64,000 nt of DNA from Candidatus Blautia faecipullorum (GTDB lineage Bacteria; Bacillota; Clostridia; Lachnospirales; Lachnospiraceae). The first letter of the stretch is position 1, and each line of letters opens with the position of its first letter. Position numbers and translations under genes: made by a program. The stretch is taken from the NCBI GenBank assembly GCA_019115125.1, contig DXEG01000039.1, positions 59,216-123,215 of the forward strand, given 5' to 3'. This document shows positions 1-64,000 of the stretch, piece after piece. The notes beneath the pieces were generated by a model. That model was given only the letters and a program-made list of their open reading frames with translations, was not told where the DNA came from and did not search any database.

Positions 1-397
1 TAATCGGCCCGTAGCTTGTCAGCATTCCATATAACCCCAGTGTCTGTACCATAACGCCAGCCACCAGCGGAAGGATTACCACAACCAGAAGGATGGTTTT
101 TGCATACCCCCTGCATTTAGATATAAAATAAGCCACCGGATATCCCAGAACAGAACATATAACAGCGGTAAGCAGACTTATTCCTATTGTGCGTCCGATC
201 ACTCTCGGATAAAAGCTGTCTTCAAAAAATTTCGCATAGGAATCTATGGTATATGGCGTTGTCGGAATTACCTGTCCTGATTTATAAGACAAAAAACTAT
301 AATAGAGCAACACAATAAAGGGAATTATAAAAAGAATAATAAATACTATCGTCAGCGGAATCAGCATAAAATTCGCTTTATTGACTGACTTCTTCAC
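1..397 (-). CDS. ABC transporter permease, PotB-like (3' end outside window)
   Basis: This is the first ~132 residues of an inner-membrane permease; the gene runs off the left edge. The GTG at 397 is chosen because a GGGGGTG ribosome site lies a few bases upstream. The translation opens with a short basic stretch (MKKSVNKANF), then a hydrophobic segment of about 25 residues, a periplasmic stretch, and further membrane segments, as in the first half of binding-protein-dependent permeases of the spermidine/putrescine type. It lies 77 bases downstream of a solute-binding protein gene on the same strand, so the two are probably one transporter. The substrate cannot be read from this fragment. Confidence 0.8.
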   Translation of the reverse strand, partial: MKKSVNKANFMLIPLTIVFIILFIIPFIVLLYYSFLSYKSGQVIPTTPYTIDSYAKFFEDSFYPRVIGRTIGISLLTAVICSVLGYPVAYFISKCRGYAKTILLVVVILPLVAGVMVQTLGLYGMLTSYGPI

Positions 398-427
398 GTT
401 TTCACCCCCAAAACATAATTATATACA

Positions 428-466
428 CAAAATGGGGATACGGATATGATCCATATCCCCATTTTG
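428..466 (-). terminator. Intercistronic hairpin between binding protein and permease
   Basis: A perfect 13-base-pair stem (arms 428-440 and 454-466, core AAAATGGGGATA) with a 13-base loop lies between the stop of the binding-protein gene and the start of the permease gene. No long T run follows on the minus strand. It may be a leaky terminator or an RNA stabiliser that leaves the binding protein more abundant than the permease, a common arrangement in such operons. The role is inferred. Confidence 0.5.
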
Positions 467-474
467 GTCATATG

Positions 475-1521
475 TTAATTACCTTCAATTATTTTATTAT
501 ACATGTCTGTCCAGTCGCTTTCACGGGTCAGAATATAATCCCAATCCAAAGTAACCAGCTTATCTACCTCGTCCCCGTAAACAAGCTTCTCCGCAATCTC
601 GTCGTCAACCACTACCTCTTTATTACAAGGTGAGAAATAAATATTTTCCGCATATGCAGTCTGCGTTTCCACACTCAGACATCTGTTGACAAACTCTTTG
701 GCCAGAGCCTCATGGGCGGTATTTTTTGAAATCACAATCGTATCCTTCGCAAGCACTGATCCCGGATCAGACGGATAGACGAACTCCACAGGAAAGCCCT
801 GTTCAATATAATCATTACTATAGCTGTTAAACATTACAGCCGCCTTTACAGTGCCCTGCTTCATCTCCAAAAACAGCTCGTCTAAATCTGTAAAGAAAAG
901 TGGGAACGGTCCCAGCTCTGCAATTTTGTCAAATACTTCTTCTTCCTGTGTCTCCAGATCCAGATCCCATGCCTGCGCCGTTATATCTACAAATGCGTCA
1001 TCTTCAAAGCTGGGGAATGTAGTAAGAGATACCTTTCCTTTTAAATCTTCCCTCCACAGATCCTTCCAGGACGTAATCGGTTCTGTAACAAGCTCGTTAT
1101 TATAGCAGATACCCAGCCCCATAATGGACATCCCATATCCTCCGGTCTGCGCAAAATCGTACAGTGAATCAAAGTTGCTTAACGACGTATCCACCTCCTG
1201 CGCAACTCCATCGTCAATGGCCTGCTTTGATTCATAAATATTAAGAAACAGTACGTCCATGGATGGATTATCTACTTCTGCATACATTTTAGCCTTACGC
1301 TCGCTTGTTCCCCCCAAAACAAGCTCTATATTGCAGCCGTACTCTTCTTCCATCGGATCAACAACACTTTCACGGAGCACTTCTTCTATTGTCCCGCCCC
1401 AAACGCCAACTACAAGAGTTTCATCTTTAAAATCCTTTTCCTCTTCGTCCGCAAAAGCCACGACTGGCATACTACAGGCCATCACAGCCGCAAGTAATAC
1501 ACTTAATAACCTTCTCTTCAT
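475..1521 (-). CDS. Extracellular solute-binding protein, PotD/PotF-like (348 aa)
   Basis: The start is set by an AAGGAGG site just upstream. Residues 1-24 form a Sec signal peptide ending ...VVAFADEEE. The mature part begins with a beta strand TLVVGVWGG, typical of the type II periplasmic-binding fold of the polyamine/iron (SBP_bac_1/8) group, and keeps the usual MSIMGLGICYNNE and SWKDLW segments. There is no lipobox cysteine visible in the signal region. It would capture a ligand outside the cell for the permease that follows. The gene is the first of a unit whose promoter carries the same operator as the PfkB-kinase unit upstream, so both may serve one substrate. Family calls of this group do not fix the ligand: polyamines are possible, other small molecules equally so. 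Confidence 0.8.
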   Translation of the reverse strand: MKRRLLSVLLAAVMACSMPVVAFADEEEKDFKDETLVVGVWGGTIEEVLRESVVDPMEEEYGCNIELVLGGTSERKAKMYAEVDNPSMDVLFLNIYESKQAIDDGVAQEVDTSLSNFDSLYDFAQTGGYGMSIMGLGICYNNELVTEPITSWKDLWREDLKGKVSLTTFPSFEDDAFVDITAQAWDLDLETQEEEVFDKIAELGPFPLFFTDLDELFLEMKQGTVKAAVMFNSYSNDYIEQGFPVEFVYPSDPGSVLAKDTIVISKNTAHEALAKEFVNRCLSVETQTAYAENIYFSPCNKEVVVDDEIAEKLVYGDEVDKLVTLDWDYILTRESDWTDMYNKIIEGN

Positions 1522-1614
1522 TTACCGATCCTCCTTGTTCTAAATTTGTTGGAATCATACGCATCAGGATATGACGCATATATTGTTGAAAATCCGCAAT
1601 TAAATTTTAGGTAA

Positions 1615-1668
1615 TAGGTACGACGTACGTCATATACTTATAATAACGTCTAACCCTGTTTTTGTCAA
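1615..1668 (-). promoter_or_regulatory. Promoter and operator of the binding-protein gene
   Basis: On the minus strand a TTGACA box (1663-1668) and a TATTAT box (1640-1645) are 17 bases apart, a near-consensus sigma-A promoter. Six bases downstream of the -10 lies ATGACGTACGTCGTACCTA (1615-1633), which contains the palindrome GACGTACGTC and matches 16 of 19 bases of the site downstream of the PfkB-unit promoter (3743-3761). A repressor bound here would cover the transcription start. Confidence 0.65.
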
Positions 1669-1827
1669 TAATATAACTTCAATTTAAAATATTTTTTTAA
1701 ACTTTCTGGATTTATCAAAAGGATTCGTTAAATAGTCTCTTATTACTTTTTTATGATACTCCCCCTTTTTTGCAAAAAACAGAGGTAAATAATTCCATCC
1801 GGAACCATTCGCCTCTGCTGCTAATTC

Positions 1828-2301
1828 CTATTCATTTTTTAGAACAATACGCAAACTCCCTCCTTCAATCTGACTGCATATTTCATTCCTGCCGGACAGC
1901 AGTTCAAAATAGTCGACAGGCCCGGTCACTCCGCGGCAGATATCGTACCATACCCCAGGCTGCAATAGTATAATCTCTCCTGGATTCAGGATAAACGCTT
2001 CTATTGAATCTATTCCGGGAGACAGACTGTCCTCCCGCCCCGCCACAGTCAGAATCATTCTCTGAGTTCCACAGATAATAAGCTTCTGTCCATCACTTTT
2101 TTTCATTTTATCCAGAATAAAAGGCTGCACAGAATCACAGTGGCATATTCCAATACCCGCGCTTTGATCTATACATATTCCTTCTGTCATCCAGCATTCC
2201 CATCCGGTTCCGCTGAAAGCCTCATAATCTGTCAATTTTATAAATGTACCGTAACGCCCGCAGGCTTCTTTCCGGGCGTCAACTGCATATATTTCTTTCA
2301 T
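1828..2301 (-). CDS. Cupin-like protein resembling ureidoglycolate lyase (157 aa)
   Basis: A small soluble protein with a strong GGAGGAG ribosome site. Its C-terminal half has the pattern FILNPGEIILLQPGVWYD, which resembles the LxPGxxxxLxPGxWH signature of ureidoglycolate lyase (AllA) and related cupins that act on ureides or sugar acids. In this copy the His expected after the Trp is replaced by Tyr-Asp. It is a diverged paralogue of the next gene upstream (2311-2790), only 9 bases away, so the two could form a heteromeric enzyme. With a PfkB kinase in the same unit, a catabolic role for a ureide- or sugar-like compound is plausible but not shown. Confidence 0.5.
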   Translation of the reverse strand: MKEIYAVDARKEACGRYGTFIKLTDYEAFSGTGWECWMTEGICIDQSAGIGICHCDSVQPFILDKMKKSDGQKLIICGTQRMILTVAGREDSLSPGIDSIEAFILNPGEIILLQPGVWYDICRGVTGPVDYFELLSGRNEICSQIEGGSLRIVLKNE

Positions 2302-2310
2302 AACTCCTCC

Positions 2311-2790
2311 TTACAGTTCCACTGATACAGGATCAGGTTTTACAGAGAGCCAGGCTGTTTCACTGGGTTCCCCGTTTGTCAGTGACAGAAAATAATACAT
2401 TGTTTCGCCTCCGGTACTATGGCATGCATCATGCCAGATTCCCGGTTTCAAAACAATCACATCTCCCGGCTGGAGAAGGAATGATACCACATCCTCTGTT
2501 CTGGGATTGCCTGACGGATCACTGTCCGCAACACTCAAAATAATTGGCTTATTCCCTACGATCTGCACCTCTTCAGATGACAAATGCCTCTCCATACTGT
2601 CAATAACAAAGGATTTTTCATTGCTGCACTTTGTAATCCCCAGCTTCAGCGGCCGGGTAATAATATCTGTGGCTGTTTGATAAGCGTGGTATGACTTACT
2701 GCTTATTTCATTATCTTCTTTGATATTGTAATACTCTCCATATGGGCGAAACACTTCTTTTCCAATCCTGCATATACTTCCATTCTTCAT
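2311..2790 (-). CDS. Cupin-like protein resembling ureidoglycolate lyase, second copy (159 aa)
   Basis: Paralogue of the neighbouring 157-residue protein. It keeps the fuller AllA-like motif FLLQPGDVIVLKPGIWHDA, including the Trp-His pair, so it is the more likely catalytic member of the pair. It starts 2 bases after the kinase stop with an AAGGAG site, so translational coupling is likely. AllA proteins cleave ureidoglycolate to glyoxylate and urea; no other allantoin-pathway gene is seen in the window, so the true substrate may differ. An alternative is a non-catalytic cupin. Confidence 0.5.
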   Translation of the reverse strand: MKNGSICRIGKEVFRPYGEYYNIKEDNEISSKSYHAYQTATDIITRPLKLGITKCSNEKSFVIDSMERHLSSEEVQIVGNKPIILSVADSDPSGNPRTEDVVSFLLQPGDVIVLKPGIWHDACHSTGGETMYYFLSLTNGEPSETAWLSVKPDPVSVEL

Positions 2791-2792
2791 GA

Positions 2793-3722
2793 TTATTTAC
2801 TCCTTTGCCGGCGAAACGCCTCCATATATTGTTTTATTACTTTTTCAGATACAATGCCGGCCCTCGCGCCGAAGGCCGTAACTGCGTAGGCGCCGGCCGC
2901 ATTGGCGTATTCTGCTGAATATTCCAGAGATTTTCCTGAAAGCCAACATTCTGTAAAAGAACAGTTAAAGGTATCCCCCGCTCCTGTCGTATCCAAAACC
3001 TGAACCCGATTCCCCGGAAGTCTGACCTCTTTGTCCCGGGTCCGGCAATAGCAGCCTTCTGAACCTAATGTAATAACCACCGCTTCCGTATGTCCCTGAA
3101 ACAGCATTTCCATTGCCTCACTGTCACTGCGTTCACATCTGAACTTTTTCCATCCTTCCTCATTAAAAAAGATCAGCTTTGCATACGAAAATGTTTTGTC
3201 ATCCCAACTGTCAAAGGTCGATGTCTCGGCATCTATTACCAATGGCACACCTGTTTCCGCCAGTTCTTCCGCCAGTTTCTCCCATCTCTCCAGCCGGTGA
3301 AATTCCATTACCGAGGTATAAACACATTTTGCCTCCAGCAGCAGTTCATGAAGCTGTGAGTTTACTTTATATTGTATATGATCCATGTTGACCACAAAAA
3401 TGCTTCTCTCTTTTGGCGTAGATATAATCATACATTTGGGATCCGCCAGGGAATCATCTTTTATCACGTAAGACAGATCCAACTGCCATCGTTCCAGATC
3501 CTTTTTTATAATTTGGCTGATACTCCCTGAATTTAGTGCTGTGACAAGATATGTTTTCTCTCCCATTCCTGCAAATACACAGGCCGCATTTGGAATCATT
3601 CCCCCTACACGATTCTCTTTCCATTCAACATTGCATTTTTCACCTTCAGGGATCCAGGCCTCTGCAGTATAGTATTCATCGATACAGGCAACACCTATTG
3701 CTACAATATGCTTTCCATTCAT
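2793..3722 (-). CDS. PfkB-family carbohydrate/nucleoside kinase (309 aa)
   Basis: The start at ATG 3722 is chosen because GGAGGAGGG lies just upstream; the 25 extra residues possible upstream of it would span the promoter. The N-terminus (HIVAIGVACIDEYY) is the PfkB nucleotide/sugar-binding strand, GGMIPNAACVFAGMG is the first signature, and DTTGAGDTFNCSFTE near residue 250 is the second, carrying the catalytic Asp of the GAGD motif. Such cytoplasmic kinases phosphorylate ribose, fructose, nucleosides or similar. It heads the unit with two AllA-like cupins, under a promoter whose operator is shared with the binding-protein unit. Confidence 0.8.
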   Translation of the reverse strand: MNGKHIVAIGVACIDEYYTAEAWIPEGEKCNVEWKENRVGGMIPNAACVFAGMGEKTYLVTALNSGSISQIIKKDLERWQLDLSYVIKDDSLADPKCMIISTPKERSIFVVNMDHIQYKVNSQLHELLLEAKCVYTSVMEFHRLERWEKLAEELAETGVPLVIDAETSTFDSWDDKTFSYAKLIFFNEEGWKKFRCERSDSEAMEMLFQGHTEAVVITLGSEGCYCRTRDKEVRLPGNRVQVLDTTGAGDTFNCSFTECWLSGKSLEYSAEYANAAGAYAVTAFGARAGIVSEKVIKQYMEAFRRQRSK

Positions 3723-3742
3723 ATGGCCCTCCTCCATCTTTA

Positions 3743-3797
3743 TACGTACGACATACGACATTGACTTAATTTTAAAATATTTTTTACAATTTGTCAA
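3743..3797 (-). promoter_or_regulatory. Promoter and operator of the PfkB-kinase unit
   Basis: TTGACA (3792-3797) and TAAAAT (3769-3774) are 17 bases apart on the minus strand. Seven bases beyond the -10 is ATGTCGTATGTCGTACGTA (3743-3761), which matches 16 of 19 positions with the site at 1615-1633. Spacing of box to operator is the same within one base in both promoters, so one regulator probably controls both units. No regulator gene of this unit is inside the window. Confidence 0.65.
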
Positions 3798-3852
3798 TCT
3801 TTCAGAAAATGAAAAATTCTATATTTCCGCACTTCTTTTAAAAAGAAAAAGA

Positions 3853-3955
3853 GGGGATGCCGCATCAATGTAATATGCCCCCTTCCAGGTAGACAAGTAA
3901 AATAATAAAAACCTGTCACTTAGAAGGGATCATATCATTTTAGTGCGACACCCCC
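3853..3955. repeat. Long imperfect inverted repeat, MITE-like or structured terminator
   Basis: About 33 bases at each end are imperfect inverted copies: the left end begins GGGGATGCCGCA and the right end, read in reverse complement, begins GGGGGTGTCGCA; both continue to an (A)TATG-CCCTTC block. The outer 12 bases pair fully if two G-U pairs are allowed. The element is about 103 bases and has no coding capacity. On the minus strand it is followed by CTCTTTTTCTTTTT, so it could also end transcription of the GH31 gene at 4034. Confidence 0.5.
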
Positions 3956-4033
3956 ACTGCAATAAATATTTTCTTAATTCAGAAGCCTACCGCCGGCTCC
4001 GTTTTCCTATTCTCATCTCAAATTCTTTATTTC

Positions 4034-6460
4034 TTAAAACTCTACTGTTACTTCTTCTCCTTCGTAGACGAAGCTTTCCGTCCGCCCGGTTCCCTCCAGG
4101 ATCACATGACAGGTTCTGCCCTTCAGACCCTGTGCGAATACCTTCTGCGCGGCTCCGATGACAAATACCTTTTCCCGTTCCTTCCAGTTCATAGAAATCC
4201 GGTTGTAATTTCCATTCTCATACCCGTATCCGTCTCCCTCGTCCTCATAGAGGCGGAAAGAAGCGTCCGCGCCCGGATAAATATGGATTTCAAAGGGCGT
4301 GTCTACAATTTCATCCGCATAGGTCATTCTCTGCTCCATAGGAATCACAGAGCCGGCCTTTACAAATACAGGGATCCGGTCGATGGGGGCCTCCACGGTG
4401 ATTTCCGCTCCGCCTTCATATTTCTTTCCGCTGCTGAAATCATACCAGTCCGCGCCCTTCGGCAGATAGCAGTTCCAGGTTTTCTCCCTGTGGATTTCCC
4501 GGCTGTTTTTCTCGTAATACATGGGCTCTGTCACAGGGCAGACCAGAAGACTGTCTCCAAACAGGAATTCGTCTCCGAGCCCGGCCGCCTTATGATCCCC
4601 GGAGAAATCGAACAGAAGGCTCCGGAGCATAGTATAATCCTCGGCCCAAACTCTGGCGGCGTTGGAATAAATATAGGGCATCAGACGGTATCTCATTTCA
4701 ATGGTCTTTACCAGAGCGTCATAGAAAGGCTCCCCTTTCTTTCCGAAATTCCATACCTCTCTGGGCGTGTCTGTTCCGTGAGAGCGGAACATGGGAAGAA
4801 ACGCGCCGTACTCAAACCAGCGCACATACAGCTCACGGTATCCGTAATCCTCTACTCCGGTCTCATAGTCTCCCCGCCAGAACCACTTGGGCGTAGGATC
4901 TTCATTACAGAAACAGCCTCTGTGACGCCAGTTTTCATTCACTGTAAAAAATCCGCCGATATCCAGAGTCCAGTAGGGCATTCCGCTCATGCACATATTC
5001 AGTCCCTCGTGGATCTGCTTTTTCATGGTATCCCAGGAGGCGAAGATATCTCCTGACCAGAGAACCGTGCCGTATTTCTGACTGGAGGCGTAGCCGGAAC
5101 GGGTCAGGTTCAGCACGCGCTTGTCCGGGGCGGCCTTTCTCTGATTTTCGTATATTCCGCGGGCATGAGCGGCGGCATAGAGATTGGCTCTGCCTGCTCC
5201 CAGGAATTTCCTGTGCTCGTCGCCCACCAGCCGGAAACGCTCCCATGGCTCTCTCTTAAACTCACCATTCCAGTCCGGCCCTGAGAAGGGCTCCGTAGAA
5301 TCACACCACCAGGAGTCAAATCCACCGGAAAACAGCTCTCTTTCCGCCTGTTTCCAGTAAATCTCCCGCCCCTTCTCCGAAAAGGCGTCATAGGTGGCGT
5401 AGTCGTTCAGAAGCTGTCCGGCTTCCTTCATTTCCTCATAATCCTCCGTGCCGGCATTCATATTGGGCCACACGGACACCATCGTGTGGATATGCATATC
5501 ATGCAGTTTACGGTTCATAGCGGCAAGATCCGGATATCTCTTTTTATCGACTCTCTTATTGCCCCATTTTCCGGCTTCCCAGGTATTCCAGTCCTGAACC
5601 AGACAGTCCAGGGGAATGTCCAGACTGCGGTACTTTTCCGCCGTTTCCTCCATTTCCTGCTGGGTGAGATAAGCCTCCTTTGACTGTACATATCCAAAGG
5701 ACCATTTCGGCAGCATCACCGCCTTTCCGGTAAGCAGCCGGTAGCCTGCAATGATCTCATCCAGAGAATCTCCCTTGATAAAATAATAATCTAACTGCTC
5801 AACCATATCCAGATACAGCCAGGAGCCCCGGCAGTCGTCGTTGAAGGTCATCAGAGAGCCGCAGTCTACCAGAATACCGTACCCTTTGTCCGACACAAAA
5901 AACGGGATCGGGATCCTCATATTATGCTGATAAAGATACTGCACGTTTCCGCGGTAATCGTAGATTCCCTCTTCTCCCTGCCCAAGGCCATGAATATGTT
6001 CGTCCGGCTCCCAGCAGAAGCTCAGCTTCCCGTGGTACGCCCTGTGATCCTCCACCGCCTTCAGATTTTTCACAAAGTTTCTTTCTCCGTCTACCGTCTG
6101 CACTCTGTGAATGATCGGTTCTTCACCGCCGGTGTTATAAACCATATACGGGGCTTCCGTCAGTTCCTTTCTGCGCTCTCTGAGAAGTACGCGGCTGTCC
6201 GCCGCGTCCTTCCAGACAAAGCCTCCCTCTCTGCAGTCTGCCTCCAGAACAAGCTTCCCTGTATTTATTTTTACGGTCTGTCCTTCCTCTTCCACGGCGA
6301 AGCTTCCCTCCAGAGAAGCTTCAATCCCTATGGGAGACTCCTTCTGCCACTCTTCTTTCTTTGTAAAAGAACATCTTATAATATGATCACGGACAGCCTG
6401 CAGTCTGCAGCTTCCGTCTTTTAACTTAAATTCCAGTTCTTTTCTGTCTGACATACTCAT
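4034..6460 (-). CDS. GH31 family glycosidase, alpha-glucosidase or alpha-xylosidase (808 aa)
   Basis: A cytoplasmic enzyme (no signal peptide) hydrolysing alpha-linked glycosides. The N-terminal beta-sandwich (to about 240) precedes a TIM barrel starting LPKWSFGYVQSKEAY. The catalytic nucleophile is expected at Asp387 in FDSWWCDSTEP and the acid/base at Asp471 in VLWSGDI. The C-terminal beta domains carry the usual RIPVFVKAGSVIPM segment. It begins 27 bases after the permease stop and ends an operon with two MalG/MalF-type permeases, with YesM/YesN and a binding protein nearby, so it probably cleaves the sugar that these import. Whether glucose or xylose is released cannot be decided here. 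Confidence 0.88.
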   Translation of the reverse strand: MSMSDRKELEFKLKDGSCRLQAVRDHIIRCSFTKKEEWQKESPIGIEASLEGSFAVEEEGQTVKINTGKLVLEADCREGGFVWKDAADSRVLLRERRKELTEAPYMVYNTGGEEPIIHRVQTVDGERNFVKNLKAVEDHRAYHGKLSFCWEPDEHIHGLGQGEEGIYDYRGNVQYLYQHNMRIPIPFFVSDKGYGILVDCGSLMTFNDDCRGSWLYLDMVEQLDYYFIKGDSLDEIIAGYRLLTGKAVMLPKWSFGYVQSKEAYLTQQEMEETAEKYRSLDIPLDCLVQDWNTWEAGKWGNKRVDKKRYPDLAAMNRKLHDMHIHTMVSVWPNMNAGTEDYEEMKEAGQLLNDYATYDAFSEKGREIYWKQAERELFSGGFDSWWCDSTEPFSGPDWNGEFKREPWERFRLVGDEHRKFLGAGRANLYAAAHARGIYENQRKAAPDKRVLNLTRSGYASSQKYGTVLWSGDIFASWDTMKKQIHEGLNMCMSGMPYWTLDIGGFFTVNENWRHRGCFCNEDPTPKWFWRGDYETGVEDYGYRELYVRWFEYGAFLPMFRSHGTDTPREVWNFGKKGEPFYDALVKTIEMRYRLMPYIYSNAARVWAEDYTMLRSLLFDFSGDHKAAGLGDEFLFGDSLLVCPVTEPMYYEKNSREIHREKTWNCYLPKGADWYDFSSGKKYEGGAEITVEAPIDRIPVFVKAGSVIPMEQRMTYADEIVDTPFEIHIYPGADASFRLYEDEGDGYGYENGNYNRISMNWKEREKVFVIGAAQKVFAQGLKGRTCHVILEGTGRTESFVYEGEEVTVEF

Positions 6461-6487
6461 GTTGTCTTCTCCTTATCGTCTATAGCA

Positions 6488-7318
6488 TCAGCCCTTTACC
6501 GCTCCGGCTGTCTGACCGCCTACAATGTGCTTCTGGCACAGCAGATACATAATAATGACAGGCAGACATGTCAGAAGAATGTCCGCGCAGATCAGATTCC
6601 AGCTCTTGGAATACTGCCCGAAGAAATTATATACTGCCAAAGTCATCGGCCATTTTTCTGAGGAATTCAGGAAGTACAGCGGCATCACAAATTCATTCCA
6701 GGTATTCAGGAAACACAAAACCGCCGCGGTCACCATACTTGACTTCATCATCGGCATTACAATACTGAAAAACAGTTTCCAGGGCCCGCAGCCGTCCAGT
6801 ACCGCGGCCTCGTCCAGGTCTACCGGAACCTTGGACACAAAGCCGTACAGCAGAAATACAGAAAACGGAAGCTGCATAGCCACATAAAGAAGAATAATCC
6901 CAAGTCTTGTATCGTTTAATTGAGTCACCTGCATCACTTTCATAAGAGATACATAGTTCACCGGGATCACAATACCGAGAACCATGTACATATAGAGGGC
7001 GTTGTCTTTCTTTCCGCGCCTTCTTGCCAGCACATAGGCCGCCATAGACGCAAGGATGACTGTAATGATCGTAGCGCACCCCGCGTACATGAGACTGTTC
7101 AGAAAGCTCATACCAAGCTTTCCTTTTTCAATAACAACGGCAAAGTTACTGAACTCCCATACCTCCGGCAGCTTCAGAGAAAGTGTCAGGGCTTCAGAAT
7201 CCGGCTTAAACGCATTGATCACGATCAGCAGAAGAGGGATCAGCATGATCAGAGAAACGATCCATGCCAGAATATTTTTTAAGATTGTCAGCACCATTCT
7301 CTTGGTCTTTGCGTTCAT
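6488..7318 (-). CDS. Carbohydrate ABC transporter permease, MalG type (276 aa)
   Basis: An integral membrane protein with six predicted helices. The cytoplasmic EAA loop, which contacts the ATPase, is seen as DLDEAAVLDGCGPWKLFFSI. The C-terminus ends QKHIVGGQTAGAVKG, the typical end of MalG-type sugar permeases. Its ATG overlaps the stop of the MalF-type gene by one base (TAATG), so the two are translationally coupled. It would pair with the partner permease and the binding protein at 11045. The ATPase is not in this window; many Clostridia use a shared MsmX-type ATPase. Confidence 0.9.
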   Translation of the reverse strand: MNAKTKRMVLTILKNILAWIVSLIMLIPLLLIVINAFKPDSEALTLSLKLPEVWEFSNFAVVIEKGKLGMSFLNSLMYAGCATIITVILASMAAYVLARRRGKKDNALYMYMVLGIVIPVNYVSLMKVMQVTQLNDTRLGIILLYVAMQLPFSVFLLYGFVSKVPVDLDEAAVLDGCGPWKLFFSIVMPMMKSSMVTAAVLCFLNTWNEFVMPLYFLNSSEKWPMTLAVYNFFGQYSKSWNLICADILLTCLPVIIMYLLCQKHIVGGQTAGAVKG

Positions 7319-8193
7319 TACTCTATCACCTCGTCTTTCGTCAAAATCTTAATCATAAAGAAGCCTACGAGCACCATGAAAATGAACATAACGGAACTGA
7401 TGGTTGTACCCGCCGCGTATAGGCCCTGGGAGAACTGTTTAAATACCGCTGTATACATAACCTCGGTGCGGTGTCCCGGTCCTCCGTTGGTCAGAGCGTA
7501 TACCATATCGAACACCTTTAATCCATAAAGCACGTTCAGAACGATCGTCACCGCCAGAGTCTGCTTCAGCATGGGCAGAGTGATATAGATAAACTTATGG
7601 AAGCCGTTGGCGCCGTCGATACCTGCCGCCTCATAATATACATTGGGTATCGCCAGGATTCCCACGATCAGGATCGTCATGATGTATCCGGTTCCTCTCC
7701 AGATATCCACACCCATAACCGACCAGAAGGCAATCTGTGGATCCGTCAGCCACTTCTGAGTGAGAGAATCCATCCCTATCATCCTGAGTCCTTCGTTTAA
7801 AAGTCCGTTCTTCGGATTCAGGATGGAGGTAAATACAAGTCCGATGATCAGAATAGAAAGTACGGAGGGCATATACATTACGCCTCTGTGGAAGTTCTTC
7901 GCCTTAATATTCCGGCTGAGGGCAAGGGCGAACAGAAGTCCCAGACCGGTTTTTGCGGCTGTAGTCACTACTGTAAACAGCAGCGTATTAAGAATGTACT
8001 GTAAATAATCCTGATCGCCGCTGAACACCTCTATAAAATTCTTAAAGCCAACGAAGTGCAGCTCATCAGAATACGCCGACCAGTCCGTAAAGGAATAGCC
8101 GATACCGATGATCCCGGGAACTACGGAAAGGGCTGTATAGATCAGAAGCGCGCCGGCCGCGAAATACCAGGGATAAATTTTTGATTTTTTCAC
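7318..8193 (-). CDS. Carbohydrate ABC transporter permease, MalF type (291 aa)
   Basis: Six transmembrane helices and an EAA loop of the form YYEAAGIDGANGFHKFIYI, typical of MalF-type (CUT1) sugar permeases. The GTG at 8193 is preferred over the ATG at 8208, because the GGAGGAGG ribosome site overlaps that ATG and sits at a good distance from the GTG. It heads the operon MalF-MalG-GH31 and is divergent from the sensor kinase gene, whose response regulator most likely controls it. The sugar is unknown; the linked GH31 suggests an alpha-linked oligosaccharide. Confidence 0.88.
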   Translation of the reverse strand: MKKSKIYPWYFAAGALLIYTALSVVPGIIGIGYSFTDWSAYSDELHFVGFKNFIEVFSGDQDYLQYILNTLLFTVVTTAAKTGLGLLFALALSRNIKAKNFHRGVMYMPSVLSILIIGLVFTSILNPKNGLLNEGLRMIGMDSLTQKWLTDPQIAFWSVMGVDIWRGTGYIMTILIVGILAIPNVYYEAAGIDGANGFHKFIYITLPMLKQTLAVTIVLNVLYGLKVFDMVYALTNGGPGHRTEVMYTAVFKQFSQGLYAAGTTISSVMFIFMVLVGFFMIKILTKDEVIE

Positions 8194-8240
8194 GAAATCC
8201 TCCTCCATTTCTCTTTGTTTTTCTTTATTCTAGGTTAATT

Positions 8241-8270
8241 TGACGGATTTTCACATGCATCCCTCCGTCA
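8241..8270. promoter_or_regulatory. Inverted repeat between permease operon and YesM/YesN genes
   Basis: TGACGGA (8241-8247) and TCCGTCA (8264-8270) form a perfect 7-base inverted repeat with centres about one and a half to two helical turns apart. It lies about 50 bases upstream of the MalF start and 100 upstream of the kinase, where a binding site for the AraC-type response regulator would be expected. Function is inferred from position only. Confidence 0.35.
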
Positions 8271-8366
8271 CATTTATGTATTTTTTTAACCATCCCGGGA
8301 TTTTTCCCCCAGGATATGTTATACTGTTAGCACTGGTGTACAAAGGGAAATACGGAGGATACAACT

Positions 8367-10184
8367 ATGACTCAAAGACACGGCAAAAAAAGCCTTCAGA
8401 CTATTTTATTTTACCGTTTTCTGACGATCGCGGCGGCGCTGCTGATCGTCATATCAGTGATCGTTTATATGATCCAGTATTCCAGTCTGTACAAAAATAT
8501 GGAAAACGATATTCTGCGCACCACCACCTCCATCGGCGCTTCCATTGACCTTCAGATCAGCCAGATGGACAATGTCTGTCTCAATGTGATCAACTCCACC
8601 TCCATAAAAAGCACGTTTGCTCTCTGGAGCCAGGCCAATGAAGGCTCCGCCTATGAACGCAGCCGGCATCAGAACGCTCTCAGCAATGCGCTGATTTCTA
8701 TACGGGGCGTGGACGCTTCTATCCGCCAGGTTAATATTTACCCTATGGAGGGCAGCGGTTACGGAGTTGGGAATTATTACGGTATGCTTTCCGCTGAGAC
8801 CGCGGAGCTTCCCTGGTATGAATCCGCGCTGGAAAAGAACGGATACCGCTATGTATGTGTGGCGGAGCAGCCCCTGCTTTCCAAAAACGCCGGAACCCGC
8901 TCAGACCGTCTCTATCTCTCTCTGTACCGTATGTATTTTGACAATTACCATAATCCCATTGGTTTTGTGGAGGTTCTGAAATACTATGACGATCTTTTTG
9001 CGGACGCCATCCTTCCAAAGACAGAAGCTCCGGTAGACGTTGCCGTCTATGACGGCGACGGGACGCAGGTCTACCCGTACTCAGAGGAAAATACCTCCCG
9101 GGATTTTGATTATTACAACGCTCTGGGGGAAGAAAATGCTGTAAACGGAAATATCCGTCTTTATAACGACAGGGAAAAGCAAAGCGAATATGTTTCTTTT
9201 TCCCGTCTGGATTACAGTGGTTTCACAGTGGTCTGTTCCGTCAGGAACACTGACTTTTTCGTACCAATATTAAAAAGTCTGATGTGGATCCCTCTTCTGG
9301 CTTTCAGTCTGTTTGTGGTCTGTTATTTTGTGGCGGGCTTTCTCAGCCGGAGGCTTGCCAGTCCACTTACTCAGATGCATCAGTTTTTGTCCGACACAGA
9401 TTCCAACGGACAGTTTCAGCTAATACATCTGGAGGACTCCGGCATAATTGAAATCGACCGTCTGCGCGATTCCCTGAACGCTTCCACACAGGCGAAGGAG
9501 GCCGCCACGGAATCCATGCTTGTTATGAAGGAGCAGGAGATCCAGGCGCAGATGCTGGCGCTCCAGGCGCAGATGAATCCTCATTTCCTCTACAATTCAC
9601 TGAATACCATCAGCGCTATGGCAGAGGAAGGGATGACTGAGGAGGTCAGCGGCATGTGTCAGGACATCACTTCCATTCTGCGTTATATTTCCTCAGACAA
9701 AGAGTCTGTTTCCACAGTAGAAGAAGAGCTGGAACACTGCGATCTCTATCTGAGCTGCATGAAAAAGCGCTTTAAGGACTCCTTTACATATGAATTTGAT
9801 ATTGCGGACGATCTGCTGGATCTGAAGATTCCAAAGCTGTGCATCCAGCTCCTCATCGAAAATTCTGTAAAATTCACCTCCCGGACGGCGCCGCCCTGGC
9901 ATATCCGTATTGAGGGGTATATTGACGACGGACAATGGCTGATCTCTGTGAAAGACAATGGTCCGGGCTTTTCTCCGGAGGTAGACAAACATCTTCGCTC
10001 CCAGATGGACCAAATTCTCAAATACAGTGTACTGCCCAGCCTTGAGCTGGACGGAATGGGAATCCTGAATATTTTTATACGTTTTTACCTTCTTTTTGGC
10101 AAAGCTTTTCTGTTTCAGTTTGGCAACCTGCCGGAAAAAGGCGCATTTGTAATCGTAGGAGGACGTTTCCATGAAAAAGATTAA
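8367..10184 (+). CDS. YesM-type sensor histidine kinase (605 aa)
   Basis: A membrane sensor of the LytS/YesM group. An N-terminal helix (about 15-37) is followed by a large extracellular sensing region to about 310, a second membrane segment (LMWIPLLAFSLFVVCYFVAG), a HAMP-like linker, and the His_kinase domain with the phospho-acceptor box QMNPHFLYNSLNTI. The HATPase domain shows IQLLIENSVKF (N box) and VKDNGPGF (G1 box). The GGAGGATACAACT site sets the start. Its end overlaps the response regulator by 14 bases. It probably reads an extracellular sugar or a loaded binding protein and switches on the divergent permease-GH31 operon. Confidence 0.92.
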   Translation: MTQRHGKKSLQTILFYRFLTIAAALLIVISVIVYMIQYSSLYKNMENDILRTTTSIGASIDLQISQMDNVCLNVINSTSIKSTFALWSQANEGSAYERSRHQNALSNALISIRGVDASIRQVNIYPMEGSGYGVGNYYGMLSAETAELPWYESALEKNGYRYVCVAEQPLLSKNAGTRSDRLYLSLYRMYFDNYHNPIGFVEVLKYYDDLFADAILPKTEAPVDVAVYDGDGTQVYPYSEENTSRDFDYYNALGEENAVNGNIRLYNDREKQSEYVSFSRLDYSGFTVVCSVRNTDFFVPILKSLMWIPLLAFSLFVVCYFVAGFLSRRLASPLTQMHQFLSDTDSNGQFQLIHLEDSGIIEIDRLRDSLNASTQAKEAATESMLVMKEQEIQAQMLALQAQMNPHFLYNSLNTISAMAEEGMTEEVSGMCQDITSILRYISSDKESVSTVEEELEHCDLYLSCMKKRFKDSFTYEFDIADDLLDLKIPKLCIQLLIENSVKFTSRTAPPWHIRIEGYIDDGQWLISVKDNGPGFSPEVDKHLRSQMDQILKYSVLPSLELDGMGILNIFIRFYLLFGKAFLFQFGNLPEKGAFVIVGGRFHEKD

Positions 10185-10944
10185 ACATTACAACATTATG
10201 CTGGTGGAGGACGAAGTACTGCTCCGCCAGTCGCTGGCCCGCCATATTGACGCCCTCGAATCAGGCTATAAGGTAGTCTGTCAGGTGCCGGACGGGCAGG
10301 CTGCCCTGGAGGCCCTGCGCACCGAGGATATTCATTTGATCATCACCGATATCCGTATGCCGGTTATGGACGGGCTGGCTCTTGCAAAAAATGTCCATGA
10401 CCGTTATCCGCATATTCTTACCATTGTTCTTTCCGGCTACGCAGATTTCGAATATGCCCAGGAAGCTCTGCGTCAGGGAGTTTTTGACTATCTTCTGAAG
10501 CCTGTTTCCAGAGAAAAGCTGGAGAGTACCCTTGGAAAAGCCAGCCTCCTTCTTGAAAAGCATTTTCAGCTTGAGGAGGACACCGCCATGGTCGGGAAGG
10601 ATTCCCAGGAGATTGTTGATTATGTGCTCCTCTATATCCGCAGTCATTATATGGACGAGGTGGATTTTTCCGAGCTGTCATCCCGTATGGGCTTCAGTTC
10701 CGCCTATCTGACAAAGTTATTCAATAAATATGTAGGGCATACGCCTCTGAAATATCTGACCGACATACGTATTCACGAGGCGAAGCATCTGCTTCTGAAC
10801 ACGAGCCTTCCTATCCGGGAGGTTGGGGAAAAAGTAGGATATCCCGATCAGTTTCATTTCAGCAAGACCTTCCGCAAGCTGACAGGAGTGAATCCCACCG
10901 CTTACCGCCAGTCCCCGCCGGAAACCCGCGAGGATTTGTCCTGA
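10171..10944 (+). CDS. YesN-type AraC-family response regulator (257 aa)
   Basis: The receiver domain (about 8-125) has the acidic pair in LVEDE, the phospho-acceptor Asp in LIITDIRMPVMDG and the conserved Lys in YLLKPVS. The C-terminal part (about 150-250) is a double helix-turn-helix of the AraC type ending FRKLTGVNPTAYRQ. It is coupled to the sensor kinase (14-base overlap, GGAGGA site inside the kinase gene). It should activate the neighbouring sugar transport genes when phosphorylated. Confidence 0.93.
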   Translation: MKKIKHYNIMLVEDEVLLRQSLARHIDALESGYKVVCQVPDGQAALEALRTEDIHLIITDIRMPVMDGLALAKNVHDRYPHILTIVLSGYADFEYAQEALRQGVFDYLLKPVSREKLESTLGKASLLLEKHFQLEEDTAMVGKDSQEIVDYVLLYIRSHYMDEVDFSELSSRMGFSSAYLTKLFNKYVGHTPLKYLTDIRIHEAKHLLLNTSLPIREVGEKVGYPDQFHFSKTFRKLTGVNPTAYRQSPPETREDLS

Positions 10945-10959
10945 TAAAAAATCAAAAAA

Positions 10960-11003
10960 ATCCCCGGCGATATCGGATTTTCATGATATGCCGGGGATAC
11001 TTT
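10960..11003. terminator. Bidirectional terminator between yesN-type gene and binding protein gene
   Basis: ATCCCCGGC (10960-10968) pairs with GCCGGGGAT (10990-10998) across a 21-base loop. T-rich tracts lie on both sides (CTTTTTAT on the plus strand, a TTTTTTTGATTTTT tract on the minus strand), so it can serve both convergent genes. Confidence 0.8.
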
Positions 11004-11044
11004 TTATACTTTTTTATGGAAGGAATTTATATCAAAATCCTGTT

Positions 11045-12343
11045 TTACTGCCACGCTTCGTCTCCAACCGCTTCTGCCTGGGTTGCTCTTCTTTCGTCAA
11101 TGGCGTTAAGAACATCTTCTGAAGTCATGTCTCCGATGAACATGGATACGATATCCTGAGTCAGCTCTGTCCACTGAGGATTCAGGTATTTGATGCTGTC
11201 CTGGAATACGGTTCCCTGTTTTTCCGCAGTTTCAATGAATGTATTGGTTTCCTCGCTGTAGCTTGGAGTCTGTCCTACGTCAAAAGGAAGATTTTCAATC
11301 TTATCGCAGTTATCGATCATGTACTGTACACCATCGGCAGACGCGATGTACTCCAGATACTGTTTTGCCTCATCCTGATGTTCGGAACCGGAATAAATAA
11401 ATCTGGACGGTCCGCAGGGATGTACGTTCAGCACATCATTGTCCATCAGAGGGATCAGGAACATTCCAAAATCGTCTTCTGTGTATGTACCGCCGGAAGC
11501 CTCCGCGATAGCCGCGATCTGACCTGGTTTTTCCAGTGCCATTGCGTATTCGCCGCTTCCCAGATTCATAAGAAGGTCTGTGTATTCGTCGGACAGATAG
11601 TTGTCTCCGAAATAGCCTTTCTGAGCCATATCATTGATCTGATCGAGAGCTTCCTTCAGCTCCGGAACATCTGCGAATTTAATTTCATTGTTATTCAGAG
11701 AATCTACGATTCCCGGAACAAGCTCTTCGTATTTTCCGCCGATCTCAGTGAACCACATGGTCTGATGCCATCCGTCCGCGCAGGGCTCATAGATGGGGAT
11801 AATGTCGTTGTCAAGAAGCGTCTGGCAGGCTTCCTCGAACTCCGCGTATGTGGTGGGAACTTCAATATTATTTTCCTCAAAAATCTTCTTATTATAAATC
11901 ACATAATAATCTGTAGAAACATCATAGTAGGTCATTCCATAAACCTTATCGCCCACGGATGTCTGCGCCTTTGCGAACTCGTCATAGGTTTCTACCCATG
12001 CCTGATCGGAAAGATCCACCGCGTTTTTCTCAACATTGTACTGAGAAACGATATCAAAGCTTCCGGACTGTCCGCCAAAAATGTCCGGGCCCTCGCCGCT
12101 GTTCAGCTTCGTCATCAGCATATTATAATACTGGTCAGCCGGAACGATCTGATAATCTACCTTAATACCGGTTTCCTCTTCGAACTGCTTGCCGAGCTCC
12201 ATTTCCGCATCATATACCCAGTCCTGGCTTGCCATCACAGTGATCGTGGTGCCTTCCGCAGCCTGTACGGTTTCTGCCTGAACTGTCATAGCGCTTGCCA
12301 TCATCACTCCGCACAACAGTGCAGCCACTACTCTTTTCTTCAT
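11045..12343 (-). CDS. Carbohydrate ABC transporter substrate-binding protein (432 aa)
   Basis: The ATG at 12343 is chosen: AGGAGGG sits 8 bases upstream and the product starts with a clean signal peptide (MKKRVVAALLCGVMMASAMTVQA). Upstream in-frame codons would add a non-secretory leader. The mature protein has family 1 sugar-binding protein features (TITVMASQDW, GKQFEEETGIKVDYQ, LNSGEGPDIF). It is the probable binding component for the MalF/MalG-type permeases on the other side of the YesM/YesN pair. No lipobox Cys is evident in this reading, although most Gram-positive homologues are lipoproteins. Confidence 0.85.
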   Translation of the reverse strand: MKKRVVAALLCGVMMASAMTVQAETVQAAEGTTITVMASQDWVYDAEMELGKQFEEETGIKVDYQIVPADQYYNMLMTKLNSGEGPDIFGGQSGSFDIVSQYNVEKNAVDLSDQAWVETYDEFAKAQTSVGDKVYGMTYYDVSTDYYVIYNKKIFEENNIEVPTTYAEFEEACQTLLDNDIIPIYEPCADGWHQTMWFTEIGGKYEELVPGIVDSLNNNEIKFADVPELKEALDQINDMAQKGYFGDNYLSDEYTDLLMNLGSGEYAMALEKPGQIAAIAEASGGTYTEDDFGMFLIPLMDNDVLNVHPCGPSRFIYSGSEHQDEAKQYLEYIASADGVQYMIDNCDKIENLPFDVGQTPSYSEETNTFIETAEKQGTVFQDSIKYLNPQWTELTQDIVSMFIGDMTSEDVLNAIDERRATQAEAVGDEAWQ

Positions 12344-12524
12344 ATTAAAAACCCTCCTGTTTTTTGATAGTTTTATCTTAACAGCACATTCTACAATATA
12401 ACATGGAAATAGCGCGGCTGTTTTTGTCAATTTTTAACTTCTTCCTGCAGAGGAGGGTAAGCGAGACATGCCGGATGCAATTAAGGATAACTCAGCAGTG
12501 TGGAAAAAGAGTATAGGAACTGCA

Positions 12525-12565
12525 AAAGGATGCGCATGGGGATTCAGCATGCACATCCTTTTTAC
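12525..12565 (-). terminator. Terminator after the tri-domain methyltransferase gene
   Basis: On the minus strand GGATGTGCATG pairs with CATGCGCATCC (one mismatch) across a short loop, followed by TTTTGC. It lies just after the stop at 12581 and would separate this gene from the sugar-binding protein gene downstream. Confidence 0.7.
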
Positions 12566-12580
12566 TGATTTTATATTTGG

Positions 12581-15439
12581 TTATCTTCCAAGCGACTCGC
12601 AGAATGTCCCCTTTACATCACTCCAGTTCTTTTCTGCATAGTCCAGAAGGTATACCGCCTGTTCCATGGACATCTCCGGGAAAAGAAGGAAGAGGCTGTG
12701 GGATCCGTATTTCTTAACAATACGGTCTACATTTCTGATCCAGTCCTCAAATTCTCCTGAATACACCTTCACCCAGATTGATTTGCCTGCGGCGATCGCT
12801 TTATCATAAATTACATCCCAGTCCGGAAGCGTACCGTCTGGGCCCGCGTCTCCGCTGGTCCACTGAAGAGCGTCGATCCCGTCGATTTCCATGAGCGCAT
12901 CCATGTGCTTGATCGCTGCCGGTCCGTCCAGATGATAGAGTACATGATCCGCCTTTTCGGACTGCGTACGCAGAGACGGCTGGATGTAGGTACGGAAATC
13001 ATCCGGGGCCATCATAGCGGAAAAGTCACACTGGAGCTTCACAGTTTTGCCCGGCCCCCAGATCTGGAATACTGTATAAGCGTTTCCGCCTTCCTCATCC
13101 TTGATCGCGTCATAGAAGCGGTTATAGTAATCATAATAGCAGTCTGTAACCTCCTGGATTCTCTGTCCCACCTTCTCCGGCTCGTCCAGAAGATCCATAA
13201 GCACGTCCTGAGCTCCTCTAAGAGACGCAAGTACGTCAATGTTCTCCATCAGGTCTGGCATATCTACATAGAAATCACTTCCCGCCAGCTCGCGGCAGTC
13301 TTTTGCAAGCTGTAGATGCTTTTTAAACCATTCATTGTCCGGGTCAAACTGCAGCTTCGGAACACCGTCCCAGCTATCCAGACATTTTTTAAACCATACG
13401 GTATCCTCTTTAAAGCCGATATCAGAACCCAGATATGCCGCAAGAGATCCCGGCCCAAAGTCAATATTCAGATTGGGGAAGCTCTCTCCCAGGAAGGCAT
13501 GCGTCTCGCAGAAATAACGATAGCGGTCAACGATTCTCTGAGCGTTCTGATACTTATCCTCCATATCCTTCCATTTCAGTTCTTCCGGCATGTTATAATA
13601 CTTACCCTGACAGATCTGATCCAGATATCCGCCTTCTACCGGAGTTCCGTCGGAATACTGCTCTACCTCCGGTCTTCTGGCGATCACGCACATCAGCGGT
13701 CTTCCTGTATTTTTATGGTTCCAGTAATTTCTGAATTTCTCTTTTGTCTTATCCCAGTCCAGCTTATATCCTTCCCCTGGCTCCGGCAGACGTACTGAGC
13801 TGATATCCACCGCGCTCTTGTCAAAGCTCACCTTCACTTCCGGCTCCGCCTCAGAAACTTTTACTTTAGCTTCTTCATCCTTGGACGCCGCTGCCTTTGC
13901 CGCTTTTTCCGCTTCCATAGCGGCGATTTCTTCAGCGGAAAGATCAAATTCTCCTGCCGCGGCTCTTGCGCAGAAGCCGGAGTCAGAGTATTCCTTGGCT
14001 TTCTCTGCCGCGGACGCCGCATCCTCTGTATATGCGTCCGCACCAATCTCGTCCGCGAATGCCTGCGTGATCGGCGCGCCGCCTACCATGATCTTAATAC
14101 GGGGACGGAACGGCTGCTCCAGGAGAGCCGCTACTGTATTGCGAAGAGACGGCATCGTTGTAGTCAGGAGCGCGGAAAGGGCTACGATAGTAGCGTCCTT
14201 ATGCTCGTTCACCGCATCAATGAAAGTCTGAATCGGCACATCCACACCAAGATCGATTACTTCGAATCCGGCGCTCTCGAACATCATTCCAACCAGATTT
14301 TTACCGATGTCATGAAGGTCGTCCGCAACCGTACCAAGAATGATCTTGCCCGCACTGCCCGCTTCGCCTGTTGCCAGATGAGGCTTCAGCACCTCCACGC
14401 CTGCTTTCATGGCCCGGGCTGCAGCCAGCATCTGGGGAACAAAAATGATTTCCTTTTTGAAATTCTCTCCCACTACGGCCATAGCTCCGATCATGCCGTC
14501 GTTGAGGATCGCCGTGGGATCACATCCCGCATCCAGGGCTTCCTGTACGCGCTGTCCGATTTCTTTGTTTTTACCGTTCTCAGTAGCTTTAAATACAGCC
14601 AGCATTTTCTCGTCCATTGGATTCTGAGGCTTCGCCTCTGCCGGAGCTTCCTCTGTACGGCTGTTGAATTTCGCGATATAATTCAGGCAGTAATCGTCCT
14701 TCTCCAGAAGGGCGTTTGTGGCATAGATCATACCGATCATGTTTTTATTGGTAGGATCCACGATCGCGCTGTCCATTCCCGCGTTCATGGCAAGCACCAT
14801 AAACGCCTGATTGATGTTCTTTCTCACCGGCAAACCATAGGATATGTTGGAAAGTCCGCTGGTAATGTGAATATCCGGATATTCCGCCTTGATCTGACGG
14901 CAGCATTCCGCAAACACCGTCAGCGCAGTCAGGTCCGTGGAAAGAGTAACTACCAGGGGATCAATGTGAAGGCGGTTCGGCGCGATCTTATATTCTTTCG
15001 CCTTTTCCATGATCCCGTGAAATACCTTCATACGTTTTTCCACGGAATCCGGAATTCCGTCATTGTCACAGAGCAAAGCCACACATTCCCAGTCTGTATC
15101 CGCGATTACCGGGAAAATCGTATCGATCTTATTTCCCTCCAGAGAAACAGAGTTTACAAGTCCGGGACGCTTACAGAGCCTGATGCCTTCCGCACAGGTT
15201 CTGGCGCTGGGGCTGTCCACACAGATCCGCGTATCTGTGACCTCCTGTACAAGATCGATCATCCATTTCAGGGTTTCTACTTCCACTTCCTCTTCCACAG
15301 AAGCGCATACATCCAGAAAATCCGCTCCGGCTTCCGCCTGCATTCTGGCTCTCTCACGGATAAGGTCCGCATCTCTTTCCGCAATGGCCTTCGCAACTGA
15401 GGGAATGGATCCGTTCAGTTTTTCTCCAATAATAATCAT
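12581..15439 (-). CDS. Tri-domain methyltransferase: MeTr - corrinoid protein - UroD fusion (952 aa)
   Basis: Three modules normally made as separate proteins are fused. Residues 1-250 are a pterin-binding MeTr domain (opens MIIIGEKLNGSIP; HIDPLVVTLSTD; SGLSNISYGLPVR), the type that moves methyl between a corrinoid and tetrahydrofolate. Residues 280-485 are a corrinoid protein: a helical cap, then a Rossmann domain with the cobalt-ligand His376 in VADDLHDIGK and GGAPIT later. A charged Ala/Lys/Glu linker (490-550) leads to a UroD-type domain (555-952). Its expected zinc site reads YHLDG, so the HxC of MtaA/CmuA thiol methyltransferases is missing. The ATG at 15439 follows GGAGGA. A plausible role is demethylation of an unknown methylated substrate, with the methyl passed to tetrahydrofolate. 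A divergent AraC gene is the likely regulator. Confidence 0.85.
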   Translation of the reverse strand: MIIIGEKLNGSIPSVAKAIAERDADLIRERARMQAEAGADFLDVCASVEEEVEVETLKWMIDLVQEVTDTRICVDSPSARTCAEGIRLCKRPGLVNSVSLEGNKIDTIFPVIADTDWECVALLCDNDGIPDSVEKRMKVFHGIMEKAKEYKIAPNRLHIDPLVVTLSTDLTALTVFAECCRQIKAEYPDIHITSGLSNISYGLPVRKNINQAFMVLAMNAGMDSAIVDPTNKNMIGMIYATNALLEKDDYCLNYIAKFNSRTEEAPAEAKPQNPMDEKMLAVFKATENGKNKEIGQRVQEALDAGCDPTAILNDGMIGAMAVVGENFKKEIIFVPQMLAAARAMKAGVEVLKPHLATGEAGSAGKIILGTVADDLHDIGKNLVGMMFESAGFEVIDLGVDVPIQTFIDAVNEHKDATIVALSALLTTTMPSLRNTVAALLEQPFRPRIKIMVGGAPITQAFADEIGADAYTEDAASAAEKAKEYSDSGFCARAAAGEFDLSAEEIAAMEAEKAAKAAASKDEEAKVKVSEAEPEVKVSFDKSAVDISSVRLPEPGEGYKLDWDKTKEKFRNYWNHKNTGRPLMCVIARRPEVEQYSDGTPVEGGYLDQICQGKYYNMPEELKWKDMEDKYQNAQRIVDRYRYFCETHAFLGESFPNLNIDFGPGSLAAYLGSDIGFKEDTVWFKKCLDSWDGVPKLQFDPDNEWFKKHLQLAKDCRELAGSDFYVDMPDLMENIDVLASLRGAQDVLMDLLDEPEKVGQRIQEVTDCYYDYYNRFYDAIKDEEGGNAYTVFQIWGPGKTVKLQCDFSAMMAPDDFRTYIQPSLRTQSEKADHVLYHLDGPAAIKHMDALMEIDGIDALQWTSGDAGPDGTLPDWDVIYDKAIAAGKSIWVKVYSGEFEDWIRNVDRIVKKYGSHSLFLLFPEMSMEQAVYLLDYAEKNWSDVKGTFCESLGR

Positions 15440-15728
15440 GATTCCGTTTCCTCCGCATTCTTTATATGCGACCATTTTATCCTTTTTTCCGCCGGAATGC
15501 GTCTACTATTTTTTGCAGAATATGTACTATTTTTTGATTTTAGGTAACAGTTGCGCAGAGGCCTGCAGAGACCGGGTACCTTTTCCGGAAGCTTTATGGT
15601 ACAATATACTCGAAAATCCAGCCGCTTCGCGTCTGACGCGCCTTGCGCTCTGTGATTCTCAGATACCAGTACAGTCCCCTCTCTGCAGGGGTACAGTCTT
15701 CAGATAAAGAGCAAGAAAGGAAACCCGC

Positions 15729-16586
15729 ATGAAACTAGAACGAGATAACATTCCTTTAAATAAAGATTTTCCTTTTCAGATTTCCAGAGTGATCCTCAAC
15801 TCAGAAAACAGCCGTCCGGATACCTGGCACTGGCACAGCTATTTTGAGATTACCTGCGTACAGCGGGGCAGAGGAACTTACTTTGTCAACGGGCAGGAAT
15901 ACACTATGGATAAGGGTGATATCATCATCTTTAATAATGTGGAGCCTCACGGCTGGAATCTTCTGGATGAGGACATGGAGCTTCTGGTTATGATCTTTTC
16001 TCCGGAATTCGTGGCGGAAAAGCTCAGCTTTTTTGACGCCGGATATCTGAAGCCCTTTGTAGAACGGGGCAGCAATTTCAAAAACCGCATCGGCAGCGAG
16101 GAGCCTGTCAGTCATGAGATCCGCAAGGGAATCCGGGAGATCTACCGGGAATGGGAAGAAAAAAAAGACGGCTACAACCTTATGATCAAGGCAAATATCC
16201 TGCGTATCCTTACCATTCTAATCCGCGCCTATCAGGATGAAAGTAAATCTGATGAAATGCTGAAGGAAAAGAAAAATGCCATGAAACGGCTGGAGCAGGC
16301 TTTTCAGTACATTAACAGCCACTTCTGCGGCAAAATCACTCTGGAGGAAGCCGCCGGAGCCGCTTATATGAGCCCCAGCTACTTTTCCACCTACTTCCGC
16401 AAGGTGACAAATGTCAGCTTCAGCGAATATGTGACCCGTCTTCGGATTTCTCATGCCCGGGAACTTCTGAAAAATACAGACAGCAGCGTAACCGATATTG
16501 CCATGGAATGTGGATTCAATAATATTTCCAACTTTTACCGGCTGTATAAGCGTCACACAGGCAGGTCTCCCCGAGAGGATCTCTGA
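15729..16586 (+). CDS. AraC-family transcriptional regulator with cupin sensor (285 aa)
   Basis: An N-terminal cupin-like AraC_binding domain (DTWHWHSYFEITCVQRG; NNVEPHGWNLL) binds a small effector, and the C-terminal 100 residues hold two helix-turn-helix motifs (ITLEEAAGAAYMSPSYFSTY; ITDIAMECGFNNISNFYRLY-like). An AAGGAAA site sets the start. It is divergent from the tri-domain methyltransferase, 289 bases apart, so it probably responds to that enzyme's substrate and activates the gene. Confidence 0.9.
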   Translation: MKLERDNIPLNKDFPFQISRVILNSENSRPDTWHWHSYFEITCVQRGRGTYFVNGQEYTMDKGDIIIFNNVEPHGWNLLDEDMELLVMIFSPEFVAEKLSFFDAGYLKPFVERGSNFKNRIGSEEPVSHEIRKGIREIYREWEEKKDGYNLMIKANILRILTILIRAYQDESKSDEMLKEKKNAMKRLEQAFQYINSHFCGKITLEEAAGAAYMSPSYFSTYFRKVTNVSFSEYVTRLRISHARELLKNTDSSVTDIAMECGFNNISNFYRLYKRHTGRSPREDL

Positions 16587-16636
16587 AACTGCCCCGGCGC
16601 TGTCAGGGGCATTATTCGCTGTACGGCGCCGCCGTC

Positions 16637-19600
16637 TCAGGGAAGAACAGGAATGATATTCCTGATCACGTCTGTATGACTGTAGCGGTCATACAGCGTT
16701 TTCCGGTTTACAAAGGTAAGTCCTGCCTGAAGATGCTTTGGATCAAGCTCCGCCATTCCTGTTTCGCCGGAAATGGACACATTATCCGTATCAGCGACGA
16801 CGCTCTCAAATTCATACCGGAGAGTTTCAAGCTCGCTGACTGTATAATTTCCTATGGGAATGTTCTCGAAGGTACAGCTCAAAACCGCATAACCGTCTTT
16901 TACTATGTAACTGCTCCTTTGATATTCCACAAAATCTTCATAAGTATGCTCCTTTCCCCGCGCGTCCGTACCGCTTACCCGAAAACGAAATACCGGATTT
17001 CCATGAGCCCAGATAATATCAGCCTCTTTGATCTTTTTTACAACAGTGATCTCTCCCGCTGGCAGGACAACCGGACTGTTGAGTACCGTAAGCTCCGCCG
17101 TCTGTTCCTCCTGGCCTGACGTGTCGAAAACAAACTCTTTCTCAAAGCTTCCCTCATATCCTGTGGGATTTTTGCTTTCAACTATTTTAAATTTACCTGC
17201 ATTCAAATCATTTATTTCAAAACCTTCTGACAAATACCTGCCCGTACCGGCGTCGTATACAACAGAACTCTTCTCCACAGTATCTTCATATTCTCCCGTT
17301 TCCTGGTTCCATTGGAGAATCTTAAATTCACCGTCTCCGGCTTCAATTACCTCTCCTGTAATGCTGTCTTTCTTAAGAATGGAAACTCGTCCGTACTTCA
17401 TTTTTATTTTACTGTTTTTGGCTTCATATATTTCATTGACCCCTGCCGCAGAAATATCCACATCTTTCTGCCAGCCTCCTTCATATCCAGGAGGCGCTTT
17501 CGATTCCATGATCCGGAATTTCCCCTGATTTTCCTCTGTATAAGTCAGTGTTCCTGATTCATAGACCTTTTTTCCCTCGCTGTAACTCATATTCTTTAAA
17601 AAAATATACTGATTCTGATTCCGGTTCCACTGATACAGCCTGAATTCCGCGCCCGTAAGAATTTTTCCGGCATCCTCCCCGTCTACCTTTCTGACCGAAA
17701 AGCTTCCTGTTATACGGCCTGTCACATAAGTGTCGTTGGTTGTCCGGGTGTCGTTCAGCACACTGGAAACAATCTGCCTCTGAGCGCTGTTTTTCATGAA
17801 GAATACATTGGATTTGTAGTGGTTATGACCGGAAATTGTTTTATTGTCCTTTGCCGTTACGTTTATCCGGAAAAAATAGGTCACATCATTCATGGCCTCA
17901 TCTGTTTTGAGGAAAGCGGCCTGAGCCGCGAATCTCACCGTATTCCTAGCCTGAGAAACCGTGAAATACTTTGTCACATTCTGACCCCCTGAGGTATATA
18001 CCTGTGCTGATTTATATGTGAGACAACTGTCCAGGGTATCCGTAACTTCAAATTTACTGTAATTTCCCGGAAGAAGTCTCTGCGCGATCACATAGTCAAA
18101 ATTTTTTCCCGCATAAATCTCATAGGCGTCCCCTTCTGTATTGTGCTGTCCCATGCTCTCAAACGAACCCCCGGCGTCTCCCGTTCTTTTTTCCGGATCA
18201 GGATTTGGCTCATAGGTTCCAACCGACTGAGATGTGGAGATGAAAAACGCGTTCATCGGCCCTTTTCCGGTAAGCCACGAGTTCTGTGCCAGCCAGTTCA
18301 CAATAAAGGTTCCATTGAAGTCTACCTGACACCAGCCCTTGGGATCTGAATTTGTAGTAGCCGTACCCTCGGCCCCTCTCAGATCCAGATAAGCGCTTCC
18401 GTTGGGTGAGGTGCCCGTCTCCGCCTTCAGGTGGTCATAACCGTTCCGGATATAGAGTCCGTTTATTCCCCAGTTGTCATAAACGCGGAAACCCTGACCG
18501 CCGTCCAGATCAGCCATAGTCACATGTCCTTTCGGGCTGATTTTCGTGCCGGTGTTATGCTTATAAAATTCAAACTGAAATCTTACCGTGCCTACAGAAA
18601 TAGTATTAAAAGCGATACGGTCTTTATAGAACAGGATACACGGATATATTTTTGTTCCGTCAAGGCCTATATGATCATTATTTACAATTCCCCACTGCAC
18701 TGCCGTGACCTTCAGATCCACAATCTCTCCCTGATACTCTCCAACATTGCTGTATAAAACGGAGATTGGGTCGGAATAAGCAGAATCATTGATCAGGGCC
18801 CCGTAGAAAGAATTACAGTAATCCGTTGTAAAACCGTTGCTGTCTCCAAACCAGTTGTGCAGTCTCTCATTCAACGTACCGTTATACCGACTGATCGATT
18901 TAAGCGTTGTCACTCCTTCCCGGAAAGCATAGGTAAAGGCATAATCCTGATTCATTTTCGTATTGGCGTCCACCTTCTGTACTGTGATGCCGCTCCTGGG
19001 CGCGGCGGCGGATTCCGGTGAATTCTCCCATAGGCTTAAATCATCTCCCTCCGCGAATTCCTCTGTTTCTTCTGTCAGCCCCGCCTCAGCGCTGATCACA
19101 ACATCGGAACCAGGCATGACCATCTCATAAATATGATCACCAAAGGCAGTTATTTCAACAATCTCCCCGGCTGCTTCAGCCTCCACCGTTTTTACCTCAT
19201 ACCCGGAGGAAGGAATCACATAAAAGCTGACTTTATCACCCGCCCGGTATTCATGTATCTGTCTCTTCAAAAGCTCCAGATTTTCTTCTGTAAGGAAGGC
19301 TGCCGTACTCTCAGGCAGAACCGCCCTGATTGTTTCCAAATCCGGCAGGCTCCCGCCTTCGCCTTCTCCGTATATTTCTTGTGAAGCAGAATCATCTTCC
19401 GCAGGTATTTCTTCTGAAGCAGTATCACCCTTCGTAAATATTTCTCCGGCCAGCTCCGTCTGATCATGGAACACTTCCTGCTCCTCCGCGGGATGCTCTG
19501 CTGAATCCGGCTCTGTCAGCATCCCTCTCTCCAGTTTCTCCAGATCTGATGAGAAAAGAATCAGGCTATGCTCCGTCTTATCGTCCGAGATCTGTACCTG

Positions 19601-20074
19601 AAAAGCTTCTGTCTGCTCTGCCGTATCCGGAAATTCAATTCCAAATGAATCTGATTCTCCTTCTTCCATCTCGGCCTCCTGTGAACCCGGCAGTTTTTCC
19701 GTATCGGAGCCATCGTAAAAATCTACCTCCTCAGAAGTCTCCGTTTCCGTAACTTCACCGCCATCCAGATATCCGCCGGCAGGCTCTTCTTTTTCTGTAC
19801 TTCCATCAGAGGAAACAGTATCGTTAAAATCTCCATCCGCTTCGCCGCTGGCCAAATACGATTCCTGCAATCCGGTATTCTCTTCCTCCAGTCCGGCCTC
19901 CGTCTCCGCGGGAGAAAGCGTCGGCCCAGGCTCCGCCTCTTTTTCGTTATCCGCGGTTTCCTGAGCAAAAACAGTTTTTCCCAACCCTGCGCTCCCAACA
20001 GATACAAAGGGTACCCCAGCCATGGACAAAAGCATTACAGCAGCAAGAATAATCGGCGCGATTCTTTTTTTCAT
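16637..20074 (-). CDS. Large secreted SpaA/prealbumin-repeat surface protein (1145 aa)
   Basis: A secreted protein with a Sec signal peptide (cleavage near FAQETADN). Residues 40-350 are very acidic, rich in Glu, Asp, Ser and Thr. A central beta-rich region (about 365-800) contains the WGIVNNDHIGLDG and AGKNFDYVIAQRL segments, the latter like the fimbrial D2 domain of pilins. Two SpaA-type repeats follow (FSVRKVDGED..ESKAPPGYEG; VSILKKDSITG..ESKNPTGYEG), the K/E patterns suggesting internal isopeptide bonds, and then a further beta domain (YTVSELETLRYEFES). The chain ends in RNIIPVLP with no LPXTG signal or membrane tail. Its start overlaps the TasA-like gene upstream by 4 bases, so it may be held on the cell by those partner fibres. 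Confidence 0.75.
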   Translation of the reverse strand: MKKRIAPIILAAVMLLSMAGVPFVSVGSAGLGKTVFAQETADNEKEAEPGPTLSPAETEAGLEEENTGLQESYLASGEADGDFNDTVSSDGSTEKEEPAGGYLDGGEVTETETSEEVDFYDGSDTEKLPGSQEAEMEEGESDSFGIEFPDTAEQTEAFQVQISDDKTEHSLILFSSDLEKLERGMLTEPDSAEHPAEEQEVFHDQTELAGEIFTKGDTASEEIPAEDDSASQEIYGEGEGGSLPDLETIRAVLPESTAAFLTEENLELLKRQIHEYRAGDKVSFYVIPSSGYEVKTVEAEAAGEIVEITAFGDHIYEMVMPGSDVVISAEAGLTEETEEFAEGDDLSLWENSPESAAAPRSGITVQKVDANTKMNQDYAFTYAFREGVTTLKSISRYNGTLNERLHNWFGDSNGFTTDYCNSFYGALINDSAYSDPISVLYSNVGEYQGEIVDLKVTAVQWGIVNNDHIGLDGTKIYPCILFYKDRIAFNTISVGTVRFQFEFYKHNTGTKISPKGHVTMADLDGGQGFRVYDNWGINGLYIRNGYDHLKAETGTSPNGSAYLDLRGAEGTATTNSDPKGWCQVDFNGTFIVNWLAQNSWLTGKGPMNAFFISTSQSVGTYEPNPDPEKRTGDAGGSFESMGQHNTEGDAYEIYAGKNFDYVIAQRLLPGNYSKFEVTDTLDSCLTYKSAQVYTSGGQNVTKYFTVSQARNTVRFAAQAAFLKTDEAMNDVTYFFRINVTAKDNKTISGHNHYKSNVFFMKNSAQRQIVSSVLNDTRTTNDTYVTGRITGSFSVRKVDGEDAGKILTGAEFRLYQWNRNQNQYIFLKNMSYSEGKKVYESGTLTYTEENQGKFRIMESKAPPGYEGGWQKDVDISAAGVNEIYEAKNSKIKMKYGRVSILKKDSITGEVIEAGDGEFKILQWNQETGEYEDTVEKSSVVYDAGTGRYLSEGFEINDLNAGKFKIVESKNPTGYEGSFEKEFVFDTSGQEEQTAELTVLNSPVVLPAGEITVVKKIKEADIIWAHGNPVFRFRVSGTDARGKEHTYEDFVEYQRSSYIVKDGYAVLSCTFENIPIGNYTVSELETLRYEFESVVADTDNVSISGETGMAELDPKHLQAGLTFVNRKTLYDRYSHTDVIRNIIPVLP

Positions 20075-21282
20075 GAATTTCCCCTCCTTTTCTTCTTATA
20101 AATACCTGCTGCCAGGGCTATACCTCCCGTACTCAGGAGGATTCCGGCCATGCCTTCATAGGCAGACATATCGCCGGTCTTTACGGGTGCCGCTTCCTTC
20201 GTGTCCGTGGTTTTCCGGGATGCCTCTGTGAATGAGTCTCCCCCGCCGGCCTCCTCCGATGCGTTCCCGCTGTCTTCGTTTACAGTGAATATCCATTGAA
20301 CAGCAGCGTCCCGCAGAGCGTAAGCATTGTCCCATTCCGCCGGTACCTCAAGAGCGAATTTCAGCTCTCCCTTTTGTCCTGGCTGGTATATTCCCAGAGA
20401 ATGATTTTTTTCCAGCTCCGGAGAATCCAGAGTTCCCTTATATACCTGTTTTTTATCCAGATAAACTGTCAGTTTAACTCCCTTCAGGATCTCGGTCTGC
20501 TTCGTGTTCTGATCCGAAACCGCGGTTCGGAACCATATTTCCGCCTGGCTTTCTGTCGTATTTGACACCGTAACCGTGTCCTGAAATACGTCCCCCGGCA
20601 TAGCGGTTCCCATATTAGAGAAAAAATCTCCGGGAACAGCCAAGAGCTTATGAGCTTTTCCATTGAACTCAACAGACAGCTTCACCGGCTCTGCTTTACA
20701 CGCAAAGTTACCGTCCTGTTCATGTACACACTGCTGGATCTTCTGATTCCCCCAGGGCGACATCGCTTCAAAATCCGGCTGAAAATTTGCCGCCTGAATT
20801 GCTTCCGCCTGTACTGTAAGTCCCAGACTTTGTCCGCTGTGCTCCTCTGTCCATGCGGATGGAACAGACACAGTCTGAAATAAATCCACAGAATCTTTCT
20901 TTTTCAGGATTTGCGTATAATAGTAATACTCTCCTCTTTTTATCCAGTTCTTGGGAAATCCCGAAATCAATGTTTCATCCAAACCGTCTGTTTCTGTATT
21001 TTCATTGCTGAAAATAATTCTGGCTCTGATCCAGCAGGGCATGGCATAATTCGTTATTCTGGGTATTTTGGAAATCACCGCCCCGGGAAGTATTGTCTTT
21101 GAATTTTCAAACGTTACTTCTCTGCCTCCCTTTTTCTCAAATTCCTTCAGGCCTATATTCACATCTCCAAGAGCAATATGATTCGTCACTCTCAGAGTGT
21201 CGGAAAAATATCCGTAAGTCCCTGTTATCCCGAGGAATGCCGCCGACAATATGACGGCTGTTATTTTTGTAGTTCTGTTCAT
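20071..21282 (-). CDS. SipW-dependent TasA-like protein with sortase-type C-terminus (403 aa)
   Basis: The N-terminus has the SipW-type signal (VILSAAFLGITGTYGYFSDT), in which cleavage precedes a Tyr-Phe-Ser-Asp stretch, as in TasA/camelysin proteins. The body is beta-rich. The C-terminus carries a sorting-signal-like end: APVKTGD, a hydrophobic stretch, then KKKRRGNS, resembling the PKTGD variant of LPXTG. It may therefore be a wall-anchored base for fibres made from the smaller TasA-like proteins. No sortase gene is in the window. The gene lies fourth in the sipW operon and overlaps the SpaA-repeat gene by 4 bases. Confidence 0.78.
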   Translation of the reverse strand: MNRTTKITAVILSAAFLGITGTYGYFSDTLRVTNHIALGDVNIGLKEFEKKGGREVTFENSKTILPGAVISKIPRITNYAMPCWIRARIIFSNENTETDGLDETLISGFPKNWIKRGEYYYYTQILKKKDSVDLFQTVSVPSAWTEEHSGQSLGLTVQAEAIQAANFQPDFEAMSPWGNQKIQQCVHEQDGNFACKAEPVKLSVEFNGKAHKLLAVPGDFFSNMGTAMPGDVFQDTVTVSNTTESQAEIWFRTAVSDQNTKQTEILKGVKLTVYLDKKQVYKGTLDSPELEKNHSLGIYQPGQKGELKFALEVPAEWDNAYALRDAAVQWIFTVNEDSGNASEEAGGGDSFTEASRKTTDTKEAAPVKTGDMSAYEGMAGILLSTGGIALAAGIYKKKRRGNS

Positions 21283-21296
21283 ATTTTCACCTGCCT

Positions 21297-21863
21297 TCAG
21301 ACACGATCCTGCCAGGAGGCCCAGGCCTCTTTATAATCTGAAAATCCCTCCGCCTGTACAGATTCTTCATATAGCTGTATTTCAAACTCCGGAATCAGAC
21401 TGAGACTATCCGGGTCTACTTTTGAAGAATCAATATAAAATCCTGTAAACAACGGAGTGGTGGATTCTCCCTCCTTCAGAGATTTTCTGAAATAATAATA
21501 GCCATCCTCCCCATGTATCCAGTTTTCAGTATCAAGCTCTTTAAAAACTACAGCCTGGAAAATATCACTGTGAGAGCATCCAACGGCCATTCTCACATAA
21601 CAGTCCGCCAGAAAACCCTCCTGCTCCGGTGAGGTATTCGAAATCCAGACCTTTTTTTCATACTCAGGATTTTCCTCCACCGGCGCGGGGGAGGGATCCG
21701 GAAATTCCTCTTCTATACCTGTCGTATTGCTCCCGACAGATATGCTGTTTTCCGCCTTGTCGAAAGAGGTCAGATACGCAGCCGTACTGCCGATCCCAAA
21801 AATTCCTGCCGCACATACCAGGCAGGCTGCAGGAAAAACCTTCATTTTCTTTCTGTGCTTCAT
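21297..21863 (-). CDS. SipW-dependent TasA-like protein (188 aa)
   Basis: A short basic start (MKHRKKMK) is followed by a hydrophobic segment and GSTAAYLTSFDKAENSISVG, the hallmark of SipW-type signal peptides and TasA/camelysin proteins. The rest is predicted beta-rich, with the motif SLKEGESTTPLFTGF shared with the sister protein upstream. The ATG at 21863 is used; a GTG at 21887 would add eight residues and cannot be excluded. It probably assembles as a secreted fibre or matrix subunit. Confidence 0.75.
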   Translation of the reverse strand: MKHRKKMKVFPAACLVCAAGIFGIGSTAAYLTSFDKAENSISVGSNTTGIEEEFPDPSPAPVEENPEYEKKVWISNTSPEQEGFLADCYVRMAVGCSHSDIFQAVVFKELDTENWIHGEDGYYYFRKSLKEGESTTPLFTGFYIDSSKVDPDSLSLIPEFEIQLYEESVQAEGFSDYKEAWASWQDRV

Positions 21864-21894
21864 AATTTTACCTGTTTCCTTTCTCACACAGCGG

Positions 21895-22536
21895 TCATAT
21901 GGTGGCCTGCCCTTCCTGATCCCGGTTCTGGGCTACATATTTTTCATAGGCTGCCCTGGCCTGATCCAGTACCGTTTCTTCCCCGTCCCCTGTATACGCC
22001 GTCTGGATAGCATATGCCCGTACAGGTATCTCCAGCTTCTGTGAATCAAGCTGCCCTTCAATAATATTCAAAAATTGCACTGTCTCAAAAAGAGGCTCCG
22101 TCGTTTCCCCCGGTTTCACAATCTCGTTATATGTATAGACATAGACCTTGCTGTCCCCGCCGGCCTTAGCGCTGAGACTGGTCCATTTGTCCCCCGCCTG
22201 AAAAGAAAAAAGCTCCTGCAGCTTCTGCTCCAGACGGCTGCCGTCCTGTCCCGCGGCTGTTACATTTGCCATGGGTACCGCGATCTCCAGATAAACAAAA
22301 GCATCGTTCACACCTGTATTTTTAATCTGAGGATCCTTTTTGATCTCTTTACCCGGTTCAATTTTAGTGTGCTCTTCCGGATTCCAGCCCGGTTCATCAA
22401 GTTCAATTTCAACTTTGCCTACCGTAAATTCATTAGCAGCCTTGTCGTAATCGGTAAGATAGGCCGACACACCTCCTATAGATGCCAGACATAGAACTCC
22501 TGACAGCAAAACTGCTTTTTTTATATTTCTATTCAT
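21895..22536 (-). CDS. SipW-dependent TasA-like protein (213 aa)
   Basis: The N-terminus (KAVLLSGVLCLASIGGVSAYLTDYDKAANEFTVG) is a typical SipW-processed signal followed by the TasA strand pattern. The segment TKIEPGKEIKKDPQIKNTG and VKPGETTEPLFETV are characteristic of TasA/camelysin-type proteins. The start overlaps the signal peptidase gene by 8 bases, so this is probably its direct substrate. It is likely the main fibre subunit of the locus. Confidence 0.8.
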   Translation of the reverse strand: MNRNIKKAVLLSGVLCLASIGGVSAYLTDYDKAANEFTVGKVEIELDEPGWNPEEHTKIEPGKEIKKDPQIKNTGVNDAFVYLEIAVPMANVTAAGQDGSRLEQKLQELFSFQAGDKWTSLSAKAGGDSKVYVYTYNEIVKPGETTEPLFETVQFLNIIEGQLDSQKLEIPVRAYAIQTAYTGDGEETVLDQARAAYEKYVAQNRDQEGQATI

Positions 22537-23017
22537 AGGGCTTTCCCGCGCACTTTTCTCTGCGCTCTCCTTTCCTTTGGATGATCAAAAATATAATTTC
22601 CTGCGCAAGCATGAGCAAAAGCAGGCAGAACACTGTCTTTTTCTGAAAAAAGACGGCGGCATATCCCAACAGAGGAACTGAAAATAGGACAATTCCTTCA
22701 ATCTGTGTTTTTTTCACCGGCGACGCGTCTTCTCCGTCATTGGCGTCTCCTTTTGTAATAAAATAATCTCCGTCCTTATCCACGACCCGGTGTGTGACAC
22801 AGGCGTTTCCCAGGCGGTAGGTAATAATATCGCCAGGCTCTGGCGCTGTATTTTCTGTATCTGTAAAAATAATGCTCCCTGTTCTCAGAACCGGCTCCAT
22901 TGAACCTGAAAGAACCACGTCCGCCCGGATCCCCCATACTGGAAGCAGCAGGAAAACAGCTCCCGCCGCCGCAAGCACTGTACAAAAAAACCGTCCTGCC
23001 CGTTCTGCTTTTTTCAT
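22529..23017 (-). CDS. sipW: SipW-type signal peptidase I (162 aa)
   Basis: A small membrane protease of the ER-type signal peptidase group. It has the catalytic Ser in VLSGSMEPVL, His (instead of the bacterial Lys) in CVTHRVV, and the Asp region GDANDGED, with one membrane helix before and one after the catalytic part. SipW-type enzymes process TasA-like proteins specifically. It is the first gene of the five-gene operon and overlaps the first TasA-like gene by 8 bases. Its ribosome site is weak (AGAGAG). Confidence 0.88.
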   Translation of the reverse strand: MKKAERAGRFFCTVLAAAGAVFLLLPVWGIRADVVLSGSMEPVLRTGSIIFTDTENTAPEPGDIITYRLGNACVTHRVVDKDGDYFITKGDANDGEDASPVKKTQIEGIVLFSVPLLGYAAVFFQKKTVFCLLLLMLAQEIIFLIIQRKGERREKCAGKPYE

Positions 23018-23700
23018 ATAGTTTCTCTCTTTCTGTTTTTATTTTTCCGGCGGGGATCTGCCCCGCAAAATTTTTTTCATAGACTGCGCCTGCTTTCTCC
23101 TGTATTTATTTCAGGATCAGATATGGAAGGGATAAGAAGAAATTGTCGAATGCCACCAGAAGATAAAAAAAGACGAGTATATGTACTCTACAGACTCCTG
23201 CCATAAAACAGGAAAAAGCGGCGAATCTTTTTATATAAGATCAAAGAGAAAATCTCTTCAATCTTCCGGTTTGTGACGAAAATGCCGTACAGAATCCTGC
23301 ACGGATATTTCTGATAGAATGTCATTTACCTGCCGCGCACAGCCGCGGAACACTTCATCTGAGATGGTTATTCCCCCGTTTTCTCCGCTTAGACGCGGCA
23401 AATTGCCAGATAAGTTTTTATAAAAATATTATATGGAAATTACCCCGATTCCCTTCAGAAGAAGGGCGAGCAGGCGGATGTTCCTGCTTGTTAAGATGGT
23501 TTCATCTTACCCCAGGGCAATAAAAAAGTCAATGAAATTCGTTCGCCAGATTCTGACGGCAGTATATGACATTTTCTCTGTTTATGATCCTGACATTCAG
23601 ATGAGTTTAACGTGTCAAAAAAATCAGACAGATTGCGTCGTGCAAAATCACTCCCGCAATCCAGATTGTTAAAAAATTGTTAATTTGACGTATTTTCCGG
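23018..23700. other. Non-coding region upstream of the sipW operon and pckA
   Basis: No convincing gene. Read towards sipW, it holds GC-rich hairpins: GCGGGG/CCCCGC at 23055-23072, and two possible stem-loops around 23338-23400 (CCGCG..CGCGG and CCGC..GCGG). Their position in a long leader suggests possible control of the sipW operon, but no known riboswitch consensus could be matched. The sipW promoter was not located. Confidence 0.4.
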
Positions 23701-23728
23701 TTGATTTTATGGTTCAGTTATGTATAAT
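23701..23728 (+). promoter_or_regulatory. Promoter of pckA
   Basis: TTGATT (23701-23706) and TATAAT (23723-23728) are 16 bases apart. The transcript would start near 23735 and carry a leader of about 100 bases before the pckA ATG. Confidence 0.65.
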
Positions 23729-23834
23729 ATTAAGAAGATGGTTTTTGTTCCGCGTCTTTCAGGAAAAGATGCCGGAACTCCTGCCCTTGCAGCAGGTTAT
23801 CTATTACTATTTAAAGAAAAGAGGTAGATGTGAA

Positions 23835-25439
23835 ATGGCAGAAATCAATTTAAGTAAGTATGGCATTACCGGAACTACAGAAATTGTGTACAACCCTTCT
23901 TACGAAATGCTGTTTGAAGAAGAAACCAAGCCTGAGCTGGAGGGCTTTGAAAAAGGTCAGGAGACTGAGCTGGGCGCAGTCAATGTCATGACTGGTATTT
24001 ACACAGGCCGTTCACCCAAAGACAAATTTATTGTCATGGATGAAAATTCCAAAGACACTGTATGGTGGACTTCTGACGAGTATAAAAACGACAATCATCC
24101 GGCTTCTGAAGAAACCTGGAATACAGTAAAAGATATCGCGTTAAAAGAATTGTCCAACAAGAGACTGTTCGTAGTAGACGCATTCTGCGGCGCTAACGCC
24201 GACACCCGTATGGCGATCCGTTTCATCATGGAAGTTGCATGGCAGGCTCATTTTGTAAAGAATATGTTCATCATTCCTACCGAGGAAGAGCTGAAAGATT
24301 TTGAACCTGATTTTGTTGTTTACAATGCTTCCAAGGCAAAAGTAGAAAACTACAAAGAGCTGGGTCTGAACTCAGAAACAGCCGTTGTATTTAATATCAC
24401 AAGCCGCGAGCAGGTTATCCTGAACACATGGTACGGCGGAGAAATGAAAAAAGGTATGTTCTCCATGATGAACTACTATCTGCCGCTGAAGGGCATCGCT
24501 TCCATGCACTGCTCCGCAAACACTGATATGAACGGAGAAAACACCGCTATCTTCTTCGGTCTTTCCGGAACAGGAAAAACCACGCTTTCCACAGACCCGA
24601 AACGTCTCCTGATCGGCGACGACGAGCATGGCTGGGATGACAATGGTATCTTCAACTTCGAAGGCGGATGCTACGCAAAGGTTATCAACCTGGATAAGGA
24701 ATCCGAGCCGGATATCTACAATGCCATCAAACGCAACGCTCTTCTTGAGAACGTTACAGTAGACGCTGACGGCAAGATTGATTTCGATGATAAGAGCGTA
24801 ACCGAAAACACCCGTGTATCTTATCCGATCGACCATATTGAGAAAATCGTTCGTCCTGTTTCCGCCGCTCCGGCTGCAAAAGAAGTAATCTTCCTGTCCG
24901 CAGACGCTTTCGGCGTACTGCCCCCGGTATCTATCCTGACTCCGGAGCAGACACAGTATTACTTCCTGTCCGGCTTCACAGCTAAGCTTGCCGGTACAGA
25001 GCGCGGTATTACAGAGCCCACACCTACCTTCTCCGCATGCTTCGGCCAGGCGTTCCTGGAGCTGCACCCGACAAAATACGCAGAAGAGCTTGTAAAGAGA
25101 ATGGAAGCAAACGGCGCCAAAGCATATCTGGTTAATACCGGATGGAACGGCACAGGCAAACGTATCTCCATCAAGGATACCCGCGGTATCATCGACGCGA
25201 TCCTCAACGGTGACATCCTGAACGCGCCTACCAAAAAGATCCCGTACTTCAACTTCGAAGTTCCCACAGAGCTTGCAGGAGTTGACACAAATATCCTGGA
25301 TCCGCGCAATACCTATGCCGACGCTTCCGAATGGGATGCAAAGGCTAAGGATCTTGCTGAGAGATTCGTTAAGAACTTCGCGAAATACGAAGGAAATGAA
25401 GCTGGCAAGGCGCTTGTTTCTGCCGGCCCGCAGTTATAA
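23835..25439 (+). CDS. pckA: Phosphoenolpyruvate carboxykinase, ATP type (534 aa)
   Basis: It interconverts oxaloacetate plus ATP with PEP, CO2 and ADP in the cytoplasm. The P-loop is [12 protein letters not shown] (241-252), the metal and ATP site GDDEHGW (261-267), and the substrate-binding segment TGRSPKDKF (57-65). The length is typical of the ATP-dependent family. The ATG at 23835, after GAGGT, gives the normal N-terminus; in-frame codons upstream fall in the leader. The gene is monocistronic, with its own promoter and a strong terminator. In such fermenters it often works in the direction of CO2 fixation to oxaloacetate. Confidence 0.97.
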
Positions 25440-25485
25440 TCCTTACGAAAAGTTCATTGGATTGATATTTTCAGCAGCCTATATA

Positions 25486-25517
25486 AAATCCCGGCAGAAT
25501 TACCTGCCGGGATTTTT
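25486..25517. terminator. Bidirectional terminator between pckA and the DUF134 gene
   Basis: ATCCCGGCAG and CTGCCGGGAT form a perfect 10-base stem with a 6-base loop, flanked by AAAA and TTTTT. It lies between the convergent stops at 25439 and 25533 and can serve both genes. Confidence 0.9.
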
Positions 25518-25532
25518 GTATACTCTTCTCTG

Positions 25533-26309
25533 TCAGTTTCCTGCGCAGCCGTGCTTATTCTCTCCACAGTGATGTTCGCCGCAGGAATGTTCATGCTCAT
25601 GATGTGAACAGCGAACATCCGGATTGAAATTAAGCTTCCCGTCCAGATATGCCGCTACCGCATCATCTGCTGATCCGGAAACACCGCCGTAAAGCCGGAT
25701 CCCCATCTGAGCCAGCGCTGTCTGGGCGCCGCCTCCGATGCCTCCGCAGATCAGAGCGTCCACCTTCGCCTCTGTCAGGAATCCCGCCAGCGCGCCATGT
25801 CCCTGTCCGTTCGTATTGACCACCTGGCTTCCGATGACCTTTCCATCCTCGATATCATACAGCTTAAACTCCTCTGTATGCCCGAAATGCTGAAAAATCT
25901 GTCCGTTTTCATAGGTTACTGCTATTCTCATTACTTTTTCCCCTTTCTTTTTTACTTGCGGCTCTTCTGCCGCGTCCTCTGCCCTTCTGCAGCTTCTTCC
26001 GCAGCAAAAGGCGGCAGATCCGTCACAAAACCGGTAATGTCCGCCGGAGATCCCCAGGGCCTTCCCGTTTACGATACAGTCGGCAATCTTGTACCGCGCC
26101 GCCTCATAAAGCTCCGTTACAGTAGTTCTGGAAATATCCATCTGCTCCGCGCACTGAGCGTGGGTATATTTTTCAAGGTCGATCAGGCGCACCGCCTCAT
26201 ATTCATCCAAAGTAAGCACCACCTGTTCTCCCGCTCCCACTCCTTCCGGCACAAAGCTGTCATAGGCCGGCTCTGTACAAATCCGTCTGCATCTCACTGG
26301 TCTCGCCAT
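25533..26309 (-). CDS. DUF134 helix-turn-helix fused to NifX-type Fe-Mo-binding domain (258 aa)
   Basis: Residues 1-110 are a DUF134 domain (MARPVRCRRICTEP; LDEYEAVRLIDLEKYTH; HAQCAEQMDISRTTVTELY), a probable DNA-binding module. Residues about 128-225 form a dinitrogenase iron-molybdenum-cofactor-type domain (MRIAVTYENGQIFQHFGHTEEF..ALICGGIGGGAQTAL). The tail is rich in His and Cys (CSHHEHEHSCGEHHCGE), so metal binding is likely. A Cys cluster (CCGRSCRR) lies in the linker. An internal Met preceded by AAAGGGGAAAAAGTA before MRIAVTY could permit separate translation of the second domain. It may sense or handle a metal cluster; the function is unknown. Confidence 0.82.
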   Translation of the reverse strand: MARPVRCRRICTEPAYDSFVPEGVGAGEQVVLTLDEYEAVRLIDLEKYTHAQCAEQMDISRTTVTELYEAARYKIADCIVNGKALGISGGHYRFCDGSAAFCCGRSCRRAEDAAEEPQVKKKGEKVMRIAVTYENGQIFQHFGHTEEFKLYDIEDGKVIGSQVVNTNGQGHGALAGFLTEAKVDALICGGIGGGAQTALAQMGIRLYGGVSGSADDAVAAYLDGKLNFNPDVRCSHHEHEHSCGEHHCGENKHGCAGN

Positions 26310-26666
26310 AGTTTCACCTCCGCCGCCATTATCGACATATGTCGTTTATATTATAAACCCAATCCATCTAACATGCAAGCATGTTTTGTGCTGCCCGGCC
26401 ACTGTATGGTTAAACTGTCATCCTAAAGTTTATATAATTCCGTCTTTTTATTGTTGAACTTTTGAACCTTATGTGATATACTTGCAGATATAAATTTGAA
26501 CCTCCGCATTTCGCATGAAGCAAGTTCAATTTTACAAACAATGAATCATCTACGCTAAATTGTGAGTCCCATAAATGTGCAGCGGAGTTTTTTATATGAG
26601 AAAATCAGAGAAAACATAAAAATATATATGACTTCAATCAGTTGTTGAAGCAGGGAGGTAGCATCA
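26310..26666 (+). promoter_or_regulatory. Promoter and leader of the XRE-aminotransferase gene
   Basis: TTGAAC (26454-26459) and TATACT (26477-26482) are 17 bases apart. The word TTGAAC recurs just after the -35 and again near 26503, where it faces an inverted GTTCAA near 26523, so a site for self-regulation by the encoded XRE domain is conceivable. The remaining leader, to the GTG at 26667, shows no gene. Confidence 0.5.
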
Positions 26667-28265
26667 GTGCCGAAAGAATTATTTGCCGCAAGGCTGAAAG
26701 CCGCCATGGAAAAACAGCAGATGAAACAGATCGACCTTGTGCGGGCGGCTGCCGCCCAGGGTATCAAGCTTGGCAAAAGCCATGTCAGCCAGTATGTAAG
26801 CGGAAAAACAGTTCCCCGGACAGATATCCTGCATTTTTTGGCGGACACTCTTCACGCAGACCCGGACTGGCTTTCAGGAAAAACCGAGGAGGAGCATGTT
26901 TTTGACAGTCAGCCGTCTGAAAACAAGCAGACAAAAAACGGACAAACGGAAAACAGACAGCCGGAGAACAAGCAGACGGAAAACATCCAGCCGAACCATA
27001 CACCGGCCAATATTCAAAAAAATAATCATTTTGGAGGATCAACCATGCGTACATTTAAAAAATCATCAAAGCTTGACAATGTTTTATATGATGTGAGAGG
27101 ACCCGTTGTGGAGGAGGCCAACCGTATGGAGGAGGAAGGAACCAACGTCCTCAAGCTGAACATCGGCAACCCCGCCCCATTCGGATTCCGCACGCCCGAC
27201 GAGGTCATTTATGATATGCGCCAACAGCTTACAGAATGTGAGGGGTATTCCTCCGCAAATGGACTTTTCGCGGCAAGAAAGGCTATCATGCAGTACGCTC
27301 AGTTAAAAAATATCCCCAATGTTTCGATTAAAGACATTTATACTGGAAACGGCGTCAGTGAGCTGATCAATCTTTGTATGTCCGCGCTCCTTGATACCGG
27401 AGATGAAATCCTCATTCCCTCTCCGGATTATCCGCTGTGGACCGCCTGCGCCACCCTCGCCGGAGGAACCGCCGTTCATTATATCTGCGACGAGCAGTCC
27501 GAATGGTATCCGGATATTGAGGATATCAAAAAGAAGATCACCGACAGAACAAAAGCGATCGTCATCATTAATCCCAACAATCCCACAGGCGCTCTTTATC
27601 CAAAAGAGGTGCTCCAGAAGATCGTGGACGTTGCCAGAGAGCATCAGCTCATTATCTTTTCCGATGAAATATACGACCGTCTCGTTATGGACGGCGAAGA
27701 GCATGTTTCTATCGCCGCGCTGGCCCCGGATCTATTCTGCGTGACCTTCAGCGGGCTGTCAAAATCCCACATGATCGCCGGCTTTCGTATCGGCTGGATG
27801 ATCCTGAGCGGAAACAAAAAATATGTAAAGGATTATATCGAAGGCCTGAACATGCTCTCCAACATGCGGCTCTGCTCCAACGTACCCGCGCAGTCCATTG
27901 TACAGACCGCTCTCGGCGGCCACCAGAGCGTTAAGGATTACATCGTTCCCGGCGGACGGATTTATGAGCAGAGGGAATTTATTTATAAAGCGCTGACCGA
28001 TATTCCGGGCGTCACCGCCGTGAAGCCCAAGGCTGCCTTTTACATCTTCCCCAAGCTGGACACGAAAAAGTTCAATATCATGGACGACGAAAGGTTCGCG
28101 CTGGATCTTCTCCGTGAAAAGAAAATTCTGATCATCCACGGAGGCGGCTTTAACTGGAAGGAGCCGGATCATTTCCGCGTGGTTTATCTGCCCCGGGTGG
28201 AGGTTCTGGAAAAAGCCGCCGCAAAGATCGGCGACTTCCTCAGCACCTATCAGCAGCAGCTTTGA
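26667..28265 (+). CDS. XRE helix-turn-helix fused to class I/II aminotransferase, AlaT-like (532 aa)
   Basis: The GTG start at 26667 follows GGGAGGT at 7 bases. Residues 5-70 are a Cro/C1-type helix-turn-helix (ARLKAAMEKQQMKQIDLVRA; HVSQYVSGKTVPR). A Gln/Asn/Lys/Thr-rich low-complexity linker with a repeated ENKQT-like unit (about 78-120) leads to a complete PLP aminotransferase from Met127. PLP residues include NPNNPTG, FSDEIYDR and the Lys in SGLSKSHMIAGFRIGW. The second part alone has the length of AlaT, the alanine/pyruvate aminotransferase. The architecture recalls MocR regulators (GntR-aminotransferase), but with an XRE domain. A strong internal ribosome site before Met127 suggests that the enzyme is also made alone. 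Confidence 0.88.
   Translation: MPKELFAARLKAAMEKQQMKQIDLVRAAAAQGIKLGKSHVSQYVSGKTVPRTDILHFLADTLHADPDWLSGKTEEEHVFDSQPSENKQTKNGQTENRQPENKQTENIQPNHTPANIQKNNHFGGSTMRTFKKSSKLDNVLYDVRGPVVEEANRMEEEGTNVLKLNIGNPAPFGFRTPDEVIYDMRQQLTECEGYSSANGLFAARKAIMQYAQLKNIPNVSIKDIYTGNGVSELINLCMSALLDTGDEILIPSPDYPLWTACATLAGGTAVHYICDEQSEWYPDIEDIKKKITDRTKAIVIINPNNPTGALYPKEVLQKIVDVAREHQLIIFSDEIYDRLVMDGEEHVSIAALAPDLFCVTFSGLSKSHMIAGFRIGWMILSGNKKYVKDYIEGLNMLSNMRLCSNVPAQSIVQTALGGHQSVKDYIVPGGRIYEQREFIYKALTDIPGVTAVKPKAAFYIFPKLDTKKFNIMDDERFALDLLREKKILIIHGGGFNWKEPDHFRVVYLPRVEVLEKAAAKIGDFLSTYQQQL
27034..27047 (+). promoter_or_regulatory. Internal ribosome-binding site and ATG inside the XRE-aminotransferase gene
   Basis: GGAGGATCAACCATG occurs in frame exactly where the aminotransferase homology begins (ATG 27045, Met127 of the long form). 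This is as strong as any ribosome site in the window, and such a site within a gene is unlikely to be chance. It predicts a separate ~406-residue aminotransferase. Confidence 0.7.
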
Positions 28266-28323
28266 TATGTGATTGTTTTGCACTTCACGCTCCCACACTT
28301 CTGCCTAGCCTATGATATAAAGA

Positions 28324-28372
28324 AGGAGATGTTTCGTATCTGTCATGTACATACGAAACATCTCCTCTTTTG
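28324..28372. terminator. Bidirectional terminator between convergent aminotransferase and GH31 genes
   Basis: AGGAGATGTTTCGTAT (28324-28339) and its exact complement (28351-28366) form a 16-base stem with an 11-base loop, followed by CTTTTGC on the plus strand and TCTTTAT on the minus strand. Confidence 0.85.
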
Positions 28373-28410
28373 CTGACAGGCACCTGCGATTTCCGAATGT
28401 TTTGCAGAAT

Positions 28411-30384
28411 TTAGCTTCTCTGCGGAAGGCTTGCCTCTGTACTCACACCGTCGTCGTCATAAAGCTCATATGCGCCGTCTTCGTAGCCGATCGTCTTCAT
28501 GGTATCCATCTGGATATCCTCCACGCACTCCGCCTGCTCCACAACCGGAATGTTCTTTCCCTTTCGGATGAAGAGCGGAACTTCATTGAGGGCGATCTCC
28601 ACAAAATGGTGACCTTTTTCAAGGGTTTCCTGATATATACTTCCATCCGGCATAAACTTCACAAATTTCATCTCCTCCGGCAGATACACATAGCGTCCTT
28701 TCGCGTTCTGAGTATATACAGGAGCGATCATGACCTCGTTTCCAAGCAGAAGCTGATCCTCCACCTGCAAAGCCATGGAATCCTCCGGGAAATCAAAGGA
28801 AAGAGGTCTGAAAAGCATGTCGTTCCCCAGAGCCGCCTTCATATATTCACTGTACAGATAAGGAATGAGACGGTAACGCACTCCGATCACATGACGGAAA
28901 TCCTCCACATGTTCAAAGCGATAGCACTCCTGATCTCTTGTCCCAAGAGCCGCGTGATCCCTCATCAACGGAGTAAATACTCCAAGAGCCAGCCAGCGAA
29001 GAAGCAGATCTCTTGTCACATTGGAGTTGAATCCTCCCAGGTCTGCGCCTGTATAGAGGAAGCCGCACATATTCAGGGACGGGAGCATTTTCAGATTAAG
29101 AAGGATATGAGACCACCAGGAATGATTGTCTCCCATCCATATTCCGCCATATCGGTGCATTCCAATATAGGAGGAGCGGGAAAACATCAGGATTCTCTTT
29201 CCGGGAGCGATCTTCCGGAAGGCTTCCCCTGCCGCTCTTGTCATATTAAATCCAAAAAGATTATGCACCTTGTCATGACGGACGCTCTCGCCGTTCACCT
29301 TATGATAAAAGTTTTTATAATCCTCCGCATTGTTGGCAAGGGCGCGCACCTCGTCTCCCAGACGGAATCCCGGAGCTTCCTTCTCCTCTGCCAGAAAATC
29401 CTTCAGATATTCCTTCAAGCGGGCCACACCCTCCGGCGTGGAAAACATCGCCGGCTCGTTCATGTCGTTCCAGAAACCGTCGATCCCCTGAGAGATGAGA
29501 GTTTCATATTTTCCGCCGAACCAATCTCTGGCTTCCGGATTCAGCATATCCGGAAAATGGGTCCAGCCGGGCCAAACCTCTGACACAAAGTCGCTTCCGT
29601 CCTCTCTCTTGCAGAAATATCCCTTTTCCTTTCCTTCTTCATAAATCTCATAGCCGTCCTCAATCTTCACTCCGGCGTCGATGATCGGTATAAGATGAAT
29701 CCTCTGCTCCTTCATCTCCTCCACAAAGGCTTTAAAATCAGGAAATTCCTCTGGATTCACCGTGAAATCCTTGTAATGATCCATATAGTCGATATCCATA
29801 TAGAGCATATCCATCGGGATATGATTCTCCCGGTATCCTTTTACTACATTTCGGAAATCCTCCGCGGTCTTATATCCCCAGCGGCTCTGTCCGAAGCCAA
29901 AGGCAAATTTCGGCGGAATATAGCTGGTGCCGATGAGCTTTCTGAACTGCTTCACGATCTCATACGGAGTCTCTCCCTCAATCACATAAAAGTCAAGATC
30001 CGCATTTTCACACCGGATCACAAGCTCATCCTGTCTGGTATACCCGATATCAAATTCCATAGTTCCCGGGTAATCCAGAAACAGTCCAAATGTCTCTTTC
30101 CCAAAAACAATAACAAAATTGTGAGCTCCGTACAGAGAATACTTGTTTTCTGTATGGTTGGGATCGTCCGTACAGTTGCTGATATACAAATATCCTCTTT
30201 TGTTGATGCCCCTGTTAGCCTCTCCCAGACCATATACGATATCATCCGCCTCCATTTTGTAGGTGAACCGGAATCCGTCATTTAAGGTAATTTCACCGTA
30301 GGCCGGGCTGCCGCCGCAGGGAGAAACCTTTTCCACCACTGCCTCTGTCTCAAAGGGATGACCAAATACATACTTCTGAATCAT
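28411..30384 (-). CDS. GH31 family alpha-glucosidase (657 aa)
   Basis: A cytoplasmic retaining glycosidase. The ATG at 30384 follows AGGAGGT. The barrel contains the classical signature GFWNDMNEP with the nucleophile Asp307; the acid/base is expected at Asp419 in GGIWMGDNHSWW. The region DMLYMDIDYMDHYKDFT is typical of alpha-glucosidases of the GH31 family. It is only 40% like the other GH31 in this window in visible motifs and belongs to a different branch. It is divergent from an AraC regulator, 144 bases apart, and stands alone without a transporter. Confidence 0.9.
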   Translation of the reverse strand: MIQKYVFGHPFETEAVVEKVSPCGGSPAYGEITLNDGFRFTYKMEADDIVYGLGEANRGINKRGYLYISNCTDDPNHTENKYSLYGAHNFVIVFGKETFGLFLDYPGTMEFDIGYTRQDELVIRCENADLDFYVIEGETPYEIVKQFRKLIGTSYIPPKFAFGFGQSRWGYKTAEDFRNVVKGYRENHIPMDMLYMDIDYMDHYKDFTVNPEEFPDFKAFVEEMKEQRIHLIPIIDAGVKIEDGYEIYEEGKEKGYFCKREDGSDFVSEVWPGWTHFPDMLNPEARDWFGGKYETLISQGIDGFWNDMNEPAMFSTPEGVARLKEYLKDFLAEEKEAPGFRLGDEVRALANNAEDYKNFYHKVNGESVRHDKVHNLFGFNMTRAAGEAFRKIAPGKRILMFSRSSYIGMHRYGGIWMGDNHSWWSHILLNLKMLPSLNMCGFLYTGADLGGFNSNVTRDLLLRWLALGVFTPLMRDHAALGTRDQECYRFEHVEDFRHVIGVRYRLIPYLYSEYMKAALGNDMLFRPLSFDFPEDSMALQVEDQLLLGNEVMIAPVYTQNAKGRYVYLPEEMKFVKFMPDGSIYQETLEKGHHFVEIALNEVPLFIRKGKNIPVVEQAECVEDIQMDTMKTIGYEDGAYELYDDDGVSTEASLPQRS

Positions 30385-30528
30385 AACATGACCTCCTGAA
30401 ATAAATCCTGCCGCCTTATTGCTGCTGCACATCTGCTTTATAACACTCTATTGGCATTATATAAAAAACTTCTTGCTGAATCTTGCATTATCCACTAAAA
30501 TAATAACATAAAATTGAGGAGGTGCCAG

Positions 30529-31452
30529 ATGAACGAAAAACAATCCTTAAAAGAAGCCGCCCGTCACGGAACAAGCGGCCAGCCATTGACAGCCATACAT
30601 TTCATTACCGGAGCGGGCACCTTTTATCCCGACCACTTTTTTGTAGAGAGGCACTGGCACTACCCGGTAGAAATCCTCAAAATCGCCAGGGGAACCTTCA
30701 CCGTCGAGATCAATCTGGAAACCTATGTTCTTCATCCCGGGGATATCTGCTTTATTAACAGCGAAGAGCTTCACTGCCTGGAGGGAAATCAGCAGGATAC
30801 GGTCCATGACGCTATTATTTTTCATCCTCATATCCTGGAATTTTCCTATCCCGATGAATTTCAGGAGCAGTACGCGGCCCCCTTCCTGTCCCACGCCTCA
30901 TCTCTGCCCCGTCTGCTGACGCCCGGGGACACTCTGTACGGCACAGTAGCCTCACTTTTTGACCGGGCTGCCGCCATCGCGGAAAAAGAAGAGGAAGGCT
31001 GGTATTTCCGTGTGAAGCTTCTTCTTCTGGAAATGTTTTATGAATTATGCATCCACAAAAAAATGCCCGCCGCAAAGGATCTGTTAAGCGCGGCAGGCAA
31101 GGAACGGACGGACCGTTACAAAAAAATCATTTCCTATATAGAAAAACACTTTATGGATAAAATCTCTCTGGAGGATCTGGCAGAGGAAGCCCGGGTGAAT
31201 TCCCAGTATCTCTGTCACTTTTTCCGGGAAATTGCGGGAATTTCACCAATCCAGTACCTGATCCGCTTCCGGATCGACAGGGCCCGGGAAATGCTCCGGG
31301 ACACTACCAAGAGTATTCTGGAGATCAGCCTGGACTGCGGCTTTGACAACGTCAGCTATTTTATACGTCAGTTCCGCAAATTTACCGGACAGACGCCCCG
31401 GCAGTACAGACAGGCGCAGAAAGCTCCCGTCAGCCCACCCCGAAATCAGTGA
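30529..31452 (+). CDS. AraC-family transcriptional regulator (307 aa)
   Basis: The ATG at 30529 follows GAGGAGGT. A cupin domain (ERHWHYPVEILKIARGTF; LHPGDICFINSEELHCL) precedes a double helix-turn-helix (ISLEDLAEEARVNSQYLCHF; ILEISLDCGFDNVSYFIRQF). It is divergent from the GH31 gene at 28411, which it probably activates in response to a sugar. Its 3' end overlaps the end of queL by 23 bases, tail to tail. Confidence 0.9.
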   Translation: MNEKQSLKEAARHGTSGQPLTAIHFITGAGTFYPDHFFVERHWHYPVEILKIARGTFTVEINLETYVLHPGDICFINSEELHCLEGNQQDTVHDAIIFHPHILEFSYPDEFQEQYAAPFLSHASSLPRLLTPGDTLYGTVASLFDRAAAIAEKEEEGWYFRVKLLLLEMFYELCIHKKMPAAKDLLSAAGKERTDRYKKIISYIEKHFMDKISLEDLAEEARVNSQYLCHFFREIAGISPIQYLIRFRIDRAREMLRDTTKSILEISLDCGFDNVSYFIRQFRKFTGQTPRQYRQAQKAPVSPPRNQ

Positions 31453-32116
31453 TCTCATACAGGACCTCGACCTCAGGATCGTCCAGCAGCCACCGGTATT
31501 CCTCCATAAACCAGCGTACAAGCTCCTCGTCCCTTTTAATGGGAGTGGTATTATTGTTGTATACATTGACGGTTCCGTGACGAAAATACTTTTTCAGAAC
31601 AGAAATATCGTTTCGGATCATCTCTTTTGTCTGCCCCTGAATTCCCACCATCAGACAAATGGAATCAAACAGAGCGGCTACCTCCTCAGGAGTTCTGAAG
31701 TCCGCGTGCTTGTTGAGGGTTTTTTCACGAAAATCATAGTCAAAGGTTTCGATGCCGATTTTATAGGTAACAGGGATTCCAAAATACTCCCTCATCTCGT
31801 CCAGCCGCTTCCGGTAGATCCAGTGGCTTTCAAAAATCAGCCTCTCTATCCCCTTCTCCCTCACAATCTCCCGGATATCCGCCAGGGTTTCCTTTGGAAG
31901 CTCAAAACAGCTTCCGGAATTGATCACCTCCAGCACCTTCCACTGTCCCGTGACTCTGGAAAGCGCCTCCCGGTTCTGACGGATCATCTCCGCTTCGTCC
32001 CTTCCGTTGTCTGCAATATAGTCGCAGAAGGCGCATTTTCCCCAGACGCAGGGAAAGGCTCTCAGAAGAACGATCTCTCTTTTATTTTTATCTGTGATTC
32101 TGCTATACCGTTCCAT
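31430..32116 (-). CDS. queL: Radical SAM protein, probable queuine lyase QueL (228 aa)
   Basis: A short radical SAM enzyme. The cluster-binding cysteines appear in FPCVWGKCAFCDY, spaced C-x4-C-x2-C rather than the usual C-x3-C-x2-C. The gene sits 3' of an ECF S component (14-base overlap, GGAGGG site) and a nucleoside hydrolase, behind a preQ1 riboswitch. This set matches the salvage route known from Clostridioides difficile, where the lyase turns queuine into preQ1. The name rests on the context plus the domain; a general radical SAM role cannot be ruled out. Confidence 0.75.
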   Translation of the reverse strand: MERYSRITDKNKREIVLLRAFPCVWGKCAFCDYIADNGRDEAEMIRQNREALSRVTGQWKVLEVINSGSCFELPKETLADIREIVREKGIERLIFESHWIYRKRLDEMREYFGIPVTYKIGIETFDYDFREKTLNKHADFRTPEEVAALFDSICLMVGIQGQTKEMIRNDISVLKKYFRHGTVNVYNNNTTPIKRDEELVRWFMEEYRWLLDDPEVEVLYEITDFGVG

Positions 32117-32687
32117 TATTGCGTATCCCTCCCGACAGCTTCCGGCGAAGCTCGCCTCCCAGAACTGTCACGCAGATGCTTACAAGAAATACCGAAATGC
32201 ATCTGTCCAGATAATCTGTTAAAAACTGCACCGCAAAAATACTTCCTGTCAGCCCCAGCGGAGTTTTTGCCAGAAGCTGGACCAGGATTGCGGATCCCGA
32301 CGAAGTAACTCCCCCGAACAGCAGCGCGTTGATCACAGAGCTTACAATGGTTCCCGGTATCGTGATCCCTGCGGCAGCCAGCAGGATTTTCGCCTTTTTC
32401 ACGGAAATTCTGCGGAAAATAAGACCGCTTACAAATCCGGTGATCATACCCACCGGAGCAAAATAAAGGGAATAAATATCTACTGTCATCCCCATAAAAA
32501 TACCGCTCAGAAGATTCGGCACCATTCCGAACCAGGGTCCCAGGAGAGCCCCTGTAAGAATAGTTCCGATGCTGTCCAGATATACGGGCAGTTTCAGGAA
32601 AAGAGCGATCTGCCCTCCCACAATGTTGATGCCTACTGCCAAAGCCACCAGGCATATCTGATAAGTATTGATTTTCCTTTCTGTCAT
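32103..32687 (-). CDS. qrtT: ECF transporter S component, probable queuosine/queuine specificity protein (194 aa)
   Basis: A membrane protein with about six helices. The motif LPVYLDSIGTILTGALLGPW near residue 35 and the glycine-rich helices are typical of ECF substrate-capture proteins. The ECF ATPases and T subunit are not nearby, as usual for group II ECF modules with a shared energiser. Its place between queK and queL and the upstream preQ1 riboswitch argue for queuosine or queuine as substrate. Confidence 0.78.
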   Translation of the reverse strand: MTERKINTYQICLVALAVGINIVGGQIALFLKLPVYLDSIGTILTGALLGPWFGMVPNLLSGIFMGMTVDIYSLYFAPVGMITGFVSGLIFRRISVKKAKILLAAAGITIPGTIVSSVINALLFGGVTSSGSAILVQLLAKTPLGLTGSIFAVQFLTDYLDRCISVFLVSICVTVLGGELRRKLSGGIRNNGTV

Positions 32688-32718
32688 TTTTTCTTCTCCC
32701 TTATCTTAAACACTCTGA

Positions 32719-33702
32719 TCACAGACTTTCCAGAAGAGAGAGCTCCTCCTCCCTCCATCGGCTTCCGTCCTCCTTTTTCAGCACTCTGGACAAAAAGAAC
32801 CGCATAAATTTTCCGGAATCCGTTTCCGTCAGAATATGGCTGTTCGGTTTCTTTTTCCAGAAATCCATAGAATCCACCACCGTCTGCCCCCGGCAGATCC
32901 CGTCCGCAGCTACCGCCGTATAGCTGTCAAAGCCGCGGCACATGGAACGGTCGATAAAATAGGCCACTGCCAGCGGATCGTTGATCACACAGCCGATGAT
33001 CTTCTCGTATTCCCAATGAAAATCCATATAGAATCCGGTGATTTTTCTGATAAAGTCTCCGTTTTCCGGATCCAGACGGCATATATATTCCAGGATATTC
33101 GGCGTCAGCACAATTTTTCTGGTAACGTCAAGGCCGATCATCTCGATCTTTTTGCCGGCCTCCCCGAACAGTTCATAACAAACGGCTGCGGCGTCCGGAT
33201 CGCACCAGTAGTTGTATTCTGCTACCGGGGAACAGTTTCCGTGGCTTCGGAAATTTCCTCCCATGGACACCAGCTCCTCTACCTGGCCGATCAGCTCCGG
33301 CCTTTTTAAAAACAGCTTCGCCAGATTCGTCATGGGCCCAAGGGCAATGATACTGATCTTTTCCTTTTCCAGTGTCTTCTCCAGAAATTCAAGAGCGCTT
33401 CCCTCCGGAAATTCTCCCTGTACCTCAGGCAGAAAGCTTTCTCCCAGGCCGTCCCTTCCATGGGTATCCATGGCGTCTGTATAACTGCACTTCAGCGGAA
33501 CGCTCTCGCCTGTATACACCGGAATATCCAGACGGCCCATCTGGCGCAGCACCTTTCTGGCGTTTCCCGTCCCCATATCTGCCGGGACATTGCCGGACAC
33601 GGTAGTAATTCCGGCGATTTCCAGCTCCGGAGACGAAAGCGCCAGCATCAGCGCCAGAGAATCGTCAATTCCCGGATCACAGTCAATGATAATTTTTCCC
33701 AT
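32719..33702 (-). CDS. queK: Nucleoside hydrolase, probable queuosine hydrolase QueK (327 aa)
   Basis: The N-terminal calcium site IIDCDPGIDDSLALML is the signature of inosine/uridine-preferring nucleoside hydrolases. Further family segments are PMTNLAKLFLKRPEL and NYWCDPDAAAVC, and the substrate Asp/Asn near NDPLAVAYFID. It is the first gene after a preQ1 riboswitch, and is followed by the ECF S component and the radical SAM protein. In this setting it probably releases queuine from queuosine rather than acting on inosine or uridine. The AGGAGG ribosome site is complementary to a segment just after the aptamer (see the riboswitch entry). Confidence 0.82.
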   Translation of the reverse strand: MGKIIIDCDPGIDDSLALMLALSSPELEIAGITTVSGNVPADMGTGNARKVLRQMGRLDIPVYTGESVPLKCSYTDAMDTHGRDGLGESFLPEVQGEFPEGSALEFLEKTLEKEKISIIALGPMTNLAKLFLKRPELIGQVEELVSMGGNFRSHGNCSPVAEYNYWCDPDAAAVCYELFGEAGKKIEMIGLDVTRKIVLTPNILEYICRLDPENGDFIRKITGFYMDFHWEYEKIIGCVINDPLAVAYFIDRSMCRGFDSYTAVAADGICRGQTVVDSMDFWKKKPNSHILTETDSGKFMRFFLSRVLKKEDGSRWREEELSLLESL

Positions 33703-33821
33703 AAAAAAACCTCCTGAACCTTCCGCCTTTTCTGCAGAAAAAATCCTCCGCAGAAAAAGGCATCATCCGTCAGGAGATACCTGTCACCTAGTTTTTTATA
33801 CTGGGAGGATTTCGAACCAGT
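33703..33821 (-). promoter_or_regulatory. Class I preQ1 riboswitch and expression platform before queK
   Basis: On the minus strand (33821 to 33787) CTGGTTCGAAATCCTCCCAG is followed by TATAAAAAACTAGG. This is the class I preQ1 aptamer: a short P1 stem (CTGG/CCAG), a C/T-containing loop, and an A-rich tail that forms the pseudoknot. After it, CTCCTGA (33776-33770) can pair with TCAGGAG (33717-33711), which is the ribosome site of queK, so a translational switch is likely. A second stem (33726-33735 with 33750-33760) lies between. Confidence 0.85.
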
Positions 33822-33975
33822 TTCGCGGTTATCCGGCGCCGGACAACTGCTGTCTGTTTTCAGTTTATAACCTTACTTCTCATTCGTTAAATGCCGTTAC
33901 GCAGAAAAATCCCTTCCGCATAACGGAATCAGTATAACAGATTTTCCACGCCGCCGCAACTGTAATTTCAACTCT

Positions 33976-34605
33976 TCAGCATTTCCCCCTGAGCATTTTC
34001 ACGATGAAGGATTTCACAATCTCCCGGATGGAATAAGGAACGATGTCCATGCCGGCAAGCTCCATGGCCTCTTTCTGCTTCTCCGTAGCCGTTGTGTACG
34101 GATATACTCCGAACAGGAACGGAAAAAATGCATAGAGAAAACCTGTTTTTTCGCCGGCCTCCATTTTCGGGAAGAATTTTTCCAGACAGCAGGACAGCGT
34201 TTCCACCGCCCGCGCGTACACTTTTTTGAATTCCACCAGGTTCTCCATACGGCTGCTGCCCTCCATATCATAAAGATTCATGGAGATCAGCTTCAGCATA
34301 CATTTCCTTTTTTCCAGGGTGCCCGCAAGCTTCTCCGCGAACCCACTCTCGGACAGAAAGTCATATTCTTCCAAAATCCTTCCCAGATCTGAAATCCAGG
34401 CCTCGTACTCCCGCTGAAGCAGACCCAGAAAAATTTCCTCCTTGGTCTGGAAATAATTATAGATCGAGGTACGGGTAAAGGAGGTTGACGCTCCGATATC
34501 CCGGATCGTGATATCCCGGAATCCCACAGTCTCATAGAGAGCGGCGCAGGCGTTGATAATTTCTTCTTTTCTGGCATTTGTCAGCTTTTCTGAGCCCTTT
34601 GGCAT
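33976..34605 (-). CDS. TetR-family transcriptional regulator (209 aa)
   Basis: The N-terminal helix-turn-helix is typical (EIINACAALYETVGFRDITI; GASTSFTRTSIYNYFQTKEE). The rest is a helical ligand domain. It follows the AAA+ gene by 52 bases on the same strand and has its own AAGGAG site, so it may be co-transcribed with it. The target genes are not known. Confidence 0.9.
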   Translation of the reverse strand: MPKGSEKLTNARKEEIINACAALYETVGFRDITIRDIGASTSFTRTSIYNYFQTKEEIFLGLLQREYEAWISDLGRILEEYDFLSESGFAEKLAGTLEKRKCMLKLISMNLYDMEGSSRMENLVEFKKVYARAVETLSCCLEKFFPKMEAGEKTGFLYAFFPFLFGVYPYTTATEKQKEAMELAGMDIVPYSIREIVKSFIVKMLRGKC

Positions 34606-34657
34606 AAACGCTCCTTCTTTCCCGAATAATATCCTGTATTTCCGGCTGCATCGGCTT

Positions 34658-36145
34658 TCAATCCAGCAGCTCTCTCACCATCTTCGCGTCAAATACCACG
34701 CTGGAAACATGGCTGACCTCGATGCGGTACAGCGCATTGGCCGCAATATGCTCCGCAGCCTGTTCCAGATCCCGTATTCCGGTAGTGTCCGCATATTTCT
34801 CGATCACCGCATCGAGAGCCTCGTCGCTGACAATACACTCGCTTTCTTTCAGGCTCATTCTTTTCAGAACCTTTGGAAGAGAAAACCTTGAGAAGATCAC
34901 TTTTTTCTCCTCCGGCGTATAATCCGGTATGTCCACCACCGCGAACCGGGACATCAAAGGCGCGCTGATCTGGCTTTTGTCATTGGCTGTGGCAATGGGA
35001 TATACCCCCACTGTAGGAACCATACATTCCATATAATTGTCTGTAAAGCCCAGATTGTCAAGAAGGGTAAGGAGCACATCCGCAGGATTGCCGTTGCCTT
35101 TTCCCGCCGAGGCCTTATCCAGCTCATTGATGATAAATACCAGATTAGATTCTCCCGCCATGGAAAAAGCTTCCATAATAATACCCGGCTTCGCGTTTGC
35201 ATAGACGCGGGAGCTTCCGGTAAGCTGCTCCGGATCGTTGATGGAGCTCATATCCAGAGTAGTCCAGGGAAGCCTGAGGATCCGCGCTACGGCATAGGCG
35301 ATCTGAGACTTTCCAGTTCCCGCGGGGCCTACCAGAAGAAGGCCGTAAGCCGGAAGGGTATGCGTGCGGTTGATCTGAATGATCGTCTCAATGATCCTCT
35401 GCTTCACCCTCTCCATTCCGTAAAGCTCCTCGTCCAGGATCCTTCTGGCTTCCTCCGGGTCTATGGATTCAAAATAATTGTTCTTCCACTGAATATTCAT
35501 CATAATGGAGAGCGCCCGCTGGGCGTGGCGGCGTTCCTCCTGGGACACCTCATGAGAACGGGCCACCGCCAGATTTCTCCGTGCCCAGAGACGGATATTG
35601 TCCGGAAGCGTCCGTCCGGCGCAGGTCATAAAATCTGTAATACTCTGGATACTGGTCAGCTTCATCTCATCGCCGTCCGCTTCCTCTTCCTCATCTCCCG
35701 CCCATTCTTCAGGAGCATTGCTGGAAAGCAGTCTGCCGATCATGAACTGCAGGAAACCGTCCTCTGCCGAAAGCTTCGTACCGCCGCCAAAAGCGGTCTC
35801 ACGGATTTTGTACACCGCGTATCCTTCTTCCTGGTTCTCCCCGGATAGCCGGACACTGATTCGGTTCTCCCCCAGCCAGCGGATCAGGCTCACAAAGCGC
35901 GCGTCGATCCTCAGAATATCCGCGCTGACTACGCCCTGCTGCTCCTCTTTGAATTCAAAGGAGGTACGGTGAACAGGGTTTGTAAAGACGCCGCAGGAAT
36001 GGTGCTTCCACTGCCGCCGGCTGTTGTCCAGATAGAGGATCGGCTTTTCCGGGGAAGTCTCCGCCTCATTGGACTGAAAGGTGGTGTAGGTGCATTGGGG
36101 AGTTTTATTCTTTTCCGGGGTATTATTAAAATCAAAAACTGGCAT
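34658..36145 (-). CDS. Lon-like AAA+ ATPase without a protease domain (495 aa)
   Basis: Residues 1-200 resemble no family that I can name; they contain an acidic stretch DEEEEADGDE. Residues 225-480 are an AAA+ module of the Lon type: Walker A GPAGTGKS (273-280), Walker B FIINELDK (337-344), a sensor region ATANDKSQISAPLMSRF, and a lid with ADTTGIRDLEQ, which matches the Lon AGVRNLER segment. The S16 peptidase domain of Lon is absent; the chain ends 15 residues after the lid. It could be an unfoldase or a remodelling factor. It is followed by a TetR gene. Confidence 0.8.
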   Translation of the reverse strand: MPVFDFNNTPEKNKTPQCTYTTFQSNEAETSPEKPILYLDNSRRQWKHHSCGVFTNPVHRTSFEFKEEQQGVVSADILRIDARFVSLIRWLGENRISVRLSGENQEEGYAVYKIRETAFGGGTKLSAEDGFLQFMIGRLLSSNAPEEWAGDEEEEADGDEMKLTSIQSITDFMTCAGRTLPDNIRLWARRNLAVARSHEVSQEERRHAQRALSIMMNIQWKNNYFESIDPEEARRILDEELYGMERVKQRIIETIIQINRTHTLPAYGLLLVGPAGTGKSQIAYAVARILRLPWTTLDMSSINDPEQLTGSSRVYANAKPGIIMEAFSMAGESNLVFIINELDKASAGKGNGNPADVLLTLLDNLGFTDNYMECMVPTVGVYPIATANDKSQISAPLMSRFAVVDIPDYTPEEKKVIFSRFSLPKVLKRMSLKESECIVSDEALDAVIEKYADTTGIRDLEQAAEHIAANALYRIEVSHVSSVVFDAKMVRELLD

Positions 36146-36283
36146 AGATCATTCTCCTTTATCACAAAACGGGACGTTCTTATTTTCACAGCCCCGTTTC
36201 TTTTTCCGTAAAACATACTCACATTATAGCAATTCTGTTTCGTATATTCAATAAGCAGGAAGCGTGATCACTCTTTCCCGCCA

Positions 36284-36364
36284 TGTACAAAGACATCTGC
36301 GGTCGTTGAACTTCGACATTGCCCTCTCTTTACAAGAGCACACACGGTCGTTGTAAAGAGAGGG
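36284..36364. repeat. Hairpin repeat with a distant second copy at 62.9 kb
   Basis: CCCTCTCTTTACAA (36322-36335) and TTGTAAAGAGAGGG (36351-36364) form a perfect 14-base stem with the loop GAGCACACACGGTCG. The 18-base core CAAGAGCACACACGGTCG recurs at 62914-62931. A weaker relative (ACAAAGACATCTGCGGTCGTTG, in parts) lies just upstream near 36288. There is no T run on either side, so it is not a standard terminator. It lies at the end of the hydrolase gene. Confidence 0.55.
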
Positions 36365-36369
36365 TATCC

Positions 36370-36927
36370 TTACTTCAAAAAATCTCTTGTCTGTTCCATG
36401 ATCCGCCTCAGATGCTCCAGATCGGCCAGAACGTCTCCTGTCTCCAGAGAGTGATTCCCTTTTTCTGTAATATAAAGGGGCAGCTCTTTCTCCCTGCAGC
36501 CAGTCTCCACCTCCAAAGTTTCCACCCATGGATCTGCTGTTCCGTGAAATACGATCCCTCTCTGTTCCTTATAGGGCCTCATGAAGGAAAAGGATGCTTT
36601 TACAGGCGTGTAGTAGATATGCTCCGCGCGGATCTGATGATCCGAGGCATATGAAGCCGCCACAGCAGTCCCCAGGCTTTTCGAGATAAAAACAATTCTC
36701 TCGTATTGTCCGAACTTTATATTCTTCAGAAGCTCCTCCGCCTGCTCTCTGGCGCTGACAAACGTCTCTTTCATCTTTTGTTCAGAGCCTTTGATATGCT
36801 TCGCGAAATTGCCGTAGGGCGCCTCCGCGATCTCATATCCCAGTTCCATAGCTGTTTTCTTCCCATAATACAGAAGAGGCTTATCCGTATGATATCCTAC
36901 TCCCGGAAATATTACCGCCAGTCTCAT
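36370..36927 (-). CDS. Small alpha/beta-hydrolase-like protein (185 aa)
   Basis: The ATG at 36927 follows GAGGGG. The order of visible motifs fits a minimal alpha/beta hydrolase: strand and oxyanion loop (AVIFPGVGYH), a nucleophile Ser in ISKSLGTA, an acid in FHGTADPWV and a His in EKGNHSLE. It lacks a signal peptide and a cap domain. The substrate is unknown. Confidence 0.7.
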   Translation of the reverse strand: MRLAVIFPGVGYHTDKPLLYYGKKTAMELGYEIAEAPYGNFAKHIKGSEQKMKETFVSAREQAEELLKNIKFGQYERIVFISKSLGTAVAASYASDHQIRAEHIYYTPVKASFSFMRPYKEQRGIVFHGTADPWVETLEVETGCREKELPLYITEKGNHSLETGDVLADLEHLRRIMEQTRDFLK

Positions 36928-37030
36928 CTTTATCCCCTCTTTTCTCGGTTTTTTCACTCTAAACTCTTTTATTCCCAAAGAATCAATTATAAAAAGTCAA
37001 CTTCCAAATTTTTTTATCAATCCAGAAATG

Positions 37031-38056
37031 TTATGAAGGTATCTTCATAAAAATCCGATTACTGATATCATACTTTTGGTACACTGTATTTCTGCATTTG
37101 ATACTGATTTTCACATACGCCCCGTATGGTTTTATATAAATATCATAATAGTAACCGCTGTTCATCCCTTTCACTCTGTAATTACGGACGCCTTCTGTTA
37201 CTTTGAAAGCAAAAAACTCTTCATAGGACGAACCAAACGGCTTATTTTTGTCCCAAACCGTCAAATAAGCATTATTAATTCTCTCAAATCCAATCCTGTA
37301 AGAATATTTTGATCCTTTGTAATCAAACGCTTCGCCCTTCTTGCCTTTATAAGTTATTGTCGCTCTCGGCGTGACAGCCGATACTCCATTTCTGTTGTAA
37401 CCGCCCCATATTACTCTGCCATTCACTCTCCTGTATGCGCGCACCGTATATGTATATTTGATTCCCGGCTCTGCGGTTTTATCCGTATAACGGGTCGCGG
37501 CGGAACTGACGTTTCTCAGAACTCTCCATCCAGTACCGCTGGTTTTACGGTAGATGCGGTAGCCGTTCGCACCGGAAACCCTGTTCCATGCAAGGCTCAC
37601 CTCTGTATAAGATTTGGCTTCAGCGGAGCGGAGCACTGCCGTTGCCACGGAGGTGTTTGCAGCCCTACGCGTGGTGACAGTCCATCCATTTCTTTGATAT
37701 CCTCCCCAGTATACCCGGCCATTGATCCTCTTGTAGGCACGAACGGTATAAGTATATCTGGTTCCCGGCTTTACGCTAGTATCTGTATATCGGGTCGCGG
37801 CGGCGCTGACGTTTTTCATAACTTTCCATCCGCTGCCGCTTGTCTTGCGATATACACGGTATCCATTCACACCGGAAACCCTGTTCCATGTGACTCTTAC
37901 CTTTGTAGGAGAGTCGCTTTGGATCGAACGGAGTCTGACTGCCGCCACATAGGTATTCGACGCGGCCTGTGTCTCTGCTGCGGTGAAAGCTGATACCGGA
38001 ATCAAAGAGAGGGCCAGGAACAGAGTCATTATCACAGCGTATAGTTTCTTTTTCAT
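37031..38056 (-). CDS. Secreted protein with two Fn3-like repeats (341 aa)
   Basis: The ATG at 38056 follows AGGAGGA. A signal peptide (cleavage near TAAETQAA) is followed by two near-identical repeats of exactly 100 residues (about 34-132 and 134-232), each with VTWNRVSGVNGYRVYRKT-like and YTYTVRAYKR strands typical of fibronectin type III domains in clostridial surface proteins. The last 110 residues, rich in Tyr, Lys and Arg, are of unknown type. There is no wall anchor. It is basic overall and may bind wall polymers or polysaccharide. Confidence 0.75.
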   Translation of the reverse strand: MKKKLYAVIMTLFLALSLIPVSAFTAAETQAASNTYVAAVRLRSIQSDSPTKVRVTWNRVSGVNGYRVYRKTSGSGWKVMKNVSAAATRYTDTSVKPGTRYTYTVRAYKRINGRVYWGGYQRNGWTVTTRRAANTSVATAVLRSAEAKSYTEVSLAWNRVSGANGYRIYRKTSGTGWRVLRNVSSAATRYTDKTAEPGIKYTYTVRAYRRVNGRVIWGGYNRNGVSAVTPRATITYKGKKGEAFDYKGSKYSYRIGFERINNAYLTVWDKNKPFGSSYEEFFAFKVTEGVRNYRVKGMNSGYYYDIYIKPYGAYVKISIKCRNTVYQKYDISNRIFMKIPS

Positions 38057-38213
38057 CGCTTCATTCCTCCTGAAAATAAATATGTTCATACCACGGGTAA
38101 TCAGCCCGCATAATTATTATAGCATTATCCCAGCCATTACGACATGGGTAAATCAGACTTTTTACAGCGATATCGTCCGCCTGCGGCTTCTGTCCCAGTA
38201 ATTTCCCCATCTC

Positions 38214-39200
38214 CTATGCCAGACGGCAGAAATAATCCTGCTGCCGGGCAAAGGCCGCAAGACTTTCAACTCCGCATTTTACCATACTGTCTACAGCCTG
38301 GCGGGTATAAAAAGCCATGTGCTGGGTCATGATCACATTGGGGAACTGCCGCAGATATGCCATGTCTCTGTTTTTAATGATCTCCGTTCTTCTGTCATGG
38401 TGATAAATCCCGTTTTCATTTTCAAAGACATCAAGAGCCACCGCCCCTATCTTTTCATCCTCCACGCCCCGGGTTACGGCTTCTATGTCCATCAGCTCGC
38501 CTCTTGCGCAGTTTACGAGGATTACGCCCTTTTTCATTTTTTTTACGGCATCCCTGTCGATCATATGATAGGTGGAATCCATCAGCGGCGTATGAAGGGA
38601 AATAATATCACATTCTTTGTAAATCGTATCCAGATCACGGTAAACCGCATATTTTTTTACTTCCTCTTTCTCATAAATATCATACGCATAAATACGGCAG
38701 CCGAATCCCGCCAGATTACGGATAACTGTTTCACCGATCTTTCCCGTGCCGATGATCCCTACAGTCATTTCACACAGCTCCCCTCCCACAAGGCCGTCCA
38801 GAGAATAATCATTGACGTTGATCCGGTAAAGGGCGGGCTTATATTTTCTGAGACTCATCAGGATCATCATGACTGTGTACTCAGCTACCCCGTGAGGAGA
38901 ATAGGAAGCATTGCTCACCCGTATTCCATATTTTTTCGCGGCTTCCAGGTCAACATGATTATAGCCTACGGATCTGGTGGAATATCCCGTCACTCCCATC
39001 TGGTGAAGCTGCCGGCAGATATCTTCATTTATCACGCTCTGTCCCAGAGTCGTCACTCCCGCGGCTCCCTCTGCCAGCTCCAGAGTTTCCCCGGTGAGAG
39101 GCTCTCCGGTTATCACAAGCTCATCCACCCCGCATCTCTGGGCGTATTTTCTCAGATTTTCTTCCTCGTCTTTTCTCACTTCATAAGCGGTCAGTTTCAT
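38214..39200 (-). CDS. D-2-hydroxyacid dehydrogenase, D-lactate dehydrogenase-like (328 aa)
   Basis: A NAD-dependent cytoplasmic enzyme of the LdhA/VanH group. NAD-binding motif VGIIGTGKIGETVI at about 147, catalytic Arg in NCARGEL, Glu in DVFENENG and His in TQHMAFYT. The substrate loop YSTRSVGYNHVD is typical of D-lactate dehydrogenases. It probably reduces pyruvate to D-lactate. It stands alone; its promoter was not identified. Confidence 0.88.
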   Translation of the reverse strand: MKLTAYEVRKDEEENLRKYAQRCGVDELVITGEPLTGETLELAEGAAGVTTLGQSVINEDICRQLHQMGVTGYSTRSVGYNHVDLEAAKKYGIRVSNASYSPHGVAEYTVMMILMSLRKYKPALYRINVNDYSLDGLVGGELCEMTVGIIGTGKIGETVIRNLAGFGCRIYAYDIYEKEEVKKYAVYRDLDTIYKECDIISLHTPLMDSTYHMIDRDAVKKMKKGVILVNCARGELMDIEAVTRGVEDEKIGAVALDVFENENGIYHHDRRTEIIKNRDMAYLRQFPNVIMTQHMAFYTRQAVDSMVKCGVESLAAFARQQDYFCRLA

Positions 39201-39692
39201 GTCATTTCCTCCTCTTTGTCACTTTATTGCATAAAAGAAGGAGCCGCATTTCTGCTGCTCCTTCTGATTATTGCCAAATATACTGTTTGATATATCTTCG
39301 GACGGAAAAATACCGGGTATACCGCCGCGGCTCTCCATCCGTATTTCCACTGTTCCTTTCATCGCTGCCCTCTCTATGGTTCCGGGCCATTATATATTTC
39401 CTGTATTTCCCGAATCCTGTGTTACAGGAATTATTATACTCAAACTATTTCACAGTTACAAGGATTTTCTGTCTGTTTTTGGTAACAATTCAGCCATACA
39501 GTGGTCGGAAAGCATAAAACATGCCTGCATGTTTTTGCGAGCGGACATCTGTATGAGCTGAGCGCCCGTTTATGAGTAAAACAGTGGCATCAGCCACAGT
39601 AAGCACGCAGTGCGGTTTTACGAATGGCGCGGGCTGAACTGTTACTGTTTTGTACCGGCCCCTCGCCGTAGGCGACTTAAAATATGCCTGCT
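39201..39692. other. Non-coding region between ldh-like gene and acsB
   Basis: No convincing gene. It contains AAAACATGCCTGCATGTTTTT (39516-39536), a near-perfect inverted repeat that could end acsB transcription, and a small hairpin GTGGC/GCCAC near 39584-39597. Nothing else is recognised. Confidence 0.4.
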
Positions 39693-41819
39693 TTACATCA
39701 TAGGCTCAAGAGAAAGAGCAGGATGATTCTTTTCTGCGAGGAACGCGACCAGCGCCTCCGGATCGGTAGCTACCGTCTCGTCGCCTACCATATCCGTAAA
39801 ATTATCAATTCCGTACATTTCTTTTGCTGTTTTGTTCAAGCGTTCCGCAACAAACTCCTTCAGTTCTCTGGGCATCCAGACGATTCTCTCGATACCGCCC
39901 TCCGCCTTCATGAACTTCTTCGAGGATATAAAGTGTTTTCCGTGTCCCATGAAGCCGGGAGTCTGTACGCCGCCTCCGGTCATAGACGCCATCTCCGGGA
40001 AGGTCATTCCAAGAGGCGTCATACCCGCATATTCACGGTTGGCGATCACCACCCCGTTGGAGAACGGTTCAATTCCGCAGATACACTCGAAACATCCGCA
40101 GGAGGTCATAGGATCCTGCATAATGGAATAAAGAGTTACATGCTCCAGAGCTCCCTGAGAGAATTTTTTCACCGCTTCATCCACATCCTCGTAAGCTCCG
40201 AGATTCTCGTCTATGGGTCGCTCTTTTGTGATCACCTGACAGGGGCCGTTGGGATCCAGTTCATTGGTCGCTTTTGCGTCCAGCCATGAAACAGCTCCGC
40301 ACAGTCCCAGGCGTTCCGGAGTCACCACGCATACATGGCTGGGCGAGAATGCCTGACAGAGAATACAGCTATAATAAACCTCCACCGACTCGTCAGTCAG
40401 ATTGTCCAGACGTTCGTCACGCTTCTCAAAGGTAGGAACCGCAATCTCATGACGCACTCTCTTACATTCCTCAGGATCCGTGTAGATCACCACCTCACAT
40501 TTGTCCACAACAGCGTCAAACTCATTTTTGACCTGCGCGTAGAGAACCTCCCCGATGTGTCTGATACGGAAGCCCGCGTTGAAAGCGTCGATACTGATAC
40601 GGATACGCTGCATATCTCTCTGCCCGGTATGGTACACGCCCTCAATACAGTTGATGTAATTATGGAACTTACGCTCGATCACCGGCTCGAAATCCGCCTG
40701 CATGTTCTTTCCGGACACCTTTACGATATAAGCGATATTATTTTTGCTTCCCAGCTCCATCTCGTCCGCTTCCGGCCCGATCACAGTAATCCTGTGATCC
40801 TCCACCTCGCCGGCGCCGCAGGTCTGCACAAGCTCCGCGCAGTCTACGCGGGAGCCGTCGAATTCCACCTGCATATCCTTGCGGCGGATGATCTCCCCTT
40901 CAAAGGCGGATGCGAAGGCAACCGGAATATCAATATTCGTAATTTTTATCTTAATGTCCCTCGCTTCCAGAGAAGTAGTGTTCCATCTGGAAATATCCGG
41001 CTGGCATATCAGGCTCCTGGGTACTTTTGCCACTCCCTCCTGGTTTGTGATAACCGGGAAGCCAAGAGCGATAGCTCCCGCTCCGCAGGCTACGATCACA
41101 TCGTTTAACGGCGCAAAAGCATTCACAAAGGCCGGAACACGTTTCAGGGTATATTCCATCAATGTTCCCGCGTCGCCCGGTTTTACGTTTCCAAAAATCA
41201 GAGCCGCGCGCAGCGCCACGGAAACCACATGAATCACTGCCGTTACATCCTTTCCAAGGGGGATCACACGGACGTTGGCTCCGGTCTTAAAGCTAGCCTC
41301 CGCAAGCTGGTCAATGATATCTCCTACCAGAGTTACAAGGATTCCCTGGGCCTGATAGGATTTTACAAGGGCAGCCGCTTCCTCCGCGCTGGGCGCCCTG
41401 CCCAGGATTACCGCCACGCCCGGAATATCGCCTGTTACCAGAGGCACGCCCAGCTCACGGATCACCGCGTCCGCCAGATGACCGTAGCAGGGCTCTTCAT
41501 AGGGAGCCGCGCCGTCAATGTATTTCAGCGCTTCGATAAACTCCGCGCAAAGAGCTGTGGCGACGCCGGACATAAATATATCATGGGTCTTCTTCTCTCT
41601 TGTCATGAGAGTCTTCACAACACCGAGAGCTTCCTTCAGCTCCGCGAGAGTACCTATCTTTGTTCCTGTCACCGCATAATAGCAGGGAAGAGAATACGCA
41701 GTATTCGGAAAGCTTACAGCCTTGTCCGCCCCGTATGTTTCGACAGCATGACTGACCGCATCCTCCGCAAGTCCATAAACCGCATCATTTCCCGCGAAAA
41801 CACTTTCAAATAAAGTCAC
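39693..41819 (-). CDS. acsB: Acetyl-CoA synthase, CODH/ACS complex (708 aa)
   Basis: It makes acetyl-CoA from CO, a methyl group on the corrinoid protein, and CoA. The GTG at 41819 follows AAGGAGGGG; its first residues TLFESVFAGNDAVYG match the family start. The A-cluster ligands are all present: C-x2-C-x8-C-x9-C (CILC, HVC, GLCG) for the Fe4S4 site and the Cys-Gly-Cys of SCGCFECICG for the distal nickel. The length is close to that of known AcsB. It follows acsA by 13 bases, so the two are co-transcribed. The corrinoid protein (acsC/acsD), acsE and cooC are not next to it in this window. Confidence 0.95.
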   Translation of the reverse strand: MTLFESVFAGNDAVYGLAEDAVSHAVETYGADKAVSFPNTAYSLPCYYAVTGTKIGTLAELKEALGVVKTLMTREKKTHDIFMSGVATALCAEFIEALKYIDGAAPYEEPCYGHLADAVIRELGVPLVTGDIPGVAVILGRAPSAEEAAALVKSYQAQGILVTLVGDIIDQLAEASFKTGANVRVIPLGKDVTAVIHVVSVALRAALIFGNVKPGDAGTLMEYTLKRVPAFVNAFAPLNDVIVACGAGAIALGFPVITNQEGVAKVPRSLICQPDISRWNTTSLEARDIKIKITNIDIPVAFASAFEGEIIRRKDMQVEFDGSRVDCAELVQTCGAGEVEDHRITVIGPEADEMELGSKNNIAYIVKVSGKNMQADFEPVIERKFHNYINCIEGVYHTGQRDMQRIRISIDAFNAGFRIRHIGEVLYAQVKNEFDAVVDKCEVVIYTDPEECKRVRHEIAVPTFEKRDERLDNLTDESVEVYYSCILCQAFSPSHVCVVTPERLGLCGAVSWLDAKATNELDPNGPCQVITKERPIDENLGAYEDVDEAVKKFSQGALEHVTLYSIMQDPMTSCGCFECICGIEPFSNGVVIANREYAGMTPLGMTFPEMASMTGGGVQTPGFMGHGKHFISSKKFMKAEGGIERIVWMPRELKEFVAERLNKTAKEMYGIDNFTDMVGDETVATDPEALVAFLAEKNHPALSLEPMM

Positions 41820-41832
41820 TGTAATCCCCTCC

Positions 41833-43725
41833 TTAAATGCCAAGCGCCGAACGCTTCTCTTCAATACGGGCTATCATCCTGTCGCCCAGTTTATCAATAT
41901 CTGTTTCAATAAAGTAGGAAGCCTCCACCCAGTCACGGATTCCCTCTGTCAGCCACCATACCACCTCGCTGGAACCAGTCACCTGAGGCTCTACGCCAAG
42001 GAAGGTGTCAATTCCGGTAGCTACTACATAGTTTCCGATGGAGACCGCTTTTTCGGACATCCATTCCGGAGCGCAGCCTACCACAGGAAGCTGGGAGATA
42101 TTCAGGCCGGAATCCTTCGCAAGCTGGGAGGCCAGCACTACCATACGGCTGATATCCACACAGGAGCCCATATGCAGTACCGGAGGAATATCCGCAAGCT
42201 CACAGACACGCCTTAATCCGTCGCCGCAGAGCTCTTTCGCCTGCTTGTCCATCAATCCGGCTCTTGCTGCCGCCTGAGCGGAGCAGCCAGAAAGGATCAC
42301 AATAATATCATTGGCGATCAGCTTCTTCATCAGTCCGATATGAGCGGAATCCGGACGGACTCTGGGATTATTGCAGCCTACCATCGCCACAGCTCCGCGG
42401 ATAACGCCGGAAGTAATGCAGTCCAGCAGAGGTTTAGTGGTCCCTGTCTCATCCACCTGAGAATTTGTCACACCGTCCAGGGTTTTTATGATTGCTTCTA
42501 CAGAATAGCCCACGGTAGCCTTCTGTTTTAACTGTGGAATATGTACCAGCTCTTTCTTTCTGTTTACAAAATTTTCCACCGCCATTCTGACGATCTTTCT
42601 GGCCTTTTCCCCGGCGGAGCCCGCCTCAAAAAGAATAAATTCGGAATCCGGCATCTGCGCGATCTTAGACGTTGTGATAAATTTTGTATGGAAGCATTTG
42701 CTCAGCGGCCCCAACGCCGGGAAAATGCACTGCACATCTACCACGATCGCTTCGCAGGCTCCTGTCAGCACTACATTTTCCTGCTGAAGGAAATTTCCGG
42801 CCATCGGCACTCCCCGGCGCATTGCGACCTCATTGGAGGTACAGCAGACTCCGGCCACGTTGATTCCCTTCGCTCCTACTGATTTCGCAAGAGCGATCAT
42901 CTCGGGATCTTCCGCGTACTCACAGATCATCTCAGAGAGACTGGGATCATGTCCATGTACGATAATATTCACTTCGTCTTCTTTCATTACGCCCAGGTTC
43001 GCTTCTGTATCCACTGGTTTTGGCGTGCCAAACATAATATCTGAAAATTCTGTTCCCGCCATGGAGCCGCCCCATCCGTCGGACATGCCGGAACGAAGGG
43101 ACTGACGGATCAAAGCTTCCGCCTTGCTGGAATTTCCCATATGGGTCATATGCATCGCGGTAGCCACTTCACGGTCAATGGCGCGGGGTTCTATTTCCGC
43201 GTCATGCCACAATTTCTGCGTATGCTCCGGAGCGCGGGACAGCCATCTCTGCACGCCGTATGGCTTTCCATATTCCATCAGAGCAAGCTCCGCCATCTCG
43301 TGAGCCAGATCATAAATATCTCTTCCCTCTGTCTCAACGCCCCATTCTTTCGCAATACGGAGAAGCTTCTCCGGATCCTTCACCTTATAATCGCCGTCCG
43401 GCGCCACATGGGTAAAGGTATGGCAGATTTCACGTCCATGGTCAGAATGGGTAGCGGCTCCGCCCGCCACAAAGCGCAGGAAATTTCTTCCTACAATTCC
43501 ATGGGCGTCACAGCCGCAGATTCCCCTGGGCGCCTTGGGAGTGATCCGGCAGGGTCCCATGGAACAGATACGGCAGCAGATTCCTTTTTCTCCAAATTTG
43601 CAGTGAGGAGTCTGATTTTTCACACGAAGCTGCCAGGAATCCGCTCCTACCTTCGCTCCTGTTTCCAGCAGGCGCTCTGTGGCTTTCTCAAACTCTTCCA
43701 CTGATGACAGTTTAAATTCACTCAT
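41833..43725 (-). CDS. acsA: Carbon monoxide dehydrogenase catalytic subunit (630 aa)
   Basis: It interconverts CO2 and CO and passes CO to AcsB. The N-terminal cysteine set HCKFGEKGICCRICSMGPCR holds the B and D cluster ligands. Further family segments are GVCCTSNEVAMRRG and CSAQAAARAG, with cluster C cysteines in the second half. Length and start (AGGAGGG before the ATG) are normal. It precedes acsB and is divergent from a LysR gene, with a leader that contains a terminator-like hairpin. Confidence 0.95.
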   Translation of the reverse strand: MSEFKLSSVEEFEKATERLLETGAKVGADSWQLRVKNQTPHCKFGEKGICCRICSMGPCRITPKAPRGICGCDAHGIVGRNFLRFVAGGAATHSDHGREICHTFTHVAPDGDYKVKDPEKLLRIAKEWGVETEGRDIYDLAHEMAELALMEYGKPYGVQRWLSRAPEHTQKLWHDAEIEPRAIDREVATAMHMTHMGNSSKAEALIRQSLRSGMSDGWGGSMAGTEFSDIMFGTPKPVDTEANLGVMKEDEVNIIVHGHDPSLSEMICEYAEDPEMIALAKSVGAKGINVAGVCCTSNEVAMRRGVPMAGNFLQQENVVLTGACEAIVVDVQCIFPALGPLSKCFHTKFITTSKIAQMPDSEFILFEAGSAGEKARKIVRMAVENFVNRKKELVHIPQLKQKATVGYSVEAIIKTLDGVTNSQVDETGTTKPLLDCITSGVIRGAVAMVGCNNPRVRPDSAHIGLMKKLIANDIIVILSGCSAQAAARAGLMDKQAKELCGDGLRRVCELADIPPVLHMGSCVDISRMVVLASQLAKDSGLNISQLPVVGCAPEWMSEKAVSIGNYVVATGIDTFLGVEPQVTGSSEVVWWLTEGIRDWVEASYFIETDIDKLGDRMIARIEEKRSALGI

Positions 43726-43982
43726 CGTTTCCCTCCTGTAATCTGAACTATATCTTTATTCTATCAGGACGGACATACTCTGCCCATCAACTGTATTTTT
43801 CTCACCGTAAACTTATTCTTGATTCCTCCGGCAACGACACTGTGGGCGTACAAAAAAGAGAGCTCATACATGACGCAATGCCGTTTCTCCTTAGACATTG
43901 CTCCATGACAGGGCTCTCTTTTTTTGATATAATATAATAAGTGAATTCGTCTATTATACTACCATAGAATACTTTTTTTGAA
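43726..43982 (-). promoter_or_regulatory. acsA leader with candidate promoter and terminator-like hairpin
   Basis: A TATAAT box (43953-43958) with a weaker TTCAAA box 18 bases upstream (43977-43982) points towards acsA. About 20 bases into the transcript comes a hairpin: AAAAAAGAGAGC (43852-43863) with GCTCTCTTTTTT (43913-43924), with inner pairs GCAATG/CATTGC and CATG/CATG. Its distal arm ends in a T run, so it is a plausible attenuator ~125 bases before acsA. It would also stop transcripts from the other side. Confidence 0.5.
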
Positions 43983-44017
43983 TATCAACCAACAGATGAC
44001 AGGTATCAACCAACAGA
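43983..44017 (+). repeat. 14-base direct repeat upstream of the lysR gene
   Basis: TATCAACCAACAGA occurs at 43983-43996 and 44004-44017, 21 bases apart, two helical turns, so that a protein would meet both on one face. It overlaps the region upstream of the acsA -35 box and lies just before the LysR start, a usual place for a self-regulated LysR site. Confidence 0.55.
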
Positions 44018-44032
44018 AAAGAGGATTTTGTT

Positions 44033-44941
44033 ATGACCATCAAAGATATGGAAAATTTCCGCACGGTCTGCCGGGAACAGAGCATCACAAAGGCCGCCCG
44101 GCTTCTTTACATTACGCCCCAGGGACTCAGCAAATCCATCAAGAACCTTGAGTCCGAGCTGAACACCCAGCTTCTGAACCGCAGTTCCTTCGGCATCACG
44201 CTCACCGAAACAGGGCAGTATCTTTACGACCATATTTCTGAGCTTCTGGATTCCTATTATAATATTTATAACGGAATCCAGAAAATCCAGCAGACAAAAA
44301 ACAGAGAGATCGACCTTTTGTCCGCCTATGGAATCCTCCGCCTGGTCACCCCGGAATGTATTACTGATTTCCGGAGGAAGCACCCCGAGATCACTGTCCA
44401 TTACCGGGAATATCCGGACAAACAGGTGGAGCGTCTGTTTCTTCAAAAGGAAGGAAACGTGGCCTTTACCATCGGACCCTCTGATTCCGCGGAGTTCCAT
44501 TCGGATCTTCTGGAAAGCTTTCCTGTTAAGCTTCTTGTAAACCGGCAGAATCCATTGAGCAGTAAAGCTTCTGTCACCATCGAGGATCTGAGGAATCAAC
44601 CTCTTTATCTGGAAAGCAGCGAATTTTATATCCACCATCTGATCGTAAAGCGCTGCATGGACGCAGGATTTACGCCTGATATTGTTTTCGAGACAAGCGG
44701 GTTCAGTCTCTGCCATAAAATGGTCAGAAAAAACCTCGGTATCTCCGTAGTGGTTGACTTCATTTTCGATGATATGGGGGACGACAGCATGGTCCTGATC
44801 CCCTTCTCTGACGGCAGCTATCAATGGTCCACCTATATGCTCACAAGAAAGGATCTTGACGTCAGTCCTGATATTCTTCTTTTTCAGAAGCATGTTTTAA
44901 AATGGATGAACGACATAAAAAACGGCGCTGTCACACGATAG
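44033..44941 (+). CDS. LysR-family transcriptional regulator (302 aa)
   Basis: The N-terminal winged helix (MENFRTVCREQSITKAARLLYITPQ..LSKSIKNLE, in parts) is typical of LysR. The C-terminal part is the inducer-binding domain. GAGGA precedes the ATG. It is divergent from acsA-acsB and is the obvious candidate regulator of these genes. The effector is unknown; CO- or redox-dependent control is only a guess. Confidence 0.9.
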   Translation: MTIKDMENFRTVCREQSITKAARLLYITPQGLSKSIKNLESELNTQLLNRSSFGITLTETGQYLYDHISELLDSYYNIYNGIQKIQQTKNREIDLLSAYGILRLVTPECITDFRRKHPEITVHYREYPDKQVERLFLQKEGNVAFTIGPSDSAEFHSDLLESFPVKLLVNRQNPLSSKASVTIEDLRNQPLYLESSEFYIHHLIVKRCMDAGFTPDIVFETSGFSLCHKMVRKNLGISVVVDFIFDDMGDDSMVLIPFSDGSYQWSTYMLTRKDLDVSPDILLFQKHVLKWMNDIKNGAVTR

Positions 44942-44955
44942 CCGCCGTTCTTTAT
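44921..44955. terminator. Weak hairpin at the end of the lysR gene
   Basis: AACGGC (44921-44926) pairs with GCCGTT (44944-44949), followed by CTTTATAT. The stem overlaps the lysR stop codon. A short, weak terminator. Confidence 0.45.
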
Positions 44956-44993
44956 ATAGTCCGTATTTCCGGACTGCACACTTAAATATTCTG

Positions 44994-47192
44994 TTATTTA
45001 TCCAGCCTGATTCCCGCCAGAGCCTGGGCGAAAGCGTTATTCACAGGCTCATTGGCCTCTTTCTGCTGCTGTTTCATATATTTCTGGACGTCTCTTTTTG
45101 TAACTCCGGCGCCCTCCTTTTGTCTCCGGGCCTGAAAGGCGGACAGTCGTTCTTTATGCCCACAGACGCATACGAAGGTCTCTTCCCCGCCTTTTACCAG
45201 CATCTCCATCCTCTTATGGCACTTCGGACATCGGGCGTTTGTCGTACGGGCTATGGTCTCCCTGTAGCCGCATTCCCTGTCCTGGCATACCAGCATCCGG
45301 CTGTTTTTGCCGTTGACCGCCAGAAGACGCTTGCCGCAGTCGGGACAGATCTTATTTGTCAGGTTATCGTGGCGGAAAGTTCCCTCTCCTGTTTTAATCT
45401 CATCTACGATCTCACAGGTGTATTTGCGGATTCCTTCCAGGAACTCATCCTGCCGCAGTCTGCCCCTGGCAATGTCCGAAAGCTTTTTCTCCCAGTCCGC
45501 CGTAAGATCCGGTTTTCTCAGATCCTCCGGCACAAGCTCCAGAAGCTGCTTTGCCTTGGAGGTAAGATGTATCTCATTCCCCTTCTTTTCCATCAAGAAG
45601 GTGTTAAAAAGCTTCTCTATGATATCTGCCCGGGTCGCCACCGTTCCCAGGCCTCCGGTCTCGCCCAGCGTTTTTGCCGCCTGCTGATCCTTTACCGACA
45701 GATATTTCACCGGATTCTCCATGGCCGCCAGAAGCGTGGCCTCCGTAAATCTGGCCGGAGGCTTCGTCTGTCCGGAGGTAAGCTGAAGCCTTTCTATCTG
45801 GTGCTTCTGCCCCTTGTGAAAGACCGGAAGGCTCTGATCCTTCAGCTCCTGGCTCTCTGTTTCTTCATCCTCTTCCTGGAAGCCGTCCTCATAAACCGCC
45901 TTCCAGCCGGAATCTGTCACTACCTTGCCCCGGGCTGCAAAACGGTATCCTGCCGCCTCTCCCTCCACGGCTGTCTGCTCGTAGACAAACGGCGGATAAA
46001 GAACGCTCAGGAATCTTCTCACGACCATATCATAGATTTTCCGCTCCTCATTGGTCATATGGTCAAGCTGTACAAACTGCTCTGTGGGGATGATGGCGTG
46101 ATGATCGGTCACCTTCTTATCATCCACAAAGCTTCCGTTGGTCTGGAGCGGCTTCGTGAGAAGAGCTCCCGCCAGTTTCCGGTAAGGCCCCGTACCGCAG
46201 GCCTTCAGACGCTCCCTGATAGTGGGAACCACATCTTTTCCGATATACCGGGAATCGGTTCGGGGATAGGTAAGTACCTTATGATTTTCATACAGCCTCT
46301 GCATGATGTTCAGGGTTTCTTTCGCGGAAAATCCATATTTCTGGTTTGCCTCCCGCTGAAGCGTGGTAAGATCATACAGTCCCGGCGCATATGATTTCTT
46401 TGGTTTTTTCTCCACTGAAACGATCTCCAGGAAAGAATGTCCGGCCTTTTCCCGGATCTCCTCAGCCTTTTCCCGGTGGAAGGTGCGGGTGCTTCCGTTC
46501 TTTCCGTCCTTCCAGATCCACTGTACGCCTCCTGCCTGGAGCGCGATACCGAAATATTCCTTTGGTTTGAAATGACGGATCTCCTCCTCACGCATGGCGA
46601 TCATGGCAAGGGTGGGAGTCTGTACCCGGCCGCAGGAAAGCTGAGCGTTGTATTTGCAGGTGAGAGCTCTGGTCCCGTTCATTCCCACCAGCCAGTCGGC
46701 CTCTGCTCTGGCGGCAGCCGCCCGGTACAAATTCTGGTACTCTTTGCCATCTCTCAGATTATGAAATCCATCTTTGATGGCCTTGTCGGTAACAGAAGAA
46801 ATCCACAGACGCCGTACAGGTTTCCGGCAGCCGGATTTTTCCAGAATCCAGCGTGCCACCAGCTCTCCCTCTCTGCCCGCGTCTGTGGCGATCACAATGT
46901 CTCCGATATCTTTTCTGAAAAGCTGCGTCTTCACCGCCTGGAACTGTTTCGAGGTCTGACGGATCACTACCAGCTTCATCTTTTCCGGCATCATGGGAAG
47001 GGTGCCCATATCCCATTTTGTATACTTTTTATCGTACTCTTCCGGATCCGCAAGTGTCACAAGATGTCCCAGAGCCCAGGTGACCACATACTCCTTTCCC
47101 TCCAGAGCGCCGCCTGTCTTCTGGTTACAGTGAAGCACTCTGGCAATGTCTCTTGCCACAGATGGCTTCTCAGCAATTACAAGTGATTTCAT
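44994..47192 (-). CDS. topB: DNA topoisomerase III (732 aa)
   Basis: A type IA topoisomerase. The TOPRIM domain begins KSLVIAEKPSVARDIARVL and contains ATDAGREGE (102-110); the catalytic Tyr is Tyr309 in VLTYPRTDSRYIG. Four Cys near residues 620-690 (CPDCGKRLLA; CPKCHKRM) are zinc-ribbon-like. The sequence is full length. The gene lies downstream of the response regulator by 17 bases on the same strand. Confidence 0.95.
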   Translation of the reverse strand: MKSLVIAEKPSVARDIARVLHCNQKTGGALEGKEYVVTWALGHLVTLADPEEYDKKYTKWDMGTLPMMPEKMKLVVIRQTSKQFQAVKTQLFRKDIGDIVIATDAGREGELVARWILEKSGCRKPVRRLWISSVTDKAIKDGFHNLRDGKEYQNLYRAAAARAEADWLVGMNGTRALTCKYNAQLSCGRVQTPTLAMIAMREEEIRHFKPKEYFGIALQAGGVQWIWKDGKNGSTRTFHREKAEEIREKAGHSFLEIVSVEKKPKKSYAPGLYDLTTLQREANQKYGFSAKETLNIMQRLYENHKVLTYPRTDSRYIGKDVVPTIRERLKACGTGPYRKLAGALLTKPLQTNGSFVDDKKVTDHHAIIPTEQFVQLDHMTNEERKIYDMVVRRFLSVLYPPFVYEQTAVEGEAAGYRFAARGKVVTDSGWKAVYEDGFQEEDEETESQELKDQSLPVFHKGQKHQIERLQLTSGQTKPPARFTEATLLAAMENPVKYLSVKDQQAAKTLGETGGLGTVATRADIIEKLFNTFLMEKKGNEIHLTSKAKQLLELVPEDLRKPDLTADWEKKLSDIARGRLRQDEFLEGIRKYTCEIVDEIKTGEGTFRHDNLTNKICPDCGKRLLAVNGKNSRMLVCQDRECGYRETIARTTNARCPKCHKRMEMLVKGGEETFVCVCGHKERLSAFQARRQKEGAGVTKRDVQKYMKQQQKEANEPVNNAFAQALAGIRLDK

Positions 47193-47209
47193 TTATCTGT
47201 CCTTTTCTC

Positions 47210-47875
47210 TTATTTTCCCATCTTATAGCCGATTCCCCTTACCGTCTCAATGAGATCTCCCGCTTCGCCAAGCTTCTGACGGAGCGTACGGATATGTACG
47301 TCCACCGTCCGGCTCTCGCCGTCAAACTCGTATCCCCAGATCTGATTAAGAAGCTGCGTTCTGGACAAGACCATGCCGCTGTTTTTCAGCAGGAGGCAGA
47401 GCATCTCATATTCTTTCAGAGTCAGGCTTACCGGCTCCTGATTAACAGTTACCACATATCTGGAAGGACACACATACAGATTTCCGATCCGGTATTCCTC
47501 CGCCCCCTTGTCCTCAACTCTCCTGAGTCTCGCCTTGATACGGGAAATCAGCTCCATCATACGGAAGGGCTTGGGGATATAATCATCAGCCCCGCTGTCA
47601 AGTCCCATTACCGTATCATACTCACTGCCTTTAGCCGTCAGCATGATAACAGGCAGCTTTCTCGTATCCGGCCTTGCTCTCAGCTTTTTCAGTATTGAGA
47701 TCCCGTCCTCCTCAGGAAGCATAATATCCAGAAGGATCAGGGAGGGAAGCTCCTTCTCCAGTTCTTTCCAGAACTGGGCCGGCTTTTCAAATCCCTTTGC
47801 GTCAAGCTCCTGGCTCTTCAGCGTATAAACCACAAGCTCACGGATGCTTTCGTCATCCTCAACCAAATATATCAT
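47210..47875 (-). CDS. OmpR/PhoB-family response regulator (221 aa)
   Basis: The receiver (EDDESIRELV; phospho-acceptor Asp in LILLDIMLPEEDG; Lys in DYIPKPF) is joined to a winged-helix domain (LTLKEYEMLCLLL; SRTVDVHIRTLRQKLG; VRGIGYKM). GGAGG precedes the start. No histidine kinase gene is next to it: topB is downstream and a fic gene upstream, so it is an orphan or its partner is elsewhere. Confidence 0.92.
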   Translation of the reverse strand: MIYLVEDDESIRELVVYTLKSQELDAKGFEKPAQFWKELEKELPSLILLDIMLPEEDGISILKKLRARPDTRKLPVIMLTAKGSEYDTVMGLDSGADDYIPKPFRMMELISRIKARLRRVEDKGAEEYRIGNLYVCPSRYVVTVNQEPVSLTLKEYEMLCLLLKNSGMVLSRTQLLNQIWGYEFDGESRTVDVHIRTLRQKLGEAGDLIETVRGIGYKMGK

Positions 47876-48032
47876 ATCTATTTAACCTCCGGACTTTGAC
47901 ATTTTTCATTCAGTATATAAGCTTCGGGTTAAGTTTCCAGTGTCCGGACTGTAAAATTTGTGTAAAGATTTCTCTTGCTTCTTTCCCCGGCCTCCTTTCC
48001 TTTTGCTCCACTCCTTCAATCTTCAATAGCTG

Positions 48033-48644
48033 TTACTTTTCCAAAAATTCTTGTGTCTTAAAAATATAATATCCTTCATAATAATAGCTGTGATCGATGC
48101 CCTTCATATAAATTTCACGGTCATAAATATTATCCGTCAGAGCATTTTTTAAAAGAAGCTTAATTTCAATATCTTTAATTGGGCTTCGCTCCATAGCAAG
48201 CAAATAATCTTCTTTATCTACCTTGCTCCAATCCACCACATAACCGATTTCTTTTTTCAACATCAGATCAAGCCATATTCTTGTGCTTCTTCCGTTACCT
48301 TCTCTGAAGGGATGGGCAACGTTCATTTCCACATATTTCTCAATAATCTCGTCAAACGTTGACTGAGGCATTTTATCAATATTCTGCAAAGCTGCTCCCA
48401 AATACATCAGCGGCGCAAATCTGAAATTGCCTTTGGACAGATTCACTTCGCGAAGCTTACCGGCAAACTCATAAATCTCGTCAAATAAATATTTATGAAT
48501 GGCCGCAAGACTTTCATATGTACCTGGCTCCAGTTTTTCCAGGAATCCGTTTTCAAACATTTCTATGGCTTTTTGCTTACTGATTTTTTCTTCTGTTCTT
48601 GCCAATTCTGTTGAATCAGTAATACTCAATTTATTTTCAAGCAT
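48033..48644 (-). CDS. Fic-family protein, probable AMP transferase (203 aa)
   Basis: The catalytic motif HPFREGNGRS is intact, so it can probably transfer AMP or another nucleotide moiety. The ATG at 48644, after GGGGTG, is preferred over the one five codons upstream. The flap and helix region FAGKLREVNLSKGNF is typical. A recognised antitoxin gene is not next to it. Neighbouring DNA to the right is a decayed ABC locus. Confidence 0.88.
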   Translation of the reverse strand: MLENKLSITDSTELARTEEKISKQKAIEMFENGFLEKLEPGTYESLAAIHKYLFDEIYEFAGKLREVNLSKGNFRFAPLMYLGAALQNIDKMPQSTFDEIIEKYVEMNVAHPFREGNGRSTRIWLDLMLKKEIGYVVDWSKVDKEDYLLAMERSPIKDIEIKLLLKNALTDNIYDREIYMKGIDHSYYYEGYYIFKTQEFLEK

Positions 48645-48684
48645 AATTTCACCCCACATTCATCCGCGCTCTGATCATTATACA

Positions 48685-49347
48685 TCATATTATAAGTTTT
48701 GTACCATATAATCGGTAATAAATTCCCGGCATCCTTACTTTTTTCTTGAATATCCCAGAAAGCTGATTACAATAGAGAACAAAAAAATAACAGTGGCGGC
48801 GGCACATAGCCAAAGCAAATAAACTGAAATAGAAGCAGGTCACAATCATATTCTTATATTTTCTCTTTACCTTTTCCTTATCTTTTACCAAACATTCGAT
48901 TCCACTGCTCGACTGACGGGAAATAAGATAGTCTTTCGGGGATAACGCGACAAACTCACTCCGCCGGCATTTCAATATTCCGTAATGGTAAATCAGATCA
49001 TCCTTTTGCTCTTCAAAAATCACTTTACCCTGATGGATAAAAATCACATAATCGGCAATTTTTTGAATGTCTGATATTATATGTGAAGAAAAGAAAACCG
49101 CATGAGTTTCGTCCTGAATGAAATCCAGAAACAGATCTAATATCTCATCACGCGCAACTGGATCAAGCCCTGTTGTTGCCTCATCCAAAATTAGCAATTT
49201 CGGAGAATGGGACAACGCACATATGATTGAAAGCTTCATTTTCATTCCTTTTGAAAAAGAACCGATCGGCTTTTTTTCCGGAATTTCAAATTTCTTTAAG
49301 TATTCATAATATAAGCTATCATTCCATGAAGAAAAAACACTTGACAA
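48685..49347 (-). pseudogene. Decayed ABC transporter: ATPase C-terminal half fused to a permease tail
   Basis: The reading frame holds the ABC signature (GSFSKGMKMKLS) and Walker B (LLILDEATTGLD) of a YtrB-like ATPase, but the Walker A and the first ~100 residues are missing. After about residue 170 the frame changes character. In another frame a membrane-protein end (VIFLFSIVISFLGYSRKK, stop at 48735-48737) fits the C-terminus of the partner ABC-2 permease. This is best explained by a deletion that joined the two genes, followed by frame loss. Confidence 0.75.
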
Positions 49348-49463
49348 AGCACGCTACAAAAAAGGGCTGCATTTCTGCCATCTATAGAAAAAACAAATAA
49401 GGGCTGTATTTCCCAGGGCTTATAAAAATTTTGAGAAGTACGAAGAAAAGCCTGTACACAAAT

Positions 49464-50480
49464 TCAATTAAATCCATAGAATTTCTGGCAGACCTTATAA
49501 GCCGCCACAAACATCTTGCGTCCGCCTTTTCCGGGAAGATTTGCAGCTCTTCCCAGCAGACTGTAGCGCAGTTTGCGGTAAAGCCAGCGGTCCTGCTCGC
49601 GAATATATTCCATCAGCTCTTTTTTCTTCTCCAGAGCCTCCTCCGTCCCGGCCCGCACCAGCATGATGGAGGAAACAGTGGTAATGATGTCCAGATAGCT
49701 GAGCATATAGTCGCGAAGGCGGCGGTTATTGCCGAATCTGCATTTATGAAACGCGTCCGCCATCAGTTTGTTTACGCGGATCTGCTGATCGATCCGGCGG
49801 ATCATAACCTTTTCATTTACCGACTGATCTTCCCGTCCGATGAAATAACGGTAAAAATTCACATCCAGGTAGTACATGTTTTTTACATAGGGAAGCGGTT
49901 CAAAAGCAAAAATATTATCCACATAAAACGTATGCTTTGGCAGCTCCAGTCCACATTCATGAAGGAGCTTTGTCCGATAGATCATGGAATGCATCAGAAG
50001 ATATTTGCCTCTGTGCATGTGTACGCTCTCCCATCCGAATATCTCGTCCGACGGCAGGCAATGACGGTACTGCATCACCTTTTTCCTGGAGGCTCCCTGC
50101 TTTTCATAAACAAAATTACTGATGAGAAGATCTACGGTGTGAGGCCCTCTTATCAGCTCCTCAAGAGTATTGAGAATTTTCCTGTAGGCATCCTCGTTTA
50201 CCCAGTCGTCACTGTCCACCACCTTAAAGTACAGTCCGGTGGCATTTCGTATTCCAGCGTTCACGGCCTCGCCGTGACCTCCGTTTTCCTGATGGATCGC
50301 TCTGACAATGGTGGGATATCTCTCCGCGTAATCGTCTGCTATCTCTGCCGTGCGGTCCGAGGAGCCGTCGTCCACCACAAGGATCTCCACATCCTCGCCC
50401 CCTGTCAGCAGAGAATCGATACACTTATGCATATAAGCCTCTGAATTATAGCAGGGAATCGCTATACTTAAAAGTTTCAT
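49464..50480 (-). CDS. Family 2 glycosyltransferase (338 aa)
   Basis: The GT-A fold signature starts LLSIAIPCYNSEAYMHKCI, with VLVVDDGSSDRTAEIAD (in parts) and the DxD-type KVVDSDDWVNEDAY near residue 93. GGAGGA precedes the start. There is no membrane segment. It transfers a sugar from a nucleotide donor to a wall or surface polymer. No glycan cluster surrounds it. Confidence 0.92.
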   Translation of the reverse strand: MKLLSIAIPCYNSEAYMHKCIDSLLTGGEDVEILVVDDGSSDRTAEIADDYAERYPTIVRAIHQENGGHGEAVNAGIRNATGLYFKVVDSDDWVNEDAYRKILNTLEELIRGPHTVDLLISNFVYEKQGASRKKVMQYRHCLPSDEIFGWESVHMHRGKYLLMHSMIYRTKLLHECGLELPKHTFYVDNIFAFEPLPYVKNMYYLDVNFYRYFIGREDQSVNEKVMIRRIDQQIRVNKLMADAFHKCRFGNNRRLRDYMLSYLDIITTVSSIMLVRAGTEEALEKKKELMEYIREQDRWLYRKLRYSLLGRAANLPGKGGRKMFVAAYKVCQKFYGFN

Positions 50481-50540
50481 CGCATTTCCTCCTTTTTGCC
50501 GTGTATTCCGGTATTTGATATCTTATTCTTTACTGTATTT

Positions 50541-51626
50541 TCATTTATTATCATCCCGCGCCGCGGTAAACAGATTTTCTCCCTGTTTCATGTATTTTGT
50601 ATATGCGCGAAAGGCAGACGGAATGGCATATTGTTTTTCTGACTGCGCCTTCTCTACAAAAAGCAGCCCATGATTTTTCATCTGCTCCAGAGACGCCACT
50701 CTGATCAGATATCCTGTCATTCTCCATTCTATATGGGAAAAGATATGCCTGGACGTTTCCAGTTCTTTAATGAACAAGGGCTCCAGATCCAGCTCCTTCA
50801 CCCTTTCCAGCGCCTCCTGCTGTGTCAGAGCGCCTTCTATATTAGGAAGCTCGTACAGACCTGCCAGGAGCCCCTTTGAGGGCCGTCTGCGGATAGCGGT
50901 CCTGTCCCCGTCCTGAATCACTAAAACTGTTCTGTCTTCCAGTCTTCGTTCTTTTTTCTTCGCTTTTACAGGAAGCTCCTCCACAGTCCCATGGCGGTAA
51001 GCCTTACAGCAGAACGCTGCCGGACACTCCCCGCATTTTGGCGAGCCGTTGGGAACACAGATCACCGCTCCCAGCTCCATCAGAGCCTGATTAAAGTCTC
51101 CGGGACAGTCTCCGGGCATGATCGCGAGGAGCTCTTCCTCTATTTTTTTACGCACTGACTGCTTCATAATATCCTCGCGGCTCTCCGTTATTCTTGAGAT
51201 AACTCTCAGAACGTTTCCGTCCACCGCCGGAACCGGAATATGATAGGCAATAGAAGCGATCGCTCCCGCCGTATAGCTTCCAATTCCCTTCAGGGAAAGC
51301 AGCTTCTGATGATCTGCCGGCAGAACCCCACCATATTCAACAGTCACTGTCCGGGCCGCCTCCTGCATATTACGAACGCGGTTATAATAGCCCAGCCCTT
51401 CCCAAAGCTTCATCAGTTTCTTTTCCGGGCAGAGGGCCAGCGCCCGCACATCGGGAAGCTCTGTTATAAACCTCTCAAAATAAGGCTTTACCGCCTCCAC
51501 CCTTGTCTGCTGGAGCATAATCTCCGACACCCAGGTATAATAAGCGTTATCCTGGTCTCGCCAGGGAAGGATCCTCTTATTTTCTCTGTACCATTCCACC
51601 AAAGGGCTGACAATCTGTTTCAGCAT
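50541..51626 (-). CDS. mutY: A/G-specific adenine glycosylase (361 aa)
   Basis: A DNA repair enzyme that removes A opposite 8-oxoguanine. The HhH-GPD region has LSLKGIGSYTAGAIASIAY and VDGNVLRVISRI, with the catalytic Asp. The iron-sulfur cysteines are in CVPNGSPKCGECPAAFCC, and the C-terminal NUDIX-like domain carries VLVIQDGDRTAIRRR. The start overlaps the sfsA stop by 7 bases, so the two are coupled. Confidence 0.94.
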   Translation of the reverse strand: MLKQIVSPLVEWYRENKRILPWRDQDNAYYTWVSEIMLQQTRVEAVKPYFERFITELPDVRALALCPEKKLMKLWEGLGYYNRVRNMQEAARTVTVEYGGVLPADHQKLLSLKGIGSYTAGAIASIAYHIPVPAVDGNVLRVISRITESREDIMKQSVRKKIEEELLAIMPGDCPGDFNQALMELGAVICVPNGSPKCGECPAAFCCKAYRHGTVEELPVKAKKKERRLEDRTVLVIQDGDRTAIRRRPSKGLLAGLYELPNIEGALTQQEALERVKELDLEPLFIKELETSRHIFSHIEWRMTGYLIRVASLEQMKNHGLLFVEKAQSEKQYAIPSAFRAYTKYMKQGENLFTAARDDNK

Positions 51627-52318
51627 AAAGGCTCCTCCAGGTCAATGGGAACGGGATCCCGGATTTCCAGACTGTCTTCTCCTACCAGGCAGTCATAGGC
51701 CAGCACTTTTACCCCTGCTCTCTGAGCCTCTCCTACGGCTTTTCCAAAAGCGGCATGAGTGCCCCAGTTTGGCTGAAACAGCCTGACGCCTCTCATCTGG
51801 ATCACAAAGAGCAGATACGCTTCATATCCCTCCCGGATACAGTGAACCAGCTCCTGCACATGCTTCACGCCCCTTTCTGTGGGGGCGTCCGGAAATCTGG
51901 CAATGTTGTTTTCCTCCAGAGTCACGCCCTTCACCTCCACAAAGGCTTTTCGCCCGGAGGCTGTTTCCACATAAAGATCAAATCTGGAATTCCCATGCTT
52001 TTTTTCCCGGGATACCGTGTGTTCCTCATCAAAAAAGCTTCCGTCTCTCAGCCATTCCTCCGCGGCCCTGTTCGGCGCCTGGGAATCCATGTTGATCCAG
52101 CGGCCTTCTTTACAGACACTGATCAGATCATATCTGGTCTTGCGGGCCGGATTTCCGCTTTTCTCGAGTATGATCTCACATCCCGGAACCAGCAGCTCCC
52201 GGCATCTTCCTGTATTTTTCACATGGACAGTTTCCACCTTTCCCTGGAGCTCTACATGAGCGATAAAGCGGTTGGGACGGTCTAAAAACTGTGCCCTGAC
52301 TGTACGATTATATTTCAT
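51620..52318 (-). CDS. sfsA: SfsA family protein (232 aa)
   Basis: It begins with an OB-like part (RAQFLDRPNRFIAHVEL; HVKNTGRCRELLVPG) and continues with a PD-(D/E)XK-like nuclease core (SRFDLYVETASGRKAFVEVKGVTLE), as in sugar fermentation stimulation proteins. These bind DNA; their exact role is unsettled. It is the first gene of an sfsA-mutY operon. Confidence 0.93.
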   Translation of the reverse strand: MKYNRTVRAQFLDRPNRFIAHVELQGKVETVHVKNTGRCRELLVPGCEIILEKSGNPARKTRYDLISVCKEGRWINMDSQAPNRAAEEWLRDGSFFDEEHTVSREKKHGNSRFDLYVETASGRKAFVEVKGVTLEENNIARFPDAPTERGVKHVQELVHCIREGYEAYLLFVIQMRGVRLFQPNWGTHAAFGKAVGEAQRAGVKVLAYDCLVGEDSLEIRDPVPIDLEEPLC

Positions 52319-52492
52319 TTCACTCTACCTCGCGGCTGTTTTTCGTAATAACCTGCGCATTTTCATCCGGTGGAAATGCCAGGTATAAGCAACAGTATCC
52401 TTATCTGTCCTACCATCATACCATAAATCTTCAAAAAAGACAGTTGCTTTTTTCTATTTTCTCCTATAGAATATGGGAGAAAGGATGACGAT

Positions 52493-53113
52493 ATGGACAG
52501 TATTATTTTTGATTTAGACGGAACACTCTGGGATTCCACGGAAATCGTGGCAAATGCCTGGACAGAATACCTCAATAACACAGAGCATATGGACATTACC
52601 ATTACCGTTGAGAAGCTGAAGGCTCTTTTCGGCCGTCCCATGCCCCAGATCGCTGAAAAGGTTTTTACCGGCCGCAGCCGGGAGGAACAGCTTCGTCTGC
52701 TGGACAACTGCTGCCAGGCGGAACACCGCGCGCTCCTGAAGCACTGCGCGCCCCTTTACGAGGATCTGGAAGAAGCTCTTCAGACCTTATCCCGGAAATA
52801 CCAGCTTTATATTGTCAGCAACTGTCAGGCAGGCTACATTGAAGTCTTCCTGGAAGCCTCCGGACTGGGCAGATATTTCACGGGACATCTCTGTCACGGC
52901 GACACCGGCGCGGACAAGCCGGAAACTCTTTCGATCCTCATCCGCCGCCAGGGACTTAAGGCTCCCGTTTATGTTGGCGATACTATGGGCGATTTTCTTT
53001 CCTGCCAAAAAGCCGGGGTACCTTTTGTATTTGCCTCCTATGGATTCGGAGAGGTTCCCGCCCCCGATTACCGTATTGAGAGGCCTATGGATCTTGTCCG
53101 TCTCTTTATATAA
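52493..53113 (+). CDS. HAD-family hydrolase, phosphoglycolate phosphatase-like (206 aa)
   Basis: Motif I is FDLDGTLWDS with the nucleophile Asp, motif II IVSNCQ, motif III a Lys in TGADKPETL and motif IV GDTMGDF. A helical cap lies between motifs I and II. The gene has its own terminator and stands alone. The substrate is unknown; phosphoglycolate and pyrophosphate are typical of the group. Confidence 0.88.
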   Translation: MDSIIFDLDGTLWDSTEIVANAWTEYLNNTEHMDITITVEKLKALFGRPMPQIAEKVFTGRSREEQLRLLDNCCQAEHRALLKHCAPLYEDLEEALQTLSRKYQLYIVSNCQAGYIEVFLEASGLGRYFTGHLCHGDTGADKPETLSILIRRQGLKAPVYVGDTMGDFLSCQKAGVPFVFASYGFGEVPAPDYRIERPMDLVRLFI

Positions 53114-53215
53114 CGAGAGAATCCGCAGAAATCATCCAAAGCAGAGCGTTCGTATTATAGGCAAGCTTGTAATTACGGCTTAGAACAATTTGTGATGCAC
53201 TTTCCTATAATAGAT

Positions 53216-53256
53216 GCAAAGAGCATGGAAAATTACTGTCTTCCATGCTCTTTTTT
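53216..53256 (+). terminator. Terminator after the HAD hydrolase gene
   Basis: AGAGCATGGAA (53219-53229) pairs with TTCCATGCTCT (53241-53251) across an 11-base loop, followed by TTTTTC. It lies 105 bases after the stop. Confidence 0.85.
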
Positions 53257-53321
53257 CAAAGCAGAAACAGACCTCTTATCACAAATCCGCCCCGGCTTTT
53301 CTCACTATTCACAAATCTTTA

Positions 53322-53618
53322 TTATTTTGTGCATTTATACTTCAAATATAACATCAGTCCCGCGAGGATAAGCACCAAAACTACAATATACCCGATTTTT
53401 GCGGCCACTCCTGTAGTGTAGGAATCGATTCCTGTCGCAAGGCCGATAAGGATCAGCGCTACTCCTGAACCCTTGGACATTTTCTTCTCATCATATTTCG
53501 CCTTGCGGAGCTGTGTGTTGCCGCCCTTCAAAAAAATATCTCCGTGCCCCGTCAGAAGCATAATCCCTACAATAATCGCCGCCCCCGCAAGCACAAAGTC
53601 AAACGTTCTTCCCATCAT
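53322..53618 (-). CDS. Small membrane protein, DUF3784-like (98 aa)
   Basis: The ATG at 53618 after AGGA is used; a longer start would overlap the end of the L,D-transpeptidase gene. Two or three hydrophobic segments (FDFVLAGAAIIVGIMLLTG; GVALILIGLATGID; IGYIVVLVLILAGLMLYL) flank the polar motif YDEKKMSKGSG, as in DUF3784 proteins of Clostridia. The function is unknown. It lies 60 bases downstream of the transpeptidase gene on the same strand. Confidence 0.6.
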   Translation of the reverse strand: MMGRTFDFVLAGAAIIVGIMLLTGHGDIFLKGGNTQLRKAKYDEKKMSKGSGVALILIGLATGIDSYTTGVAAKIGYIVVLVLILAGLMLYLKYKCTK

Positions 53619-53680
53619 CTTCTTATCCTGCCTTTTTCTTTCCCGGCAGAAAGCTTCACATCTTTCCGCCGGGATATTAT

Positions 53681-55579
53681 TTAGTAAAAACAAACAATCG
53701 GTACATTATACTGTATGATGCTGTAAAGCACAGCCGCATTTTCAGGCGGAAGGTTGATACAGCCGTGAGAGCCATTGGTAAGATAGATGTCTCCTCCAAA
53801 ATCACTTCTCCACGGCGCATCGTGGAAACCTACTCCTCCATTGAACGGCATCCAGTAATCCACCGGTTCTTCATATTCATATGATCCGTCAGGTCTCTGC
53901 GTTCCCCGGAGCACATCCGGACTCTTCTTATAATAAAGAGTATAGATACCTGAAGGCGTCTGTCTGTCAGAATAGCTCATATTGCCCGATACGAACTCAG
54001 AATCAAAAATAAGAGAGCCGGACTGGTAATAATACATATGCTGCGCGCTAAGATCCACTTCGATATAAGTGTCTCCCAGATCGTTGACCCCGTATGAATT
54101 CGCCGTCTGTGAATATGCCGGCTGCCTGGTGACCTGGGCCCCTGACTGGATTTCCTGAGCGAGCTGAGCCGCTTCAGCGCTCTGATCGATCGCCCATCCA
54201 TATGCGGATCCGGAAACATATACTGTCCGGCCGCTGGTCGTGTAGAATTCTCTCTCAGTTCCCACGGTATTGTACTGTTGGGCAATCTGGGCGACATAAT
54301 CCGCGATATGCTGCTGAAAGCTTGCGTCGTCCAAAAGGAGCTGTCCCTTCTCGTCAAACTGCAGCCAGTCCTTGATGGTATTGCCGTCAAGAGTTACTGT
54401 CTGATCGCCGAAGGTATAGGTGATGCTGGCCTTAGTATAGTTGTTGCAGGCTTCCAGCGCGGACTGAAGCTCCGGATCGTCCTTCGTCACCGCCGCGGAA
54501 ACATATGCCTCAGAAGAGGCGCCAAAATCCACAGAAGTCTGATTTTCTGCTACTGCCTTGTCAAGAATCTGATATGCCTGCTTGACATTCAGCTTCGTTC
54601 CCTCGGTTTCCGGAACGATCTGGAACTGATTATCTTTAAAAGCGACATAGGCATTCTCCGGTTCCACCTGATTTTCTGCTTTTGCACAGTTTAAGGAAGT
54701 CACCTGATTCTGAAGCAGTGTTTTATCATAAAACGTATTAGATGATACCGTATAGCTGCTCTGCTCATAGAAGCCTTTTATCCATTCATACGGCTTCTGC
54801 TGCTTCAAAAGATTCAGAACCTCGCCGCTGGACAGGTACTGATAATTGATCTGCTCCCCTGTGATCGTCTGCGGTTCCTGATTCCTCGCCATTACCTGAA
54901 TGGAATAATCCTGGATCTGATCCGCGAGAGCCAGTTCCGTCTCATAAGCGGTCTTTCCCGAGCAGTTGATCCCATTGATCCACGTTCCCTCAAAAAAGCG
55001 GTATGAGTAGTAATAGGAGATCCCGCCATATGCGCAGCCGGCGAGAACCACCAGCATAAGCAGCAGAAAACCTGTAATTTTCAGGCCTTTATGTTTCTTT
55101 TTCTTTTTTTCGGAGGGAAGAGGCATGTCCTCGTCCAGATCATCCATCGGAACATACACTACCGGCCCAGGACGCGCCGATTTATTTCTGCTTCTCAAAG
55201 GAGCTGAAGGCTCGTCTTCGTATGCGTCCTCTTCCAGATCGCCTTCCTCATATTCATCAGAATCGTCATCTTCTGCTTCCTGAGTTTCTGAACCGTATTC
55301 TCCGCCGTCTTCCTCCGAATCATAGGATTCGGTCCCATACTCCTCTGAATCGTACTCTTCGCCGTCCTCCCCGGCGTCATACCCTTCCGAATCGTATTCT
55401 TCATTTTCATATTCTTCGTCTTCCGGGCCGCCGCCGTCTGCAGCAGCTCCTTCATCGGCTGTCTCATCCGGAAAATCCTCTGTAATCCTATCCATGGCCG
55501 CGTTAATCTTTTTTTCAATCTCCGATGTGCCATCGGCGGAACCTGCCGGAATGTTTTCTCTGTTTTCTTTGCTGCTCAT
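53681..55579 (-). CDS. L,D-transpeptidase with long acidic cytoplasmic region (632 aa)
   Basis: The ATG at 55579 follows GAGGAG; a TTG just before it is also open. Residues 1-160 are intracellular and extremely acidic, with repeated EEYDSE-like units. A Lys cluster (EKKKKKHKG) and one membrane helix (ITGFLLLMLVVLAGCAYGG) follow, then two peptidoglycan-binding_4-type domains and a YkuD catalytic domain (GVGFHDAPWRSDFGG; TNGSHGCINLP) with His and Cys in place. It should form 3-3 cross-links in the wall. The acidic region is unusual for the family and may bind a partner. Confidence 0.9.
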   Translation of the reverse strand: MSSKENRENIPAGSADGTSEIEKKINAAMDRITEDFPDETADEGAAADGGGPEDEEYENEEYDSEGYDAGEDGEEYDSEEYGTESYDSEEDGGEYGSETQEAEDDDSDEYEEGDLEEDAYEDEPSAPLRSRNKSARPGPVVYVPMDDLDEDMPLPSEKKKKKHKGLKITGFLLLMLVVLAGCAYGGISYYYSYRFFEGTWINGINCSGKTAYETELALADQIQDYSIQVMARNQEPQTITGEQINYQYLSSGEVLNLLKQQKPYEWIKGFYEQSSYTVSSNTFYDKTLLQNQVTSLNCAKAENQVEPENAYVAFKDNQFQIVPETEGTKLNVKQAYQILDKAVAENQTSVDFGASSEAYVSAAVTKDDPELQSALEACNNYTKASITYTFGDQTVTLDGNTIKDWLQFDEKGQLLLDDASFQQHIADYVAQIAQQYNTVGTEREFYTTSGRTVYVSGSAYGWAIDQSAEAAQLAQEIQSGAQVTRQPAYSQTANSYGVNDLGDTYIEVDLSAQHMYYYQSGSLIFDSEFVSGNMSYSDRQTPSGIYTLYYKKSPDVLRGTQRPDGSYEYEEPVDYWMPFNGGVGFHDAPWRSDFGGDIYLTNGSHGCINLPPENAAVLYSIIQYNVPIVCFY

Positions 55580-55801
55580 CAAACTGTTCTCCTCGACTGT
55601 AACCTATCAATACAACCATCTGTTCCGGCAAATATATTTTTCCAGAACATTTTTATTATAGCATACTTTTCTATATTTGTACTATATATTATAATATCAA
55701 ATCCCTTAGTTTTTATTGTATCCTGCATTATACATTTTATCCTTTGAAGAAATTTGAAAAAGACAGCGGGCTTTGACGGCCAGTCCGCTGAACGCAGAAC
55801 A

Positions 55802-55828
55802 GCCGCAGAGCAAAATTCACTCTGCGGC
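55802..55828. terminator. Hairpin downstream of gpmI
   Basis: GCCGCAGAG (55802-55810) and CTCTGCGGC (55820-55828) form a perfect 9-base stem. The T-rich tract is on the plus-strand side (TATTTATTATTTTTT), not after the minus-strand gpmI transcript, so its use as a gpmI terminator is uncertain. Confidence 0.5.
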
Positions 55829-55849
55829 CGTATTTATTATTTTTTAACT

Positions 55850-57391
55850 TTATTTCTGGATAAGAAGAGATTTTCCTGTCATCTCCTCCGGCTGCTCCAT
55901 TCCCATCAGCTCAATAAGAGTGGGAACAATATCTGCCAGACAGCCGTTTTCTCTTAAACCATATTTCGGATCTGCATTTACAAGAATGAACGGTACCGGA
56001 TTTGTCGTATGAGCAGTAAACGGATCACCTGTCTCATAATCCACAAGCTGTTCCGCGTTACCATGATCGGCGCAGATAAACATCTGTCCGTTCACTTCCT
56101 TCACGGCTTCCACTGCTCTTCCCACACATTCATCCACTGCTTCCACAGCGCTGACCGCCGCATTCTCCACGCCGGTATGGCCAACCATATCCGGATTCGC
56201 GAAATTGATGATCACTACGTCATATTTGTCAGATTTGATCGCCTCCACAAGCTTATCGCATACCTGGGGAGCGCTCATCTCGGGCTGAAGATCGTAGGTA
56301 GCCACCTTGGGAGATTTCACAAGGATCCGGTCCTCTCCCTTATTCGGCTCTTCTACTCCTCCGTTAAAGAAGAAGGTTACATGGGCGTATTTCTCTGTTT
56401 CCGCAATACGAACCTGAGTCATATCATGCGCCGCAAGATATTCGCCGAAGGTATTGTGAAGCTGTACTTTGTGGAAAGCAACCAGCTTATTCATAATTGT
56501 TTCGTCATAATCTGTGAAGCATACATAGGTAAGATCCAGACGTTTCTCACGGTCAAAGCCCTTAAATTCATCATCACAGAAGGCTCTCGTGATCTCGCGG
56601 GCACGGTCAGGACGGAAGTTAAAGAATACGACGGAATCCTTATCCTGAACTACAGCCACTGGTTTGCCGTCCTGCTCGATTACAGTAGGAAGCACAAATT
56701 CGTCCGTCTTTCCGTCATCATAGGATGCCTGAACCGCTTCCGCCGCGTCAGTACCCTTCACACCCTCGCCTTTCGTGAGGGCCTTGTAAGCAAGTTCTAC
56801 ACGATCCCAGCGGTTATCACGGTCCATAGCGTAATAACGTCCGGATACAACGCCGATCCGGCCTACGCCGATCTCCTTCATTTTCGCTTCCAGCTCTTCG
56901 ATGTAACCCTTGCCGGACGCGGGAGGTGTATCACGTCCGTCCAGGAAGCAGTGAACATAAACCTTCTCCACCCCTTCTCTTTTGGCCATTTCAAGAAGAC
57001 CGTAAAGATGGGTGTTATGGCTGTGAACGCCGCCGTCGGACAGAAGTCCCATAAAATGGATCGCGGAGCCGTTGTCCTTCGCGTTTTTCATTGCTGCCAG
57101 AAGCGCTTCGTTCTTGAAGAAGTCTCCGTCGTTGATCTCCTTCGTGATTCTGGTAAGCTCCTGATATACAATGCGTCCCGCGCCCATATTCATATGGCCC
57201 ACCTCGGAATTTCCCATCTGACCTTCCGGAAGACCCACCGCGAGTCCGCTGGCATTTCCCTTTACAAAAGGATACTCTGCCATCAATTTATCCATGACCG
57301 GAGTCTTCGCCTCATAAACGGCGTTTCCGTCATGCTTTTCATTCAGTCCGTAACCATCAAGAATCATTAAAACAGTTGGTTTTTTGCTCAT
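55850..57391 (-). CDS. gpmI: 2,3-bisphosphoglycerate-independent phosphoglycerate mutase (513 aa)
   Basis: It converts 3- and 2-phosphoglycerate in glycolysis using two manganese ions. The N-terminus [13 protein letters not shown], the phosphoserine site in [14 protein letters not shown], and metal motifs [12 protein letters not shown] and CADHGNAEQ are all present. The length is typical. GGAG precedes the start. Confidence 0.97.
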
Positions 57392-57569
57392 AATGTTCTC
57401 CTTTTTTGTATTGTTTCTCCACAGTCCCTCGGGAACGCGGAGTATTCTGATACATATTTTGGCATCCGGGAAAATATCCTGTATATAACTTTTTCCCTCT
57501 TAAATATAGTACCAAAAATATAAAAATTTTCAAGGATTTTTTGACTGTTTTTCGTACTGGCCTGTGCTT

Positions 57570-58865
57570 CTACTGGCCATACACTCTCAGCATACTGGAA
57601 ATCTTATGAACACACTGCCTGCCGGAAAGCTCTTCCATAGCGGTACGGAAATCCCCTTCCCGCACGTCGCCTGTGATCACCACTACCTCGGCCACTTCTC
57701 CCGGCTTCGTCTCCTTCTGGATGATCTGCGCCACACTTACATGGTATTTTGCGAATACCGCCGTCATTTCCGCCAGAACGCCGCAGCGATCCTCCACCTT
57801 CAGTCGCAAAAAATAACGGCTATAGGTGTCAGCCATCTTTTTCACAGGAATATTTTTATAACAGGTACATCCGATCCTTGCGCTGGAATTCGTTTTTATA
57901 TCGCGGGCAATGTCAAAGACGTCTCCGACAACCGCGCTGGCCGTGGGCAGCTCTCCCGCGCCCCGTCCGTAGAACATGGCGTCCCCTACAGCGTCTCCCT
58001 GGACAAAAACCGCATTGTAGGAATCATTTACTGAGGAAAGCGGGTGAGAGCTTGGAAGAAGCATGGGGCACACATAAGCCTCTATTCCGTCCACGGTATT
58101 TCTTGCCATACCGATAAGCTTGATGTCGCAGCCCATCTCCTTTGCATACAATATATCTCTGGAAGTGATCTTCGTAATGCCTTCTATATATACATCGTCA
58201 AACACTACTCTGGAATTAAAGGCTACAGAAGCAAGGATCGCCACCTTTCTTCCCGCGTCCAGCCCTTCAATATCCGCAGTGGGATCCGCTTCCGCATAGC
58301 CCAGCTCTGTTGCCAGATCAAGAGCCTCCTGAAACTCCATTCCCTCCTGTGTCATTTTGGTAAGAATAAAATTCGTCGTACCGTTTACAATTCCCATAAC
58401 CTCTTTCATGTGGTTCCCCGCAAGACACTGCTTCAGCGGGCGGATAATAGGAATCCCTCCTGCCACCGCTGCCTCAAACAGGAAATCCACCTGGTGAGAC
58501 TCCGCCATATCCAGAAGCTCCTTGCCATGAACGGCAATCAGATCTTTGTTGGCGGATACCACATGCTTTCCGGACTCCAGCGCAGAAAGAATATAGGTTC
58601 TGGCGGGTTCAATGCCGCCGATCAGCTCTATGATAATATCAATATCCGGATCACTGACGATCTCTTCCCAGCTATTCGTCAATACAGAGGGATCATCCAC
58701 CTTGGCCGCGGCTTTCTCCAGATTTCTCACCATAATCTTTTTGATCTCCACCACACTTCCCAGTTTGGCTTCCATCTCGTCTCTCTGTGCCTTCAGCACC
58801 TTATATACGCCTGTTCCCACGGTACCCAGGCCCAGAAGCGCTGCATGAATCACTTTCTTTTCCAT
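57570..58865 (-). CDS. hom: Homoserine dehydrogenase (431 aa)
   Basis: It reduces aspartate semialdehyde to homoserine for threonine and methionine. The NAD(P) motif is LGLGTVGTGVYKVL, the catalytic region LGYAEADPTADIEGLDAGRK, and the C-terminus is an ACT domain (DRCGVLAEMTAVFAKYHVS) for feedback control. The length is normal for the ACT-containing form. The ribosome site AAGGAG is further from the ATG than usual (about 13 bases). Confidence 0.96.
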   Translation of the reverse strand: MEKKVIHAALLGLGTVGTGVYKVLKAQRDEMEAKLGSVVEIKKIMVRNLEKAAAKVDDPSVLTNSWEEIVSDPDIDIIIELIGGIEPARTYILSALESGKHVVSANKDLIAVHGKELLDMAESHQVDFLFEAAVAGGIPIIRPLKQCLAGNHMKEVMGIVNGTTNFILTKMTQEGMEFQEALDLATELGYAEADPTADIEGLDAGRKVAILASVAFNSRVVFDDVYIEGITKITSRDILYAKEMGCDIKLIGMARNTVDGIEAYVCPMLLPSSHPLSSVNDSYNAVFVQGDAVGDAMFYGRGAGELPTASAVVGDVFDIARDIKTNSSARIGCTCYKNIPVKKMADTYSRYFLRLKVEDRCGVLAEMTAVFAKYHVSVAQIIQKETKPGEVAEVVVITGDVREGDFRTAMEELSGRQCVHKISSMLRVYGQ

Positions 58866-58996
58866 AATATAGAGAGGCTCCTTTCCTTTGTGTTTTTCGT
58901 AATCTATTTTTCATAGTAGGGCAGAAGCCGGGGTTTGTCAAGAAGGTTGTGTGGGGTATTCTATAGTATGTAACCGCTTTTATTTTCCCTCCCCGT

Positions 58997-60691
58997 TTAC
59001 GCAATTACAGCCATACACTCTTTCTCATAAAACGCGATTCCATATTTGATCATCTTTTTCATGCCGCGGCGCTTTAGCCCTTCCTCATACTTCTTTTCTT
59101 CAATCTGATTTAAGGCCTCTTTGCAGGCAGTTTCCAGGTTTCCGTTATTCGCATATTTCAATTCAATGATGATTCCAACCCGATCCGGCGTCTGGATGGA
59201 TATGTCGCTATAGCCTTCCCCGGTCTCCGCATTGGACATGACCATCCAGCTTCCCTGACTTCTAAGCAATCCAAGCAGCATACCGTGGTAAAAATTTTCT
59301 TTCATGTTTGTCCGTACTGCTGTATCCCGTACGCTGATGGAATCCCACAGGTAATCATAAAGCATCTCCTGAATTGTCTGCACATCGCCATCTGGGAACG
59401 CCGCGCAGAAGCGGTTGATCCTCGCGGAATCTGCCTGTGTCGTTTCCTCAAACCAGTCTTTTACCAAATCAATAAAAAGTTCCCGTACCTCCCGGTTTGG
59501 AAGGGCCAGCTTTATCTGTTTTCCCGGCAGGCGGCCGCGTCCAGTCAGGTATCCTGTGGAATAAAGGACACTCCAGATATTATCAATGGAACCTTCAACA
59601 TCCCTGTATGTCAGCTCCTGCCGTATGGTTTTTATAATTGCTTCGCCGTTTATCAGCTGTTCAACTTCACTTCGTGTGGTCTGATTTGCCTTCTTCAGCA
59701 GGCGGCAGATAAGATCATTTCCGCTGGTATTGGCCCAGTAATTCTCTGGCTCAGCTTCCGGATCAGCCAGCAGTTGATCACAATAATTGATAACGTCCCA
59801 TGGACAATATACATCCACATCTCCAAAGCGGTACCCGTCATACCAATCCTGGAACACACTTTTGTATGCAGGCAGACCATAAAACTTCAATAATTCATTC
59901 ACATCTGTATCAGTAAAGCCAAAGAACTCATCATACCGGACATCTGAAATCGTGTGCACTTTCAGATTATTAAGGCCTGTGAAAATACTTTCCTTTGAAA
60001 TCCGCAGACATCCGGTGAGGACAGCAAAATAAAGGCTGTCATTTGTCTTTAAAGCATTTCCAAGCAGATTACGGATAAGATTTGCCATTTCATCATAGTA
60101 ACCGGCTTGAAATGCTTTATCCAGAGGAACGTCGTACTCATCAATCAGAAGGATAACCTTCTGGTTATAGTGCTTGGCCAGAAGCTGAGAGAGCGTTTTC
60201 AGACTTGCCTCCGCCACGTTTTCTGTCATATCATAGATAGCTTTGGTCTCTGCTCCCACTTTGATCAGGCGGCTATAGGAAGCCTTTTCTGTATCAGTAA
60301 GATTTTTACTTTCCAGCAAAAATTGATATTTCAGCGCCTCATTCCCAATCGCAGTCCGTAACGCCGCGGATGCCGACTCAAGGTTTCGTCCATCCACACT
60401 TTTCAGGCTGATAGAAATCACAGGGAACTTTCCCATATATTTTTCACACAACTCTTTTTCCTGCATGATCTTCAATCCATCAAACAGCGCCGGATCGCTC
60501 CCGACCTCAAAAAAGCACTTCAGCATACTCATGTTCAGGGATTTTCCAAAACGTCTGGGACGGGTAAATAAGTTTACTTTTCCCCAATTCCGCAAAAGTT
60601 CCGCAATGAAAAGGGTTTTATCCACATAATAGAAATTCTCAGCCGAAAATTCTTCAAAATTTTCAATTCCAACCGGGAGTTTTTTCTCCAT
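58997..60691 (-). CDS. AAA-ATPase-like protein with C-terminal PD-(D/E)XK domain (564 aa)
   Basis: It opens with the typical LPVGIENFEEFSAENFYYVD, then a P-loop variant TRPRRFGKSLNMSML and a Walker B LIDEYDVPLD. The C-terminus has a PDDEXK_9-type nuclease-like motif (GYSDISIQTPDRVGIIIELKY). Proteins of this two-domain type (AAA-ATPase_like with DUF1703) are multicopy in gut anaerobes; the function is unknown and a link with mobile elements or defence is only suspected. It is the last intact gene before the decayed mobile zone. Confidence 0.85.
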   Translation of the reverse strand: MEKKLPVGIENFEEFSAENFYYVDKTLFIAELLRNWGKVNLFTRPRRFGKSLNMSMLKCFFEVGSDPALFDGLKIMQEKELCEKYMGKFPVISISLKSVDGRNLESASAALRTAIGNEALKYQFLLESKNLTDTEKASYSRLIKVGAETKAIYDMTENVAEASLKTLSQLLAKHYNQKVILLIDEYDVPLDKAFQAGYYDEMANLIRNLLGNALKTNDSLYFAVLTGCLRISKESIFTGLNNLKVHTISDVRYDEFFGFTDTDVNELLKFYGLPAYKSVFQDWYDGYRFGDVDVYCPWDVINYCDQLLADPEAEPENYWANTSGNDLICRLLKKANQTTRSEVEQLINGEAIIKTIRQELTYRDVEGSIDNIWSVLYSTGYLTGRGRLPGKQIKLALPNREVRELFIDLVKDWFEETTQADSARINRFCAAFPDGDVQTIQEMLYDYLWDSISVRDTAVRTNMKENFYHGMLLGLLRSQGSWMVMSNAETGEGYSDISIQTPDRVGIIIELKYANNGNLETACKEALNQIEEKKYEEGLKRRGMKKMIKYGIAFYEKECMAVIA

Positions 60692-61189
60692 TATCTCCTA
60701 CACTCCTTTCCGACGTCAATGGCTCCTCGTGTGTCAATAAATAGTTCTTTCATTTCTAAACTCCTTGGATTTCTCCAACAGACAATAAAAGGGCATAAAT
60801 CACCTGTTATGTTTTCAATTTACTATAAAGCCGCAGGGCAGTCAAGCCGGTCCGCTGAATTGTCTGTAAATCCTAAAATGAAATTTTAAATTCCGCACCC
60901 CCATATCCCTGTGGAGTTTACTTTTGTACAAATAGGTTTTACTCTTTCATATATTGCTGTTATGATTACGTTACCTTCTGACAGCACTAGAAGGAGATAC
61001 TGTAAAAAAAATAAATTAAGAAAAAATCGTGGAATGGATACAAAAAACAGGCTCACACAGTGAACCGATTTAAGAGTATTCCCATCTAAGTAGAGAGGCG
61101 CACTTGCACATCAATAAACAAACGGGTGGGTGCATCTAATACTGATGCCGGGATGCTTTAATAATTAAGTCTATTGTAACACGAAAATT
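60692..61189. other. Non-coding region left of the IS30 element
   Basis: No gene recognised. It is AT-rich. The 13-base word ATTGTCTGTAAAT (near 60858) recurs on the right of the element near 62828, which may be chance or a remnant of a shared target or older insertion. Confidence 0.35.
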
Positions 61190-62622
61190 TGAAGGTGTGA
61201 AACACTTTCATTACTATTTGTGCCGCCGACTTGGCGGCGGAATGGAGATTATTATGAGCAATTTAATACCTGGAAACCAAAAGCATCTTACCCTGGAAGA
61301 ACGCCTCTACATCGAAAAAGCTCTTTCCAATGGTACTTCTTTTAAAGACATTGCCCGCTTCCTCTGCAAGGATCCACCACTATCTCCAAGGAGGTGAGGA
61401 AACACCGTCTCAGCGACTGGTATCACAAAGGCACTTTTTATAACGCCAAAAACTTCTGTATCCATCGATACCATTGCCGTAAGACCAATGCCTGTGACAA
61501 GATCATCCTCTGCGGCATCAAATGCACCTCCTGCCCCACCTGCAACCAGACCTGCAGGGATTTCATCAGGGAACGCTGCAGGCGTCTGGATCAAGCCCCT
61601 TATGTCTGTAACGGCTGTGATAAGGTGATCCACAAATGCACCATTGCACACAAGTATGTCTATGATGCCCGTTTTGCTGACCGCAAATACCGCGAGCTTC
61701 TTTCCAGCTGCAGAGCTGGCATTAACATGACCAAAAAAGAACTGCTCGAGAAAGACAGGCTTGTTTCCCACCTGATATACCAGGGACAATCCCCCTACCA
61801 GATCGTCACAAACCATCCGGAACTGGATCTGTCGGTCCGTTCCATCTACACATACATTGACAAGGGGCTTTTTACCTCCAGGAACATCGACCTGAAACGG
61901 AAGCAAAAATTCCCCCCACGCAAATGCCATAAGACACAGATTACCAATCGTGAAGTGTTTTCCGGGCGCATGTACAGCGACTTCCTCCTGATCGATCCCG
62001 ACCGGATAGAACGTACTGCTGAAATGGATACCGTACATTCTTCCAGGGATTCAAAAAGGGTGCTCCTCACGTTCTACCTGCGCAAGGAAAAGCTGTTCCT
62101 TGCCTACATGATGGACCGCTGCACGACTGCTTCTGTCCGTGCTATTTTCGACTGGCTCAAAAAACGTCTGGGTACCGATTTTCATCTCCTGTTCCATACG
62201 ATCCTTACAGACCGGGGCGCCGAGTTTGGCAGCCCGGAGCCTCTGGAAACTGGCATATATGGAGAAAAGTGCTCACATATTTACTATTGTGATCCCATGC
62301 GCAGCGGGCAGAAAGGTGGTGTTGAAAATGCCCACACCCTGCTCCGTATGGTCCTTCCAAAGGGGACCAGTTTTGAATTCCTGACACAATGGGATGTGAA
62401 CCTAATCGTAAACCACATCAACTCTATGCCGAGGGAGAGCCTCGGCGGGCATACGCCATATGAAGCTGCTTTATGGACATATGGGGAAAGCACTTTAAAA
62501 GCACTTCAGCTCAGACCAGTTCCACCGGACGAGGTGAACCTGACGCCTGAGCTGATTCGTTATAACCGTTAACTAACACACAAAATCTGCTGTCAGACCG
62601 GAAACAAGCATTTCACACTTTT
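61190..62622 (+). mobile_element. IS30-family insertion sequence (inactivated)
   Basis: The element includes one transposase with a frameshift. GTGTGAAACACTT at the left (about 61195) and the reverse complement of TTTCACACTT at the right (62611-62620) read as partly matching inverted ends (GTGTGAAA). The exact ends are uncertain. Further right, GTGGAATTCAGTC (62636) and GTGGAATTTAGTC (62785) are near copies, perhaps traces of older insertions. Confidence 0.6.
61242..62572 (+). pseudogene. IS30-family transposase, frameshifted
   Basis: The first part (NLIPGNQKHLTLEERLYIEK..FKDIARFLCKDP) is the IS30 helix-turn-helix; the second (from 61394) holds a Cys-rich insert and the DDE core (TAEMDTVHSS; TILTDRGAEF; KGGVENAHTLLR). 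They are in different frames. At 61368-61376 the sequence reads GATCCACCACT where GATCCNACCACT would keep one frame (...KDPTTISKEVRKHRLS), so one base appears to be lost. IS30 usually has one gene, so this copy is probably dead, unless it is a sequencing error. Confidence 0.85.
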
Positions 62623-63120
62623 TTTACATAGCAGGTGGAATTCAGTCTCGCACACTGAATCTCCAGCGGCTTGTTTGCTATGCTTCTATTTCCGTTATTT
62701 TATGTGAGGTTGTTATCATTATAACAGATTTACGACCAGCTGTCCCATAAAAATAAATAAAACAAGCAGTTTTTAAATGGGATGTGGAATTTAGTCCTGC
62801 ACTGGATTTTACTTTTTCAAGTCAGCATTGTCTGTAAATTATTGGGGCACCTATAGGGGGGAATATTCTGCAAGGATAATAGATATAGCAATACTATAGC
62901 TACCCTCACTTTGCAAGAGCACACACGGTCGATAAAGAGTAAATTTTGCGTCCTGCTGCGTTACTTTCAATCAGCGTACCACGCGTGACGCTTGATTTCG
63001 CTCCGGTAATGGTGCCAACCATCACCCAACGCTTGCCATATAAATAAGAAAAAACCGATGGTTCTGTCCATCCTACTGATTTTCCAGTAAGTTGGAACGT
63101 AACCACCGGGGCAAAAAAGT
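62623..63120. other. Decayed region right of the IS30 element
   Basis: No recognised gene. It includes two near copies of GTGGAATTYAGTC and, on the minus strand at 62906-63106, an open frame of 66 codons starting at GTG (LTGKSVGWTEPSVFSYLYG...) that I could not identify and that has no ribosome site. The 18-base dispersed repeat lies inside its 3' end. Confidence 0.4.
62903..62939. repeat. Second copy of the 18-base dispersed repeat
   Basis: CAAGAGCACACACGGTCG (62914-62931) is identical to the core of the hairpin repeat at 36333-36350; the flanking arms CCCTC-CTTTG and GATAAAGAG pair only weakly here. This suggests a small dispersed element. Confidence 0.5.
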
Positions 63121-63428
63121 CTAGTCGTTTGACATCACACTAAGCAATTGTAAAGTTTCCTGGATGTGCTTTAACTCTTGCGGTTCTGCATTATAATCAT
63201 CTTTACCTGCTTTTGAACAAAATAGTCCACAATAACCCGGAAATCACTCTGGAACATTTCTACTTGTTCATGTGTTAAATATGCTATCTCAAACAGATTC
63301 ATTTTGTAGTCGTTCACATATGACTCAAACTCTGCCGAAATATCAAATCTTTGCATAACATATTGGATAGAAGCGTAAACTCGTATTTTTATACTACCCC
63401 AAGACGGCAGGCAAGTCAACGAAACCAC
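63121..63428 (-). pseudogene. Rpn-family nuclease remnant
   Basis: The frame from 63428 carries the C-terminal segment of Rpn/YhgA-type recombination-promoting nucleases (NDYKMNLFEIAYLTHEQVEMF; SDFRVIVDYFVQKQ). A shift of one base then moves the reading to another frame, where the usual end follows (ELKHIQETLQLLSVMSND, stop at 63121-63123). The N-terminal catalytic part is missing. It is clearly a fragment. Confidence 0.7.
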
Positions 63429-63635
63429 TGCTGGTGTGAGTGGTAAAGAATAAAATTAAAAATCAATCGTTTTTCATCTTGATCTTATATTTGTGTGATA
63501 TAAAATACATATACAACAAAATCCAGATGAGTTATCCACATTCCATGAGTATGGTTCACCCATCCTTTCATTCTTGTGGATATTTAATTAATTTTTCTAT
63601 TCCATTTCATCACCACCTGTTGTATAATTGCTTTG
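63429..63635. other. Non-coding region before the transposase fragment
   Basis: AT-rich sequence without a recognised gene or hairpin terminator. Confidence 0.35.
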
Positions 63636-64000
63636 TTATTCGAGATACACTGTTGTGTATCTCTGGGTGTAAAATACATCTTCATCCGTTATGGAGTGGT
63701 GTCGAAAACTTTCCAATAACCTTGAAGATGTATTTTTTATACTCTGTTTTATTTCTTTCCTCAGCGGATTCCACACAAGATATATCTGCATAATGATATC
63801 TGCCACCTGCGTTAGCAAGTAATGGTTCTTCATTGCATTGCTGTTCCTGCTGTTTAAATGTTCTATGTCATAGATCCCGTTCTTCTGGTTGTTGAAGCCT
63901 TCGTTTTCTATCTTCCAACGCCCTCTGGCCGTTCTGATCATTTCAACCCACATTTTATATTTGTTTCCATCTTCCTCATATTCCACATAATATTGTTTTA
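63636..64000 (-). CDS. Transposase C-terminal part, cut by the window edge
   Basis: The frame is open to the right edge (...QYYVEYEEDGNKYKM). The segment GRWKIENEGFNNQKN with EHLNSRNSNAMKNHY is characteristic of the C-terminal DDE region of a clostridial transposase family, with the catalytic Glu in the RWKIENEGF motif. It ends normally at 63636. The rest of the element lies outside the window, so I cannot say if it is intact. Confidence 0.7.
   Translation of the reverse strand, partial: KQYYVEYEEDGNKYKMWVEMIRTARGRWKIENEGFNNQKNGIYDIEHLNSRNSNAMKNHYLLTQVADIIMQIYLVWNPLRKEIKQSIKNTSSRLLESFRHHSITDEDVFYTQRYTTVYLE

Follow-up and report, generated by a model that had tools for sequence, protein, structure and literature searches.

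The window, a 64,000-nucleotide stretch of Candidatus Blautia faecipullorum DNA, carries on the minus strand a gene for a three-domain corrinoid methyltransferase. The features of the locus are as follows.

4034–6460, minus strand: GH31 glycosidase whose nearest solved relatives, from which its specificity is inferred, are alpha-xylosidases
6488–7318, minus strand: sugar ABC permease 2, named from its translation, a recurrent neighbor
7318–8208, minus strand: sugar ABC permease 1, named from its translation, a recurrent neighbor
8367–10184, plus strand: sensor histidine kinase, named from its translation, a recurrent neighbor
10171–10944, plus strand: AraC-type response regulator, named from its translation, a recurrent neighbor
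11045–12430, minus strand: sugar ABC transporter solute-binding protein
12581–15439, minus strand: fused three-domain corrinoid methyltransferase of 952 amino acids, in a reading frame open to 15475
12584–13780, minus strand: substrate methyltransferase domain of predicted UroD/MtaA fold (residues 554–952), with an HLD motif at 836–838
13781–13990, minus strand: variable linker rich in Ala, Glu and Lys (approximately residues 484–553) between the corrinoid and UroD-like domains, delineated from sequences and the alignment consensus
13991–14605, minus strand: corrinoid-binding domain (residues 279–483) with the cobalt-ligand His376 in DLHDIG
14657–15439, minus strand: methyl-tetrahydrofolate (methyl-THF):corrinoid methyltransferase (MeTr) domain (residues 1–261), with Asp75, Asp160 and Asn198 retained
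15729–16586, plus strand: divergent AraC-cupin regulator, whose BLAST cluster is represented in 20 loci
39693–43725, minus strand: acetyl-CoA synthase AcsB (39693–41864) and CO dehydrogenase (41833–43725)

The sequence GGAGG at 15454–15450 precedes position 15439 and fits the start of the 952-residue form. A sequence-only reading of this DNA had described both a divergent AraC-cupin regulator and acsA-acsB genes 24 kb away; the regulator is present at 15729–16586, and AcsB and CO dehydrogenase were found ~24 kb from the fusion gene.

Domain architecture of the fused protein

The protein comprises in one chain, from the N- to the C-terminus, a methyl-THF methyltransferase, a corrinoid domain with His376, and a UroD/MtaA-fold domain. 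This three-domain fusion, proposed by the earlier reading, was borne out by Pfam and NCBIfam matches and, for the C-terminal part, by the fold of an AF2 model. Pfam placed Pterin_bind at 30–240, B12-binding_2 at 296–364 and B12-binding at 376–489 (964-residue numbering). The methyltransferase part exceeded the cut-off of NCBIfam model NF005719 (342.6 bits vs. 259), and its best PDB match was 4o0q (E 1.6e-96), ahead of other MeTr structures and of MetH; 4o0q is a component of the Desulfitobacterium hafniense O-demethylase. Asp75, Asp160 and Asn198 (952-residue numbering) align with functional residues of the MeTr structures 2e7f and 1f6y, and His376 is the histidine of DLHDIG, so that the cobalt ligand and MeTr motifs are intact as had been suggested. 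DxHDIG is present in all 27 fused proteins, those of the 26 loci plus that of the window, and the three MeTr motifs in 26, the exception being L056.

The C-terminal domain was less readily classified. Its score against the PF01208 URO-D profile fell below the cut-off (10.7 bits vs. a gathering threshold of 23.9; E 0.26), searches of the PDB with phmmer and with a profile of 42 relatives gave only chance-level matches for this domain, and neither PHROGs nor NCBIfam provided a match, the latter also for two standalone relatives. An AF2 model of the domain had a pLDDT of 91.7, and in a fold search its best match was the Methanosarcina mazei methyltransferase 4ay7 (E 2.6e-8), which is MtaA, followed by UroD structures. 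Thus, on the model, the domain is of UroD/MtaA fold, a label that rests on structure since sequence profiles are insufficient. Grouping with porphyrin decarboxylases, which would have spoken against the earlier assignment, was not seen, as the URO-D profile was below cut-off and the best fold match was a methyltransferase. It is highly unlikely that the domain is instead another TIM-barrel enzyme, such as a sugar lyase or isomerase, that is simply attached to a methyl-transfer pair: the weak URO-D score and Foldseek TM values of only 0.58/0.67 to 4ay7 would allow for this, but the first 16 fold matches were all either the M. mazei methyltransferase or UroD structures, cobalamin-independent methionine synthases ranked lower, and a corrinoid protein is listed in all 26 genomes positive for the UroD-like family.

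The sequence YHLDG in place of the HxC zinc motif was confirmed at residues 835–839. All 42 aligned relatives share His-Leu-Asp-Gly, whose positional equivalence to HxC is judged by motif only, and it was found in 26 of 27 fused proteins; the exception, L044, is cut by a contig end. A carboxylate that replaces cysteine is described as favoring an oxygen ligand, whereas His-Cys-Cys accompanies sulfur (PMC10418091). A shift from HxC to HxD is thus compatible with a bound metal, and an oxygen ligand would suit an O-demethylase. For the fusion as a whole, AF2 gave a model of low quality (pLDDT 65.3, pTM 0.47), which is no guide to domain packing or to the linker.

Distribution of the fusion and related systems

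The scan for loci relied on six peptide patterns drawn from the fusion, which find close relatives only, so that the ratio of fused to standalone forms among the 72 loci returned is not a census. Twenty-six of these loci (L032–L057), isolates included, encode the fusion, although contig ends truncate L038 and L044, and L056 as read has an incomplete MeTr part. Cultured carriers of the fusion include B. caecimuris DSM 29492 and B. schinkii DSM 10518. Assembly or sequencing error as the origin of the join, which the earlier reading had held open, was rejected by this search for proteins of the same architecture. The standalone set comprised 44 loci, after removal from 45 of L094, which is the other half of fused L044. 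A MeTr gene lay within the fetched flanks of only 4 of the 44 standalone loci and a corrinoid gene in one. Locus L067 was considered as a clean unfused counterpart, but a second, canonical URO-D gene is located between its RACo and MeTr genes, which weakens the case, since the locus's MeTr and corrinoid genes may work with that second gene.

The assertion that the three functions normally reside in separate proteins was overstated: MetH joins folate and cobalamin modules, and CmuA combines MTI and the corrinoid protein (PMC13222342). In MetH, as here, the folate module precedes the cobalamin module, and residues 11–548 (964-residue numbering) align to the MetH model; however, the match spans only positions 341–901 of 1182, scores 234.8 bits against a cut-off of 1010.85 and hence below the full-length score, and is followed here by a UroD-like C-terminus. 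The chloromethane methyltransferase CmuA likewise unites MTI and corrinoid protein, but its MTII (CmuB) is separate and its substrate differs. The three-component O-demethylases MtvABC, Odm and Vdm possess a UroD-superfamily MTI, a corrinoid protein, MTII and an activating enzyme (PMC12915777; PMC13222342), but as separate proteins that act on aromatic ethers, whereas the protein described here is a single chain with a divergent UroD-like domain and sugar-gene neighbors. The coenzyme M methyltransferases MtaA/SCMT and the Mlp proteins share the fold, 4ay7 being the best structural match, but bear HxC rather than HxD and characteristically use coenzyme M as acceptor (PMC10418091). An artificial MT-CP fusion of the D. 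hafniense O-demethylase is a functional engineered join of MTI and corrinoid protein (PMC9930637); in contrast to the natural fusion it is man-made, has two domains and uses aromatic substrates.

Glycosidase neighborhoods and genome-wide co-occurrence

Conserved neighbors of the relatives included GH31, GH106 and GH138 glycosidases, an apiosidase-like enzyme, GH95 and sugar ABC transporters, which point to O-methyl sugars as substrate. Any one of five glycosidases was present in 32 of 44 standalone loci. GH31 was located upstream on the same strand within 400 bp in 16 of the 44 as a raw count, and members adjoining GH31 sit on several branches of the tree. GH138 was directly downstream in five of the 44 loci; the call is based on a match to the PDB protein BPa0997 (6hzf; E 6.6e-170), and the entry 6hze for this protein is titled as a GH138 enzyme targeting rhamnogalacturonan II (RG-II). 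GH106 was directly downstream in 11 standalone loci, which are close kin in the tree and are thus not independent. GH106 enzymes may also serve flavonoid glycosides.

It is conceivable, but fairly unlikely, that the substrates are methoxylated aromatic aglycones of plant glycosides, such as flavonoids and lignans, which the glycosidases merely free. The GH106 linkage, given that rutinosides carry rhamnose, and the proximity of the MeTr domain to the O-demethylase component 4o0q are in keeping with this option, as is the use of methoxylated aromatics by MtvB, OdmB and VdmB, the UroD-superfamily O-demethylases named in PMC13222342. Against it, the GH138, apiosidase-like and GH95 neighbors are cell-wall glycan enzymes, the sugar ABC transporters and alpha-xylosidase-like GH31 indicate sugars, and in the family sample each of the ten genomes with GH138 also has a UroD-like family member.

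This sample comprised 299 genomes of the window's family, 26 with and 273 without the UroD-like family. GH138 was detected in 10 of the 299, all among the 26 positive genomes and in none of the other 273 (Fisher 3.9e-12, in statistics that ignore shared ancestry). As the GH138 query was taken from a locus linked to the UroD-like family, divergent GH138 proteins could be missed. Among 361 genomes sampled from the class, a mostly distant UroD-like homolog occurred in 45, and GH138 was found in two: 1/45 homolog-positive genomes, as a 59-residue fragment in G612, and 1/316 others. GH138 is absent from the window genome, which would therefore be a scavenger. A non-MetH corrinoid protein occurred in 26/26 positive genomes vs. 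43/273 others by hand count of listed rows. AcsB occurred in 14/26 vs. 24/273 (p 9e-8, likewise ignoring shared ancestry), and was lacking in 12 of the 26, including six of the ten with GH138.

Outside this family, a UroD-like gene adjoins GH31 in three genomes, which belong to families f10 and f40. That the protein demethylates another small methyl compound (methyl-sulfur, haloalkane or methylamine) in a setting that is sugar-rich by chance appears quite improbable. Related UroD-superfamily enzymes do use sulfur and halogen compounds (PMC10418091; PMC13222342), but HxD replaces HxC here, His-Cys-Cys being tied to sulfur and carboxylate to oxygen (PMC10418091), and glycosidase adjacency recurs in families f1, f10 and f40.

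None of the five glycosidases was found at 16 of 26 fused loci (13 of the 23 above 12 kb). Six of these glycosidase-less loci (L039–L042, L054 and L057) carry a CUT2-type sugar transporter cluster instead, typed only at L057, where it is rhamnose-like; the sugar at such loci may thus be another. A RACo gene lay inside the fetched flanks of three of the 26 fused loci, and three RACo matches were found in the genome of the window.

Proposed function and substrate

A general demethylase scheme is very likely on these data, and the fusion is probably a self-contained corrinoid O-demethylase for O-methylated sugars. The earlier view of a demethylase that supplies THF with methyl groups in an acetogen fits in its scheme, the MeTr domain being nearest to 4o0q, but the substrate need not stay unknown as had been stated: neighbors and co-occurrence make an O-methyl sugar the probable substrate. 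Tentatively, 2-O-methyl-xylose of RG-II is the leading candidate. Counter-evidence comes from the fused loci devoid of the five glycosidases, the lack of GH138 in the window genome, the positive genomes without AcsB, the small number of standalone loci flanked by MeTr or corrinoid genes, and the class sample. RG-II bears 2-O-methyl-xylose and 2-O-methyl-fucose (PMC12168206), and BT1002 is described as freeing 2-O-methyl-xylose-alpha-1,3-fucose from RG-II chain A (PMC10154630), a product that suits the combination of importer, alpha-xylosidase and demethylase.

In the proposed mechanism, the adjacent ABC transporter would import an O-methyl sugar or short glycoside that GH31 would trim. The methyl ether would be taken up by the C-terminal UroD-like domain, where a metal held by His836 and Asp838 may activate its oxygen, and the methyl group would pass to Co(I) in the tethered corrinoid domain (His376). 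Swinging on its linkers, the corrinoid domain may then reach the N-terminal domain, where methyl-THF would be made for the Wood-Ljungdahl pathway, and the freed sugar would be fermented. A separate RACo-type protein may restore Co(I). AcsB and CO dehydrogenase are the likely sink for the methyl groups. The opposite direction, in which a sugar or glycan is methylated from methyl-THF, is very unlikely: the chemistry is reversible in principle, but the catabolic setting of importer, glycosidase and AraC-type regulator and the enrichment of AcsB favor demethylation.

Among the open PMC papers surveyed, no title or abstract opening describes demethylation of RG-II methyl sugars by anaerobes. Whether the fusion exemplifies the first corrinoid-dependent sugar-methyl-ether demethylase is evenly balanced. 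If so, gut acetogens and relatives would use RG-II O-methyl groups anaerobically as C1 units, from 2-O-methyl-xylose where GH31 is present and from 2-O-methyl-fucose or another methyl sugar with GH106; the whole relay, fused into a single enzyme in Blautia and Robinsoniella, may draw by cross-feeding on disaccharides that Bacteroides releases. A natural one-chain enzyme also offers a convenient start for demethylation biocatalysis, for which such fusions are being engineered (PMC9930637). RG-II is termed common in the human diet (PMC12282258), and a sugar-ether demethylase, if correctly assigned, would widen the substrate range of corrinoid methyltransferases and link pectin breakdown to acetogenesis.

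Domain organization and history of the fusion

The minus-strand open reading frame at 12581-15475 of the window encodes 964 amino acids. The start at 15439, which yields the 952-residue form used for numbering here unless stated, is supported by a GGAGG sequence at 15454-15450. The chain comprises the following domains, with a variable linker rich in Ala, Glu and Lys after the second.

Residues 1-261, minus strand: methyl-THF:corrinoid methyltransferase (MeTr) domain (NF005719, 342.6 bits; cut-off 259)
Residues 279-483, minus strand: corrinoid domain carrying DLHDIG
Residues 554-952, minus strand: C-terminal domain, UroD-like by fold

The best solved relative of the MeTr domain was 4o0q (E 1.6e-96), which we take to be part of a D. 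hafniense O-demethylase; other MeTr structures matched at E 1.6e-38 or weaker. His376 of DLHDIG is the cobalt ligand. Among 27 fused proteins including that of the window, DxHDIG was present in all; 26 have the three MeTr motifs, and 26 have HLDG. The sequence-only reading that His376 and the MeTr motifs are intact agrees with DLHDIG in the window protein and with the motif census.

One contig scan of the genomes returned 72 loci, of which 26 (L032-L057) carry all three domains. These include the isolates B. caecimuris DSM 29492, B. schinkii DSM 10518, Blautia sp. MSJ-19 and Robinsoniella peoriensis, so the proposed single chain is real. Of the fused loci, L038 and L044 are cut off at contig edges, and L056 lacks part of its MeTr domain in the sequence as read. 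The C-terminal domain is unfused in 45 loci (L058-L102); one of these, L094, is the remainder of fused L044, which is divided between two contigs of the same genome, and without it 44 standalone loci remain. L103 matches only the methyl-transfer part, at 24%. Given the 94% identity of the window to named Blautia loci, its family (f1) is taken to be Lachnospiraceae. A 95-row tree placed all 28 fused rows in a single clade of 30 (support 96/93) that also contains two standalone rows, and the simplest reading is a single fusion followed by later split or loss. The view that these functions normally reside in separate proteins is too strong: MetH and CmuA are natural partial fusions and therefore a one-chain design is not by itself unheard of. 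Among the titles and abstract openings listed in searches of open PMC papers, none described these three domains together with sugar genes.

The UroD-like domain and a proposed mechanism

The C-terminal domain was not placed by the URO-D profile (E 0.26), and a profile search of the PDB gave chance-level matches only. An AlphaFold2 model built on an alignment of 42 relatives had a pLDDT of 91.7, and its top Foldseek match was M. mazei 4ay7 (MtaA; E 2.6e-8, TM 0.58/0.67); sister entry 4ay8 aside, uroporphyrinogen decarboxylases ranked next. HLDG, Cys804 and Asp805 are invariant in 42/42 aligned sequences. The HLD triplet seems to lie at the position equivalent to HxC, the metal motif of MtaA. 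By this motif the fused protein falls outside the MtaA group, and scores placed it outside both MetH and UroD. S-methyltransferases of the UroD superfamily use His-Cys-Cys and a carboxylate replacing Cys favors an oxygen ligand (PMC10418091), and HxD therefore fits an O-demethylase. A UroD-type enzyme can also function without zinc, as CdmB illustrates (PMC13222342).

Wherever testable, the protein has the features of three-component O-demethylases, ether cleavage being predicted. It is very probably a single-chain corrinoid O-demethylase in general scheme. The UroD-like domain would take a methyl group off an ether oxygen and load it onto Co(I), after which the corrinoid domain would swing over to the MeTr domain, which would form methyl-THF, and RACo, a corrinoid-reactivating type protein, would repair the cofactor.

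Gene neighborhoods

A sugar-binding protein gene is next after the fused gene of the window on the same strand; further on are an opposite-strand two-component pair, then two permease genes and one for a GH31 that has alpha-xylosidases as its four best solved relatives. The region at 16637-23017, adjoining the AraC gene, encodes a large surface protein of 1145 aa containing a SpaA-type domain. Beside it, judged from their translations, are three smaller proteins that look secreted and an ORF resembling a signal peptidase. The surface protein (cluster 22) recurs in 3/72 fetched loci.

Glycosidase families were typed by Pfam on representatives and assigned to other loci by tblastn. GH138 was identified from its match to BPa0997 in the PDB (6hzf, E 6.6e-170), whose entry 6hze is titled as a GH138 enzyme targeting pectin rhamnogalacturonan II (RG-II). 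In 16/44 standalone loci a GH31 gene is found on the same strand no more than 400 bp upstream, and GH106 and GH138 are downstream in 11/44 and 5/44, respectively. The fetched stretch of 32/44 contains at least one of GH31, GH106, GH138, an apiosidase-like gene and GH95. GH31-linked standalone members are spread over several tree branches, whereas the 11 GH106-linked members form one close-knit branch. Three loci (L079, L083, L097) have a sulfatase-family gene ~5-6 kb downstream of the GH106-linked UroD-like gene (typed in L079). In L067 (9995-16408) the standalone UroD-like gene is followed by RACo, canonical URO-D, MeTr and corrinoid genes; one corrinoid relay may serve two UroD-type proteins there.

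This picture is weaker among the fused loci, 10/26 of which have any of the five glycosidases (GH31 9/26 and GH95 2/26, with RACo in 3/26; tblastn), and window-like sugar ABC genes occur in 16/26. Six fused loci without any of these five glycosidases (L039-L042, L054, L057) have pieces of a different transporter cluster and an AraC-type gene, with a binding-protein gene in five; L057, the sole locus typed, encodes a CUT2-like transporter for monosaccharides whose binding protein is RhaS-like. A ~326-aa protein is encoded downstream of the fused gene in six loci, L047 (8426-9403) and, by related DNA, L046, L049, L050, L053 and L056; the L047 copy had no Pfam, PDB or NCBIfam match. GH31-UroD adjacency also was seen in three genomes of two other families, f10 and f40 (G443, G612, G334), G334 having an apiosidase-like gene and a sugar kinase additionally; G214, of the window's family, has the order GH31-UroD-GH95.

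Genome co-occurrence, substrate and methyl sink

In the sample of the window's family (299 genomes, 298 genera), the C-terminal domain was called at E<=1e-5 in 26 genomes, 19 at >=58% identity and seven at 24-46% only. GH138 was detected in 10/299, all within the 19 (10/26 domain-positive genomes versus 0/273 others; Fisher 3.9e-12, a p value that ignores shared ancestry). At E<=1e-20 the class sample had a homologue in 45/361 genomes, with identities mostly of 25-40%. Two of the 361 had GH138: G612, with a 59-aa GH138 stretch directly downstream of a 60%-identical UroD-like homologue, and G544, without a homologue. GH138 is thus strongly linked to the domain within the window's family but only thinly in other families. 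GH138 was not found in the window genome (E<=0.001).

We lean toward an O-methyl sugar as substrate of the fused protein; 2-O-methyl-xylose of RG-II is a more tentative candidate. RG-II side chain A carries this sugar and a transferase attaches xylose to fucose (PMC12168206), and Bacteroides BT1002 liberates 2-O-methyl-xylose-alpha-1,3-fucose from chain A (PMC10154630). The candidate is proposed on these findings and on the window cluster, which combines an importer with an alpha-xylosidase-like GH31. The substrate of the GH106-linked branch may be 2-O-methyl-fucose of chain B, because GH139 acts only once arabinofuranose and rhamnose have been removed (PMC12282258).

The window genome has three RACo hits and three AcsB (acetyl-CoA synthase) copies, one at window 39693-41864 beside CODH and two in tandem on contig C43. 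Contig C5 (L129) holds a separate corrinoid methyltransferase system, in which RACo and MeTr (64%) genes stand together with a corrinoid match. On contig C35 (L130 5302-11842) two 815-aa ORFs, the first a glycyl radical enzyme of pyruvate formate-lyase type, flank a corrinoid protein (65% to the fused domain). Within the family, a non-MetH corrinoid protein (an open frame <350 aa, or the fusion) occurs in 26/26 positives versus 43/273 others among the matches listed (E<=4.8e-55; hand count). AcsB is present in 14/26 versus 24/273 (p 9e-8, again ignoring shared ancestry). It occurs in 4/10 GH138 genomes, so acetogenesis does not take up the methyl groups in every case.
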